Source: Zygaena filipendulae
Lineage: Eukaryota; Arthropoda; Insecta; Lepidoptera; Zygaenidae
Assembly: GCA_907165275.2 (NCBI GenBank)
Contig: OU015672.1
Coordinates: 1,222,501 to 1,286,500 of the forward strand
Reading direction: 5' to 3'
DNA: 64,000 nucleotides
Position numbers and translations under genes: made by a program. Positions within the stretch are counted from its first letter, which is position 1. Each line of letters starts with the position of its first letter. The notes beneath the pieces were generated by a model. It searched no databases and had not been told where the DNA came from. It saw only the letters and a program-made list of their open reading frames with translations. This document shows positions 1 through 64,000 of this stretch, one piece after another.

Positions 1-300
1 TTCGGGAACTGAAGAACATAGAGTACCTTTTTCCCGCAACTTCCGCGGGAACTCCGAAATTACCGCGGATGAAATCGCGGGGGACAGCTAGTCTTATAAT
101 ATATATAAATCACGTGTCACGTTGTTTGTCCGCGATGGACTCCAAAACTACTGAACGGATTTTGATAAAATTTTGTAACCATTTATAATATGGTGCAACT
201 TAAAAAATAGGATAGTTTTTATCCCGGAATTCCCTCGGGAACTGAAGGACATAGAGTACTTTTTTCCCGCAAATCGCGGGGGACAGCTAGTTATTTATAT
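1..300 (-). repeat. CCGCGG-type repeats, inverted, at the window edge
   Basis: Inverted copies of the variant seen as a dimer at 29142-29605; the first is cut by the window start. Confidence 0.75.
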
Positions 301-2170
301 GTAGCAACATAATATCCGCGCACCTACTTAGAGTTTGACCCATTTATTGTACAGAAATACAGAATACGAAAGTGAATTACTGAAGGGATACTTCAGTAAT
401 CCTCAGCAGTAATCTTAATAAATCTTTATCTATTACTAGCTGTCTCCCGCGGTTATTTCGGAGTTCCCGCGGAAATTCCAGGATAAAGTATACCTATAAA
501 CCTTCCTCTGTTGGTTAAAACCGCATGAAAATCCGTTCTGTAGTTTTTGAGGTTATCGCGAACAGATAGACAGATGCAATATGTAAAGATATATTATTAT
601 AAACGTGAATGTGTGTTTGTTTGTTTTTGTTACGCTTTCACGCCTTGATTTACTCAACCGAGAATCATGAAATTCTGCATACACATTGTCAGGGGTACAG
701 AGGGTACTTTCATCCCAGAATTCCCGCGGGAATTTCGAAATTAAAGCGGGTAACACCTCATGGAATAGTGTGCAATGTCATTGTTAGTGTGTCTATATCT
801 TCTTCTTCTTCTTTCTTCTTTTAAAAATAAAAATGAATGTTTGTATGTCTGTCCTCTATGCGTTTCGAAACCATTGGTCCGATTTTGATGAAACTTTGGC
901 GGGTTGTTATGCCTGCGTCCGCAAAGGTTCCTGATCACAGCTAGTATCTATTAAAAATAGTAAAGTTTGCCGATTATTGTAGTGGCATGACGGTGCCGGT
1001 GTGTAATAAAATTAATGGTTTCGCGCTATACCTATAGAAGAAACGGCCTCGCGTGTCGTGTCGTATTCAACATGAGCTATCGCCACTTCCGCAACCGTAA
1101 TTTGTAATGGCGTCCCATATTTCTGCCGCAAACCACCGCGGCTGTTCTAGTTTTTGGGCAAAAGGGGAGGAAACTAAACTTTTAAACTTCCCTTACTGGT
1201 ATGGTATATTTTCCACAATATTCCCATGAATTTTGACAAACAGTGACTTGTAAAAACGTAACCAAATGGCGTTTGAACAATTCGTTACAGTACCTAAAGA
1301 ATGTTTGCGTGCATGATAAATAAGTAGTCAAAAACCAGCCGGCGACACGGGTTTTCATCTGTTTTTATACTAACCTCAGTTTTTGCCCTTTCTATGTGTT
1401 CTGTGGATAGAACCATTATATTATTACGTCTCTCGACACGGACCTAATTTCGCGATAGTCCACGCACACAAGTTTTTTTTTGTGCTTCAATTTCGAACGG
1501 AATTTGAAATAGAATTAACGCCCTATTTGGAACTCTATGGCTCTATAACAGCCTATTCAAGACAAAGTTCGTCTTGAAATTCCCAAAAGCCTTTTGCGTT
1601 CAGTTTCCAGTTTCCATGAATAACGTACCTATTGTATTTTTGTATTGGATAATGTTTTTCATATATTAAGGATGAGAATAAATTGAACACTAGATAACTC
1701 TTTGATAAGACCATTTTTCAACCTGACGCCCTGCATAATTGACCCAGATATTAAACCCTCCCGGGGTTTGGTGCGCTGGCGATCTCCCGGTACAGTTCTG
1801 ATCGTTTGGCGGTTGGGAAGCGGTCCCTCATTTTTCTTCTTCTTTAATAATGGCGTCTATAATTATAATTTGCCAATGACAACGTTTCTTAGTGATAAAA
1901 ATTTCTTCATCTACTTCTTCAATTATGGCGAAACGCCAATGACAATGTTAGATTGTTCCCCAAGTTAAAACATGGCTCTCTTCAAAGCCAGTTTCCTGCT
2001 CGGGGTCCAAAATAGATGCTGAAAAGTGACTGAAATAACGAAGACTTCACGTGACACGCGTGTGTTCGGTATCTACGGCTTTCACCCTTCAACAACCGGT
2101 CCTTCATTCATACTTTTTTTAAATTAACGTATGCTGTAACTATCCATGTGTTGTGTCAAATAAAGTTCTT
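300..2170. other. Upstream region, mostly unrecognised
   Basis: Contains further pieces of the CCGCGG-type repeat (about 440-560, 690-760) and otherwise AT-rich DNA with no convincing gene. Confidence 0.5.
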
Positions 2171-2176
2171 TCAATA

Positions 2177-2478
2177 GGGATGTTGACAACATTTGGAAAT
2201 CAAAATTTTAATTAGTCCGTCTTTTAGAAAATTCAAAATCATTAGACACGTATTTTTTTATTTTTCTAATAAATGAAAATACACAGAGATAAAGCGCATT
2301 AAAGTTTAGGGTGGGGGCTCGTGACGTCACTTACCGCTACAAACCGCCATACAAACTGCACTAGTTAGTGACGTCACGCGAAATTTCAATTCAATGTATC
2401 GCTGTTATTTTTTGATTACGTAAAAAAAGAAAAAATACGTGTCCAATATTTTTTATTAATCTACAAGACGGACTAAAA
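2177..2478 (-). mobile_element. CRE-bearing MITE, subfamily A, inverted
   Basis: AATAGGGATGTTGACAACAT at the left, then the family interior with two TGACGTCA octamers. The right end is replaced by the neighbouring composite element. Confidence 0.8.
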
Positions 2479-2488
2479 TTAACAAAAA

Positions 2489-3450
2489 AATTAAAACCGA
2501 CTTCCAAAAACACAAAACTAATAAAAAGCTAAAAATAACAAAATATCGAATTAATCCAAATGACAAAAACACGCGTAATATTATTATTGGTTTGTGCTAC
2601 CACTGATCCGTTTGAATTCGGTGACAAGCCCGCTGGTGTCTGACCACTTGGGTTGTGCTCACGAAGAGCTGGTGGCGGGAGTCGACTTAGCCCATCTACC
2701 CTCCATATTTGGCTTGTCACCGACTTCATACCGATCAGTGGTAGCACAAACCAATAATAATATTACGCGTGTTTTTGTCATTTGGATTAATTCGATATTT
2801 TGTTATTTTTAGCTTTTTATTAGTTTTGTGTTTTTGGAAGTCGGTTTTAATTTTTTTGTTAAAAATTTGTTTATTTCTTGCTTTTTAGTGAGTCGGTTTG
2901 TAATTTATCTAAGTTACAATAGCCTAATGTCAATTGCTCATAACCTTATACAAAATATTGCTTTTTCCGATGCAGGGACGTTAATTTTTGAGGAGTTCTC
3001 CTGGTACACCACCATCAGTTCCACTTCACCATATACATTGTGACGAACATAAATTGTTTAGAAACCACATTAAAGTTAACGAAATCGCTCCAATCGGAAC
3101 CCGTGAAATATGTATTATTGTTGAGTAGTTCCGATGACCATCTGTGGTCTTCATCATCAGTTCCACTTCTTCAAATTTTCCTTTCCAAAAGCAAATGAAC
3201 GATTTACTATTAAAAATACCCAAATCGCTATAGGTGTGCCTATAATTTTTGAAGAGTTCCCTCGATTTCTCCAAGATCCCATCATCAGATCCCGACTTGG
3301 TTGCAATGGGACCTAATTGGGAGTATACCCTTTCAAACAAAAAAAGAATTTTCGAAATCGGTCCAACCGTCTTCGAGTAATCGGTGAACATACATAAAAA
3401 AAAACATACATACAATCGAACATAGAACCTCCTCCTTTTTGGAAGTCGGT
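2489..3450 (-). mobile_element. Composite ACCGACTTCCAAAAA element, inverted copy
   Basis: A TIR element (2489-2850) joined to the GGAACTGATGATGAAGACC-type unit (about 3010-3400, inverted), ending CCTCCTCCTTTTTGGAAGTC. It abuts an inverted CRE-MITE (2177-2478) with both TGACGTCA octamers. Confidence 0.75.
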
Positions 3451-3459
3451 TAAAAAATT

Positions 3460-5620
3460 AGTCAAATAGCCTATTCAACTCAATATTAATCTGCTTGCAG
3501 TGTCAAATCGAAATTCCTATAGTATTATTTATAATAGTAAAGAACTATATTTCAGCTAAAACACTAGATTTTTAAAAATCATTAATTTTAATGACACTCC
3601 GTCGCGTCGCAGAGACATTTAATGAATACAGTACGATTTTTAACCGACTTCCAAAAAGGAGGAGGTTATCAAATGTTACTCTATAGAAAAATGCGGAAAA
3701 GGAACCACTAAAGTGCAACTCGAATGTCTCCTGGTGGGGCTAAAATAAACATACATACAGTCGAACATACAATATGTAATATATGTATTATTGTATGTAT
3801 TTTGTTTGTATATTATTATTTAATATACCTATCGAACTGAAGCACACCAGATCAGCCTATTCTTATCTCTTTTCCTGTTGCGGGTCTGCTGGAAGAAAGT
3901 CCAAATGGAATAAGCATGAATCTTATACATGATTACTTTTATACTTTCTTCCCCTTTTTATGTTGTCCTTGTGTATATTAATTTTTAAATAAATAAATAA
4001 TTAAATATAAGTATTATACCTACTTTTTTAAAGTCGGTTAAAAATAGCAAATGTATTAATTTTCAAGACTAAAACGAACGAATATTGTGTGACAGCGCCA
4101 TAATAAGCAGTTTCCCAATATTACGGGGAATACTCGTAGCTTAGATAAACATAACAAACAAATCCTCGTTCAAACTGAACAAGATAAGATATTAAACAGC
4201 TATCATATTATATCTATGTCTTCGTATTAATCTGCTGTTGCTTTACTATTATTAGTCGTGTGTAATCGCTGACATATAATATAAAAATGAATCCCTATTT
4301 CCCTTGGTCACAGCATCACGCGTAGAACGGCTGGGCTAATTTCGCTGATTCTTTTTTGATGTATTTGTTATTGTAAGCAGAAGAAGAATATGAAAGAATT
4401 TTGGAGTTCCTGCGGCAATTCCGAAACTCACGCGTAATAATAATCTGGTTAGCACACAGCCAGTGCTGCCTTTATCTTTAAGGGTCTCCCTAGACTTTTA
4501 GAAACCAACGTGCCGACGGAACGGATCATAAGTGAAGGTCGTTCACCGCTACATTCCTTTGTATATACCTACTGTAGCATTCTGCTACAATATCAACCTT
4601 TTTTATTATTATTTTGTTTTGGTACGTCAGATTTTATTTTAAAAAGAGAGAAGTGGTTTTTGACGGAGGGAAGAAAAATTGGAGCTTGGGCTGAAGAGAG
4701 TTGTGAAATTACGTTTACCAGTACAAAATATCCTTGCAAAGTTGTGATTAAAGAATCTTTATTATCATTACTTCTTACAAGTCTTTTACATGATAACATA
4801 ATAACTAAATAAAAGTTTTAAGCAGAATCTACAGTCAGTTCTTATTTGCCGTGTTTACAAGCAAGGAGTACGAAATTGCGAACCTGAGACAGCATTCGTT
4901 ACAATATTAATTACGTATACGTCAATCTAACGTTCAACCTAACTTGTCTCGGTGCGTCAGAAGTTCCCGAGGGAATTCTGGAATTCTCGTGGCTAAAACC
5001 GCGGGAAACACCTTGTACAACATAACATTTCGATTGGTTCGCTTCGATGACAAAATAACGAAAGTAGATATAGATTCAGTGTTTCTTATCTCGTGGAGTG
5101 GATTCGTTTTGTCACTCATATAATTTTTTGTATTGCTATTTCGATTTGTTGTGTGTGAAAATGTGCGGAAAACGCAAGCTTTATTTTGCTAAGAAAAATA
5201 TGTAAAAAATATAAAATAATGAAAAATCCATTTATATCTGTCAAATTTAGTACGTATTTTTATTTATCAAATATTCAAACTGATAAACTTTTTTTATGGT
5301 TATACGTCCGTGAATCGTGATACATTAATACCACTCAATACTAATATTATAAAAGCGAAATTCCGTATTGTATCCATGGATGTATGGATTTTTGTTACTC
5401 TTTCACGCAAAAACTGCTGAATGGATTTTAATTTTAATGGACTTTACAATAATGCAGCCTATACATCAGGGTAACACATAGGAATCCTGGAAATCCCACG
5501 GGATCTCCAAAATTAACGCGGGTGAAACCGCGGGGACCAGCTAGTTTGGAATACAATTTTCCCATTTATCCCAAAATTTCTTTTTTGCAGTGATGAATGC
5601 ACATTTTATTGTTATCTCTT
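3460..5620. other. Upstream region with scattered repeat pieces
   Basis: A piece of ACCGACTTCCAAAAAGGAGG repeat (near 3643), CCGCGG-type pieces (about 4960-5120 and 5340-5550 inverted), otherwise nothing recognised. A promoter or 5' UTR exon for gene 1 could lie here but cannot be placed. Confidence 0.45.
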
Positions 5621-5675
5621 TCCAGCCGGTTTAAAATGGTTGGTGGTGAACACTTGCGGTATTAGCGAGAAAGAG

Positions 5676-5745
5676 ATGTCTAATCAGCATCACGGCGGGG
5701 GACTGAAGCATGTCGTCACTGAACCCATGCCGCTGGACGCGAAAC
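5676..5745 (+). CDS. OSBPL3/6/7: ORP exon 1 (first coding exon seen)
   Basis: Encodes [23 protein letters not shown] and ends at donor GTGAGT. The exon probably begins at 5626 after TTTCCAG. An upstream ATG at 5636 opens an eight-codon frame closed by TAG before the chosen start. The chosen frame itself is open back to 5626, so translation could begin in an exon further upstream. Confidence 0.6.
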
Positions 5746-8700
5746 GTGAGTATTATGAAATGAAATGAAGTTTATTTGTAACGACAATAAATTAAGTAGT
5801 ATGCATTTACAAAAAGTAGCACAATTACGTTGATAATATTTTTACATTACAAAAGCTTCGTTCGAAAACATAATATCACACCGAAGTGCACACGAGTCAC
5901 GACATCCCCGCTTCTTTTCCATCGAAGGCACGAGATCACACGGACTGTGTAGTAGTTTCAGAACGCAGCCTTATGTGCGTCATATATACGCTACGGTCTA
6001 CCGGAGATGTTATGGACCCCACACATTAACAGTCCGCTGGCGAATATCAGCCTGTTAATTAATCTAAATAGATCTCAGTCTCACAGTTTCCTTAAGGTTT
6101 TGGGTTGACGGCCAATGCGAACCTAGAGTGTGTGACTGCTTGCCGTCACAGGCCTGCGTTGACAGGTATCGGCCGGACAGTCCGTGATAGGACTGGAGAC
6201 TGCAGGCGGACTGTTAATGTGTGGGGCCCTTTATCTATGCAGCCCCGTATCCAAATCGACATTCTACAATTGTTAACACATAGAAAACTAAGTAAAAAAT
6301 ATTCATGTCACTAGGGCAGCCAATCAAAACTTAAGTTCTGCGTGACCACGTGTGAACGGAGTGTGTATAGTTTCAGAACGCAGCCTAGTACTTTTTTTAA
6401 TGGACTTAGAACGTAGTGCATTCGCCAATGTTGTGTTATTTGTGCAGCCTATAGTTAGTATTGTTTGTTGCGTGACGTTTATAAAGGAAATGGGCGATCA
6501 ACCCGGTGCTTGGGATTAAACCCAATAAAAGTCTGCAATTTAGGTTAGGTAAACTTGGGATTAAACCCGAAAATAGCAGGATTTTATCGGGTTTAATCCA
6601 AAGCACGAGGGTTGATTGCTCATCTATAGACTGATTTATAGTAGCCGGCAAACAAGTTGAGCCAAAAGTGACGTGGAAGGGGAAAGTTCGCGCGTATGCG
6701 ACTACTAACCGACCACTGTTAACCAATTTCGGCGCGCGTTTCGGCGAACTCCCCCGCGCAGCCTTCGATCCACCTAAGAGATCTAAAAATCATTTCTGCG
6801 CAGCTAAGGCCATGAGCTCAACTTGTTTGCCGGCTACTGCACCGTTTGCGTGTGCAGGCGAGCGGCGGCGCGGCGCGGCGGCCGGGCGGGCGGCGGCGCT
6901 GCGGCGCGCGCCCTCCGACTCGGACTGCTCGGCGGAGACCGCGTCGCTGTCCGCCGACAGCGGCGAGCGGCCCGCGCGCCCCCTGCCGCCGCCGCCGCGC
7001 TCCGCCAACACGCGCAGGTCGGCCTACAAGCATACTTATCTCCTACTATCCACATATTGTAGACTCATCCTGCAGGAAGTGCGGCGTAGAGGTGGAAAAT
7101 GGAAACAATGGCACATCTCATGTGCGAGTGCGATGCCTTGACTCGTCAACGTATGGGCCGGGCCTTCTGGAGACGGCTTACCCAGAATCAGAAAACCTCA
7201 GGCTCCTACCCCTCCACTGCACACTACCCTTCGCCGCCGAGGTCTTCAGGGAGTAGAGGGAGGATCACACCTCCGAAATTACCGCGGGTCAAACCGCGGA
7301 GAAAAGCTCTAGTACTATATTAAGATCGACGACTGGCAAGTGTTTACATCTCTTTGATGCCGCCCGTACTTCTCTGTTTTTTAATCGTTTAATTGACATC
7401 AAAGAACACGAAACTTAGCTACTTATAGGCGTGTGTGTAAATATAGAAGCGACTCAGCGTAAGCTGCTCGTGACCTAGGTCCCGAGCTGCGCTTGTTTTC
7501 CACCACTCCCTTCTGTACCTACTTAGTTATTATAATTAGTAAGCATGTAAAGTGTCAGTGGTCGGTGTGTACGGTTGCAGCCGGCGCCGCGGCAGCGAGT
7601 GGGAGGTGCTGGAGGGGCTGAAGGACGGGCAGCGGTACGACAAACGGCCGGAGGTGTTCAACGGGTACCTGCACAAGAAGCGCAAGTGGCCGCTCAAGGG
7701 CTGGCACAAGGTACTTAACATAGAATTAATAGGCACTAGCCGTGCCCCGCGGTTTCACCCGCGGTAAAATCGGAGTTCCCGCGGGAATTCCGGGATAAAA
7801 GTACCCTATGTGTTAATCTGATGTATAAGCTATAAAGTTTCATTTAAATCCATTCAGTAGTTTTTGCATGAAAGAGTAACAAACATCCATCCATCCATCC
7901 ATCCATCCATCCATACATCTGGGGGCACGGCAGTGCCCCCGCCAAGTCGAGCAACAAAAGCGGCACGGCCGTACTATCATTTTCTCGAAGCAATTCAGGC
8001 CATTTTCGACCCCCTATAACTTCGTTGTGGATAAAACTAGAAGCCTGAATTTTTAGTAAACAAGCAGGTATTGTATAAAGATGGTATAATTTAAATTTCA
8101 TTCGATTTGAACCAGTAGTTTAGGAATTATAACTAGTCAAAGTTTCTTAATTTTGTAGGTCACTCACTCACTCACTCACTCACTCACTCACTCACTCACT
8201 CACTGACCGATCATCAAAATTCTAAGGCACTTCTAGCAGACATAGAAGTTTGAAATTTAGAATACAATTAGTGTTTATTGTATAAATCAAGGAAAAATTA
8301 AAATATTTAGCAATTTCGGTCCAGTTTTCTAGATACACTAACTTCATAAATAACTTTGTAATCCCATATAAATGTATGGAATTACAAAGTTATATATGCA
8401 GTTATATGTACCAACTGCACAAATAACTTTGTAATCCCATATAAATATATGAGACTAGCTGTTCCCCGCGGTTTCACCCGCGTTAATTTCGGAGATCCCG
8501 CGGGAATTCAGAGATGCAAAGTAGTTAGTACCCTATATCCCTAGGTTTTCTTTACCCCTGACAACGTGCATGCAAAATTTCATGAGATTTCACCAGCGTT
8601 AATTTCGGAGATCCTTCGGGAATTCCAAGATAAAATTACCCTAATCTGAATGCTCCAACGATTTTCATGAAATTTTGTATACAGGGGATTTCGGGGGCCA

Positions 8701-11700
8701 TAAATCGATCTAGCTAGGATTCATTTCTGGAATTCCCGCGCGAACTCTGATATCAACGCGGGTGAATTAATTATTGCATACTACACGTTGTCAAGGGTAC
8801 AGGAAAGGTCATAGGGTAGTACTTTTATCTCAGAATACCCGCGGGATCTCCGAAATTAACGTGGGTTAAACCGCGGGGAACAGCTATTTAAGCCGTTGCC
8901 CAGATATTAATAAATAATAATAATAAGTGTAGCTATAGTTACCTACCTAGATATAAAGTGTAGATACATAGTTACCTAGACATAATTATGTTCAAAGGTA
9001 CAATGGTCAACGGAATGAAAAAGCAAGAATGGGGCATGTGTTTATATATATTATAAAGTTGTACCAAAATCTTTCAAGTTATTAAAGTAGACTAAATTGC
9101 TCAAAGGAGGAAGACCATTTACAAAAAGAAATGAGATCCCATCAAAAACAAACTTGTAAAAAAGTCCAAGTCTCGCAACTCACTTCTTCTACAGTAAAAA
9201 GTTGTGAGATCAATGTAATACCAAGTCGGTTAATTTATTCAGTGCCTACTTAAGGGTCCTTCTGTCTAAAGTTATCATGTTATAAGCTAATCTAATAACA
9301 TTTTATAGTGACCATATCAAATTTAAAAACCTTTTATGTTTTAAATAGATTGATTGGCTTGGCGATCACGTGAAAACACAATGTATCTCACAAGTAATAC
9401 ATATTATAATTAAATTAGATTGTTTAGAACCATAATTATGTATTACATGTGAGATATATTGTGTTTTCACGTGATCGCCAAGCCAATCAATCTATTTAAA
9501 ACATAAAAGGTTTTTAAATTTGATATGGTCACTATAAAATGTTATTAGATTAGCTTATAACATGATAACTTTAGACAGAAGGACCCTTAAGTAGGCACTG
9601 AATAAATTAACCGACTTGGTATTACATTGATCTCACAACTTTTTACTGTAGAAGAAGTGAGTTGCGAGACTTGGACTTTTTTACAAGTTTGTTTTTGATG
9701 GGATACATAATTACAAATTTATAATATTAGTAGGATTCGTATCTGGGCGACCGGGATTCTATCTTGTCTGTCTATTTGTTAGCTTTAACGTCTTAACTCT
9801 TTATCTGGGTGACAAAAAAGTAATTGGGTACTTTTTATTTTGTAATTCCTTTAAATATTACTATGCCTTTCCTTTCCTTTAAATATTACTATAATAAAGT
9901 TAAAATATGTATTTTAACTTTATTTTAGGTTAGGTTAAGTTTTAGTTTATTAACATTTAAAAGTTACATATATATTACATATAGATATATATACACGCCC
10001 AGACTTAAAATGGAATGATTAAAAAAAAAACTGTACCGTACGACAGAGAACTCCGTTCCAAAACGGTTGTAATGGGCATGTTGACTAATTTTTTTTTAGT
10101 CCGTCTTGTAAATTAATAAAAAATATTTGACACGTATGTTTTATTTTTTTACGTAATCAAAAAATAACGGCGATACATTGAGCTGAAATTTCGCGTGACG
10201 TCACTATTCGGACAGTTTGTATGGCAGTTTTATCGGTTAGTGACGTCACGACCCCCTCATCCTAAACTTTAACGCGCTTTATCTCTGTAAGTATATTTTA
10301 ATTTATTTGAAAAACCAAAAAAAAACGTGTCTATTGTTTTTTTTATTTTCTAACCGACGGACTAATTAGAATTTTGATTTTCAAAAGTAGTCAACGTCCC
10401 CTGTATCGTTCCAATACAGAATCGATGTTTGCATCTCGTCTAGCACTAGCAAAACGCAGTTGTTTTGACAGCTGTCATGCGTGTCGTTACTTGTCACTAA
10501 ATTGGAGCGACCGTTAACGGCTGTTGAGAGCACGACGCGCAAAGAAATCAATTCACTACCGTTCATCGCATGCGCATATCGAATTCGTTAGCTGTTCATA
10601 TCTGCTTATTGTGCCATTATTAAATCAAGATCAGAACCCTAATTTGCCCCGCCGGCTTGTGAACATCGAAGGTGGAGCTCATCGGAGGCGGTCGCAGTCC
10701 AAGGTATGTACGTGCATGGTATTTGCTACTGCCTATTCGATCGATTTATCATGTTATCGTTGGACTCCTGAGTGTGTCCCAGTGTAGTATTACGCCACAC
10801 TAGTTTGCTTACCTGCTAATGCTACGTCCCCATGCATGTGTTGGCAGCGTTACTTCGTGATCGACGGCGGCATCCTGGTGTACGCGCGCTCGCCGGCGGA
10901 CGTGGCGCGCGGCCGGCTGCACGGCTCGGTGGACGTGGGCCTGTCGGTGATCTCGGCGAAGGCGCGCCGCCGCCGCATCGACATCGACGCCGACGAGTTC
11001 ATCTACCACCTGCGCGCCAAGACGCCGGACGCGCTGCGCACCTGGCTCGCCGTGCTGCGGGCGCACAGGTGAGGCGCCGTCACCCCCACCCCCACCCACA
11101 CCCACCTGCGCGCCAAGACGCCGGACGCGCTGCGCACCTGGCTCGCCGTGCTGCGGGCGCACAGGTGAGGCGCCGTCACCCCCACCCCCACCCACACCCA
11201 CCTGCGCGCCAAGACGCCGGACGCGCTGCGCACCTGGCTCGCCGTGCTGCGGGCGCACAGGTGAGGCGCCGTCACCCCCACCCCCACCCACACCCACCTG
11301 CGCGCCAAGACGCCGGACGCGCTGCGCACCTGGCTCGCCGTGCTGCGGGCGCACAGGTGAGGCGCCGTCACCCCCACCCCCACCCACACCCACCTGCGCG
11401 CCAAGACGCCGGACGCGCTGCGCACCTGGCTCGCCGTGCTGCGGGCGCACAGGTGAGGCGCCGTCACCCCCACCCCCACCCACACCCACCTGCGCGCCAA
11501 GACGCCGGACGCGCTGCGCACCTGGCTCGCCGTGCTGCGGGCGCACAGGTGAGGCGCCGTCACCCCCACCCCCACCCACACCCACCTGCGCGCCAAGACG
11601 CCGGACGCGCTGCGCACCTGGCTCGCCGTGCTGCGGGCGCACAGGTGAGGCGCCGTCACCCCCACCCCCACCCACACCCACCTGCGCGCCAAGACGCCGG

Positions 11701-14700
11701 ACGCGCTGCGCACCTGGCTCGCCGTGCTGCGGGCGCACAGGTGAGGCGCCGTCACCCCCACCCCCACCCACACCCACCTGCGCGCCAAGACGCCGGACGC
11801 GCTGCGCACCTGGCTCGCCGTGCTGCGGGCGCACAGGTGAGGCGCCGTCACCCCCACCCCCACCCACACCCACCTGCGCGCCAAGACGCCGGACGCGCTG
11901 CGCACCTGGCTCGCCGTGCTGCGGGCGCACAGGTGAGGCGCCGTCACCCCCACCCCCACCCACACCCACCTGCGCGCCAAGACGCCGGACGCGCTGCGCA
12001 CCTGGCTCGCCGTGCTGCGGGCGCACAGGTGAGGCGCCGTCACCCCCACCCCCACCCACACCCACCTGCGCGCCAAGACGCCGGACGCGCTGCGCACCTG
12101 GCTCGCCGTGCTGCGGGCGCACAGGTGAGGCGCCGTCACCCCCACCCCCACCCACACCCACCTGCGCGCCAAGACGCCGGACGCGCTGCGCACCTGGCTC
12201 GCCGTGCTGCGGGCGCACAGGTGAGGCGCCTTCACCCCCACCCCCACCCACACCCACCTGCGCGCCAAGACGCCGGACGCGCTGCGCACCTGGCTCGCCG
12301 TGCTGCGGGCGCACAGGTGAGGCGCCGTCACCCCCACCCCCACCCACACCCACCTGCGCGCCAAGACGCCGGACGCGCTGCGCACCTGGCTCGCCGTGCT
12401 GCGGGCGCACAGGTGAGGCGCCGTCACCCCCACCCCCACCCACACCCACCTGCGCGCCAAGACGCCGGACGCGCTGCGCACCTGGCTCGCCGTGCTGCGG
12501 GCGCACAGGTGAGGCGCCGTCACCCCCACCCCCACCCACACCCACCTGCGCGCCAAGACGCCGGACGCGCTGCGCACCTGGCTCGCCGTGCTGCGGGCGC
12601 ACAGGTGAGTCGCCGTCACCCCCACCCACCACCCACCACCTACTGTCGGGGGGGGTCTGTCTGTCTCTATTTTTTTTTTATTTATTACTAGCTGTGCCCC
12701 GTGGTTACACCCGCGTTAATGTCGGAGATCCCGCGGGAATTCCGGGATAAAAAGTACCCTATGTCCTTCTCTGTACCCCTGACAACGTGCATGCCAAATT
12801 TCATCCAAATCCGTTCAACCGCTTTTGCGTTATTAAGTAACAAACATCCAAACATCTCAACATCCAAACATCCACACTTTCACATTTATAATATTAGTAG
12901 AACTAGCTGTGCCCCGCGGTTTCACTCGCGGTAAAATCGGAGTGCCCGCGGGAATTCCGGCATTAAAAGTCCTATGTCCTTCTAAAAGTTATGACAAGTA
13001 GATAAGTAAAAAATTACAAAAAATATAAAACTTTTTTTTAAATAAGCTTTTATTCAAATGCCCGTACAAACATAGTTATATACATTGCAAGTTAAATAAA
13101 AGCTTTAAAAAAATATTCACGCCTTAGCGGCGCCACCGATAGTCTTTAACTTTAAATACAGCACACGTTAGGTACACGTTGTCAAGCGTACAGAAAAGGA
13201 CTTATCCCGGAATTCCCGCGGGATTGTTATAGGGTTCTTTAAAAACTCCTTGGCTACAACTCTCTCTATACCACGTCACGCCGCCGCCGTATTAGAACCG
13301 CAATAATTTAATTTCCAGACTGTACCGACAACATTTGCTGACTTTCGGTGCGCGGGAGTCGACGCCGAAAATACACGCGCCGCTCGACGCGCTGCCCGCC
13401 ACGGACACGTCGTCACGTGAGTTGTCTACCATAGACCATACAGAATACACGAGCAATGAACATTCTAGAAGCATGCGTTTTACTCTGGTGTTAGGTGTAG
13501 CGTAAACCGTCCAAGAATTATGACTTTAAAACTTGTCAAAGAAATCCAAAGTAATTGAAAAACCTAGATGGATTGCCACGAAAGTTCAGCTAAAAAATAC
13601 AGTACCTATACATATATTTCTCTCAAAAAAATAAAGCGTTGATAAAAATTGTTCCATGCAAATTAAAACTATTTTAGTGTCGTAATTTTCGGACATCCTC
13701 ATCGAATTAATTGAGTTTAGAAATTAGCCTAGTCGGTTTTCTCCTAATAGAATGGGCATGTTGACTAATTTTTATTTTTTAGTCCGTCTTGTAGATTATT
13801 AAAAAATATTGAACACGTATTTTTTCTTTTTTTACGCAATCAAAAAATAACGGCGATATATTGAGTTGAAATTTCGCGTGACGTCACTATTCTGACAGTT
13901 TGTATGGCGGTTTTGCGGTTAGTGACGTCACGACCTCCTCATCCTAAACTTTAATGCGCTTTATCTCTGTATATTTTAATTTATTTGAAAAAGCAAAAAA
14001 TACGTGTCTATTGTTTTTTTATTTTCTAAATGACGGACTAATTAGAATTTTGATTTTCAAAGTAGTCAACATCCCTATTCTCTAGAAATTTGTTCTACAT
14101 TCCTACAGCGTTTATTGATACTGATTATACTTATTGCGCTGCCCTCTTAAGGTACATCGAGTTCGAGCATTGAAACCTTCTCGTCCTTGAGCTCAAACGA
14201 ATACTTCCACCGAAACCCGAATAATACAATCCACAGTCCCATTCCGCATCCTACTTTCACTCGAAACGCTGTTCTGTCAAGCAACATTGACCCTAATACC
14301 CTTGGTGATAACGAACAAAAAGAAAATAAATCTTCAAAAAAATGGGATGTTAATAATGCGGAAAGAAGCGAATTGTTACCCCTTACTTTTGATCCGTTTG
14401 ATGAAAAGAACATGTTTAAGATCCAATATGTCAACAGTTCTTGTTTTCTGAACAGTCACTCTTCGAACAATCGTAGTGATGTAGATGAGTGTGATTTATC
14501 AACTGATGATATCACTGACACTAGATGTACTAGTAATGAACAACACTTACTCAGCACGGAATTGAACTCTCTACGTAGTGCTGGTCGTTATTTCGATAGC
14601 ACGATATATTACGAATATTCACCTCGAACCTCTAAATTGAAAAAGTCATGGAAGCCATTTCAAAATTTACAATTAAATACAACCCCATCTAAGAAAAACT

Positions 14701-17700
14701 CGCCTATATTTAAAGAAAACAAAGCAAAACAGACTACCACTTTTTTCTTTTTCTCGCGCAAAAAATCACGCAACAAAAGTCCAGAGCAAATGCCTATGAA
14801 GCGAAGCAGAAAGTCTACGAATTTAACTAAATATAAGAATTTTTACGAGGAGCCTGTATTAACTAAGCCATTAAGCAATTGTATGCTCCTTAAAACATAT
14901 AAAGTCAAAGGCGTAGATAAGCAGACCAAAGACAATGTAAACAGCGAAGTGGAATGTGACATTTTACCTCAAATAGAAAAAGAAACCACTGAAGTACAAG
15001 TGGACTCAGGTAAATCGCTAAGAGATATTACAACTGCCTCCGAGTACGACAGGATCACAGAAAGACTCATCATATCGGTATTTGAGAGCCAAATTAACAA
15101 TAGAACCATGAAAGTGAACAGCGATGATGAAGTCAAATATTGCATCAAACAAATCGTAAAAGAATTGTATGATGTCAAATTTAACCAGTGCGACGTACAC
15201 CCGGTGAAAATATTGTTCCGCGGTCTGTTAGAGTATTGGTTGAAAAATACATCTATGGCGCAGTTCAAAGAAGCGATAAAACGTGTGCAATCTATAGACA
15301 GACAATCTAACAGGTATTTCACCAAAGACCAGAATCTGTCTAGTGTTTTAATTAGCGGTGTGACGAAAGCCACTCAGTTCCACGGATACAGCGAAATTGA
15401 GCAGATTAGTAAACAAAATGAAGGTGTGCATTTACAAAAGAAAGCGAACAAGCAAAGAAAGCAATCTTATAAAGCCGGCCATAAGGGTCAAGGAGGATAC
15501 ATCGACGACAGTTTCCAAAAAGAAAGACGCATACAAGAATTAGAAAGATTGCTTAAGAACACTGTCTATGTGTGCGAGACGGCGTGTGGCAAAAATAAAG
15601 AGAAAGACATAAAAATTACTGAACTACTTTTAGATAACCTTCAAAAACTATCTGGCACAATTAATGTTAATGCAACTGAAGATAATAGTTATTATGATAA
15701 CTCTAACTCCTCGACTGAACTACCTAAAATACAAGAAACTATCCAACATCTTATAAACGAAACCAAAATATCACCCGGTGTCGCAAAAGATTTCTTGAAC
15801 GCCTACTTGAACTTCCTACGCGCTGAAAGTAGTAAAAGTGAGGTGAATACCAGTTCGCAGTCCAGCGGTCCCTCTAAAGAATTAAAAACTGAAAATACAC
15901 CTATATTGTGTGACGTACAAGCCGAGTCAGTTCAGAGAAAAGTGTCGAAAAGTGTTACCACACTCCATAAAGTGTCACATTACACTAAATCAACGGACAG
16001 TAGAAGCGCTAAAGAAGAAAAGACGCACCCTGTTGATCCAGGACAACTGTATTTAAAAGATATTCTAGATAAAGTTACTACGGTGTCCTCGAAATCTGCC
16101 AAAAACGATTGCAGCGGTTGGGCGAATATTACATCTAAGAAAGTAAAAGTTGTTGGCGAGAGAGGAAATGCTCTGAATCGTGAGTTAGGAATAAAAGAAA
16201 AAGGATATGACCCGAAAAAATTCGTTCATGAAAATCATAATCAAAAAGCTGTTGTTATAAACCTTTCAAATTACGACTTAGAAAATATATCAATGCAAAA
16301 TGATCCAATAGCGAATGAAATGATGACTATAACAGTGAAACTTAAAGAGAAACATCGTACCAAGGATATTAAACAAAGAAAGCTAGATTTAAAAATGTCA
16401 AACGAGCCTTTGGTATCGACAATAGGAAATTCGGATTCTTGGATTCCAATTCGTAATAAATCTGACACTAAATTGGATTTTATTCCCACTTTTCCTGTAA
16501 AATCTGGTCATTTGAAGCCATATGTCAGTAGTAGCAGTGATGGTACGTCTAAAGCTTATTGCAATGTGTCACATGGAAGTGAAAAGTCTCTTAATTTAGG
16601 TGTAGATAGCAGCAACATCTTCAGTAATGGTAACTCTAAAGATAATAATGAAAGAAATGACGAAGCTCAATCTTGCTACGTCATGTCAGCATTTAAAAAA
16701 AATTTCACCACATCAAAAATGCACACGAAAAAGAAAGTGCGTGTAAAAGAATTCAACGGAATAGTTCTTGGACCGAGAGATCCGTCCCCGGAAACATCAC
16801 CGATCAGATTCTCCGATGAGTTTTGTATATTCGATAAAAATCCACCCAAGGTCATCGATGAGAAATTCATACTTCTGCTTTTGGAAAACTTGAATTTACT
16901 CTCCAAGAATATTCCGTATTTGCACAAAGATATCAACAATTTATTTTTAAAACTGCGAAAGAAATACGATAAAGTTATAAAAAATTGTGAACACATCAAA
17001 GGATTGAGTCTCTTAGGCAAAATATACAGTGATAGTTCACCTACTGCGGTCAACTGTAGTAACGACGAAGGCGTGCAATATGATCAAACAATGCTTAATG
17101 ATAATACCGATCATAAAGTCATAGCAAAAGAAACCACACTGGCCGATAACATGACAAATACTAGCTTAGATCAAATCAAAGATTTAATAGACAAATCACT
17201 GAGCGCCCGTTCTATTTACAAACCAATTGTGACAGAAGTGCAGACAGATGGCGCTGTAACCAATGTATTCGATAATCCCAAACCATCGACGTCAAGACAG
17301 AACGACCGTCTAGAAACTCGTATGATTCAAACTGGCTCTTCTGATTCAATGCAAAGCAGTTTAGAACAAATTATAGATATAAATAGAGGTGTTGAGATAC
17401 CTAATTGGTATACTGAAATATGCACTCGCGACTGTGCCATCAGCACTATAATAAAGTGTATATTGGAAAACAACGATAAACCGGCGTCTTTGAAAACCCT
17501 GAATGCTGGCGAAAGTGATAATTCAAAGAGAAGCAGAAGCACCCGCAAACCTTGGTCCAAGGTCCAGCAAGACGCAGGTGAATACCGCCTGTCGACCGAG
17601 GCGTTGAAAGTGTCTACCACATCGCAGACAGAGAGGAAAGTCATAAAGGTCATCAAGACTACACGCAAAGATGTAAAGAAAGAATTGGCGAAGAATAAAG

Positions 17701-20700
17701 ATTTCAAAGTGTACCAACTGTTCGCCAGTTCGAAATACGATCCGGTCAGGAGTAGCTCCATGACCCAGTCCAGTCTGGGTGCGCACGAGAGCGATGAACT
17801 CAAGACGTTGTACCGATGCGCCAGCGATCCCTCCTATTGTTCCGGTTTGACTGTTTTTCCTTATCCCTGTATCAGTATTACATTAATGGCCATGTGGACT
17901 AATTTTTATTTTTTAGTCCGTCTTGTAGATTATTAAAAAATATTGGACACGTATTTTTTCTTTATTTACGTAATCAAAAAATAACGGCGATACATTGAGT
18001 TGAAATTTCGCGTGACGTCACTATTCCGACAGTTTGTATGGCGGTTTTAGCGGTCAGTGACGTCACGACCCCCTCACCCTAAACTTTAATGCGCTTTATC
18101 TCTGTATATTTTAATTTATTTGAAAAAGCAAAAAATACGTGTCTATTGTTTTTTTTATTTTCTAACAGACGGACTAATTAGAATTTTGATTTTCAAAAGT
18201 AGTCCACATCCCCATTGCACAGCTGTAGTTTTGTTGAGTTTTTCATGTGATATCGGTCGCTCGGTACTTTGTGGTTTGGTTTTATTTATTTTATTTTGTT
18301 GAACAGTATTTTTTGTTGATTGTATATACATCAACCAACATAATTATTATTATGTAGTATATCATTAACCGACTTCCAAAAAGTAGGAGGTCTGCATTCG
18401 GGTGTATGTATGTTTTTTTTTAATCTAGTGTAGGTAATAGTATATCTGTATTGGTAGCAGTAACACAGTTATTTTGTGGTAGTTGCTTACTTACTGACGG
18501 ATGGGTTAATTTGAAAATAAATTACGCTTTAGTTTCCAGGAGAGTATGGAAAAATTAGACTCCTTGAAAATTATCGTTCTCGGGCTTCTAAAATTTAGGT
18601 AGGTAGTTAGTTTTGTAGAACAAAACTTTGCAGTGTTTATTCTATGTATTATTATGATAGATAGATAATAATCATCAAATCAGCGCTGGTTAAACTTAGA
18701 TTTTCATGTACTAAAATAATTGGACGCAGATAAGAAATAACATGTTAACCCACAAAATGAAGTTGTAGATTCAGTACGATTTATTGAGAGTTCGAGAACG
18801 TTTTTTAATTATGTTTTTTACCTTATTACATTTTTTAAATATGTAACTAAATATTGAACATAAAAAATTGACACAAAATGGCGCTATAATTTTAATACTT
18901 TAATTTAATCATAATTTCTCCAGTGTGGGTTAACACACTATTGCTTATCTAATATCTATATCCAATTAATCTAGTCTAAGCTAAAAGTAAGAAAACAACC
19001 AATCCAACAGTTACAGTCTAGTTCAATAGGTACAGTCGTAGACAATTTTTTTTTATTATTGCTTACATATTTCTGGTGTTAAATTTGTATGCCATTTTAG
19101 AAGTTATGGCACGCGATCGAAAACTGTTAAATATTATCCGGCCACGACTGTACCTACGTCCTACACCATTAAAGTTTTAAAATCTAGTATCACTCTGTGT
19201 TTTCTTTTCCCTGTTGCATTTGAGTGTTTTGGATTGCATTTTTGACATCTCACTTAGCTCTAGACCTTGCCTCTCTATAGTTTGCATCAATGAACTTTGA
19301 ATATCTACACTGAGTTAATATACAACGTGTTAATGAATTAACTGAAAACCTGATGCACCCCATTTAAAAAAATAAACAATAATATGATTAAAATATATTT
19401 TATGTCGAAAAAATTTATACTTTAAAAGTTATTCAACATTAGTTTGGAGGTGATCTATCTACGAAATTCCAAGCGCTACGCCCGCGCCTGCCGGTTCGAA
19501 TTTATTTGCTGCGGGCGGTGTACGCGCCTAACATTGTATTATAAATAACTTAGACCTGGGCTAGTAAAAATGAAAAATATAACCTATATTAAAATATAGT
19601 GCGATCGATTCGCTAGTTGATTCTGAGCAAACACTTTCTAGTTTTCAGTTAATTCATTAACACGTTGTATACATTATCTCCTGATAAAGACGCTTACACA
19701 CCCTCTCTACCTACAAAATATTTACCCCCACGACTAAACATTAAACAATATCCGAGAATTCACTGGAACATGTGCAAATTTCAAATTCACAAACACATGA
19801 TTATGGTGAGTTGTATCCGCGTGAATTTTGTAATTCCCTCGAGAATACCGGGATGTAAAGATGTAAAGTAGGTACCGTGTATACTGTATATTGAACACAA
19901 AACAATTATAACGCGTAAAACATTCGTCAACTTAACGAAACGTAATTAACGCTGTTTGGTTATTTATTTTATAGTTTGTGACGGTTTTCAAAATTTACAA
20001 TTTTGGGAATAATATATTGTGGCAAATATACTTGGAATGCCAGCTAAGGAAGTTTTGGGAAAGTTGGAGCATTTGTTCAAACTTACTTTGATAATCACTT
20101 ATTTTTCGAGTTAGCGCTGTTTAGGGCTCTAAAATAAACAATATTATATATATTAATATCCATAAGGTGTAAGGTGTTGTTAAATAAAATTCCAATAATA
20201 CGTGACGATATAATTAAAAAAAAAATAAAATATTTAAAACTGTGTATACTATTTTCTCTTCTATGTGATCGAGTCCGCACACAGCACAAGCCATATCATA
20301 TTATGTCATATGTCAGGAATACAATCCAAAGCACACGATCCACAAGCACGTTTCTCTCCCTTATAGGGTTGATAAGCCCCACGTCGCCCACTATACGCGG
20401 GCCCCAGGCCGGGTTCGTGTCGGGCACGCCGGGCGGCCGGCTCGCCGGCTGGATCATCGGTATGTCACTTATTAACTTAAGCATAACCTCACCCGAAATG
20501 GAGGGTAGTTACTAACACTTAGGGTAATATTCGTTATAACTGAAAGCACTGTCAGGTATGACATCTATTTAGTACTCTATATTTCTAAGCCGTTCCTTTA
20601 CACTGAGCTACTGTACTGTTTAAAACGGAACGCGGGCCAGTATATTATTGTCATCCATGTTCGACGACCCGATTGGCGCAATGGTCACCATGCCTGCCCG

Positions 20701-20780
20701 CTAATCAAGAGGTTCCGGGTTCGATTCCCGGTGGGGGTGGACTTTATGTGATGAACACAGGGTTCCATTTTCCAGTCTGG

Positions 20781-20826
<46 letters not shown>

Positions 20827-23800
20827 ATAGTATAATATATATGTAGTAATATTTGTAGTATATACCACGTTTGCTTGGTTTCCACGACACAAGCTTATAG
20901 CTTAGTGTGGGATCAAGTAGATCTGTGTGTTGTGAAGTGGATTATTATTATTATGTCATTGTCATTTCACGCTGCCGACCACTCATTGACGACCGACCGA
21001 CGCGGTTGACCAATCATTGGTCTGAGGTTGATCACGTGATCAAAGCACAGAGCACATTACCTTGAAGACGCCAGTGCTTACAGCACAAAAATGGAGGACA
21101 TTATGACACCTACCCTTGCTAGTTGCTATAACAGAACCAATTTCTCCTCACTAAGAGCACTGGCCAGTGCTCGCAGTGCATTTCGAAACACATCCTTAAA
21201 ATTACGTGGAATACGGATTAACTATCGTAAAGAGTTTTGCATTCGACTGTAGGTCCTTATAATTTAAGATGTTTTCGTATTATGAATTTAGCTACTGTTG
21301 TAAGTTTGAAATTGAAAATGTTTCCCGGTGTTCTCAGCGAACACCGAAAGACTCAACCCGAAACGTCAATATTCACTTAACGTAGCAAAAAAAAATCTAA
21401 ATCTATGCACTTAACCGCCACAACAAAACAAACACAATCCACTTCTTGAATTCCCGCCCATCAACTCTCCATTTTGCTGTCGTTGCGTCAGAGTCGGGCG
21501 GACCCCTGGACACGGCGTCGCGCGAGCTCGGCCAGGCGCAGCTGTCCGTGCAGCAGCTGCAGCGGCTGCTGGAAGCGCTGGAGCTCTCCCAGCAGGTGCA
21601 CCACGACACAGATGTGAGTACCCCGGCGCTGTCACTAGAGTGCTAGTCCATTACACAAACTGGCTGTTCCCCGCGCTAATTTCGGAGTTCCCGTAGGAAT
21701 CCTGTAATGGAAAGTACCCTATCTCCTTCTTTGCACCCATGTCAACGTGTATGCAAAATTTCATAACGATCGGTTGAGTAGTTATGTAGTAAACAAACAT
21801 TCTCATTTTTTCGTGCAATTTTTCCAATTTTTCTTTTCAAAAGAACCTCACATTTCTAGGAATATAAAAAAATAAATTACCCGATTGAGCCATTCTCAAG
21901 TTTTGCACTTAGCAACACATTTAACCAATTTATATTTATGCGTTCCTACCTATGATTGAAAATTCCAACTTTTCAGATGCCATTCATAACAAAGGTCGAA
22001 GTTGATGCTCTCTAATCTCACTAAATATGCCCCCAACTACGTTCAGTACAATAAATAAGGTTATACATTATTTATTAAATTATACTACAAATTGTGGGTA
22101 CTTATGATTGATTTTATGTAGAGAAAGATATTGGTAAGTAATAAGTACTAATATTAAAAGTATTTTTTCTAATTTTTGTACCTAAGTATTTTGGTAGATA
22201 TAAATAATAGTAGGTAGTTATGGTGAAATTATATTAAAAGGCTGTCGTACTTGTGACAACCTTAGATCTTAGCCTCCTAATGCTCTATGACTAGGCCAGT
22301 TTAACGTTTTCCAATATATTGGCGATATGAAAAAGTCAAGCATAAAACTCTACTAATATTTTTAAATGAATAAGTTAGTAGGTAATATAAAAAGCAGTAG
22401 TGCAGTTGGTTTTTAGTAGTTCAATAGATAATTAAAGTTACCTTACTAGTGCGATAATTTAAAGTAAAAAAAGCAAGCAAGTTTAACAAGCTGCATTATG
22501 AGCCTTGAGACCGTGCAACAGAGTCCACTTTACGAACGCGTTGAATATTCAGTTTTTTTTTTTAATCTAATCCCTGTACCATAGATCATCGTTTGCGGCC
22601 AGTTAGAATGGGCATGTTGACTAATTTTTATTTTTTAGTCCGTCTTGTAGATTATTAAAAAATATTGGACACGTATTTTTTATTTTTTTACGTAATCAAA
22701 AAATAACGGCGATATATTGAGTTGAAATTTCGCGTGACGTCACTATTCTGACAATTTGTATGGCGGTTTTGCGGTTAGTGACGTCACGACCTCCTCATCC
22801 TAAACTTTAATGCGCTTTATCTCTGTATATTTTAATTTATTCAAAAAAAGCAAAAAATACGTGTCTATTGTTTCTTTATTTTCTAACTGACGGACTAATT
22901 AGAATTTTGATTTTCAATAGTAGTCAACATCCCTATTTGACCTGTGTTCCGCAGGTGTCTGTGGAGGGCGCGTCGCCGAACGTGAAGAAGGACCGCCGCA
23001 AGTTCGGGCTGCGCAAGAAGAAGAGCAACAGCAAGTGCGCGTCCGTCGAGATGGCGCCGGCGCACCTCGACCCGTCCGGCTCGCACACGGTGCGTATAGT
23101 ATAGTAGCCCGGCAGCCCACGCCTTGTTTTCTCGCTGACTAATAACAGACTGAAACTTTGTGAGTAGGTTCAGTTCGACGAGACGCCCAAGCTTTTCCCC
23201 TGAGAAAATTCGCAAAACGGGTAGCTATTGAAGTGAGCAGGTGAAAAACCACGTAGTCCTATAACTTTAGTGGTGCATAATCCCATCCCAGTCCTACGCT
23301 TGGAAGTTGTCGATTCCACGGAACACTTTTAGCTACCCGTTTCGAGAATTTCCTCAGGGGAAAAGCTTGGTTATCTCGTCGAACTGAACCTACTCACGAA
23401 GTTTCAGCCTATTTTATTAGTCACTGAGAAAACAAGGCGCGGGCTGGCGGGCTATATATCAATGTGTAAACACCTTATCTTGGGGTGGGCAAGTAAAGCC
23501 TCGGTACTTCGACCCTTGGGATCTTTTGTACCATCCCCATCCTGTGCTCCTCCCTCTACTCCCTGAAAACCTCGGCGGCGAAGGCTAGTGTGCAGTGGAG
23601 GGGTAAGAGCCTAAAGTCCTCTGGTCCTTGACCTTGACCTGGTCTGGACTTTGGTCCGTCTTTGAACCTTATTACTACTTTTGACTACACGCAAGTTGAT
23701 ACTGTCCGACACACACACAGCAGCGACAGCACACACCGCTGTCGCCTCTAGGCTCGCCGCTGCGTCGTGGAGGGGGAGGGGCGCAGTCGGCGGGGGGGCG

Positions 23801-26800
23801 GGAAGTGTCGTCTCTTTACGTAGTATTTGGTATGTTGTGGTATAATCGCGTTTCCCCTCCCGCAGGCCCTCTCCACGCTGACGGCGCCGCCCTCTCCCGG
23901 CGGCGGTGCTTCCTCAGTACCAAACTCCGCCGCCTCGTTGCCTTTAGGTGAGCTATAGATACAACTTTATGACAGATCTCATTCTATCTCTCGCTAATCT
24001 AAATTAAAGATAATTTTTTTACCAAATCGGTAATTTTGAATTAGAGTAATAAATAATAATATTATTATTTTTCAAAACAGTTTACAGTCTTTATGACGTA
24101 CCAGAGTTTGTATACTTGATTCGTGAAAATACTGCAATTTGACGAGGCTTCAGTCTTTTTTTTTTTTTTTATATGTCATAGTCTCAACTGTTATACATAA
24201 TATCTATAATTTTAGTAAACATAATATGTACTCATATCGTTTAAAAATTAAAAAAATAATGTAATTATTTTTTTAATTTAAATTCGATACTTATTTGTCG
24301 AGAATTTGAATTTTATAGTTTAGTATGATTTATTGATGAAGCAATTTATATTACTATGAAATTTGATACTTATTTGTCGAGAATTTGAATTTTATAGTTT
24401 AGTATGATTTATTGATGAAGCAATTTATATTACTATGAAATTTGATACTTATTTGTCGAGAATTTGAATTTTATAGTTTAGTATGATTTATTGATGAAGC
24501 AATTTATATTACTATGCAATTTGTATAAACTATAAGGTGTATATTAGGTCCGTGTTGTGAAAATGTTAGCGAAGTGTCAGTGTTAGTAGTGATGTGTTAG
24601 ACCGCTAGAGGACCGCTGGCGATATATAAGATGTGGTAAAATTAGCTGCAAATATTTACAGGGCTGAAAGTATACGTTACAAATAGAATAAGCGAAAAAA
24701 TATAATAAGTTCGGTAGTTTTTCACAATATGAAGAAAATCATTGAAATACAATGGTATTTAAATACAATGGTATTGGTTGTAATGACAACTACATTCACA
24801 AGGTACACAATACACGTAGCTCACTAATACGTATACAAGGCACGCGCCACGCACACAGCGAGCGATGCATCAGCTGGTCAGCTCGATCGCGGTCATTGAC
24901 CTTAAGATACCGGCGCGTGGCGATGTGTGTGTAAAGCGGTTGAGTGGCGAGTGCTTTCACAGGTTTTCTTTTTGATTTATTTTGTTTAAAAAAAAAATTT
25001 TCTTTATGATCATGTTTATAACGGTGTATACTTTCAAACCTGTAAATATTTGCAGCTAATTTTTCCACATCTTATATAGGTACGAATCTTCTAAATCTCA
25101 GTAAATAATAATACTACATTTTTAGAAAGTTTTGATTCTTGTTTTCTTTCTTTTAGAACTGTCTAATGATAACAATTCTGAATACTATCAAAATACCAAA
25201 CTCGTTAATAAACTGAAGAAAAAAATGAAGTTAAAGCAAAGCGAAGAGCTGTTTTTTGTTTTTTTTATCGGAAGTATTTATTATTTAAAATCATGTTTTA
25301 TGTAGGTGTTTTGTAAAAATTTTACTTATTCGTAATATTAATTTGAATTATTTGTAAATTTACTGCAAATTAATCTTACCGTCCGATACTGTGGGTTTTT
25401 GTTTTTTGGATGTTGAATTAATTAAAGATTTTAACACATTAATTTTGTGTAATTTCCAAAAAAAAATGTTTTCTATACATGTAAAGGATTCTATGAGATC
25501 GGTAAGTCTGTGCACGGCCCAAACTGCACGGCACGGCATGGCCGGTCGATATGAAATGTGCAGCTAGCGACATGCGCGCGGCTTTGTCCGCTTCTATCTT
25601 TAGGTTGCACGTTTTGGAGGATGATGCGTGCATACAAAATATGATACTTTATATTATTATTATTATATTTGGAAATTATTAATCTACCGTATCTCTCAGG
25701 CAAAATCTTAAGACGTGAGTTATTCCGAATATTATGTTAATTACTGGCTTCGCTTATTTTTAGGTAATTCTTTTTAAGAAAAATACTATCTTGCTTATAT
25801 GTAAATTTTAACTTTAACCACTTTAACTCAACGATTTAAAAGCTACACGCTAAAAAAAACTATTTAAACTTGCTATCGAAAAGTTGCAACGGTTAAATTC
25901 CAATTAAAAGAACCATATACTTAGTCTAAGATATTTCATTTAAAAAGAAATTAGTAGTAGAATAATTAAGTAAAAGGTTAATACAATTTTTTATTTTTAT
26001 AAAATAGGCTAGTTTCCTAAAATTTGTTTTTAGTCCGTCTTGTAGATTAGTAAAAAATATTGGACACGTATTTTTTACGTAATCAAAAAATAACGGCAAT
26101 ACTTTTAGTAGAAATGTGATGTGAAATGTGCGCGTGACGTCACGCTGTGCTACAATTTATAGCACGTTGTGACGACACGTGCCCCCTCTTAAATTTCGAT
26201 GTGCTTTATCTTGTTTTTTTTTTTAATTAATTCGAAAACCAAAATTTACGTGTCTATTATTTTTTTATTATCTAACTAATGGACTAAATGTTTTTTTTTT
26301 CATATCCCGGAAGCTACCCTATTATCCTAAAATAATACATAGTAAACGATTTTTTAATAAATATCAAAGATACAGTTTTTCATAGTAGTTTTCAACATCT
26401 GTAGACATTTGATGTTTTTTAATGAGTTGGGCAACAATTTTTGATAGCTTTGATGCTTGATGACTATACGCTTTGGTTAAGCAACTGCTGTAGGCTAGTT
26501 ATATCTATAGAACTACTCTTAATTTGGTCTCCTGTCTTCCGTTCCAGCGTTTCTTTCCGCAATTCTGGCCTCTACTTCCTTAGTTCGTAAGACTTTTTTT
26601 TAATTTTCATTTTATTTTACTTTCATTTTCCCGTTTTCGTTTTTTTTTTTTTTGCCCCTCATTATTTCTTCAACATTTTGTGTTCACGGAGTTTTTTGTA
26701 ACAAGCTAGCAATATGGCCGACGACGCTTCATTAGAACCATTATAGAATGTCGCATTTCGCTTCGCTGTTTACTTTGTATGTTTACCAGACAATCCATTT

Positions 26801-29800
26801 TTGAACAACCCCTTCTGTAATATCCACCATTATCTACATTATACGAATAAATTACATTCATGGTACCTGAATCTAAGAGACGAGACTTCAGTAATTGAAT
26901 ACAACAGGCTCACGCAAAAATAATAAACAATACAAGGTATTTTGAACTTGAAACAGGTTGGATATTAACTAAACTGCATTGCGTTATGTAGGTATCTTAT
27001 GTCTGTTTGTGTTTATGACCGCATCGGATTTATCGGTGATATGACGTCCTTGTTATCATAGATAAGAAGAATCTCTAGTAATCTCAAGGTCAAGTTGAAC
27101 GCCATCTCTGACGATCACTCTTTACAATGCGCGATCTCGTCTACGATAGCGATCGGATGTTCGAGTCGACTCGTGTCGGAGATATCGTGATTATTATTAT
27201 CCACAAGTATTTTTATTCGGTACGACAAAATCACGACGCGACATCAGAATCGTACGTTGTAAATTATTTTTCATCACTTTTCAATCCATGTCCGAATAAG
27301 TTGCACGGATAATTAATGAATGGTCAATAGGTAAAGAGAAACAGTGTATAAAAATTAGAAACCCTTTGGATTATGACCGATTGGATTTGATGCTTTATGT
27401 AAAGTGTTTGAATTAAAATGTCGAGTGACAGTGGTGGTGTAATACTGCCGATAGCGAGATCCGTCTGTCTGTATGTGTTGAAGATATTGAGGGAATGCGA
27501 AGAGCAGGCCAATTGTAAGTTTAAATTTTAACTCAAGAATTTTAGTTGGTGTATTTAATTTGAATTGTAACTATAGTTATAGCGTGATTAGATGACTCAA
27601 GACTGATTTCAATTTAATTATTAATTAATTGAACCCATGAAAAAATCACATATTTTTAGATCGAACTGATAGGCAGGTATCCTATATGTACTCAGGTATT
27701 ACAAAAACGCTACATCCGTTTAATGAAGATCAAAATTAAACGTGGCAAAGCGATAATTGGGCTTTTTTCTGTATTTGAAAATTGATTATAAATTTCAATT
27801 GTTTATTTTTTTAAGAAAAGTCACGTGACCACAAAGGTGCCATAGTAGTCTGGCGCTACGTTTGTGACGTCATTTATTATAACCACATATTAATTATAAT
27901 ATTGCTTGAGCTACAAAGAAAAAAGAATTGAAAAAGTAAAGAAAATAGTCATAGTTCAGTCATCTTACATAATATAGAAAAAAATATCAAAAGTCCAATT
28001 ATAAAACTCTAACTTAAATTTCACCTAGGCTTGATTCAATTAAACCTAAGTTTTTTGGACCTTTTATTTGAGATTTTCCACTTTGTTTATTTATAAGTAT
28101 TTGAAGGCGCAAATCTCAGGTAAAACCCTGTAGTGATTGACTCATCTTCATAAACATTGCAACGAAATAAATTCGTTATAGTATTTAGTTTTAAATTTAG
28201 ATACCTAATTATATAATATAGTATCGTGCATGTATTTGTACTTGTTTACTGTATTTAACTGTGGCCTAGTGTCGAACGAAAAGACCATGGATATTCGAGT
28301 TAAGTGAGTCGAACTTAAAGTTCAAAGAAATAAAGTCAATTATAATCCTAGGTTTATTGTGTTGGACTCTGTTATATTGTGTCTTTTAAGTTTGTGGGTC
28401 AAAATGAAGCAAGTGTTTTCTTTGAAAATAGTTTTCCATGTTCATTTCGTTCAGTGATGTTAAAATCCAGAGATTACAGCCAAAATCTCATGAAATCACT
28501 ACCCCACAGAGTTTGTTCCGTAGCAAAAGTGATACATAATTATACTTATTGAAAGATTTTCTATTTACTTACTGACACACTAGCTTCGTACACTTAGGTA
28601 TATCAACTTTATAGTCTACGTGTGTGTGTGCGTGTGTGTCAGCGTGCGCGGCGGCGCGCCCGCAGTCGCTGCCGGGGGCGGAGGCGCTGGGCGCGGGCGG
28701 CGCGGGCCCCGCCTCGCTGTGCAGCCTCACCCCCGACCACCAGCTGCGGGAGGACTTCACCGTACTCGCTAAGGACTTGGTCGCCAGCCTGAAGACGATC
28801 GTCGCCACGCTGGTGCGTTGTTATCTCTTCTAATTTGCCTTCTTTATGGTCTTTCGCGTATTTATTTCTTCCTAGCTGTGCCCCGCGGTTTACGCTCGCG
28901 TCAATTACGGAGTTTCCGCAGGAATTCCGCGATGAAAAGTACCCTATGTCCTTTTCTATATCCTTGACGACATATTGTATGCAAAATTTCATGGTGATGC
29001 ATTTTGAGCCGTTAAGGCGTGAAAACAAACAAACTCACTTTCGCATTTAATTTTTATTTCGATGTGGGGTAATGATTGTTAAGACTTAATTAGATAACAT
29101 TTACAATTACATAACAATAACAGATATACAATTATTATTAACTAGCTGTCCCCCGCAATTTCATCCGCGGTAATTTCGGAGTTCCCGCGGAGGTTGCGGG
29201 AAAAATGTACTCTATGTCCTTCAGTTCCCGAGGGAATTCCGGGATAAAAACTATCCTATCTTTTAAGTTGGCCCATATTAGGAATGGTTACAAAATTTTA
29301 TCAAAATCCGTTCAGTAGTTTCGGAGTCCATCGCGGACAAACAACGTGACACGTGATTTATATATATTAGACTAGCTGTCCCCCGCGATTTCATCCGCGG
29401 TAATTTCGGAGTTCCCGCGGAGGTTGCGGGAAAAAAGTACTCTATGTCCTTCAGTTCCCGAGGGAATTCCGGGATAAAAACTATCCTATCTTTTAAGTTG
29501 GACCATATTATAAACGGTTGCAAAATTTTATCAAAATCCGTTCAGTAGTTTCGGAGTCCATCGCGGACAAACAACGTGACACGTGATTTATATATATTAG
29601 ATTAGATATGATATAGTGTTTGTGTTGACGTGTTCGCTGGGTGCAGGTGTGCGAGCGCGGGCGGCTGCGCGCCGCGCTGGAGGCGGCGGACTCCACCGCG
29701 GCGCCGGGCTCCGCCTGCGCGGCCGCCGGCGGCTCCGTGGTGGCGGCGCTGCGCACCAACCTCACGTCTGCGCTGCAACAGAACTCGGGTAGGGCCGCTT

Positions 29801-32800
29801 TCGTCACAACACAACATTACATCGCACCATTAGAATTTATTTATTTATTCAAAAGAACGACCAACAAAGCATACACCGTTACATTAGTAGGGATATCATA
29901 TTGGAAATTATAATAGAAAAATTGAATTATTATAATAGAATTGAAGTGACCTAAGTCAAAAATTGCAATTTGTGGGAAATGAGCTGAAATGTCTTCACAT
30001 AACATGCGTTGGTTAATAATGCGATCAACGAATGTGACCGATGTAGGTTGTAGGTTGTCTCTTACTACTCTTAACTCTAGGTTTTTAATATGTGTGGTAT
30101 TATCACAAAGTATTTCATCCTATTGTGACCTGTCATACAACATACAAACATTAAAAACAAAAATTACAAACATTCACAAAACTTAGATATATTATTATAT
30201 ACTTAATACATTTTATTAATTTAATACAATAAATCAAATAGAGATAACTTAATTCTCTGCACTAATGACTTCAGTCGCAGTCACTTGCGCATGATGCATC
30301 GTCGCCACGCCAATAATTACATATACATATGGATATAGATAAGCAATAGTGTGTTAACCCACATTGGAGAAATTTTGAGTAAATCGTGTTTTAAAAGTAT
30401 AGCGCCATTTTGTTTCAACATTTTTTATGTTCAATATTTAGTTACATATTTAAGCAGTGTAATAAGGCAAACACATAATTAAAAAACGTTCCACAACTCT
30501 CAATAAATTGTTCTGAATCAATAACTTAATTTTGTGGGTTAACATGTTATTGCTTATCTGCGTCCATATATAAACACGCCCAGACTGGAAACACCACCTC
30601 GAAATCGAAACCGAAACTTCTTGATTAGCGGGTAGGCATGATGAGCTACTGCGCCATTCCGGTCGGCAACAATCTGTACATATAAAAAGGCTTTGTCCTG
30701 AATGACTGACTGATGGATCAACGCACAGCCTAAACCGCTGATCGTAGAGACCTGAAACTTGGAGGGTGTGTTCTTTGTATGACGTACGCAATAGGCATCC
30801 GATAAGAAAGGATTTTTGAAAATTCAACCCCTAAGAGGATGAAAAGGGGTTGCAAAGTTTATATGGGAACATCGAAATTATCTCGGGTGAAACCGCGCGG
30901 GACAGCTAGTATGTGTATATAGGCATTATTCCAGCGGGTCCGCCCGCTCGCTGGCGCTGCGCGTAGGGCGTTAATAATGACGTGTGAAGTGTTGAACGCA
31001 GAGCTGCGCTCGCGCCTGTCCAAGATCCACGACGCGTCCGACCTCGCCGAGATATCCTCCATGGGGCGCAACTCGGACGCGGTGAGTGCACGTTGGATGT
31101 ATCTATGGTATAGTTTCATAATAGGCCAGTTGACTCAATTTTTATTTTACCTCCGTCGCGTCGTGTAGAATAATAAATAAAAAATATTGAACACGTTTTT
31201 TTTTTACGTAAACCAAATAAATTGAAGAAAAAAAACTTGGGATGCCAGCCAGAGAAGATTATGAAGGCATTGGCTCTAAATTCCTTTGAAACCGTGGCGC
31301 GCCTGCTCCTCCTACATCAATTAATTTTCTCTGCAATAAAATGGGCGTGATAAAATTTAATCCGTCTTGTAAATTAATAAAAGGTATTCGACATTTATTT
31401 TTCCCTTTTTTTACGTGATCTAAAAATAACGGAGTGTGACGTCACACCTAGGTACACTTTATACTTAACTACTTACTAGTTATGACGTCGCGACCCCCAC
31501 TCCTACAATTTAATGCGTTTTATATACTTGAGTATTTTTCAATAATTCGATAAAACAAAAATACGTGTCTGTAATATTTTTTTTAATACAGTTGCTCGAA
31601 AAGTGGCGTATTGCAGGGACGTTTAGCGTTCGGGATGTGGGCTATTACATACTCGAGCTTTTTGTTTACCTTTCCCGAACTCGTGCGTTCTCTTTGCCAA
31701 CTGTCAAAAATGGCGACACGACTTTGACACACTTTTTGCATTGCGAAACGTAGGTTTCGCATTATTAATACGACTAGCGCCATCTCTTGATCACAGTTGG
31801 AACTTAGTTGAGTTTGTTGTGTTTTTGATATTTTATTAAATTGCTTAATTTTTTCGTAACTGTATTAAAAATAGTTGTTCAGTACACGTGCGGAACCGTC
31901 ATTGCAACTAGTTCCGACTGTCAACCCTCACCTTCGGCTGCGCCTCGGCTCGGGTAGACATTTGTCGGAACTCTTTGCAATGACAGGCTTTCCGCACTTA
32001 TAATGAAATATACTATTTACTATCTAACTGACGGACTATATAGAATTATGATTTGTGTACCTTGTCACCATGCCATGTGCTCCCCGGGCAGGCGACCCGC
32101 CCGTTCCAGCAGTCGCTGAGCTATAGCTCGTCGTGCGTCTCCGCTTCCGAGTTCTTCGACGCCGAGGAACACGACGAACAGATGAAGGCTGCTGAGATGA
32201 TCGCCGCTGACGAGGTAAGCACCCTGCAAGTCTGCGCCAGGATTAGACGATACATTTGGTACCTCTAAAGGTAAAAGGAATCACGTAAAGGATCACTTCG
32301 TTGTCTGTCTGTCTTGTCGAGGCCCTTTTCTCAGTGGAGGTACAATATCATGTTGAAATTAATATCAAATACTCAGCCCCCTTAGCCAAGTTGACAATAA
32401 TCATCGTTATAGAAACTGAAGAACGTATCGTAATAACACGACGTGTTCACAAAAAAATTGTCTTCGTAGCCATGTGACGTGACGATCAGTTCCCTAGTTT
32501 GCTATAGCGATAACGATTATCCTCAACCTGGCAAGGGAGCCGGTGTGTAATCCCTCGGAGGTGGGAAAAAATCCAAATTTTAAGTCGACGTAATCAATTG
32601 ATAGGGTTGCTTATACCGACTATTTAGTCACTCGCAAAGAAATCAAAACGTACAGAATGATCTACATTTATGTAACTTGTCAGAAAGCGGGGCGACAAGG
32701 TTACAAGCTGATTGTATATTGCCGTGCGATGGGTTGCAAGCTTCCACGGCCAGTGTTTATTTCATGGTATAATCTCAGACTAAACTAAAAACTAAAAACG

Positions 32801-35800
32801 GAGCGTCTCGAACAACGAAGTGAAGCCGGTTGCGTATGCATGTGGTGATTAGGAGAAAGTGTATGGATTTGCTAAGTTTACTTACTGGTGATAAGTGATT
32901 CCATGATGTATTTTTTTATTTTGTTGACGTGTGATTGTTGCACCTGTTGACGACACAATAATTATGGCATTTTTGGTATGGTGTCTTTCTCTTGTAAGTG
33001 TGTGCGTGTTTGTGTACGTGCACGGCGTGGTGTCTTTTTCCGGGCTTCACTTGTTTGTTCCACGCGTTCCGTCTTTAGTTTTTATTTGGTCTGAGGGTAT
33101 TATGTGTATTTCAGGTGATAGAGCTGGACGGAGACTCGTCCTCTGAGGGCGGGTCGCTGAGCAGCGAGGAGGGGTCCGCCAGCTCAGACAACTCTGACGG
33201 TGAGATGTCATCTGTTACTAGTTTCATCCCCCTCGGGTTCACCCGCCGTTTCACCCCCTTTTCACCTTCACTCCTAAAAGAAGAATTCAACGACCTTCAA
33301 AAAATTACAACTAAGTAGATAAACTAACTTATGTCCTAAACTTTCCCACAGTTAAATTTTTTGTTGGAAATAATTGCACTTCAAATATGACGCAGAGCAG
33401 GTTACCAAAGTGCATACAATTTAATTATATAAGTCTTACCGCCGCACTCAGAGTCGACTTTAATGATTACTTAGTTAAGTATAGATTTTTTAAACAAAAC
33501 TGCCGCAATCAGACAAGTTTAATAAATTAATGTTAATTGGCATTTAACTAATTAAGTTACATCTCATTAAATGCCAATTAACATTAATTTACTGAACATC
33601 TCTGATTGCGGCAGTTTTGTTTTAAAAATCCATACTTAACTAAGTAATCATTAAAGTCGACTCTGAGTGCGGCCGTTAAGCATAAATGATTTAAAAAAAA
33701 AAAGGTTAAACATAGTCATCTACATGATATAAGATGATATGATTGCCTTGTGGCGCAGTGTTGCCAGCGGAGCCGGTGACGTTGCCGCTGAGCCACAACG
33801 GCGTGGCCGGGGGGGTGGCGGCGGTGGACCCCCCCGGGGCGGTGGCCGGGGGGGCCTTCGCGAGCGGCGCGCCCCCCGGCTGGACGCGGCGCTCGCGGCT
33901 GCCGTGCCCGCGGCCCACGCCCGGCGGGCCCAACCTGTGGAACCTGCTGTACAAGAACATAGGCAAGGACCTCAGCCAGATCTCCATGCCGGTCACCATC
34001 AACGAGCCGCTCAACATGCTGCAGGTAACGCACGCTACGTAGAGAGGCGGCACTCCCCGGAACTCCTGCGGGAACTGGGAAATGGGCATGTTGACAAATT
34101 TTTGTTTTTTAGTCCGTCTTGTAGATTATTAAAAAATATTGGACACGTATTTTTTCTTTTTTACGTAATCAAAAAATAACGGCGATATATTGAGTTAAAA
34201 TTTCGCGTGACGTCACTATTCTGACAGTTTGTATGGCGGTTTTGTGGTTAGTGACGTCACGACCTCCTCATCCTAAACTTTAATGCGCTTTATCTCTGTA
34301 TATTTTAATTTATTTAAAAAAGCAAAAAATACGTGTCTATTGTTTTTTTATTTTCTAATTGACGGACTAATTAGAATTTTGATTTTCAATAGTAGTCAAA
34401 ATCCCTATTGACGTCAGGTATACCTGCATTCGGCTAGTGAGCTGACCCCCGTGGTTTCACTCGCGGTAATTTCAGAGTTCCCGCGGGAATTCCGGAATAA
34501 AAAGTGCCCCCTATGTCCTTCTCTGTACCCCTGACAACGCGCATGCTAAAGGAGAAACCCAAACTCCATAGCAACTTGGGCCTGACGTTACACGGCTGGA
34601 ATTTGGCCATTAGTTGGAGTATTTAGGAAGGTTTCACGAGCTCAATTTTCACGTATTCCAGCAATGGCCAAATTGGTAAAATCAAACAATGTTTACATTT
34701 TAGGTGAGGTTAGGTTTTACTAGTTAAACAAGGCCCACTTACCATTTTGATATTTATGCTAACTATGTCTATTTTTACTTTTTGGTAATTTGAGCTTTTT
34801 TGCACATAAAATTATGTGCCATCTAAAACAACAATGATAAATTCCGAGAAATGTGAAAAAACACAATATTCAATTGCGTAAAAATACGAAAAACGAATGA
34901 CGTTAATATGACATGACATCAAAAATCATGACAATTGACAGACGCTGACACAGAGAATAGAGATTGGCCGTTTATTACTGCAATTATTGTGGTGTAATCG
35001 ATGTTTTCAATTAAGAATTTCTTTAAATGTGTTTTTTTATAATGCTTAAGTTAAGAATCAATAAGATTCCAGATATTTTGGTTTTAAATTGATTTTAATA
35101 CTTATAACACAATTATACTAAGAAAAAACTGAAATTATTTATTAATGCTTTTTAAAAGTATCGATTTCCACGAATGACTAATCGATCATCGGTTGTTTAA
35201 ACAAGAATTAGTATTACTTATTTTCTACATTTGGCAATTCTAATTGAGGCTAAGATTTAAATGGGTTAATTACGAAAAATAGCCGAATTTTTGGTACATA
35301 TCTGATTTGTGTAACGGTTAGGCCCAAAATCGGGTTTCTCCTTTCATCCAAATCCGTTCACCCGTTTTTGCGTGATTGAGTAACAAACATCCAACATTTA
35401 TAATATTAGTAGGATTGTATGTAACTACTAGCTGCGCCCCGCGGTTTCACCCGCGGTAATTTTGAAGTTCCCGGTAATTTTGAAGTTTCCGCGGGAATCC
35501 CGGGATAAAATTACCCTATGTCCTTCTCTGTACCCCTGACAACGTGCGTGCCAATTTTCATCCAAATCCGTTCAGCCGTTTTTGCGTGATTGAGTAACAA
35601 ACATCTAAACATCCACACTTTCACATTTATAATATTATAGCTGTCCCCCGCGATTTCATCCGCGGTAATTTCGGAGATCCCGCGGAGTTTGCGGGAAAAA
35701 AGTAGTAGGTAGGTACTCTACGTCCTTCTTTGTACCCCTTACAGTAGTTTACGGTGATTAGCTGTTCCCCGCATTAATTCCGGAGTTCCCGAAAAATAGT

Positions 35801-38800
35801 AGCCGATTCTCAGACCTACTGAATATGCATATAAAATTTCATGTGAATCGGTAAAGCCGTTTCGGAGGAGTATGGGAACGAACATTGTGACACGAGAATT
35901 TTATATATTACAAGTATCTCATTAGCGAACATAAGCCTTTAAACGTGAATGGTGCTTGCTACAGCGGCTGTGCGAGGAGCTGGAGTACTCGGCGCTGCTG
36001 GACGCGGCGGCGGCGTGCGCGGGCGCGGCGGAGCGCATGGCGCTGGTGGGCGCGTTCGCGGTGAGCGCGTACGCGGCGGCCGCGCACCGCGCCGCCTCCA
36101 AGCCCTTCAACCCGCTGCTCGCCGAGACGTACGAGTGCGTGCGCGACGACCGCCGCTTCCGGTTCGTCGCCGAGCAGGTGCGCCCCGCGACCACCGCCCC
36201 GCGACCCGCGCCCACACATCCACGTTGCACTTGAGATTTGTTTTAAACTCAGATCATAACTCAAGCGTATTCTCAAAAATTGCATTATTTGAATAGGCTA
36301 GTTTCCTAAATTTTTCTTTTTAGTCCGTTTTGTAGATTATAAAAAAATATTGGACACGTATTTTTTTTTTTTATGTAACCAAAAAATAACGGAGATATAT
36401 CAAGTCGAAATTTCACATGACGTCAATTGTTTAATTATGTGGTTGCCTTAATACATTGCTTAAGTATGTAACTAAATATTGAACATAAAAAATGTTGACA
36501 CAATTTGGATCTACTTATACTTTTTATTTGCGTTTATTAGATGACAATCAATGAAGCGACCGTGAACGACTCGCGCTGCAGTTCATCTCCTCTCGTTCCG
36601 TCGTTCGCGCGTCCGTGTTACCCCCCTCCCGCACCTCTCTCCCGCCCGACCAGTGATGCGCCCCAACAGTTTGTTCGCACGTTATAGCGAGCTGTGACAT
36701 CACGAGTCCCCCACCCTAAACTTTAATGCGCTTTATCTATGCATATTTCCATTATTTTAAAAAAGCAAAAAATACGTGTCTTTTATTTTTTTATTATCTA
36801 ACTGACGGACTAAATAGAATTTTGATTTTTTTACCCAGAAAACTAGCCTATTGTGTTATGGTTCCTAAGTTAGAATATAGTAAAATAGTAAAGAAGTAAA
36901 ATACATAAAAATATTATATATTTAACATATTTTGCTACACTATCGCATTAGTCCTAACTGTAAAGATAGTTGTAAGTATTTTTAAATAAATAAATAAATA
37001 AATAAATAAAATCTTAATACACGGTGAGTTTTTGTTTCGGGTCAGTATAGGACACTTTTATGAAGGAAGACTGTTGGCCGAAAGGTGTGGTCTATAGGCG
37101 ATTCAGGGGCAGGATACCGACAGCCACCACCAGAGCGACACAGTGTCAAAAATAGAATGTTTTTTATATTTGTTATATGTATGTTAATTTGTAAGGTATT
37201 TATCTATGGGCCCATGTTGCCTGATAACAAAACAATAAATAAATAAATAGGGAAATTCTTAACTATATGAGAGATAGAGAAAAACTCTCTTAGGAACCGT
37301 GATCTTAATTTTAGATAAAATAAAAATGGTAGGTATTTAAAAACAAAAAAAAACAAATTTAATTTATTTTATTTAGGACATTTGGAACAATTTATAAGAT
37401 AGAGTTGGATTAAGGCGAGTGGCAGATTTTAAGTTTTGTTTTGTTTCAGTCATCAATATCAATTAGATAGTAAAATGTATCTTTAATAAAATGATCAACT
37501 TCTAGCAACTTTAGAGCTATCGTCTCCATACAATTTTTGGTTTGTATAGATAGTAATATACAATCAAAATAACAAAAAAAAAATTTATTTTTTTTTTTCA
37601 AAAAATCCGATATCTCCAAATCTATTAAGATTAAAAAAAAATATTTTTTTTTATTTTATCTAAAATTAAGATCACGGTTCCTAAGAGAGTTTTTCTCTAT
37701 CTCTTATAATTAAGAATTTCCCCATAGTGACCCGAAAAAAAACTCACCGTGTAGAATGCGTTTTAAGTTCTTATCACTTGAAACGAGTCTTAAGTAGAAA
37801 TGATTGAACTCTGATTGGTTGAGTTACGTAACCAATGATGACACGACTTATGTGAACAAAGATCCAACAAACAAGGACCCAAGCAACACGTGGTTATATT
37901 ATGGTGTGCACTGTGCAGGTGTCGCACCACCCGCCGGTGTCGGCGTGCCACGCGGAGTCGCCGCGCTGGCGGCTGTGGCAGGAGGCGCGCATCCGCACCA
38001 AGTTCTGGGGCAAGTCCATGGAGTTCCAGCCGGCGGGCCGGGTGCACCTGCGGCTCGCCGGCTCGCACTACAGCTGGAACAAGGTGCGCGCCCGAGGGGA
38101 ACTCGGCCCATACAGACGAGTCTCATCAGTCATCACATCACACAGGTGGAATACGGTGCGGTGTGCGGGAGGCAAAGGAAACTAAGTCCGTACAGACAAG
38201 TCTCATGATGTGCGGAGCAAGGTGCGGTGTATGGGAGGCAAAGGAAACTAAGTCCATACAGACAAGTCTCATGATGTGCGGAACAAGGTGCGGTGTATGG
38301 GAGGCAAAGGAAACTAAGTCCGTACAGACAAGTCTAATAACGTGTGTCACACACTTTACACAGCACTAGGTGTGGTGTATGTGTCAGTGTGTCGCCAGCC
38401 GGCTACACCGTAGGAGGCAAAGGAAACTTAGCCCATACAGACAAGTCTAATGATAATATCAATGTACAGCTGGAACAAGGTGCGGTGTGTGTGTCTGTGT
38501 ATCGCTTCCCACTCACACCGGAGGGGGAATGAAAAGTAAATCAACTCTTATAATCAAGTCTCATGACGTATGTTACTACACATTATTTATACAGCTGGTA
38601 CAAGGTGAAATCCAGACGTTATTTTAATATTCGAATATTATAGTATTGCACCAAGGATTTTGCCCGTGCACGCAGGTGACGACGTGCGTCCACAACCTGT
38701 TCGGCGGGCAGCGCTGGGTGGACCAGTACGGGGACATGCTGATCGTGTGCCACGGCACCGAGCTCACCTGCAAGCTCAACTTCATCAAGGTGACAAAATG

Positions 38801-41800
38801 ACGTTATTTTATTATAGTCCATAAAATTATTATCAATGCGAATATAATAATAATCCACTTCGCAACCTACAGTTCTACTTGATTCCACAATAAGCTATAA
38901 ATAAGCTCGTGTCGTGGGCTCTGTCTGTGTAACTGTCAGCTGTCAATGAATATAACTGTCACGTTGCAAATTCGTCATGTGTCAAATTTTCTTCGCAATT
39001 TTCCATGAAAGGAGGCATGAAATGGTGGGAGGCGGAGAGTGTAGACTCTTATTTACCCGAGGTAATTTCGGAGTTTTCGCAGGGATTCCGGGATAAAAAG
39101 TACCATATGACCTTCTCTGTACTCCCGACAACGTGTATGCAAAATTTCATGATGATCCGTTCAGCCGTTGAGGCGTGAAAGCGTAACAAACAACTTCACT
39201 TTCGCATTTATAACATTACTAGCTATCCCGCGCGATCTCACCTGTGATAATTTTAGGGTTCTTGCGGGAATTCCGGGATAAAAATGTGTATGTGCTTCTC
39301 TGTACTCCTGAAAACGTGTATGCCAAATTTCATCCAAATCCGTTCAGCCGTTTTCGCGTGATTGAGTAACAAACATCCTAACATCCACATTTCCACATTT
39401 ATAATATTAGTAGGACTAGCTGTCCCGCGCGGTCTCACCCGCGATAATTTTAGAGTTCCCGCGGTAATTTCGGATTACAATATAGCCTATGTTACTCAGG
39501 AATAAGGTAGCTTTCTAATGGTGAAATAATTTTTGAAATCGGTCCAGTAGTTTTTGAGTTAAATTGTAATAAACAAACAAACAAAAAATCAAATCTTTCC
39601 TCTTTATAATATTAGCATAGAAGTATAGATTAAGGATTATTTGGACATAGATAAGCAATAGTGTGTTAACCAACACTGGAATTTTTTTCAGTAAATGTTA
39701 AACAAATTATAATGCGCTAAAATTATAGCGCCATTTTGTGTCAAATTTTTTTTACGTTGAAACATTTTGTTGGTATTATAATGTAATAAGGTAAACAAAT
39801 AATTAAAAAACTTTCTATAACTCTCAATAAAGGGTTCTGTATCAATATGTAGCAAATAATGATAGGAATAGGAAACTATAATAAGCAATTGCACCAACAT
39901 AGTTATAGATAATACAGCATACCAGATATCCGTAGGGAACACGGAGCAGTGCCTGGGACTTGCGACCCAGGTGTAGGTTTAATGGGGCCCCTTTACAATG
40001 CATGAACGCTCACCTCCACTGCCCGTGCTCCCGACTTAAGCAAACCTCTGGAAACAATTAGATGACACAGCACACGTAATCACTATTAGATTGATACGAC
40101 ACTATAACTGCACTGAACCGAACACAAAGTAACAATGAATCGTGGCTTACGCATACCGGCATTTATATCGAGTTCTAACAAAGACGAGTCGGGCAATGGA
40201 GTGGAGCGGGGGAACGGACGACTACTATACGTCGGCGGGAAACGTTATTGATAACGAAACTACCCTCTCGCCGACAAATATTTAATTTTGTGGGTCAACA
40301 CTCTATTGCTTATCTGCGTCTATTTGACTGTGTGTGTGCGTGCGTGCGTGTGTGCGTGCGTGCAGGCGAGCTCGTGGTCGAACAGCCGGCACGAGGTGCG
40401 CGGCGCGGTGGTGGACGCGGCGAGCGGCGCGCGGCTGCGGCTGCACGGCCGCTGGTCGGAGGCGCTGTACGCGGGGGAGCCGCCCGCCGCGCGCTGCCTC
40501 TGGAGGCCCGGTGAGGGGGTGCACCTGGGAACTGATTTTTTTTTTTTATGTCACGGGCAGGTGGTACACCTGATGGTAATGGGCACGTGGACTACTTTTG
40601 AAAATCAAAATTCTAATTAGTCCGTCAGTTAGAAAATAAAAAAACAATAGACACGTATTTTTTGCTTTTTCAAATAAATTAAAATATACACAGATAAAGC
40701 GCATTAAAGTTTAGGGTGAGGGCGTCGTACAACACACATATAAACTGTCAGAATAGTGACGTCACGCGAAATTTCAACTCAATATATCGCCGTTATTTTT
40801 TGATTACGTTTAAAAAGAAAAAATACGTGTCCAATTTTTTTTTTCATAATCTACAAGACGGACTAAAAAATAAAAACTTAGTCAACATGCCCATTTTTAC
40901 CGCCGCCCATGGACATCTGCAACACCTGAAGGCATGCAGGTGCGTTGCCGACCTGGAATGGGGATGGGAACTGGCTTTCAAGTGGGGCTGCTGGAACACA
41001 CCGTTAGGTGCTCGGCGACAGATTTGCAACTTGAAGGTGGTAGCTAGCCAGCCGGGCATTAGAGAGCGCCCTACCACCATGCAACAAGTAACTATTAGAA
41101 AGGACATCAACTGAGTTTCGTATGGAAACAGGTGAAAACCAGTGTCGCCGGGTGATTGTCGCACACAAAACTGTTCATCACGCACTAAAACATCGCTTTA
41201 TAACGTTTTTACTTAGTCACTGTTTTCAAAATTCACAGTTTTGGGAATATTGTTATAAATAGACTTGGGATGGCAGCAAAAGAAGTTTTGGCCAAGTTAG
41301 AGCATGCTGCTGGCTTCTGATGTAGGATAAACCTGTGTTTCAGAAGCCAGCGTTACCAACTCGTAGTGCTTCATTATTATAAATAACAGAAGTCTTAAAA
41401 AAATTTAAATACACTATGTACTACACTATACTATACTTGGACATAGATAAGCAACAGTGTGTCAACCCTCACTGCAAAATTTCATGATGATAGATTATGT
41501 AGTTCATATTAACCAGTAATACTATGTCTTATTGGTAGTTCGTATTTGAATAAATTTAATGAGACAATATTATGCCCGGGCAGGTCCGATGCCCGCCGAC
41601 CACGAGCTGTACTACGGGTTCACGCAGTTCGCGATGGAGCTCAACGAGCTGGAGCCCGGCATGCGCGAGCGGCTGCCGCACACCGACACGCGCCTCAGGT
41701 GCCTACTGCTACTGCCGCTACTACTTGTAGTACCACTACTACTACTACTAGTTCTACTAGAAGTACTACTAGCAGAATATTTAGATTTTGATGTGTGCTG

Positions 41801-41964
41801 CTCGTCAGGCCCGACCAGCGCGCTCTGGAGGAGGGCGACGTGGAGGCGGCGGAGCGCCACAAGCACGCGCTGGAGCAGGCGCAGCGCGAGCGGCGCCGGG
41901 ACAACGCCGAGCACACGCCCGCCTGGTTCCGGTGAGCGCGCGCGCACGCACACACACACACACA

Positions 41965-42054
<90 letters not shown>

Positions 42055-42657
42055 CGTGCACTCACTAATACATACATACACTCGCGCACGCACAACATAC
42101 AGACACATACATACATACATACACGCACGCACACACATACATACACGCGTGCACACACTAATACATACATATACGCGCGCCCGCGCACACATACACACAC
42201 ATACTCGCGCGTAAACACACATACCTACACATACGTCATACATACACGCGTACACACGCACGTGCCGTACCATGGCCACCGTGGGGATATAACAAATAGC
42301 TATTATTAATTTTTCTGATTACATTCCAATCGTTCTGGCCGTTTCCATGTAGAGGAGTAAGGAAAATGATCCTACCAAATCACACATATAAATACACACA
42401 CTCACTCATTCACACACACAGATAGGGGATTCGAAATTTGCAACTAGTAGTATTAATTTTTAACTAGATCTCAAAATTTGAACAAGAGTGATGGATTGAT
42501 GCGACCGCTTGTCAACAACAAGCATCAATTGACGTGAACACGTGTCGGTTGCAGCAAGTCGCTGGTGGACGGCGAGGAGATGTGGGTGTTCACCGGCGAG
42601 TACTGGAAGGCGCGCGAGGAGGGCTTCAAGGGCGACGCCGCGCCCCGGCTGTGGTGA
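5676..42657 (+). CDS. OSBPL3/6/7: Oxysterol-binding-protein-related protein, ORP3/6/7 class (whole gene, 23 coding exons)
   Basis: Joining 23 exons with GT/AG borders gives one uninterrupted frame of 6648 nt (2215 codons plus stop). Domains in order: Arg/Ala-rich N-terminus; PH domain about residues 101-194; giant exon-6 insert about 227-1457; coiled-coil-like linker 1489-1529; FFAT motif EFFDAEE near 1752-1758; lipid-transfer domain about 1850-2215, with EQVSHHPP near 1960. Family knowledge: ORPs move sterols and phosphoinositides at membrane contacts; PH binds phosphoinositides and FFAT binds VAP in the ER. The best match by eye is vertebrate ORP3/6/7 (for example [12 protein letters not shown] and NIGKDLS). 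Without exon 6 the product would be 984 residues, near the family length. Oddities: exon 6, donor-region repeat arrays in introns 4 and 18, and LLAETYE where LLGETYE is usual. The start is chosen at 5676; the frame stays open upstream to the acceptor at 5625, so an earlier exon could extend it. Confidence 0.93.
5940..6400. repeat. Inverted-repeat element in ORP intron 1
   Basis: CCCACACATTAACAGTCCGC near 6017 pairs with GCGGACTGTTAATGTGTGGG near 6206, and TTTCAGAACGCAGCCT occurs at both flanks (near 5956 and 6369). The flank motif recurs at 43794. A separate small foldback occupies about 6490-6640. Confidence 0.6.
6858..7017 (+). CDS. OSBPL3/6/7: ORP exon 2 (basic/Ala-rich N-terminal linker)
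   Basis: Follows a TG-rich acceptor ending TGTGCAG. It continues the exon-1 frame (split codon CGC) as [10 protein letters not shown], then an [18 protein letters not shown] segment and a proline run. Extremely GC-rich, probably disordered. Donor CAG/GTCGGC. It precedes the PH domain, as in ORP3/6/7. Confidence 0.8.
7018..7320 (+). mobile_element. Degenerate non-LTR retrotransposon fragment (RT C-terminal zinc-knuckle region)
   Basis: Starting directly after the exon-2 donor, two overlapping frames read [11 protein letters not shown] and then [20 protein letters not shown]. Together they give the Cys-x2-Cys ... His-x-x-x-Cys pattern found at the C-terminus of insect LINE reverse transcriptases, broken by a one-base shift near 7095. 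The 3' stretch 7197-7262 recurs inverted at about 23515-23630. Confidence 0.6.
7581..7710 (+). CDS. OSBPL3/6/7: ORP exon 3 (PH domain, first half)
   Basis: Reads [20 protein letters not shown] and continues to [18 protein letters not shown]. The tract [12 protein letters not shown] is the conserved first strand pair of the ORP3/6/7 PH domain. Ends in phase 0 at donor AAG/GTACTT. Confidence 0.95.
7733..7905 (+). repeat. Lepidopteran CCGCGG-type SINE-like repeat ending in a (CATC)n microsatellite
   Basis: Starts ACTAGCCGTGCCCCGCGG 23 bp past the exon-3 donor, continues with the CCCGCGGGAATTCCGGGAT motif shared by more than 20 copies in the window, and ends in a short CATC run near 7886-7913. 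Confidence 0.7.
8160..8205 (+). repeat. (CACT)n microsatellite
   Basis: About eleven perfect CACT units in a row within intron 3. Confidence 0.95.
8456..8890 (+). repeat. Fragments of the CCGCGG-type repeat, both orientations
   Basis: A forward copy starts near 8456 (GACTAGCTGTTCCCCGCGG), a second truncated piece lies near 8585, and a reverse copy ends near 8885 (GGGAACAGCTA). Confidence 0.7.
9136..9704. repeat. Near-perfect 570-bp palindrome (about 270-bp arms)
   Basis: The left arm 9136-9408 and the reverse complement of 9432-9704 match base for base over at least the 130 bp compared closely, with a few differences beside the roughly 25-bp loop. It lies in intron 3, so the primary transcript can fold into a long hairpin. 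No coding content was found. Confidence 0.95.
10073..10402 (+). mobile_element. CRE-bearing MITE, subfamily A
   Basis: Full-length copy from AATGGGCATGTTGACTA to the inverted end TAGTCAACGTCCCC. The interior carries two TGACGTCA octamers about 45 bp apart and the conserved TTAGTCCGTCTTGTA segment near the left end. Confidence 0.85.
10635..10703 (+). CDS. Candidate 69-nt cassette or alternative exon in ORP intron 3
   Basis: A locally GC-rich stretch bounded by AAGATCAG and AAG/GTATGT. It encodes 23 open codons ending [11 protein letters not shown] in exactly the phase (0) that joins exon 3 to exon 4. The conserved PH sequence WHK-RYF is continuous without it, so it is not constitutive. It could be an inclusion exon, part of an alternative 5' exon (no in-frame ATG seen), or chance. 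Confidence 0.25.
10848..11068 (+). CDS. OSBPL3/6/7: ORP exon 4 (PH domain, second half)
   Basis: Reads [16 protein letters not shown], then [25 protein letters not shown] and [10 protein letters not shown], closely matching the ORP3 PH domain end. The donor CAG/GTGAGG is followed in frame by TGA at 11070-11072. The last 58 nt and the donor are repeated 16 further times downstream. Confidence 0.95.
11011..12608 (+). repeat. 96-bp tandem array, 17 copies, of exon-4 end plus its 5' splice site
   Basis: The period is exactly 96 bp, measured from the T of TGCGCGCCAAGACG at 11011, 11107, 11203 and on to 12547. Each unit holds the last 58 nt of exon 4, the donor CAG/GTGAGG and a C-rich intronic tract; copy 1 is the real exon end. 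Units are nearly identical: one G-to-T near 12231, and the last donor is GTGAGT. Because 96 is divisible by 3 and stops are absent in some frames, long repetitive open frames appear on both strands; these are by-products. Confidence 0.98.
12689..12990 (+). repeat. Two CCGCGG-type SINE-like repeats in tandem
   Basis: The first runs from CTAGCTGTGCCCCGTGG to TTTATAATATTAGTAGA at 12901. A second, truncated copy starts at once (CTAGCTGTGCCCCGCGG, 12904). Both lie in intron 4, just after the array. Confidence 0.8.
13319..13416 (+). CDS. OSBPL3/6/7: ORP exon 5 (post-PH linker)
   Basis: Joins exon 4 through split codon AGA and reads [18 protein letters not shown] to ATDTSS. LYRQH corresponds to MYRQN just after the PH domain of ORP3. 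Ends in phase 1 at C/GTGAGT. Confidence 0.9.
13751..14079 (+). mobile_element. CRE-bearing MITE, subfamily A, 72 bp upstream of exon 6
   Basis: Full-length, with ends AATGGGCATGTTGACTA and TAGTCAACATCCCTATT. Contains two TGACGTCA octamers. Same orientation as the copy just downstream of exon 6. Confidence 0.9.
14152..17844 (+). CDS. OSBPL3/6/7: ORP exon 6: giant AT-rich symmetric exon (1231 codons)
   Basis: The open frame begins exactly at acceptor CTTAAG (TAA occupies 14148-14150) and has no ATG near its start, so it behaves as an internal exon. It enters in phase 1, giving [16 protein letters not shown], and leaves in phase 1 at 17844 (CCG/GTTTGA, a weak donor), joining exon 7 as GGG. The product is Lys/Ser/Asn-rich and mostly disordered, with helical patches ([42 protein letters not shown]). 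I recognise no domain. Short motifs of the form VQVD, VQTD, IQTG and SQTE recur. Base composition is AT-rich, unlike every other exon. Skipping it keeps frame. It could be a lineage-specific insert, a cassette, or a captured gene. Confidence 0.75.
17885..18216 (+). mobile_element. CRE-bearing MITE, subfamily A, 40 bp downstream of exon 6
   Basis: Full-length, left end AATGGCCATGTGGACTA and right end TAGTCCACATCCCCATT. Two TGACGTCA octamers. Direct-repeat partner of the copy at 13751-14079. Confidence 0.9.
18721..18963 (+). mobile_element. TIR element of the GGACGCAGATAAG family
   Basis: Ends are near-inverted: GGACGCAGATAAGAAATAAC against GTTATT/GCTTATCTA-type ends, with ATGTTAACCCACA opposite GTGGGTTAACACA. 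Related copies lie at 30337-30567, 39648-40322 (interrupted) and 45696-45915, all inverted. Confidence 0.7.
19317..19671. mobile_element. TIR element with ends ATACAACGTGTTAATGAATT
   Basis: About 30-bp terminal inverted repeats, TACAACGTGTTAATGAATTA at the left and its complement at the right. A second copy in opposite orientation lies at 44603-44948. Confidence 0.85.
20367..20459 (+). CDS. OSBPL3/6/7: ORP exon 7
   Basis: Acceptor CTCCCTTATAG. Reads [15 protein letters not shown], then [11 protein letters not shown]. The tryptophan-containing stretch aligns with the RVPLWLQ region of ORP3 before its coiled coil. Donor G/GTATGT, phase 1. The exact left edge is chosen by phase; AAG at 20374 is an alternative. 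Confidence 0.7.
20664..20965 (+). mobile_element. tRNA-derived SINE
   Basis: The head holds an A-box-like TTGGCGCAATGGT and a perfect B-box GGTTCGATTCC spaced as in a tRNA, then a (TA)n run at about 20789-20824 and the tail TGTGGGATCAAGTAGATCTG with ATT repeats. The head recurs inverted at 30583-30676; the tail recurs at 44210-44260. Confidence 0.75.
21492..21613 (+). CDS. OSBPL3/6/7: ORP exon 8 (coiled-coil linker)
   Basis: Reads [18 protein letters not shown], then [17 protein letters not shown]. This matches the SKDLAHCHAYLVEMSQLLQS helix of ORP3 in position and heptad pattern. Donor GAT/GTGAGT. Confidence 0.9.
22607..22937 (+). mobile_element. CRE-bearing MITE, subfamily A, ending 17 bp before exon 9
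   Basis: Full-length copy with both TGACGTCA octamers. Its right end TAGTCAACATCCCTATT lies inside the branch-point zone of the exon-9 acceptor. Confidence 0.9.
22955..23089 (+). CDS. OSBPL3/6/7: ORP exon 9
   Basis: Acceptor TTCCGCAG. Reads [20 protein letters not shown], then [15 protein letters not shown]. This Lys/Arg-rich patch corresponds to the basic KKEKRSHRRWRSR region of ORP3. In phase 0 at both ends. Confidence 0.9.
23098..23456. mobile_element. Foldback element directly after the exon-9 donor
   Basis: Arms of about 115 bp (from TAGCCCGGCAGCCCACGCC at the left to GGCTGGCGGGCTA at the right) are imperfect inverted repeats around an unrelated centre. The element begins about 9 bp after the exon-9 donor. 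Confidence 0.85.
23515..23640 (-). mobile_element. Retrotransposon 3' fragment, inverted
   Basis: The reverse complement of this stretch (CCCTCCACTGCACACTA and following) matches 7197-7262 closely. It is a second copy of the LINE 3' end seen in intron 2. Confidence 0.6.
23866..23947 (+). CDS. OSBPL3/6/7: ORP exon 10 (Pro/Ser/Gly linker)
   Basis: Acceptor CCTCCCGCAG. Reads [20 protein letters not shown] to ASLPL, a low-complexity linker. Donor G/GTGAGC, phase 1. Confidence 0.8.
24285..24520 (+). repeat. 79-bp tandem repeat, 3 copies
   Basis: GTCGAGAATTTGAATTTTAT recurs at a 79-bp spacing (24299, 24378, 24457) with nearly identical AT-rich units in intron 10. Confidence 0.95.
24623..25079. 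mobile_element. TIR element with ends ATATAAGATGTGGTAAAATT
   Basis: Terminal inverted repeats of about 60 bp include GCTGCAAATATTTACAGG and its complement. A second copy lies at 57360-57869 in the aminopeptidase gene. Confidence 0.85.
26003..26323 (+). mobile_element. CRE-MITE, subfamily B (degenerate right end)
   Basis: Left end AATAGGCTAGTTTCCTAAA differs from subfamily A, but the TTAGTCCGTCTTGTAGATTA segment and the GTGACGTCAC palindrome are shared. Confidence 0.75.
26330..28600. other. Intron 10, remainder: no feature recognised
   Basis: AT-rich sequence without a convincing open frame, array or matching repeat. A lone TGACGTCA occurs near 27846. Confidence 0.5.
28643..28812 (+). CDS. 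OSBPL3/6/7: ORP exon 11
   Basis: Preceded by a (TG)n acceptor tract ending GTGTGTCAG. Reads [20 protein letters not shown], then [20 protein letters not shown] and SLKTIVATL; the second half matches the HIAHKVYFTLRSAFNIM helix of ORP3. Donor CTG/GTGCGT. Confidence 0.9.
28873..29045 (+). repeat. CCGCGG-type SINE-like repeat
   Basis: Starts CTAGCTGTGCCCCGCGG about 60 bp after exon 11 and ends with the AACAAACTCACTTTCGCATT tail. Confidence 0.75.
29142..29605 (+). repeat. Head-to-tail dimer of a 228-bp CCGCGG-type repeat
   Basis: Two nearly identical units (starts near 29142 and 29371: CTAGCTGTCCCCCGC) each end CACGTGATTTATATATATTA. The same variant is seen inverted at 1-240. The second unit stops about 40 bp before exon 12. 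Confidence 0.9.
29647..29788 (+). CDS. OSBPL3/6/7: ORP exon 12
   Basis: Reads [20 protein letters not shown], then [20 protein letters not shown]. Aligns with AEREKLKQLMEQD and LKNALSSALAQN of ORP3. Donor G/GTAGGG, phase 1. Confidence 0.93.
30337..30567 (-). mobile_element. GGACGCAGATAAG-family TIR element, inverted
   Basis: GATAAGCAATAGTGTGTTAA at the left and TTATTGCTTATCTGCGTCC at the right; same family as 18721-18963. An inverted tRNA-SINE head (30583-30676) follows. Confidence 0.75.
31002..31081 (+). CDS. OSBPL3/6/7: ORP exon 13
   Basis: Joined through split codon GAG. Reads [20 protein letters not shown], then MGRNSDA, matching LKERLRRIHAESLLLDS of ORP3. Donor GCG/GTGAGT. Confidence 0.92.
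31123..32050. mobile_element. Nested MITE remnants in intron 13
   Basis: A truncated CRE-MITE (31123-31215), a second degenerate copy (31340-31580, with GTGACGTCAC) split by a TIR element with ends TAATACAGTTGC/GCAACTGTATTA (31584-about 32014), then the MITE right end (ACGGACTATATAGAATT). The inner element recurs at 63136-63525. Confidence 0.7.
32092..32214 (+). CDS. OSBPL3/6/7: ORP exon 14 (FFAT motif)
   Basis: Reads [19 protein letters not shown], then [26 protein letters not shown] fits the canonical two-phenylalanines-in-an-acidic-tract FFAT motif, which binds VAP proteins on the ER; ORP3 has EFFDAQE at the same place. Acceptor GGGCAG, donor GAG/GTAAGC. Confidence 0.96.
33115..33199 (+). 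CDS. OSBPL3/6/7: ORP exon 15 (acidic Ser-rich linker)
   Basis: Reads [20 protein letters not shown] to SASSDNSD. Equivalent to the acidic SSENEISDDDSYVSDISDN stretch of ORP3. Donor G/GTGAGA, phase 1. Confidence 0.9.
33437..33677. mobile_element. Foldback MITE
   Basis: Arms of about 110 bp start CCGCCGCACTCAGAGTCGAC and end with the complement. A second copy with a nested insertion occupies 58558-59279. Confidence 0.9.
33759..34024 (+). CDS. OSBPL3/6/7: ORP exon 16 (start of lipid-transfer domain)
   Basis: A Gly/Ala/Pro-rich lead is followed by [30 protein letters not shown] and [11 protein letters not shown], closely matching the ORD entry of ORP3 (LWNILRNNIGKDLSKVAMP). Donor CAG/GTAACG, phase 0. 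Confidence 0.97.
34081..34409 (+). mobile_element. CRE-bearing MITE, subfamily A, 56 bp after exon 16
   Basis: Full-length with both TGACGTCA octamers; right end CAATAGTAGTCAAAATCCC. Confidence 0.9.
34434..35415 (+). repeat. CCGCGG-type repeat split by an 800-bp TIR element
   Basis: The repeat runs to about 34545 (GCGCATGC) and resumes at about 35343 (TCATCCAAATCCGTTCACCC). The insert, about 34546-35342, begins AAAGGAGAAACCC and ends GGGTTTCTCCTTT, a 13-bp perfect terminal inverted repeat. It is AT-rich with no long open frame. Confidence 0.8.
35425..35920 (+). repeat. Cluster of three CCGCGG-type repeat copies
   Basis: Starts near 35429, 35636 and 35755, head to tail; the last ends TTTTATATATTACAAG shortly before exon 17. 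Confidence 0.75.
35965..36177 (+). CDS. OSBPL3/6/7: ORP exon 17 (lipid-transfer domain)
   Basis: Reads [20 protein letters not shown], then [35 protein letters not shown] and FRFVAEQ. KPFNP contributes to lipid and PI4P binding in the family. The usual LLGETYE is LLAETYE here (codon GCC). Phase 0, donor CAG/GTGCGC. Confidence 0.97.
36292..36852 (+). mobile_element. CRE-MITE, subfamily B, with nested insert
   Basis: Ends AATAGGCTAGTTTCCTAAA and AAAACTAGCCTATT. About 265 bp (36425-36690), including a TIR-family fragment (36466-36500) and a C-rich stretch, interrupts the middle. Confidence 0.75.
37019..37756. mobile_element. Nested inverted-repeat element in intron 17
   Basis: Outer arms ACACGGTGAGTTTTT and its complement at 37740-37756; inner arms 37251-37325 and 37650-37725 pair over about 75 bp. 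About 190 bp unlike the rest (37060-37245) sits in the left arm. Confidence 0.8.
37919..38083 (+). CDS. OSBPL3/6/7: ORP exon 18 (OSBP signature)
   Basis: With the end of exon 17 it forms [16 protein letters not shown], the defining OSBP-family motif whose histidines bind the PI4P headgroup. It continues [12 protein letters not shown] to YSWNK. Donor AAG/GTGCGC, phase 0. Confidence 0.98.
38065..38612 (+). repeat. Degenerate tandem array seeded by the exon-18 end and its donor
   Basis: Units of about 65-125 bp each begin with a version of ACAGCTGGAACAAGGTGCG: the real exon end at 38069, then near 38145, 38216, 38279, 38363, 38464 and 38592. The middle units also share GGAGGCAAAGGAAACTAAGT and TACAGACAAGTCTCATGA. 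Only the first donor belongs to the conserved frame. Confidence 0.85.
38676..38789 (+). CDS. OSBPL3/6/7: ORP exon 19 (lipid-transfer domain)
   Basis: Reads [20 protein letters not shown] to LTCKLNFIK, matching [20 protein letters not shown] of ORP3. Phase 0. Confidence 0.97.
39040..39620 (+). repeat. Cluster of three CCGCGG-type repeats
   Basis: Successive copies start near 39055, 39221 and 39415; the first two end in ACATTTATAA-type tails. Confidence 0.75.
39648..40322 (-). mobile_element. GGACGCAGATAAG-family TIR element with a 430-bp insert
   Basis: The family ends lie at 39648 and 40322. The insert, about 39850-40280, is of unknown type and contains GACTTGCGACCCAGGTGTAG. The element ends about 43 bp before exon 20. 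Confidence 0.65.
40366..40510 (+). CDS. OSBPL3/6/7: ORP exon 20 (lipid-transfer domain)
   Basis: Preceded by a long (TG/CG)n acceptor tract. Reads [20 protein letters not shown], then [16 protein letters not shown] and LWRP, matching HEIEGTVFD and GKWHESIY of ORP3. Donor G/GTGAGG, phase 1. Confidence 0.96.
40545..41060 (+). repeat. Lepidopteran GTGGTACACCTGATGG repeat split by a CRE-MITE
   Basis: The host repeat reads GTGGTACACCTGATGGTAA, is interrupted by an inverted MITE at 40578-40895 (one TGACGTCA kept), and resumes ACCGCCGCCCATGGACATCT. An uninterrupted counterpart lies at 54499-54595. Confidence 0.85.
41584..41698 (+). CDS. OSBPL3/6/7: ORP exon 21 (lipid-transfer domain)
   Basis: Reads [20 protein letters not shown], then [19 protein letters not shown], matching YYSFTQFALELNEM and LPPTDTRFRPDQR of ORP3. 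Ends with two bases of a split Arg codon. Confidence 0.97.
41809..41931 (+). CDS. OSBPL3/6/7: ORP exon 22 (lipid-transfer domain)
   Basis: Reads [19 protein letters not shown], then [20 protein letters not shown]. Matches RPDQRFLEEGNLEEAE and QRERRR of ORP3. Donor CCG/GTGAGC. Confidence 0.97.
41940..42260 (+). repeat. (CA)n microsatellite starting at the exon-22 donor
   Basis: CG/CA alternation begins within 10 bp of the donor, becomes near-perfect (CA)n to about 42050, then degenerates into CATACA and CACGCA runs. Confidence 0.97.
42555..42657 (+). CDS. OSBPL3/6/7: ORP exon 23 (C-terminus and stop)
   Basis: Reads [20 protein letters not shown], then [14 protein letters not shown] and TGA. 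The terminal LW and the W-x-Y-W spacing match the C-terminus of ORP3 (WVSNGTYLELRKDLGFSKLDHPVLW). A candidate AATAAA lies about 170 bp on, inside a MITE. Confidence 0.97.
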
Positions 42658-42794
42658 CCGCGCCTCGCGCTACACGTGCGTACTGCGCGCCCGCCGCTCT
42701 CAGGCTGCGTTCGCAAACAACAACAACAACACTAGGGCGCACAAGGACGCACGCCAGCCGTTCCGATATAGGGTTAGGGTTGTTTCCGGGGTTT

Positions 42795-43347
42795 TAAAAT
42801 CGAAATTCTATTTAGTCCGGCAGTTAGATAATAAAAAATGCGTAAGTGTCGTGGAACATTTCGTTAGAATGAAGTTTTTGCGCCTCGTGGCCGCCTCTGA
42901 CAATGAGAGCAGCCAAGGCAAACCAATAAGAAAGCAATAATAATAATCGTTCCAAAACCAATGAAGAATAAGCGCGCAACTAAGCTTCTATGGCGCCGTG
43001 ACGGAAAATGAATTTTTACTCCCATCCGTACCGTGCGATAAGGAACTCCATTCTAAAAATAGTATACACGTATCGTATATTTTGGGTTTTCAAATTATTG
43101 AAAAAATACTTATATAAAGTGCATCTAAAGTTGAGGAGTGGGGGCTCGTGACGTCACAACGTGCTACAATTTATAGCACGTTGTGACGTCACGAGCCCCC
43201 ACTCATCAAGTCGAAATCACGCAACATTTCGACTTGATGTACTCCGTTATTTTTTTATTACGTAAAAAATGAAAAAAACTCGTGTTCAATATTTTTTATT
43301 AATCTACAAGACGGACTAAAAACTAAAAATTAGGAAACTAGCCTATT
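42795..43347 (-). mobile_element. CRE-MITE, subfamily B, with nested insert
   Basis: Right end TTAGGAAACTAGCCTATT. A 60-bp near-perfect palindrome at 43141-43202 contains two TGACGTCA octamers. About 220 bp (42840-43060) of another repeat, related to 63010-63105, interrupts the left part. Confidence 0.75.
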
Positions 43348-43434
43348 CTCGTGTGCGCCCTCTAGTGAGCCGTTCGGAAACGTGCAGTGAGTACTGAGTG
43401 CTGCCACACCACCCGGCGCAATATGTAGTACGGA

Positions 43435-43743
43435 AATGGGGATGTGGACTACTTTTGAAAATCAATTAGAAAATAAAAAACAATAGACACGTATTTTTTG
43501 CTTTTTCTAATAAATAAAAATATACAGAGATAAAGCGCATTAAAGTTTAGGATGAAGGGGTCGTGACGTCACTAACCGCTAAAACCGCCATACAAACTGT
43601 CCGAATAGTGACGTCACGCGAAATTTCAACTCAATATATCCCGTTATTTTTTGATTGCTTAAAAAAATGAAAAATACGTGTCCAATATTTTTTAATAATC
43701 TACAAGACGGACTAAAAAATAAAAATTAGTCAACATGCCCATT
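43435..43743 (-). mobile_element. CRE-bearing MITE, subfamily A, inverted
   Basis: Ends AAATGGGGATGTGGACTA and TTAGTCAACATGCCCATT; both TGACGTCA octamers present. Confidence 0.9.
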
Positions 43744-43974
43744 GGGTGGGGACGGCACACGACCGAGACCACGAGATCGAACGGAGTGTGTTGTTTCAGA
43801 ACGCAGCCTTAGACGGGCGGTTGTTAGAGTTTTAAAAATAATTTAAGAATACCAAAATATAATCCCTGAAATACGTTCTCTGCTGATTTGTCCTACTATA
43901 GGTAAACTATATACATGCGAAATTTCAGATTCATAGGTTATCCTGGAATTATCGCGAGTGAAACCGCTACTTCT

Positions 43975-44190
43975 TACTAATATTATAAACGAGAAAATTT
44001 GTAAGAATGTATGGATGGATGTATGGATGGATGTTTGTTGCTCTTTCACGCAAAAACTACTGAATGGATTTAAATGAAACTTTACAATAATTTAGCTTAT
44101 ACATCAGATTAACACATAGGGTACTTTTTATCCCGGAATGCCCGCGGGAACTCTGAAATTAACGCGGGTGAAACCGCGGGGCACAACTAG
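43975..44190 (-). repeat. CCGCGG-type SINE-like repeat, inverted
   Basis: Reads CTAATATTATAAACGAGAA to GTGAAACCGCGGGGCACAAC; the inverted form of the copy at 7733. Confidence 0.8.
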
Positions 44191-44602
44191 TATATATTAA
44201 TGCAAGTGTGGGATCAAGTAGATCTGTCATCTGTGTGTTGTGGATTATTATTATTTAAAAAAAGATTCCAGTATGAATAACCAATTTTATAGAGTTGTTT
44301 CTTTCACTGCAGCGAATGCCGCGGGCCGAGGTGCTGTGCTAGCGCCGTAGATACTGCTTGCCGCTTCGATACAAACTTCTACTGCTCTATTAAATATATA
44401 TTATCACCATAGTCTCTATTGTCTATACACATAAGGTATACAATTCGCGAACGGCGCCGATAGCTCGCAGGAGGGGAGAGGCAGGGTAATCTAAATTAGC
44501 GTGATAATTTTCTGTTAGAATTTCGGTTTAATTAGTCGGAAAAGGGGTAGCAAATCGTGAGCAATTTGAACGTATCACTGATATTAAATGACAACTATGA
44601 AT

Positions 44603-44948
44603 TATACAACGTGTTAATGAATTAACTGAAAACTAGAAAGTAGTTTGCTCAGAATCAACTAGCGAATCGATCGCACTATGTTTTAATATAGGTTATATTT
44701 TTTCATTTTTACTAGCCCATGTCTTTAACACAATATTGGGCGCGTACGACGCCCGCAGCAAAAAAATTCGAACAGGTGGGCTCGGGCGTAGCGCTTGGAA
44801 TTTCGTAGATAGGTCACCTCCAAACTAATGTTGAATAACTTTTAAAGTATAAACTTTTTTGATATAAAATGTATTTTAGTCATATTATTGAAAATTTATT
44901 TAAATGGGGTGTATCAGATTTTTAGTTAATTCATTAACACGTTGTATA
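44603..44948. mobile_element. TIR element with ends ATACAACGTGTTAATGAATT, second copy
   Basis: Same terminal repeats as 19317-19671, opposite internal orientation. Confidence 0.85.
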
Positions 44949-45695
44949 AACGTGATGCGATTCGGACACGGGTATGCATTCGCTAAGTGTGCTTTAGTTT
45001 TATTGTTCGCGCTGTCTCCAGTTGGTTAAAATTCTCCAAAGTTGTCACAAACAATTTTAATTATCCTTCCAGCTCTACAGGGTGGTACCCCCTTTCTGAC
45101 TATACCTATACAGATGTCGGATGAGTTATTGATTTACAATTTTGTATCGATTATTTTCAACAATAAAATTTGTAATATTATACGGTTTAATAATATTGAA
45201 TCGGTTTGATTCTATATTCTTAGATGGTAAAAGCCCCCCTCCGGAGAAAAATGTTAGCTGCGCCAACGATGACAAATCAATAAGGTCTACAACATAGACA
45301 GTTAAAATGGTAGTTAGATTTCGTATGAATTTCAATATTTTTTTTTACTCTACCGCTGTTTTATACAGTCATCATAAATGGAAAAGACTTCTTACAAAAA
45401 AAAAAAACAACATTTGGACGAATTGAGAACCTCCTCCTTTTTGGGAAGACGGTTAAAAAGAAATTCCGATATCACCCGTCGTCGGTGACAGTGAATTTAT
45501 TATTTTTTAAAATCAAATCTCCAACAAAAACCAACTATACCTGAGATATGAGAATATATCAATTGAAATTCATATTAAAACTAACACTGAAAATCCTTGT
45601 TAATTTTTAATGGATTGCTAATTTTTATTCTATTAAATATAAATGAATTGCTGTCAATTAATGTGTAGCTATTTAAAAAAAATCTAACCACCATC

Positions 45696-45915
45696 TGGAC
45701 ATAGATAAGCAATAGTGTGTTAACCCACATTGGAGAATTTTTTAGTGAATCGTGTTTTAAAAGTATAGCGCCATTTTGTTCAATATTTAGTTACATATTT
45801 AAGCAATGTAATTAGGTAAACACATAATTGAAAAACGTTCCCCAACTCTCAATAAATTGTTCTGAATCGATAACTTAATTTTGTGGGTTAACATGTTATT
45901 GCTTATCTGCGTCCG
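45696..45915 (-). mobile_element. GGACGCAGATAAG-family TIR element, inverted
   Basis: GGACATAGATAAGCAATAG at the left, TTATTGCTTATCTGCGTCC at the right. Confidence 0.8.
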
Positions 45916-46629
45916 GCTATTGGTTAAAAATATTACTTGTAACATCATTATTTTGTTTTTTATACCATAATATCCATTAGTTCAACGGAAAACTCACGAT
46001 AATTCTAAATTAGTAATGCGTGAAACGTAACGTCACTAGTATGGGTGCGGTCCATTTTGTGCAAACGGTAATTCATACGTTCGTAAACGTGCACACGACT
46101 GTTCATAGTGATTGCGATTTTAAGCATGCAAACAATTTGAACGGGTTTTTAAAAAATGGCAGTCAGAAGTTCTTTGAAATTTTAGGGTTTTTTTTTAATT
46201 GCCAAGTAAGTTTTTTAGGATGAAAAACCAGTATACTTTACACTAATTGATTTGTACGAAAGAAAAACCAAGTTCGCCAGTTTCAAAACAGAACGATTGA
46301 CAAACGACAAAACAAATCACGTTTGACAGCTGTTTGACAGTTCCGGAGACATTGCACTACCTCTTCTTGATTAGCACTGTTCGCACCAATCGATGACGAC
46401 TTGATGCTCATTTCAATATACCAGAGCGCATTTGAACATTTCTTTGCATGCATATAGCGAAAAGTGCAATTTGGACCGCACCTTATAAATCTATGACATT
46501 CACTGAACGCTTGTCTATGCATAGATAAACATAAATTTTTAAACTCTGTACGTTCCTTCTTCGCCACTTTATCTATTCGAGTGATAATAGCGCTGTGAAT
46601 TGTAATAATAAATAGATTGTTGTTATTGT

Positions 46630-46850
46630 ATAGACTAGTTGTTGTCCGTGACTCTGCCCGCGTGGTGTTTCGATTTGCGAAGCGACGACACCTTCGCGCC
46701 CACAGAGTATGCTTCACTTTTTTTTCGAATACCGAACCGATGGCGATGGAACATAATATTGTTTTTAAATTGGACCATAAGCGAGACAATCGCCAAAAAC
46801 CCGGTTCTATTTGGTAGTTTTATGCGCATACAAACATAGAGACAGACATA
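46630..46850 (+). repeat. Lepidopteran SINE-like repeat (CTAGTTGTTGTCCGTG type)
   Basis: Starts ACTAGTTGTTGTCCGTGAC and ends GCGCATACAAACATAGAGAC, a layout typical of short lepidopteran repeats. It accounts for part of the open frames on both strands here. Confidence 0.55.
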
Positions 46851-49400
46851 GGCTACTGGATCTGCAGCTGCTGGTCACTACTACGGACTACCTCTTAGCA
46901 GTTTTATTTTAACGTCACTTCGGTTTCTCGCTCGTCGAAATTTGAGCCTTAGCTAAAAAATTAAAGGACGAAATTTCGACGAATGAAATATCGAAGTACA
47001 GTTATAATATTGCTATAAGAGTTGGCAAGGTTCACGCCTCATTTTATGTAGGTACTTATTGATATAATTTTATGTACGAAAGGTACAAATATATATACAA
47101 TATATTGGTCTGACATCAATGCAAACAATGCAGTATTAATCTTTTTTGTTAAACGATCATTGAAAATACAATACATAGAATTAATATTGAAATACCTATT
47201 ATAAATTTTAAATCTAGTATGTCGCTTGAAATTCGTAAGTTAAAAGGGTTGTGAAGTTGGTGAATAAAACATTAAAAACTCTTCTACCTTTTCTGAAAAT
47301 TTTGGAGTTGCCAGCGTCACAAATTAAAATAGTGCCAATAATTTTATCTGGTCTGGCAGGTCGATTTTACTAGTTTTAAAATAACTAGCGTCATTAAACT
47401 CCAGACATAGTCAATATGCTGGTTATATGAACGTATTTACAGACTACAAAATAAAATTGAGTACCATTTTCAATTTCTTATTCCGCTGGCTTAAATCCAA
47501 TCTTCTCACTGTGTGTTGTTGTATTGTACAATAGTATTTCTCTCTTCGTATTGAATGTTGTTGCTTTGAGGATCTATGTATCTGTAGTAGGAACGGTATT
47601 GTTACTATATTTGTACATAATATCCATATTATGTCAATTAAAAGCCAAAGCTTAAGCCCAATACATACAGAAGTTGGAGCGTTGCGGTGCGGCAGCGGAT
47701 AATTGCAAAGTAACGGATCATTACGATATAAAACAAAATTACTTTTCGATATTTTAGATTCACTTATCCAATTGAAAGTTATCAAAAAAGTATCGTTTTC
47801 TATAAATAGGTTTTTTTTTTTTTCAAGAGAAACTTACAAGGGTGCGATGAGGGCCTTTCACTGTATGTAATGTTTTTAAACGAAACTATTTTTACCGCAA
47901 AGAGCTCACTACTGTCACGTACTGCGTTGCAAGCTCTCTTTTTGAGCCTAAATTATCGCATTGGAAATAAAAAAAATAACTTATTAGATAAGGAATTGTA
48001 AACCAGTACCTACTCTTTACCTAACTACAAGTAACGATAAAATATATCGTTTGTTTGTAATCCGTTACTTTATTACCAACTATATTCTGGATATATTTCA
48101 ACTTGTACACCGTTGCTAAGCTTAAACATAGCTTAAACGAAGCTTACTCGACATAATAAATATAACTTTAACCATGTTTTACGTATATATTAATAAAATA
48201 AGACTATCATAAAAAATTATCAGCTAAGTCTCTCGGCAATTTTTTGAGAAACTATTAAATTGGCATCTGAAGGTTTAATCAATTATAATTGTTTACCTTT
48301 AACCGTAATATGTGTTAGCTTTATTTGTTATTATGCTAGTTTTTATTTAACAATAATTATTATAAATTCTGAAGTAATGTGATATTTTAATAATTTTATT
48401 TTATGAAACTGAACTTCTTTCGTACTTAAAAGTTATTATTTAGCGACTAACTTATATTTGTAACACACTGTTACTGGATTTAATAAAAAAAATGCTGACA
48501 ATAAAATTTCAACAGTAACGATAAATTTTTATTGTTATGACGAATGAACTTAGGGTGCACTCGAGGATAGTTAGCAAAATATAATCTTTGTGACTTTGAT
48601 AAAGCTCTTCAATTTGTTAATTAAAATTAACTAGATTATTCAATATTGGGTTACAATTTTTTCTTAGATAATAAAATTAGTTGTGTATTAACGTTAAAAT
48701 TATAACAAAATCAAAATATATATAGCAACTAATAGTGATTTAAAGTGCAATCCAATGGCAGATAACGTAACAGTACAAGTATTCAAGATTCACTTGATAC
48801 AATGAGCTAGTAAAGATGATTATCATGTAGAACTAAAAATTAAGTCTCTTGAGTTCAGTGAATTTCATTAGTGCTTCACTTATTTATCAGTGGAAAATAT
48901 TTTTTTTTAATTATTTTGTAGATTATTTTATAGGAAATTATTTTCTAGTTGACTTGTATCATTGTTATTTGTGTATTTGCATAGCTAATAGTCATGATGT
49001 ATTAAAGTATTATACTGCTTTTATTTGCTGATGGCGAATTATCGCTATTAAGTGTTAGTTTTTTTTATTATAAAAATACCTACAAGATACAACACATAAA
49101 AATTAACGTGTCGTTCAACTAAAAAGACTCTTATGGTTTTCCTTTTTTAACTTAATAAACATTTTGTAAACAAATCTTGCACTCGCTTCGCTGTGGTAAA
49201 GGTCCCCCTTACTATCTCTATACTGACTACACACAATGGCTTCCATAAAAAATATTGACAGAATGTCTTTTTTAAGTGAGTTTAGTACATATAAGACAGT
49301 ATAGTGGGTAGGCAAGTTTCATGTAATATTAACAATGTTGTAATACAAAAATCACGACAGCATAAAACATTTTCTCATAGAGATTTAATCAAAAAGCAGT
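46850..49400. other. AT-rich intergenic stretch: nothing recognised
   Basis: No open frame with family resemblance, no array and no repeat shared with the rest of the window. The longest frames (such as 47444-47785 on the minus strand) are low-complexity. Confidence 0.5.
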
Positions 49401-49404
49401 AAGT

Positions 49405-49850
49405 CCGGTAAGGGGACGTCTATTAATTATGTGAAGCTTTTAGGGGGGAGGAGGTCGAGCTGAACCTAACCCTATCTCACGTGGGGGAGAGGGGGGCCTC
49501 GGCATATGTCACGTAATTTTTTTCCGTAAGAAATGGTGTTTTTTTCTTCTTTTTTCATTTATTCATAGATATAAATAAAGTTTTATGCAATTACATAACT
49601 TAATAATAGTCACATAACCTTACAAAAATGGTGTAAAATTGTGAAATAACCACACTAAAATATACTCTCTTAATGTACATAATATATTAATAAAATATAA
49701 TCTCTTAGTATATTTTATTTATTTATTTCAAAAACCTCACGTGAGATTAGAGGGGAGAGAGTCGAGCAAAATCTCATGAAATCTCACCAGGGGGAGAGGG
49801 GGTGGCCGAAAAATTGTCAAAATTGCCTCACGTAATTAATGGATGCCTCC
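49405..49850. mobile_element. Element with GGGGGAGAGGGGG tracts and inverted ends
   Basis: Left side ACGTCTATTAATTATGTGA and right side CACGTAATTAATGGATGCC are inverted, each next to G-rich tracts. A related degenerate copy lies at 61857-62160. Confidence 0.65.
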
Positions 49851-50441
49851 TAATTAAATATTTTAATTAAAATCTACTGAATTCTTCCTTTTATACAGGA
49901 CTAAATTTTATTTAAGAAGACATTTGTTTTAAGATTTCAAATTATCTTTTTTTTTTTGTTAATAAGTTGATCAATACATACTTTAAGATAAAGCTTCGCT
50001 TTGCTATTGGAAGTGGAAGGCCAGCTTTATTACAATATCGAAAACCCAAAAAATGTAAAATTAAATTCGTCAATATTGTAATAATTATGTAATTGATAAA
50101 TAGTAAAAATAATTACGTTTAAGCTAATGTGACAACAGAGTTACCAGGCTAAATATTTTGTTGATTAATAATTAATAAATTATTATGTGATTTGTTTCAA
50201 TAATATATTAAAATGAAAAATTATTAAAAGGACATCTAAATAATCTTTAGTGTTTTATTTGTTGAATTATATTTGGTTTCTCGCTGTCTTTTAAAAAGCA
50301 TCTATTAAAATATTTTTAATGTAGATGAAGGTTTAGCGTGAATTTCATAACTGTTTAGTTTTTCTGTTCCCCGCGGTTTCTTGCGGGTTAGTTTATAGTT
50401 CCCGCGGGAAATCTGGAAAATATGCACCATGTCCTTTTTTA

Positions 50442-51640
50442 ACCGACTTCCAAAAAGGAGGAGGTTCTATGTTCGATTCTATGTATGATGTTCACCGATT
50501 ACTCGAAGACGGTTGGACCGATTTGGAAAATTCTTTTTTTGTTTGAAAGGGTATACTCCCAATTAGGTCCCATTGCCACCAAGTCGGGATCTGATGATGG
50601 GATCTTGGAGAAATCGAGGGAACTTCAAAAATTATAGGCACACCTATAGCGATTTGGGTATTTTTGATAGTAAATCGTTCATTTGCTTTCGGAAAGCAAA
50701 ATTTGAAGAAGTGGAACTGATGATGAAGACCACAGGTGGTCATCGGAACAACTCAAAAATAATACGTATTTCACGGGTTTCGATTGAAGCGATTTCGAAA
50801 ATTGTTATTTTGTTTGAAAGGGGATTCTTCCATATTGATTCCATTGTCACCAAGTCGAGATCTGATGATGAAATCTTGGAGTAATCGAGGGAACTCTTTA
50901 AAAATTATAGGTACACCTGTAGCGATTTTTGTATTTTTTATAGTAAATCGTTTATTTGCTTTCGGAAAGCTAAATTTGAAGAAGTGGAACTGATGATAAA
51001 GACCACAGATGGTCATCGGAACTACTCAATAATATTTCACGGGTTCCGAATCGTTAACTTTAATATAGTTTCTAAACAATTTATGCTCGTCACAATAGTG
51101 AAGTGGAACTGATGCTGATGTACTAGGAGAACTCCTCAACAATTAACGTCGCTGCGTCGGGAAAAGCAATATTTTGTAAAAGGTGATGAGCAGTTGACAT
51201 TAGGCTATTGTAACTTAGAGAAATTACGAACTAAGTCCCTAAGCGAGACATAAACAAAATTTTATCATAAAAATTAAAACCGACTTCCAAAAACACAAAA
51301 CTAAAAAGCTAAAAATAACAAAATACCGATTTAATCCAAAAGATAAAAACACACCTAATATTATTATTGGTTTGTGCTACCACTGATCGGTATGAAGTCG
51401 CTGACAAATCAAATTTGGAGAGGGTAGATGGGCTAAGTCGACCCCCACCACCAGCTCTTCGTGAGCAGAAAAACCCAAGTGGGCAGACACCAGCGGGCTT
51501 GTCACCGAATTCAAACCGATCAGTGGTAGCACAAACCAATAATAATATTACGTCTCGTGTGTTTTTGTCTTTTGGATTAAACGGTATTTTGTTATTTTTA
51601 GCTTTTTAGTTTTGTGTTTTTGGAAGTTGGTTTTAATTTT
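50442..51640 (+). mobile_element. Composite lepidopteran ACCGACTTCCAAAAAGG element, with inverted counterpart at 2489-3450
   Basis: 50442-51060 holds two diverged units of about 280 bp (shared TTTGAAGAAGTGGAACTGAT and GATGATG tracts). 51278-51637 is a separate TIR element with about 110-bp arms. Both parts occur together, inverted, at 2489-3450. Open frames here reflect the repeats. Confidence 0.75.
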
Positions 51641-52577
51641 TTATACTTACCTACACAAGAACGTTTATGTAAATATTTTTATACGTGAAAGCGTTACAAA
51701 AAAACAGCGTTCATTGGAAAAGTAAAAGAATAGTAGTTAGCTCATTTTAATGCCTAAAGTTGCTCAAACTTTAAACACGTTGGCCACACTCAATTCATCA
51801 CATAGTGCCAAAAACAGCACAAGTACCCCGTGGCCGTATAGCTATAGTTTATTATACCTACTCTTTGAACAGCATCGGTAGTATCCCAGTATATATAAGT
51901 TACTCTATGGTATATAGTATCTCTATGTAGTTTGTGAACAGCACTACAAAGTACAAACTTAATTTTTGTGGTACAAACAGATGAAACAGACATATGTCTA
52001 GTTAATTTGTGGTACAAACTACAAACAAGAGCACTGTGCACAGCACAAATTAATTAGACTTATGTGTGCACAGTGCACACAAAATGACTACAAAATCCGC
52101 CATGGTAGTAGCAGGTATGTATAGTACATTCTTTTTTAAAATATTGTAGAATTAATTAGTTGTATCCAAAAGTTTTTTACATATTAATTTACAAACGAAA
52201 AAATATTTTTAATATTCATGAGTCTTGTGACTGTATCTAAAATTTCTGAACGCAAATCGGCGTGGAATGATTTGGCAACTTGTAGACTTGACGACTCTCG
52301 AGGTGTCCCGTGTCTGTCTTTGTCTAAAGTAAACAAAGACCTATAGATTTGAATAAAATCCGAACATTAATTATATTTTTTATTTTGTAATACCTATTGT
52401 TCATCTAATGATATAATATAGATCGTAAAACACAAAAACGTGAGTTACCAACCAATAAATACCTACATATTCTTTGTTGTTTGAAGTTGGCAGTTGGGCG
52501 GACGGTGTGCTGGATTTAGATTTCAATTTTCTGTTTGTTCGGTTTCTAATGCGTGTTGTGGTGTTATGTAAGCGATC

Positions 52578-52644
52578 ATGTTAATAATCAGAACTTTTAA
52601 TATTTTCCCCACATTTTTTAAGTATTGTTCGACGTATTCTGCAG
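52578..52644 (+). CDS. Candidate first exon of NPEPL1-like gene (possible mitochondrial presequence)
   Basis: ATG at 52578 opens MLIIRTFNIFPTFFKYCSTY-SA and ends at GCAG/GTAAAA. Spliced to acceptor CTCCTACAG at 53389 it stays in frame, through GFT, with MSSTPVAIKF. It has few acidic residues, hydrophobic and hydroxylated residues and two basic residues, like a weak mitochondrial targeting sequence. It could equally be untranslated. Confidence 0.4.
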
Positions 52645-53397
52645 GTAAAAATAAGTTGGTTATTAGCCGTAACTTAGAAAACGTTATATCTCGCAAGAAA
52701 TCGATTTTGTTTAACGAAGCAATAAGTACTTAACCTACAAAACTGCAACTCTGTGGAAGTAAACTCAAAATCTTAATAATTTACATATGCTGCTTTTCAG
52801 TAATATTTCCACCCTCCTTTGCCTCATTCATGTTTATAATTTTTACTTCCGCTTGCTCTTGATGTTTGCATTTCTGATGACCTCCTCTCCCTGATCATAA
52901 TATGATGATATCTATTGGTGAAAACCGCATGAAAATCCATTCAGTGTAGTAGGTATTTGAGTTTATTGCGAACATACAGCAGAAGCGACTTTAAGTAAAA
53001 TTTTTATCTTCACTTCTTTAAACTTATATTGCATAGTAAGACCAAATGTATTGCATTTTCTTAAGCTGGAAACATTGGTTTGTTTGTGTCACATTGCAAC
53101 AGAACAGTTTTGCATCCATACAAATAATATGCTTCCATTCACACTACTGTGTTGTGGTGTATGGGACTAGTAATAACAACACCCGCACCTTATACTGCAT
53201 GTCTCAACTATGGGACACAAAAAGAAAAGAAGAAAATTCTGAACTATAAGTGTCTGACACCCGTCATAAAATTTTAAAACACAGCATCGCGTGTACCGTT
53301 TGCAGTTGTTATGACCAGTCCTTTATTATGAATGACAGTTAATAAAACATTATAAGTGGTTTTAATTCATAGTGGAATTCCTCCTACAGGCTTCACC

Positions 53398-53553
53398 ATG
53401 TCAAGTACACCTGTTGCCATCAAGTTCCGGTGGGGCCTGTCCGCATCTGATCCGGAAGAGTGTCCCGTGATCATTGTGGGACAGACACCGCATCTCAACA
53501 AGTTGAGCTGGCATGATGTGCGCTGCAAATTGGAGTCTAGAGTCTCAGAGGAG
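53398..53553 (+). CDS. NPEPL1: NPEPL1 exon 1
   Basis: Acceptor CTCCTACAG at 53389 precedes ATG at 53398. Reads MSSTPVAIKFRWGLSASDPE to VSEE, matching LLLGQLHHLHRVPWSHVRGKL of human NPEPL1 at IIVGQTPHLNKLSWHDVRCKL. Donor GAG/GTAGTA, phase 0. Less GC-rich than later exons. Confidence 0.88.
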
Positions 53554-56500
53554 GTAGTATTAGAATTTGATGATTACTGTAATTAAACATTATCTACAAA
53601 CTTGTTCAAAGCCTGTTGAAACAGTATAAGCAGTTAAACCACAGTATAAACGGTAACACGTAAAACTTTTGACTCTCTCTCGCAGTCTCCTCACTGGCCA
53701 TGGGCCTTACAACAAACATTTATATAATATAAATGTTACAGACAGCCCCCTTTGCAGAGCTTGCATGGAGGTTGACGAAACTGCCGCTCATGTGCTGCTT
53801 GAATGTGACGGAGTGGCACCATACAGGGCTAAGTACCTAGGAACACCAAGGTCGCTCCCGGAAGCCTTCAGTGACATCAAGAAGTTGCTGGGCTTCCTCG
53901 AGGAGCTGGGTTGGCACGAATAGGAATATTCCCGCCACACGCAAAATAGGCGCTTGGACGTCGAGTTGCGGAAACCAGCCCGCTAACAAATACAAATACA
54001 AATACAAAAACTTTTGACTGGACGATTTTACACAACCACGTGACATGACGATTCGTTCCTTAGTTTTCTATCCGATAATGATTATTTATAGATTGTTAAC
54101 TCGGGTAAGAGGGCTGTGGTGTGTATGTATGTACGTTTGTGGTATTGTGTGCGGCAGGCGTGGAAGCGCGCGCTCCGCTGCGTGTCCGGCAACCCCGGCG
54201 ACAACGTGGAGATGTGGCCGCGCGCCGCCTCCATCGTAAGCCTGCCGTCGCGCCGCTCGCGTCACTCGGCGCCCTCGCGCAGCCACGCGCTCGCCAAGGC
54301 GGTGCGGGGCGCCGCGCGCGAGACCAACTCCTTCGTCGTCGTGAGTACCACTACCGCACTTGACCTCACTTGACGTCATTGTCTTGGCATTGACCACTAG
54401 CAATGGCAATAAAGGCTACTTCACGTCCTGTCGGCAATGAAGGCGCCTTACTTAAGTCTCTGTCTAGCCATTGTCTAATGGCTGTTGGCTATGTACATTT
54501 TTTTTTTATGTCATAGGGGGCAAACGGGCAAGTGGTACACCTGATGGTAAGTGATTACCGCCGCCCATAGACATCTATATGTACCTGCGATTAATAAAAG
54601 CGACTAATACTTGACATCTTTGTCTTAATTACCACTCACTACCGGCAATAAAGACGGTAATAAGACGCCCTTGCTTGATTGATGACTGTCTTTCAATAAA
54701 GGCGCTACTTGACCAGTCGGCAGTAAAGGCGCATTGACAACTATGCCTTCCCCTTGCTACCAGCAATAAAGGCGCCTTAGTTGACGACCTGTCAGCAACG
54801 AAGGGGCCTTACTTATTGCCGTTGTCTTCTCACCACTGCTAGCAATATAGGGGCCCTACTCTCCCTCTCCCTCCCTCTCGCTCCTGCCTATAAACAAACG
54901 CATACACCACGAAATAAACACTTTACAATATAAAGGTGAATAAAAGTATGTGGTGCAGTGCCTTGTTAAAACGGACTCCACTCAGCATATACTGTGACCG
55001 TACTAGTTACAGCGCTGATTTTCAGTGGAGCCCCAGCGTTCCGCCTGCGAATCGAATGCGAATTATCGGAAACTATCAAAATACTCACCTGTCGCACGAT
55101 GTACGCAGTTGGTGTGCCGCAAACGCGACGTGTACGCGAGCGCCGTGGCCATAGCGCGCTCGTTCCCGATGTACTCGGCGCGCACGAGCGTCGCCCCGCT
55201 GGCGGCGACGGCCGGCGCCGCGCTCGAGCCGGAGCCGGCCTCCGGGCGGACGCTCACCGTCGAGATACAGCTCGTCAAGGAGGATGCGCGAGGTGAGTCT
55301 GCGTTTGCGCCGCGCGCGTCGGTCGGCTGCACCGTGCATTCCGTGCGGGACTGTTTCGGTAACTTTTGGGGAACTTTCTCGGTAACTTTTGGGGAATGTT
55401 TGGTACGCGGGCAAGAGAAACGACTCGTGGCTCGTATCGTACTGAATCCTTTATTGCGAACACAACGCGCGTGGGCGCAGCCACGCCTACACATACAGCC
55501 ACAGTACCTATACACGTACACAACAGGGAACTTTCTCGGTAACTTTTGGGGAACTTACCGGTAAAGCTTTCGGGGAACTTTATCGGTAACTTTTGGGAAA
55601 CGTTATCGGTAACTTTTGGTGAACTTTACCGATAACTTTTGGGTAACTTTATAGATACTTTTTTGCGAAACTTTAATAGTATTTTTAAAAACTTTGTCGG
55701 TAACTTTTTGGGGACTTTAATCGGTATTTTTGCAGAACTTCATCGGTACTCTATAATATCATTAATCTTTGCGGAATTTTGTCTGTTTTCTGTGTGGAAC
55801 TATTTGATTTACACCGTATGTGTTAACATTAAATGAGTTAATAAATAATAATAATGATCGTTCGGGTGTTGTGTTCGATGTGTGTTCGGCCCCCTTAACT
55901 AAGGCTGGCTGAAATCAAACAGGTAGGTATTCCATGCGAACGTCGGGTGTTGTTATTTATGTTCTGTGTTTGTATGTGTGTCGGCGTATTGTATGTGTGC
56001 AGAGGACAAGGCGGAGGAGGAGGGCATGGGCCCCATGGACCCGCTGCTGCTGAACAACGCGCTGTCGGACGAGGAGCTGGCGACGCTGCAGGCGGCGGCC
56101 GACGCCACGCGGCTGGCGGCGCGCATCGCCGACACGCCCACCAACTTCATGAACGTCGACAACTTCATTGAGGTGCGCGCTCACTCACTCACTCATCCAA
56201 ACTCACCCACTCGCCGGGCCCGCCTCGCCGCGTCCCTAAAATATCCAACTCTGAGATACGTCTTGGAAACTCATCTATCGATTCGGATCGTATATTTTAT
56301 TCAGATATAAGGTGTTGTATGCTTGTCGTTTTTAACGTGTCTATCGACTTTTTTCAATATGTAGTTAACAACATTATAATGTATAAATGCATATATTACT
56401 TTTAGGAGTTTCTGCGGGAATTCCTAGATAAAGGTACCCCATGGCCTTTCTCTTGACAACATGTATGCAAAATTTCCTGATGATCAGTAGGAAGTTAAAG

Positions 56501-59500
56501 CGTGAAAGCATATAACAAACAAATAACTTCAATTTCGCATTAATAATATGTAGCAAGGAGTAACAGATTTGCAAGCTTTGTGACGAGTGTGAAACTTATT
56601 GTCGAGTCAATGTACTTTACTAATTACCACTTTTTAAGTCAACAAAGAATTTGACTACAACATGTTGACTAAATTTTAATTTTTAGTCTATCTTGTAGAT
56701 TAAAAAAGTATTGTACAAGTATTTTTTATTTTTTTACGTGATCAAAAAATAACGGCGATACATTGTTTTAAAATTCCGTGTGACGTCACACCTCCCGCTC
56801 CTAGATTTTAATGTGTTTTATCTAAGTAAAAGCTATTTTCCGCGGTTATTCTGAGATAAAAGTACCTACTACCCTATTTTTTTCTCTCTTCATAACGTGT
56901 AGTAGCAAAGTTTAATACAGTTTCACCCATGTTAATTTCGGAGTTTCCGCGGGAATTCCGGGATAAAAGTACCCTATGTGTCCTGAACAAACAAAGAGAC
57001 TCACTTTCGTATGGCACTGGACCCTTGGTGCGCGAGTCCGACTCGCACTTGGCCGGTTTCATTTTGTCGCCCCCGCCCCCCAGGAAGCGTGCAAGGTGGC
57101 CAAAGAGCTGGACGTGGGCGAGCCGACGGTGATCCGCGGCGAGGAGCTGCGCGCGCGCGGCATGGGCGGGCTGTACGGCGTGGGGCGCGCGGCCGCCTGC
57201 CCGCCCGCCCTCGTCGCGCTGTCCTACCGCCCGCCCGCCGCCGGGGCCGGGGGGGCGCCGCCCGCCGCCGGCGTCGCCTGGGTCGGCAAGGGCATCGTGT
57301 ACGACACCGGCGGCCTGTCGCTCAAGACCAGGGTGAGTTACTACACTTGTACTAATCAATATATAAGATGTGCTAAAATTAGCTGCAAATATTTGCAGGG
57401 CTGAAAGTATACGTTATAACAAACAGGATAATCGAAAAAATAATATTATAAGTTCGGTAATTATTCAGAATATGAGGAAAGTAAATTCAGTGAAAAAACA
57501 TTATAATTGTAGCGTGATTACTATTGTTTCACATTATGTAGATAAGATCACATTTGGATTGGTACTATATAGTATAAAGATAGATATACTTAAGAAATTT
57601 GAATAAGCATTATTAGTTTAGTACCTAATTATTAGTACCCAACTTGTGTATCAACACCATCTTACTTTTTTGTTTTGGTTAAATAAATAAAAAAAAAAAT
57701 TACATTCACAAGCTCACTTTTACGTATATAAGGCACGCGCCTCGCACACTTTTTTTTTTATTTTGAAAAACTAAACAAAATTGTCCTTTTTATTTAATGA
57801 ATATATTTATAACGGTGTATACTTTCAATCCTGTAAATATTTGCAGCTAGTTTTACCACACCTTGTACAGGGTGTAAAAAGACCGGTGACACAACCGCTA
57901 GGAATCCATATAACATAGTAATTGAAGTTATTCTGCAGTAAAAATATTGTTGGGAATCGTAATTTTATTTTTAGATTAAAAAAAAATTATTATTGCATGC
58001 AATGTACTCGCAAATCTACACCACAGAATAGCTACCAAATTACTTAAGAAAAAATATTGTTAATGTGATAAACTACAAAAATATTCAATAAGTAGTACTT
58101 ACGAAACTTTGAGGCTTAATTTCTTGAAAATTGTTGATTTCCCAGCTGAATTTCTACGTCTAAAATGTTCGTACTAAAATGGTGTAGAGAATTTCTGACA
58201 GCCTGTATATGAAACCTTCAAAAAGTGTTTCTTCAACTGAACGACGTGTGTGTGTCTGTGTGCGTGCGCCAGTCGTCGATGGTGGGCATGAAGGGCGACT
58301 GCGCGGGCGCGGCGGCGGTGCTGGGCGCGTTCGCGGCGGCGGTGCGCGCGCGGCCCACCGTGCCGCTGCACGCCGTGCTGTGCCTCGCCGAGAACTCGGT
58401 GGGGCCCCACGCCACCAGGTCGGGCCCCCACACACACACCACCACCCACCACCACCCCCTGCCGCCCACCACCATGGGTTATGCTATATGTTCGTGCGCA
58501 ACATATCTTGCGCGCGTTGCTATGGCAACTTGACGTTGTTAATTGTTATCTAAACTAACCGCCGCACTCAGTTAGTAAAGTATAGATTTTTAAAACAAAA
58601 CTGCCGCGATCAGACAAGTTTAAAAAATTAATGTTAATTGGTATCTAACTAATTAAGTTACAATGCCAATTAACATTAATTTACTGAACGTCTCTGATTG
58701 CGGCAGTTTTGTTTTAATAGTACATTGTTATCCTAGGGGTGAAAGTAACTTATTTAGTCCCGAGTAAGGAAAGTCAAAATAAAAATAGGAATTAGCTAAA
58801 GAAAAAATGAGTGAAGATCGGATAGTCGCTTGACACTTTCCCACCTATTTCTTTTTCTTTGGCCGGCTGGCTATTCAGCCAGTATTTTTTATTTACATTG
58901 TGGCGACCTAAAAAAAATATTATTTTTAATTATTAAGTATTAATTAAAGAAAATAAAAAAATATAAATAGGAATTAGCTTAAGAAAAAGTGAGTGAATTT
59001 TATTTTAATTAATACCTACTTAAACTTTACGTTATTTCAATTTTACATCGCGCTGGCTGTATAGAAAGTTGAGACATGGTTCAATAGAAATGTGAAAATA
59101 GACCTAGTTTTTTTTTAATAATTTGACAGTTGTCAGTTGAAAGCGATTCTCCCTAGGGCTGAAAAGGGTTACTTTCAACCCGCTTCTCAGGCAACTTCAG
59201 ACCTACTTTCCGAGTATGAGTAATGAAAAATCTATACTTAACTATGTAATCATTAAAGTCGACTCTGAGTGCGGCGGTGAGATTATAAAGAGCAAAATTT
59301 TGTGAGTTTGTAGGTTTGTGTCGTTGTAGAGGGTAATCTCTGAATCTACTGAACCGATTTTGAAAAATCTTTCACTTATAGAAAGCTAGAGTGATCCTAA
59401 GTGATATAGGGTACTTTTTATCCCGGTATTCCCGCGGGAACTCCAGAATTTGTGTGTTTGTGAGATTGTAGGGGGTAATCTCTGAATCCACTGAACCGAT

Positions 59501-62500
59501 TTTAAAAATTCTTTCTCTTATAAGAAGCTACAGTGATCCTGAGTGACTGAGGTATTTTTTTTCTCAGAATTCCCGCGGGAACTCCGGAATTACCGCGGGT
59601 GAGACCGGGTCAGCTAGTTTACAATAAGCAGAGATAACAAAATAATAAAGGAGTAAACTCCAGTCGTGCGTCGAAGCAAACACTCACACTTTTTTATAAT
59701 AATTAACTTTTATTTTTCCTCACAGACCGGACGATATCCACCAGCTGTATTCGGGGCGTTCCGTTGAGATCAACAATACGGATGCTGAAGGTAAACGACG
59801 TAAAAATTTCCTTACTAGTCTTAATACACTGACTATTTGCCGCAGTCTCGACCGCATAAGCTGGACTCTCTCGAGAACTCCAAAAATTATCCTCTCTGGT
59901 TGGATGAAGCAAGACACGTCGTGATAAAAATTTCGTCGAAATCGGTTTAGTAGATTAGCGTGGAAAAACATAGTGACACGAGATTATTATGTATTAAGGA
60001 TAGTAACACACAACGTAAATATGACGATCGTGTTCCCGAAGCGGTTATTATTGAATAGGCATGTTGACTAATTTTTATTTTTTAGTCCGTCTTGTAGATT
60101 ATTAAAAAATATTGGACACGTATTTTTTCTTTTTTTACGTAATCAAAAAATAACGGCGATATATTGAGTTGAAATTTCGCGTGACGTCACTATTCTGACA
60201 GTTTGTATGGCGGTTAGTGACGTCACGACCCCCTCACCCTAAACTTTAATTTTCTAACTGACGGACGGACTAATTAAAATTTTGATTTTCAAAAGTAGTC
60301 CACATCCATTGAACTGAAAAACCTTTATTAGAAACAAAAATTACAATATGCATATAAACAACTATACAATAACAAGTAGGTATTGAGGGTTCGCCTCTCA
60401 ACCGTCAGGCAGACGTCTAATTAGTGCTGTAATTTTAATTAGACACAATTTTTTTTATTTTATACCTATAATTATTTTAATGTAATTTCTTCATAACATT
60501 TTGTTATATTAATATCTACTAATATTATAAATGCGAAAGTAACTCCTGTCTATTCATGAAATTTTGCACACACGTTGTCAGGGATAGAGAGAAGGCATAG
60601 CGTACTTTATATCTCAAAGATAAAGTCCTATCCATAATTATAATTTGAATTTCCTACTGTTATTATTTGCACTGTTTATGTACACAATTGAAAGCTCGAT
60701 CGTAGTCTGATTTAAATAACACTTCAGTTTTCTTTTAATTAATACTGTCTTCTGTTTTGTGTTCTAAATAAACTAAATACATATATTATTTAATAAATGT
60801 GTGTCTGTGTGCGTGCAGGTCGGCTGGTGCTGAGCGACGGCGTGGTGTACGCGTGGCGCGACCTCAAGGCGGACACCATCGTCGACGTGGCCACGCTCAC
60901 TGGCGCCCAGGTACCTCACCACACCTCACCTCACCACACCTCACTTTACCTCACCACACCTCACCAAACCTCACTTTACCTCACCACACCTCACCAAACC
61001 TCACTTTACCTCACCAAACTTCACTTTACCTCATTACACCTCATCTTACCTTACCTCACCTCACTAAACCTTACCTCACCACACCTCATCTCACCTCACC
61101 ACACCTCACCTCACCTCACCTCACCTCACCTTGTCTCATCTCACCTCATCTACTGCATTATAAGCTTCAATAATCCCAGTAGAGCGGGCGTATTTTTTGA
61201 AAAATGAAATGAAACACTGTTTGCCGTCAAATTGGTACATTTTCAGTTGTATAAGCAGTGTTTTGCGGCGAGGATACACAGCGGATTCGGATAGGCTAAA
61301 TGGAACATTTTCGTTGAACGACGCTTAATGATGCGTTTTAAAATGAATATGTAGCACATTTTGGGGAGTTTACACGATAGTTCCGGGAGAAACATGGATA
61401 AATGGCGCATTCCACTCAATGACCAGCAGCTGACCCACACACGTTCCATTTTGAGGTCCACAAGGTCCATTTTGAGCGTGGAGACATACCACACAAATGG
61501 CAAAATATTATTATGTTTCTTGTTTAGTTTTGTTTCTTTATTCTTTATTTTGCCATCCGTTAAATTATTTTCATAAATCTTTCTTTTCTTTTCTGTTCGT
61601 AACGGCTACTAATGTGTGCGTGCGCGGGTGTGTGTCAGGGCACGGCGACGGGCAAGTACCACGCGGGCGTGCTGTCGAACAGCGCGGCGCTGGAGGCGCG
61701 CTGCGTGGCGGCGGGGCTGCGCGCCGGCGAGCTGGCGCACGCGCTGCCCTTCGCGCCGGAGCTGCACGCCGCCGAGTTCACCAGCGCGCTCGCTGACATG
61801 AAGAACAGCGTCTCGGTGAGGCCGCTCACACTCTTTTGGTCTTTGTCTTAGGGGGTTCGGGGGGGGGGGGGGTCGGAAATATCACAGGGAGGGGACGGGG
61901 GGGGGGCACACACGATTTCTAAACCGAACAGCGGCGCGTGGCCTTGACTCACTGTTGGCAGGCGACGATTTCAAATATTTAATCAGATCGTACCTGTATT
62001 TAAAGATAATATTCTGAAAATTTCAATGCTTTATAATAAAAAATACACACGTGATTTTGGGTATGGGGGGGGGGGGAGTCTTGAACCTCATCACATATCA
62101 CCAAGGGGAGCCGGGAGGGGGTTAAAATTAGCTAAAAAATACATTAATGGACGGCCCCTTATGGACTCCACACTAGCTGGTTTCACCTGCATTAATTTCA
62201 GAGTTCACGCGGGAATCGGGATAAAAAGTACCCCATGTCCTGTGCGCTCAGTTACAATTGAAACTCTTGAGCTCACAACAATAAGAAAACTTTTGTTGTT
62301 TAAATGATTACGGCCACTCTGAATGTGCAGTGTGTACCACTACTACTACTTTTGATGTTTATTGTAAACTGATCAGTTTATTAAGTGTTTATTATTTTTT
62401 TCGTCTGTCTGTCCGCGCATGCCCAGGACCGCAACAACGCGCAGCCGTCGTGCGCGGGGCTGTTCATCCTGTCGCACCTCGGGTTCGACTTCCCCGGCCA

Positions 62501-62611
62501 GTGGCTGCACATCGACATGGCGGCGCCCGCGCACTCGGTACGCACGCGCACGCACACACACACAGACACAAACACACACAGACACATACACACACACACA
62601 CACAGACACAA

Positions 62612-62642
<31 letters not shown>

Positions 62643-64000
62643 CATGTGATTAAGATAACAGCTATTTTTTATATCTATTTATTGAATTCAACAATATTAT
62701 AATAATAATCATAAAAAAGACATTTAAAGTCCGAGTAGGCTTGATGGTGTCGCGTCCAACTCTAAAGCATCCCATTTTGTTTTTAAGTTCTACCAGTTAA
62801 CTTAAAAACAAAATTTATTTATTTATTTATTTAAAAAAAAAATAGTTTTTAAGTTAACTGGTAGAACTTAAAAAACAAAATGGGATACTTTAGAGTTGAA
62901 ATGTTCATCATGCATCATGTTAGATTTAATTTTGTCCGGCGTAGTGAGGACTTCGGATATTATCGTCAAGTCCTAACACACTCCGTGTTATTTAAATATG
63001 CCTGCCCACTTTTGAGAACGGAGTTCTTTATCGCATGGTACGGATGGGAGTACAAATTCATTTTCCGTCACGGCGTCATACGTCTGCTATACGGAAAAAC
63101 AAAGCAACTGTAATTTTTTTTCGAAATAAGTTTTTTAATACAGTTGCTCAAAAAGTGGCATATTGCAGGGACGTATAGCGTTCGGGAAGTGGGCTATTAC
63201 ATACTCGAGCTTTTTCTTTACCTTTTCCGAACTCGTGCGTTCTCTTTCCCAACTGTCAAAAATGGCGAAACGACTTTGACACACTTTTTGTATTGCGCAA
63301 CGTAGGTTTCGTATTACTAATACGACTAGCGCCATCTCTTGATCACAGTTGGAACTTAGTTGAGTTTGTGTTTTTATTATTTTACTAAATTTATTCATTT
63401 TTTTCGCAACTGTATTAAAAATAGTTGTTCAGTACACGTGCGGGACCGTAATTGCAAAGAGTTCCGACTGTCAAATTTGTCGGAACTCTTTGCAATGACA
63501 GCCTTTCCGCACTTGTAATGAAATATACTATTATTTTTGTATTTTGCCTCTTTTCACGAATAACGGATTCGGTTTAATATGGAAAAAATTACTTTCTAAC
63601 CAAGTGTTCCACGACACTCAGGCGTTTTTTTTATTTACATTCGAAGTTGAAGTCGAGGCGTGTGGAACTTCGTTCCTAACGGGAGTCTTCGACTGTATTT
63701 TTATGTAATATACCCAATCGTTATGATCGTAGAATAATGACTATTTTCAGAAGAAAAATTAAGCAAGTGATTTTTTGTAGATAATTGTATAAAAATTATT
63801 TTATATTTTTATTCTGTGTTAAAACTAAAACTATGTTTTACTTGTATGTCAAGTTTCATAATTACATATTTAGACGAAAAATGTATGTTGAAAAAATTAG
63901 TAAAATTATTTGAAGAGACTGCTCTGTAAAGTTAAAGATTTGTTATATCCGTCACTTTTCTACGACTATGACGTAATTTGTTCCCAATAACGTGCGCAGG
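53398..64000 (+). CDS. NPEPL1: Leucyl-aminopeptidase-like protein, NPEPL1 type (M17 family; 3' end outside window)
   Basis: Ten exons join into 511 codons that follow human NPEPL1 from start to MAAPAHS. Family knowledge: M17 enzymes are di-zinc or di-manganese exopeptidases removing N-terminal residues, usually hexameric. Metal and catalytic residues by alignment: Lys300 (WVGKGI), Asp305 (YDTGGLS), Lys312, Asp323 (MKGDC), Asp382 and Glu384 (NTDAEGRL), Arg386; all are present. Expected substrate and compartment are not known from sequence. The final acceptor (GTGCGCAG) ends at 63999 and base 64000 is the G expected to begin the GERATGFG-like segment. Exons are very GC-rich; most introns start with tandem repeats. 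Confidence 0.95.
53655..54012 (+). mobile_element. Non-LTR retrotransposon 3' fragment (RT C-terminus, zinc knuckle)
   Basis: Open frame 53669-53923 reads LCRACMEVDETAAHVLLEC, the Cys-x2-Cys ... His-x4-Cys knuckle at the end of insect LINE reverse transcriptases, then a normal stop. The 3' end carries a TACAAA repeat tail (53987-54009). It is 5'-truncated, lies 100 bp after exon 1 and looks young. Confidence 0.8.
54158..54340 (+). CDS. NPEPL1: NPEPL1 exon 2
   Basis: After a TG-rich acceptor. Reads AWKRALRCVSGNPGDNVEMW, then SIVSLPSRRSRHSAPSRSHA and ETNSFVV. Aligns with AALPCRVSRHNSPSAAHFITRLVR of human NPEPL1. Phase 0 both sides. Confidence 0.92.
54370..54860 (+). repeat. Degenerate tandem array (GGCAATAAAGGCGCC-type units) in intron 2
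   Basis: About eight units of roughly 45-70 bp share GCAATAAAGGCGCCTTACTT and CACTAGCAAT motifs. A lepidopteran GTGGTACACCTGATGG repeat (54499-54595) interrupts the array. Confidence 0.75.
55109..55292 (+). CDS. NPEPL1: NPEPL1 exon 3
   Basis: Reads LVCRKRDVYASAVAIARSFP, then MYSARTSVAPLAATAG and LTVEIQLVKEDAR. Matches VCEQPEVFASACALARAFPLF and VTVEFFLVGQD of human NPEPL1. Donor G/GTGAGT, phase 1. Confidence 0.95.
55350..55760 (+). repeat. Degenerate 24-bp minisatellite in intron 3
   Basis: Around fifteen units of the form GGTAACTTTTGGGGAACTTT with growing divergence to the right. A 118-bp unrelated segment (55404-55521) separates the first two units from the rest. Confidence 0.9.
56003..56172 (+). 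CDS. NPEPL1: NPEPL1 exon 4
   Basis: Reads EDKAEEEGMGPMDPLLLNNA, then LSDEELATLQAAADATRLAA and RIADTPTNFMNVDNFIE, matching RLAARIVDTPCNEMNTDTFLE of human NPEPL1. Phase 0 at donor GAG/GTGCGC. Confidence 0.96.
56660..56985. repeat. Truncated CRE-MITE followed by CCGCGG-type repeats
   Basis: Left end ACATGTTGACTAA at 56660 and one GTGACGTCAC, cut off near 56828. A CCGCGG-type piece follows, close to the exon-5 acceptor. Confidence 0.7.
57084..57332 (+). CDS. NPEPL1: NPEPL1 exon 5 (first metal ligands)
   Basis: Reads EACKVAKELDVGEPTVIRGE, then GMGGLYGVGRAAACPPALVA and WVGKGIVYDTGGLSLKTR. Carries the Lys and Asp metal ligands and the catalytic Lys. Acceptor CCCCCAG, phase 0. Confidence 0.97.
57360..57869. 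mobile_element. TIR element with ends ATATAAGATGTGCTAAAATT, second copy
   Basis: Same terminal repeats as 24623-25079; it begins 27 bp after exon 5. Confidence 0.85.
58273..58418 (+). CDS. NPEPL1: NPEPL1 exon 6
   Basis: TG-rich acceptor ending GCGCCAG. Reads SSMVGMKGDCAGAAAVLGAF, then LHAVLCLAENSVGPHATR, matching MPGMKRDCGGAAAVLGAF of human NPEPL1. The Asp in MKGDC is a metal ligand. Confidence 0.97.
58558..59279. mobile_element. Foldback MITE (second copy) with a 500-bp nested insert
   Basis: Outer parts match 33437-33677; about 58722-59222 is a separate AT-rich insert with its own GTGAAAGTAAC/GGTTACTTTCA inverted ends. Confidence 0.8.
59280..59620 (-). repeat. CCGCGG-type repeats, inverted
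   Basis: Two inverted units, each with GGGTAATCTCTGAATC and a CCCGCGGGAACTCC core, ending GGTCAGCTAGTTT. Confidence 0.75.
59726..59790 (+). CDS. NPEPL1: NPEPL1 exon 7 (active-site motif, part 1)
   Basis: Reads RPDDIHQLYSGRSVEINNTD-AE. NTDAE, completed by GRL in exon 8, is the M17 signature with Asp and Glu metal ligands. Unlike most exons it has ordinary GC content and a conventional TTTTTCCTCACAG acceptor. Confidence 0.97.
60054..60310 (+). mobile_element. CRE-bearing MITE, subfamily A, internally deleted
   Basis: Both TGACGTCA octamers are kept; about 70 bp of the right half is missing. Confidence 0.85.
60819..60910 (+). CDS. NPEPL1: NPEPL1 exon 8 (active-site motif, part 2)
   Basis: TG-rich acceptor. 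Reads GRLVLSDGVVYAWRDLKADT, then IVDVATLTGAQ; contains the catalytic Arg of NTDAEGRL. Confidence 0.97.
60912..61150 (+). repeat. CCTCACCACA-type array starting at the exon-8 donor
   Basis: A unit of about 30 bp, ACCTCACCACACCTCACC followed by AAACCTCACTTT, begins 2 bp inside the intron and grades into shorter CCTCA units. Confidence 0.95.
61639..61815 (+). CDS. NPEPL1: NPEPL1 exon 9
   Basis: TG-rich acceptor ending GTGTGTCAG. Reads GTATGKYHAGVLSNSAALEA, then LPFAPELHAAEFTSALADMK and NSVS, matching IATGKYHAAVLTNSAEWEAAC and FTSAVADMKNSV of human NPEPL1. Confidence 0.97.
61853..62165. repeat. Poly-G tracts and repeat related to 49405-49850
   Basis: Runs of 10-14 G at 61859-61872, 61899-61908 and 62066-62077 sit in a degenerate element ending ACATTAATGGACGGCCCC. 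Confidence 0.7.
62427..62537 (+). CDS. NPEPL1: NPEPL1 exon 10
   Basis: Reads DRNNAQPSCAGLFILSHLGF, then DFPGQWLHIDMAAPAHS, matching SCAGLFIASHIGFDWPGVWV of human NPEPL1. Donor TCG/GTACGC, followed at once by a (CA)n run. Confidence 0.97.
62546..62643 (+). repeat. (CA)n/(CAGA)n/(GA)n microsatellite at the exon-10 donor
   Basis: CG/CA alternation starts about 3 bp into the intron and ends in a perfect GA run at 62622-62641. Confidence 0.97.
62757..62897. repeat. Small foldback with TTTA centre
   Basis: Left arm CCAACTCTAAAGCATCCCA and TTTAAGTTCTACCAGTTAAC pair with 62849-62897 around a (TTTA)n centre. Confidence 0.85.
63136..63525 (+). mobile_element. TIR element with ends TAATACAGTTGC, second copy
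   Basis: Closely matches 31584-32014, including the internal AACGACTTTGACACAC region and the inverted GAGTTCCGACTGTCAA/GTCGGAACTC tail. Confidence 0.8.

Follow-up and report, generated by a model that had tools for sequence, protein, structure and literature searches.

Tandem copies of an exon end and its 5' splice site in an ORP gene of the moth Zygaena filipendulae, and similar arrays elsewhere in its genome

Introduction

How can an intron open with 17 near-identical 5' splice sites in a row, and what would such an array mean for the gene that carries it? Most work on how a spliceosome chooses between identical donors has used built substrates with few sites, and substrates with duplicated donors show an intron-proximal preference. 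A 2007 study by Zhuo and colleagues, judging by its title, reportedly linked human tandem arrays to alternatively spliced introns. In a full-text literature search, which covered mostly papers outside subscription journals, we found no account of complete donors arrayed in high copy number. In this study, we analyzed an array of this kind in Zygaena filipendulae, in a window (the whole stretch of DNA that was analyzed) of 64,000 nt on contig OU015672.1 (GCA_907165275.2, positions 1,222,501-1,286,500, forward strand), and compared it with other arrays of the same genome and with homologues in other Lepidoptera.

Results

The host gene

The array lies in an intact lepidopteran ORP3/6-like gene, whose best named homologues were lepidopteran ORP3/6 and whose exons were found by tblastn with ORP homologues in order on the plus strand, spanning roughly 6.9-42.66 kb (Table 1). 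The class is indicated by PH and Oxysterol_BP domains within one intact gene: Pfam Oxysterol_BP was detected at 1e-29 for one exon, and PH_8 was just under its cut-off on the second PH-domain exon (E=8.9e-07; 29.6 bits vs a cut-off of 30), which showed 84-86% identity to three ORPs (P0001, P0002 and P0009). An exon at 10.5-10.7 kb was rejected as the first PH exon, since the homologues put that exon at 7.58 kb. In the ORP tree, the branch of this ORP was long. Further downstream, part of a large exon (16821-17849) was 43% identical to the N-terminus of the PH-less Colias ORP isoform X1 (E=3e-48), and this exon is probably the alternative first exon of a PH-less isoform. Because of this resemblance, the array would matter for PH-containing isoforms only; thus, the suggestion of the first-pass annotation that the array may tune ORP output was incomplete, since the predicted PH-less isoform would start downstream of the array.

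Table 1. Positions of the main features of the ORP gene and its two arrays in the window.
Feature	Position	Strand	Remarks
First PH-domain exon	7579..7710	+	tblastn with ORP homologues; donor GTACTT at 7711; 5' end approximate
Second PH-domain exon, 221 nt	10848..11068	+	Ends in phase 2; homologues and Pfam PH_8
17-unit array, 96 bp each	11006..12636	+	Per unit: exon end, donor and intron start
Donor 1, CAG/GTGAGG	11069..11074	+	Yields the junction of the homologues; U1 duplex -11.6 kcal/mol
In-frame TGA	11070..11072	+	Met upon read-through when donor 1 is unused
G-quadruplex motif GGGTGTGGGTGGGGGTGGGGG	11083..12543	-	Once per unit, units 1-16
Donor 17, CAG/GTGAGT	12605..12610	+	Adjoins unduplicated intron
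Intron remainder including acceptor TTTCCAG	12637..13318	+	Outside the array
Exon after the array intron	13319..13416	+	ORP homologues
Large exon, probable alternative first exon of a PH-less isoform	14152..17849	+	Open frame 14151-17933; exact ends inferred
ORD exon ending TACAGCTGGAACAAG	37919..38083	+	Donor GTGCGC; acceptor precedes the V codon at 37919
Degraded exon-end/donor units that make up the exon end and the intron after it	38069..38675	+	Sequence comparison vs shuffles

Structure of the array

TRF described the array as 17.0 copies of a 96-bp period with 99% matches and a score of 3239, the top of the 37 TRF rows for the window. Each unit consists of the end of the second PH-domain exon, CAG/GTGAGG and about 33-38 nt of intron, so that the tandem unit spans the boundary, as in an exon-intron boundary minisatellite. 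On the plus strand of the window, CAGGTGAG occurred 17 times, all within the array and spaced 96 bp apart between 11066 and 12602. Position-by-position comparison revealed only three distinct units: 15 of the 17 (units 1-12 and 14-16, unit 1 counted) had the sequence of unit 1, unit 13 (12158) carried a single G>T, and unit 17 (12542) differed at seven positions: donor +6, where it reads GTGAGT instead of GTGAGG, and six of the last 10 bases. Thus, two proposals of the first-pass annotation, that 17 donors stand in tandem and that every unit carries exon, donor and intron, were borne out. The CCACC homology that it had described at both unit edges was also found, as CCACCT, present at the exon edge and a second time in the intron immediately past the last unit. 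Because CCACC is common to both edges, the array could be said to start at 11011, as annotated earlier, or at 11006, as given by TRF, and the split of the unit into 58+38 or 63+33 nt is arbitrary. The minus strand of the array held 16 of the 18 G-quadruplex motifs of this type in the window. In the 366-Mb assembly, the 96-bp unit matched at the array only (17 matches), and the assembly search found no haplotig or paralogue copy of it.

Similar arrays in the same gene, the genome and other Lepidoptera

A second array was found in the ORP gene itself. The intron at 38.1 kb contained six degraded copies of an ORD exon end and its donor, at 38069 (the exon itself), 38141, 38214, 38280, 38465 and 38590; the copy at 38465 had a score of 40 vs a maximum of 23 in 60 shuffles. 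Among 23 donors and 13 acceptors of the window, four and one, respectively, scored above their shuffles. By our own reading of these sites, exon copies were present at 2 of 23 donors vs 0 of 13 acceptors (p=0.53), and no donor-acceptor asymmetry was shown within the window.

Elsewhere in the genome, exon end and donor were also arrayed in Borealin (PF10512, 3.6e-14), a reduced folate carrier with about 21 copies (PF01770, 1.4e-10), a GCFC-like exon with about 46 (GCFC at 0.11, below its cut-off) and two other open frames (C5 and C1). At all these loci, as at the ORP PH2 and ORD exons, the 5' boundary of the array lay in an open frame and the donor was kept in units; homology indicates coding status for ORP, Borealin and the folate carrier only, and the C5 and C1 loci are open frames alone. 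The Borealin units matched weakly (score 28 vs a maximum of 26 in 500 shuffles), with GT kept in six of nine downstream units. Across the genome, the arrays had unit lengths of 42-108 bp, copy numbers reaching about 46 and a complete donor in each unit; they varied in length and degree of decay, and their intron parts differed, down to 3 nt. A stop codon was arrayed likewise in the last exon of a paralogue (126 bp x 3.2). The OSBP-type paralogue L036, by contrast, showed no repeat of a donor.

Among the matches listed in a genome search for donor arrays (contigs C1-C5), five of seven distinct loci had an exon-like open frame with a donor in the unit; the raw matches of the same search (294+195) were below the reversed control (612+389), and a few arrays drove both. 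C3:335288 was rejected as an exon-end array, the match being a simple AAGGT repeat. The listed matches also include C4:1589476. Searching the genome for triple AGGTGAGT with a unit of 48-78 bp yielded 24+24 matches vs 0+1 for the reversed pattern. C5:11789168, C13:11776336, C17:1573657, C28 and C29 are among the triple matches. In a 304-kb sample (the window and 24 ten-kb stretches of C23), AGGTRNG was present on the given strand in 2 of the best 45 arrays with a period of 20 or more, both in the ORP gene; the third exon-end array of this sample, that of Borealin, was without this consensus and was found by reading.

In other Lepidoptera, a word count detected exon-end repeats in 4 of the 120 listed ORP homologues; the predicted proteins with such repeats come from Plutella xylostella, Helicoverpa armigera, Papilio machaon and Zerene cesonia. 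BLAST self-comparison, which drops nested hits, gave 0 of 120. For the neighbouring aminopeptidase, none of 120 homologues contained repeats of this kind. Where other Lepidoptera conserve a column, the ORP of Z. filipendulae deviated at 2 of 17 columns in the stretch of the exon that the unit covers and at 0 of 46 in the rest (p=0.07); biased conversion writing changes into the protein is suggestive only.

Discussion

Origin and persistence of the array

The best reading of the 17-unit array, which we consider probable (roughly 0.7), is a young minisatellite derived from a coding exon end and its 5' splice site: microhomology-mediated duplications that cross the 3' limit of a coding segment would be tolerated via the first copy and then expanded as minisatellites. 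To judge from the unit edges, the first event may have been a tandem duplication between CCACCT in the exon and CCACCT in the intron, by which exon end, donor and intron start would have been copied together. Slippage or unequal exchange, perhaps aided by the G-quadruplex motif of each unit, could then have produced 17 near-identical copies. The array would persist while the first donor stays in use, because all sequence past that donor is intron if it is used, and the mRNA would be unchanged. Since the first copy still closes the coding segment, duplications over the 3' boundary, whether a donor or a stop codon, would be tolerated and recurrent in this genome and in other Lepidoptera. The arrayed stop codon favours such boundary tolerance over a splicing-specific device, and the similar arrays in the same gene, in the genome and in other Lepidoptera point to a tolerated mutational habit before a gene-specific device.

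Use of the donors and alternative explanations

From the sequence, we infer that donor 1 is the donor in use. As annotated earlier, it preserves the ORP frame, giving the HR.YRQ junction present in 103 of the 120 listed homologues, and a TGA lies in frame directly after it; probably, some leakage yields PH-only transcripts with this stop. The assumed equivalence of the 17 donors does not extend to the last, whose GTGAGT differs in predicted pairing and accessibility. The array donors were predicted to pair with U1 at -11.6 to -12.2 kcal/mol vs -4.8 to -8.8 kcal/mol for 11 other scored donors of the gene, the last being slightly better than the first (-12.2 vs -11.6 kcal/mol). The predicted probability that the donor 9-mer is unpaired was 1.8e-07 to 3.2e-07 for all but the last, which are thus predicted to be buried because of GC content, and 2.9e-05, about 100 times higher, for the last.

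The strength of the array donors, with the strongest and most accessible in last place, would fit a splicing rheostat in which competition among the 17 donors would lower the share of donor 1 as copies are added, and the array would be retained because it sets the level of PH-containing ORP. Each downstream donor choice would hit the TGA, and the predicted Helicoverpa isoform X4 (P0017) reads as if the donor of a third exon copy were used. However, we regard this as unlikely: like arrays are found in unrelated genes as well as across a stop codon, where no splicing role is needed, and the near-identity of the units suggests youth, not long selection. It is quite improbable that the true allele has fewer copies and that the array is an assembly artefact. 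Sixteen of the 17 units are within one base of each other, and such arrays assemble poorly, but 1.6 kb is short for long reads, the unique variant unit and the distinct terminal unit are each placed once, and the other arrays show other lengths and other degrees of decay. Recursive splicing, in which each CAG/GTGAGG would double as an acceptor-donor ratchet for stepwise removal of the array with the mRNA unchanged, appears highly improbable. Every unit does juxtapose AG and GT, as in the AGGT intron-gain models (excerpts of PMC4974935) and as in Drosophila ratchet points, where acceptor and donor are juxtaposed (excerpts of PMC8605326). By eye, however, the moth array has no pyrimidine tract before AG: GCCGTGCTGCGGGCGCA precedes each CAG and GCCGTGCTGCGGGCGCACAG each GT, and a C-rich run about 60-90 nt upstream of CAG is almost T-free. 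Least probable is a functional C-rich or structured RNA element on which the donors would be passengers, e.g. one that C-binding proteins use as a platform. The presence of CCCCCACCCCCACCCACACCC in units 1-16 would fit it. However, the predicted folding of two units did not exceed that of shuffled sequence (z -0.64), an argument against RNA structure, and the intron parts of arrays elsewhere differ, the shortest being 3 nt.

Under the boundary-tolerance reading, a working gene would need a splicing machinery that settles, for the most part, on the first in a long row of donors of equal strength. Such commitment could come from exon definition on the 221-nt exon or from first-come-first-served co-transcriptional recognition.

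Relation to known systems

According to excerpts of PMC2812944, human duplicated genes contain variable internal tandem repeats at exon-intron boundaries that may alter splicing, with units of 30 bp on average, 4 copies and 27 intron modifications, in segmental duplications. Both systems are minisatellites overlapping an exon-intron boundary, whereas the moth arrays differ from what these excerpts describe in unit length, copy number and the complete donor of each unit, and their genes are apparently single-copy or mutually unrelated. Intron gain in which exon segments with AGGT are duplicated in tandem (Rogers 1989; Hellsten 2011; potato RdRp, excerpts of PMC4974935) is alike in that each tandem copy contains AG/GT and a downstream copy turns intronic; the duplicated segment of the array likewise contains AGGT, in all 17 copies of CAGGTGAG. 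In that model, as excerpted, the new intron is bounded by repeat copies, whereas in the moth an existing intron was lengthened at its 5' end: the array ends at 12636 and the acceptor at 13318, 682 nt on, with non-array sequence between. Excerpts of a DOK7 study (PMC5585400) describe a test of competing 5' splice sites, with two natural sites; there too, several donors share an acceptor and the choice is intron-proximal vs intron-distal, and the moth array offers 17 near-identical sites.

Significance

Our results point to natural genes, likely needed, with about 14 to 46 near-identical donors ahead of one acceptor, and to old and young versions of such arrays side by side in one gene. Should splicing use the first donor, order or exon length must govern recognition; should it not, copy number sets output. 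More tentatively, donor-seeded reduplication may be a general mode of lepidopteran intron growth, in which exon end and 5' splice site would be recopied many times at the start of the intron, young arrays would decay until they look like ordinary intron, the 38.1-kb ORP intron would be a fossil of this kind and the spliceosome would commit to the first donor, against the intron-proximal preference. Some introns of this genome seem to lengthen through further copies of their own start signal, and the recurrence of these arrays provides a testable source of intron length.

The donor array and its host gene

Tandem Repeats Finder detected a 96-bp unit in 17.0 copies (11006-12636) in the window, and comparison of the near-identical units position by position showed that the 17-copy array of exon ends and donors described in the first-pass annotation is real. 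Units 1-12 and 14-16 were mutually identical, unit 13 had a single substitution, and unit 17 had seven, one at donor +6. GC content was 77% in the unit vs 33-61% across the 2-kb windows of the region, and a search of the 366-Mb assembly gave no further match to the unit besides the array.

ORP homologues (120 listed of 4300 matches) aligned exon after exon along the + strand between ~6.9 and 42.65 kb; judged from these alignments, the host is an intact ORP3/6-like gene. No second close orthologue was present in the assembly; weaker relatives lie on contigs C19, C2 and C17. The intron upstream of the array-bearing exon measures ~3.1 kb, and the downstream one 2250 nt when counted from donor 1. 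As had been claimed, donor 1 keeps the ORP frame, its product (the HR.YRQ junction) being shared by 103 of the 120 homologues listed, and an in-frame stop lies right behind it, since read-through gives AGG TGA. Two own-lineage changes at conserved positions, F63L and K71R (partial ORP numbering), both fall within the array part of the exon (11006-11068); the counts were 2/17 there vs 0/46 in the rest of the exon (p=0.07).

The N-terminus of a Colias isoform lacking the HR.YRQ junction has its counterpart in a large open frame (14151-17933), which makes a PH-less isoform starting downstream of the array likely. The very long exon at 14152-17849 (~1230 codons) is partly conserved with a PH-less Colias ORP isoform. 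Separately, a long inverted repeat at 9190-9700 resembles by eye a foldback or MITE-type element.

Features of the ORP gene and of arrays elsewhere in the assembly (G000; C, its contigs; L035, a stretch taken from a contig)
Feature	Location	Strand	Unit	Copies or donors	Basis
First PH exon	7579-7710	+			homologue alignment
Array-bearing exon (second PH)	10848-11068, 221 nt	+			homologue alignment
Exon-end copies in the 38084-38675 intron	38141, 38214, 38280, 38465, 38590 (+ exon itself)				unit reading
Stop-codon array	L035 7358-7754 (G000:C19:6951001-6960000)	reverse	126 bp	3.2, 99%	
Reduced folate carrier exon			108 bp	~21 donors	PF01770 1.4e-10
Second locus with the carrier's unit, seen without its 5' edge			108 bp	at least 7 donors	
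GCFC-like exon			91 bp	~46 donors	PF07842 0.11, below cut-off
Open frame	C5		42 bp	at least 13 donors	
Open frame, zinc-finger-like	C1		56 bp	14 donors	by eye

Origin of the array and other exon-end arrays

The exon edge of the unit bears CCACCT, and the same hexamer occurs a second time in the intron right past unit 17, which bears out the short homology noted earlier at the unit edges; an initial duplication between short homologous stretches is therefore likely. Unit 17 has GTGAGT, probably the ancestral donor sequence. A minus-strand G-quadruplex motif in units 1-16 accounts for 16 of the 18 such motifs of the window. It may help an array to grow but is not required, because all four other array units analyzed lack one.

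The same gene contains an old second array. The exon end TACAGCTGGAACAAG|GTGCGC (38083) recurs within its own intron (score 40 vs shuffle maximum 23; local search, 60 shuffles), and decayed units make up most of that intron (38084-38675). Across the window, 4/23 donors and 1/13 acceptors beat their shuffles. Two of these donors were read as exon-end copies; the others were a 13-nt match beyond the next exon (28813) and an intronic simple repeat at 60911, and the acceptor at 40365 was a GTGC repeat. The resulting donor-acceptor contrast in the window was not significant (2/23 vs 0/13, p=0.53). Simple C/A-rich or CA repeats start within a few bases of ORP and aminopeptidase donors (60911-61148, 58419-58474, 41932-42234, 62538-62622).

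Genome-wide, three AGGTRAG with gaps of 75-105 gave 294+195 matches vs 612+389 for the reversed control pattern, hence no excess in raw counts, which were dominated by a few arrays. The 100 matches listed cover seven loci on C1-C5; the flanks were read at five, which are the folate carrier exon, the second locus with its unit, the GCFC-like exon and the C5 and C1 open frames of the table, and the other two look like simple repeats from their matches. Three AGGTGAGT with gaps of 40-70 gave 24+24 matches vs 0+1 in the control, in six loci: C1 again (the one flank read), C5:11789168 (63 bp), C13, C17, C28 and C29. At G000:C5:11789168-11789994 (minus strand), each of ~14 repeats of the 63-bp unit combines a putative acceptor (…GTGCGCAG) with a donor GTGAGTAC 10 nt further on; the repeats might form a chain of micro-exons. 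In the gene for Borealin (PF10512 3.6e-14; L030 6521-6900, C23:956521), the intron is made up of about nine degraded 30-bp units that look like the upstream exon end with its donor (8-12 mismatches in 32; score 28 vs maximum 26 in 500 shuffles), and six of the nine retain GT. A 46-bp unit (x 16, 96% alike) lies directly upstream of an open frame at L013 5648-6386 (G000:C23:100001-110000); judged from the portion read, it is no exon-end array.

Of the 120 ORP homologues listed, 4, all predicted proteins of other Lepidoptera, had internal repeats of at least 8 residues. P0052 (Plutella) has ...RMALVAAF...RFLAEQ four times and P0034, another Plutella model, once; the end of this exon stands twice in P0054 (Helicoverpa armigera). 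P0017 (H. armigera isoform X4) has one exon in three copies with VGLTSNCIHHEQ between them, a linker that resembles intron translated from the donor onward, and one exon is present twice in P0055 (Papilio machaon). The predicted protein P0051 (Zerene cesonia) picks up again precisely at HLRAK, where the array unit has its 5' edge; this may hint at a similar duplication in that species. The neighboring aminopeptidase had such repeats in 0/120 homologues.

Proposed tolerance of the copies, and donor choice

On C19, an ORP/OSBP-family paralogue has three tandem copies of its coding end, the closing stretch of the final coding segment plus the stop codon (...RYWECKQRQDWADCPDIF and stop); splicing plays no part there. 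This array is the best hint that the common rule is tolerance: copies behind a donor or a stop are silent. A more general reading, in which 3' boundaries of coding segments are duplicated again and again and the copies are tolerated since they would be silent there, explains more findings than the possible mechanism proposed earlier, in which competing donors would tune ORP output.

The 17 donors had been called equivalent. This holds for donor 1 and the unit 13 donor (U1 pairing, -11.6 kcal/mol each) and fails for donor 17, which differs at +6 (-12.2 kcal/mol); 11 other donors of the gene ranged from -4.8 to -8.8 kcal/mol. Predicted local folding buries donors 1-16 and leaves donor 17 ~100 times more open, and the predicted two-unit fold was no more stable than those of shuffles. 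By calculation, donor k gives an exon of 221 + 96(k-1) nt (maximum 1757) and an intron shrinking from 2250 to 714 nt. In duplicated-donor substrates the intron-proximal donor is preferred. Exon definition predicts donor 1, whereas intron-proximal preference predicts donor 17; because these predictions are opposed, the ORP locus provides a useful test.
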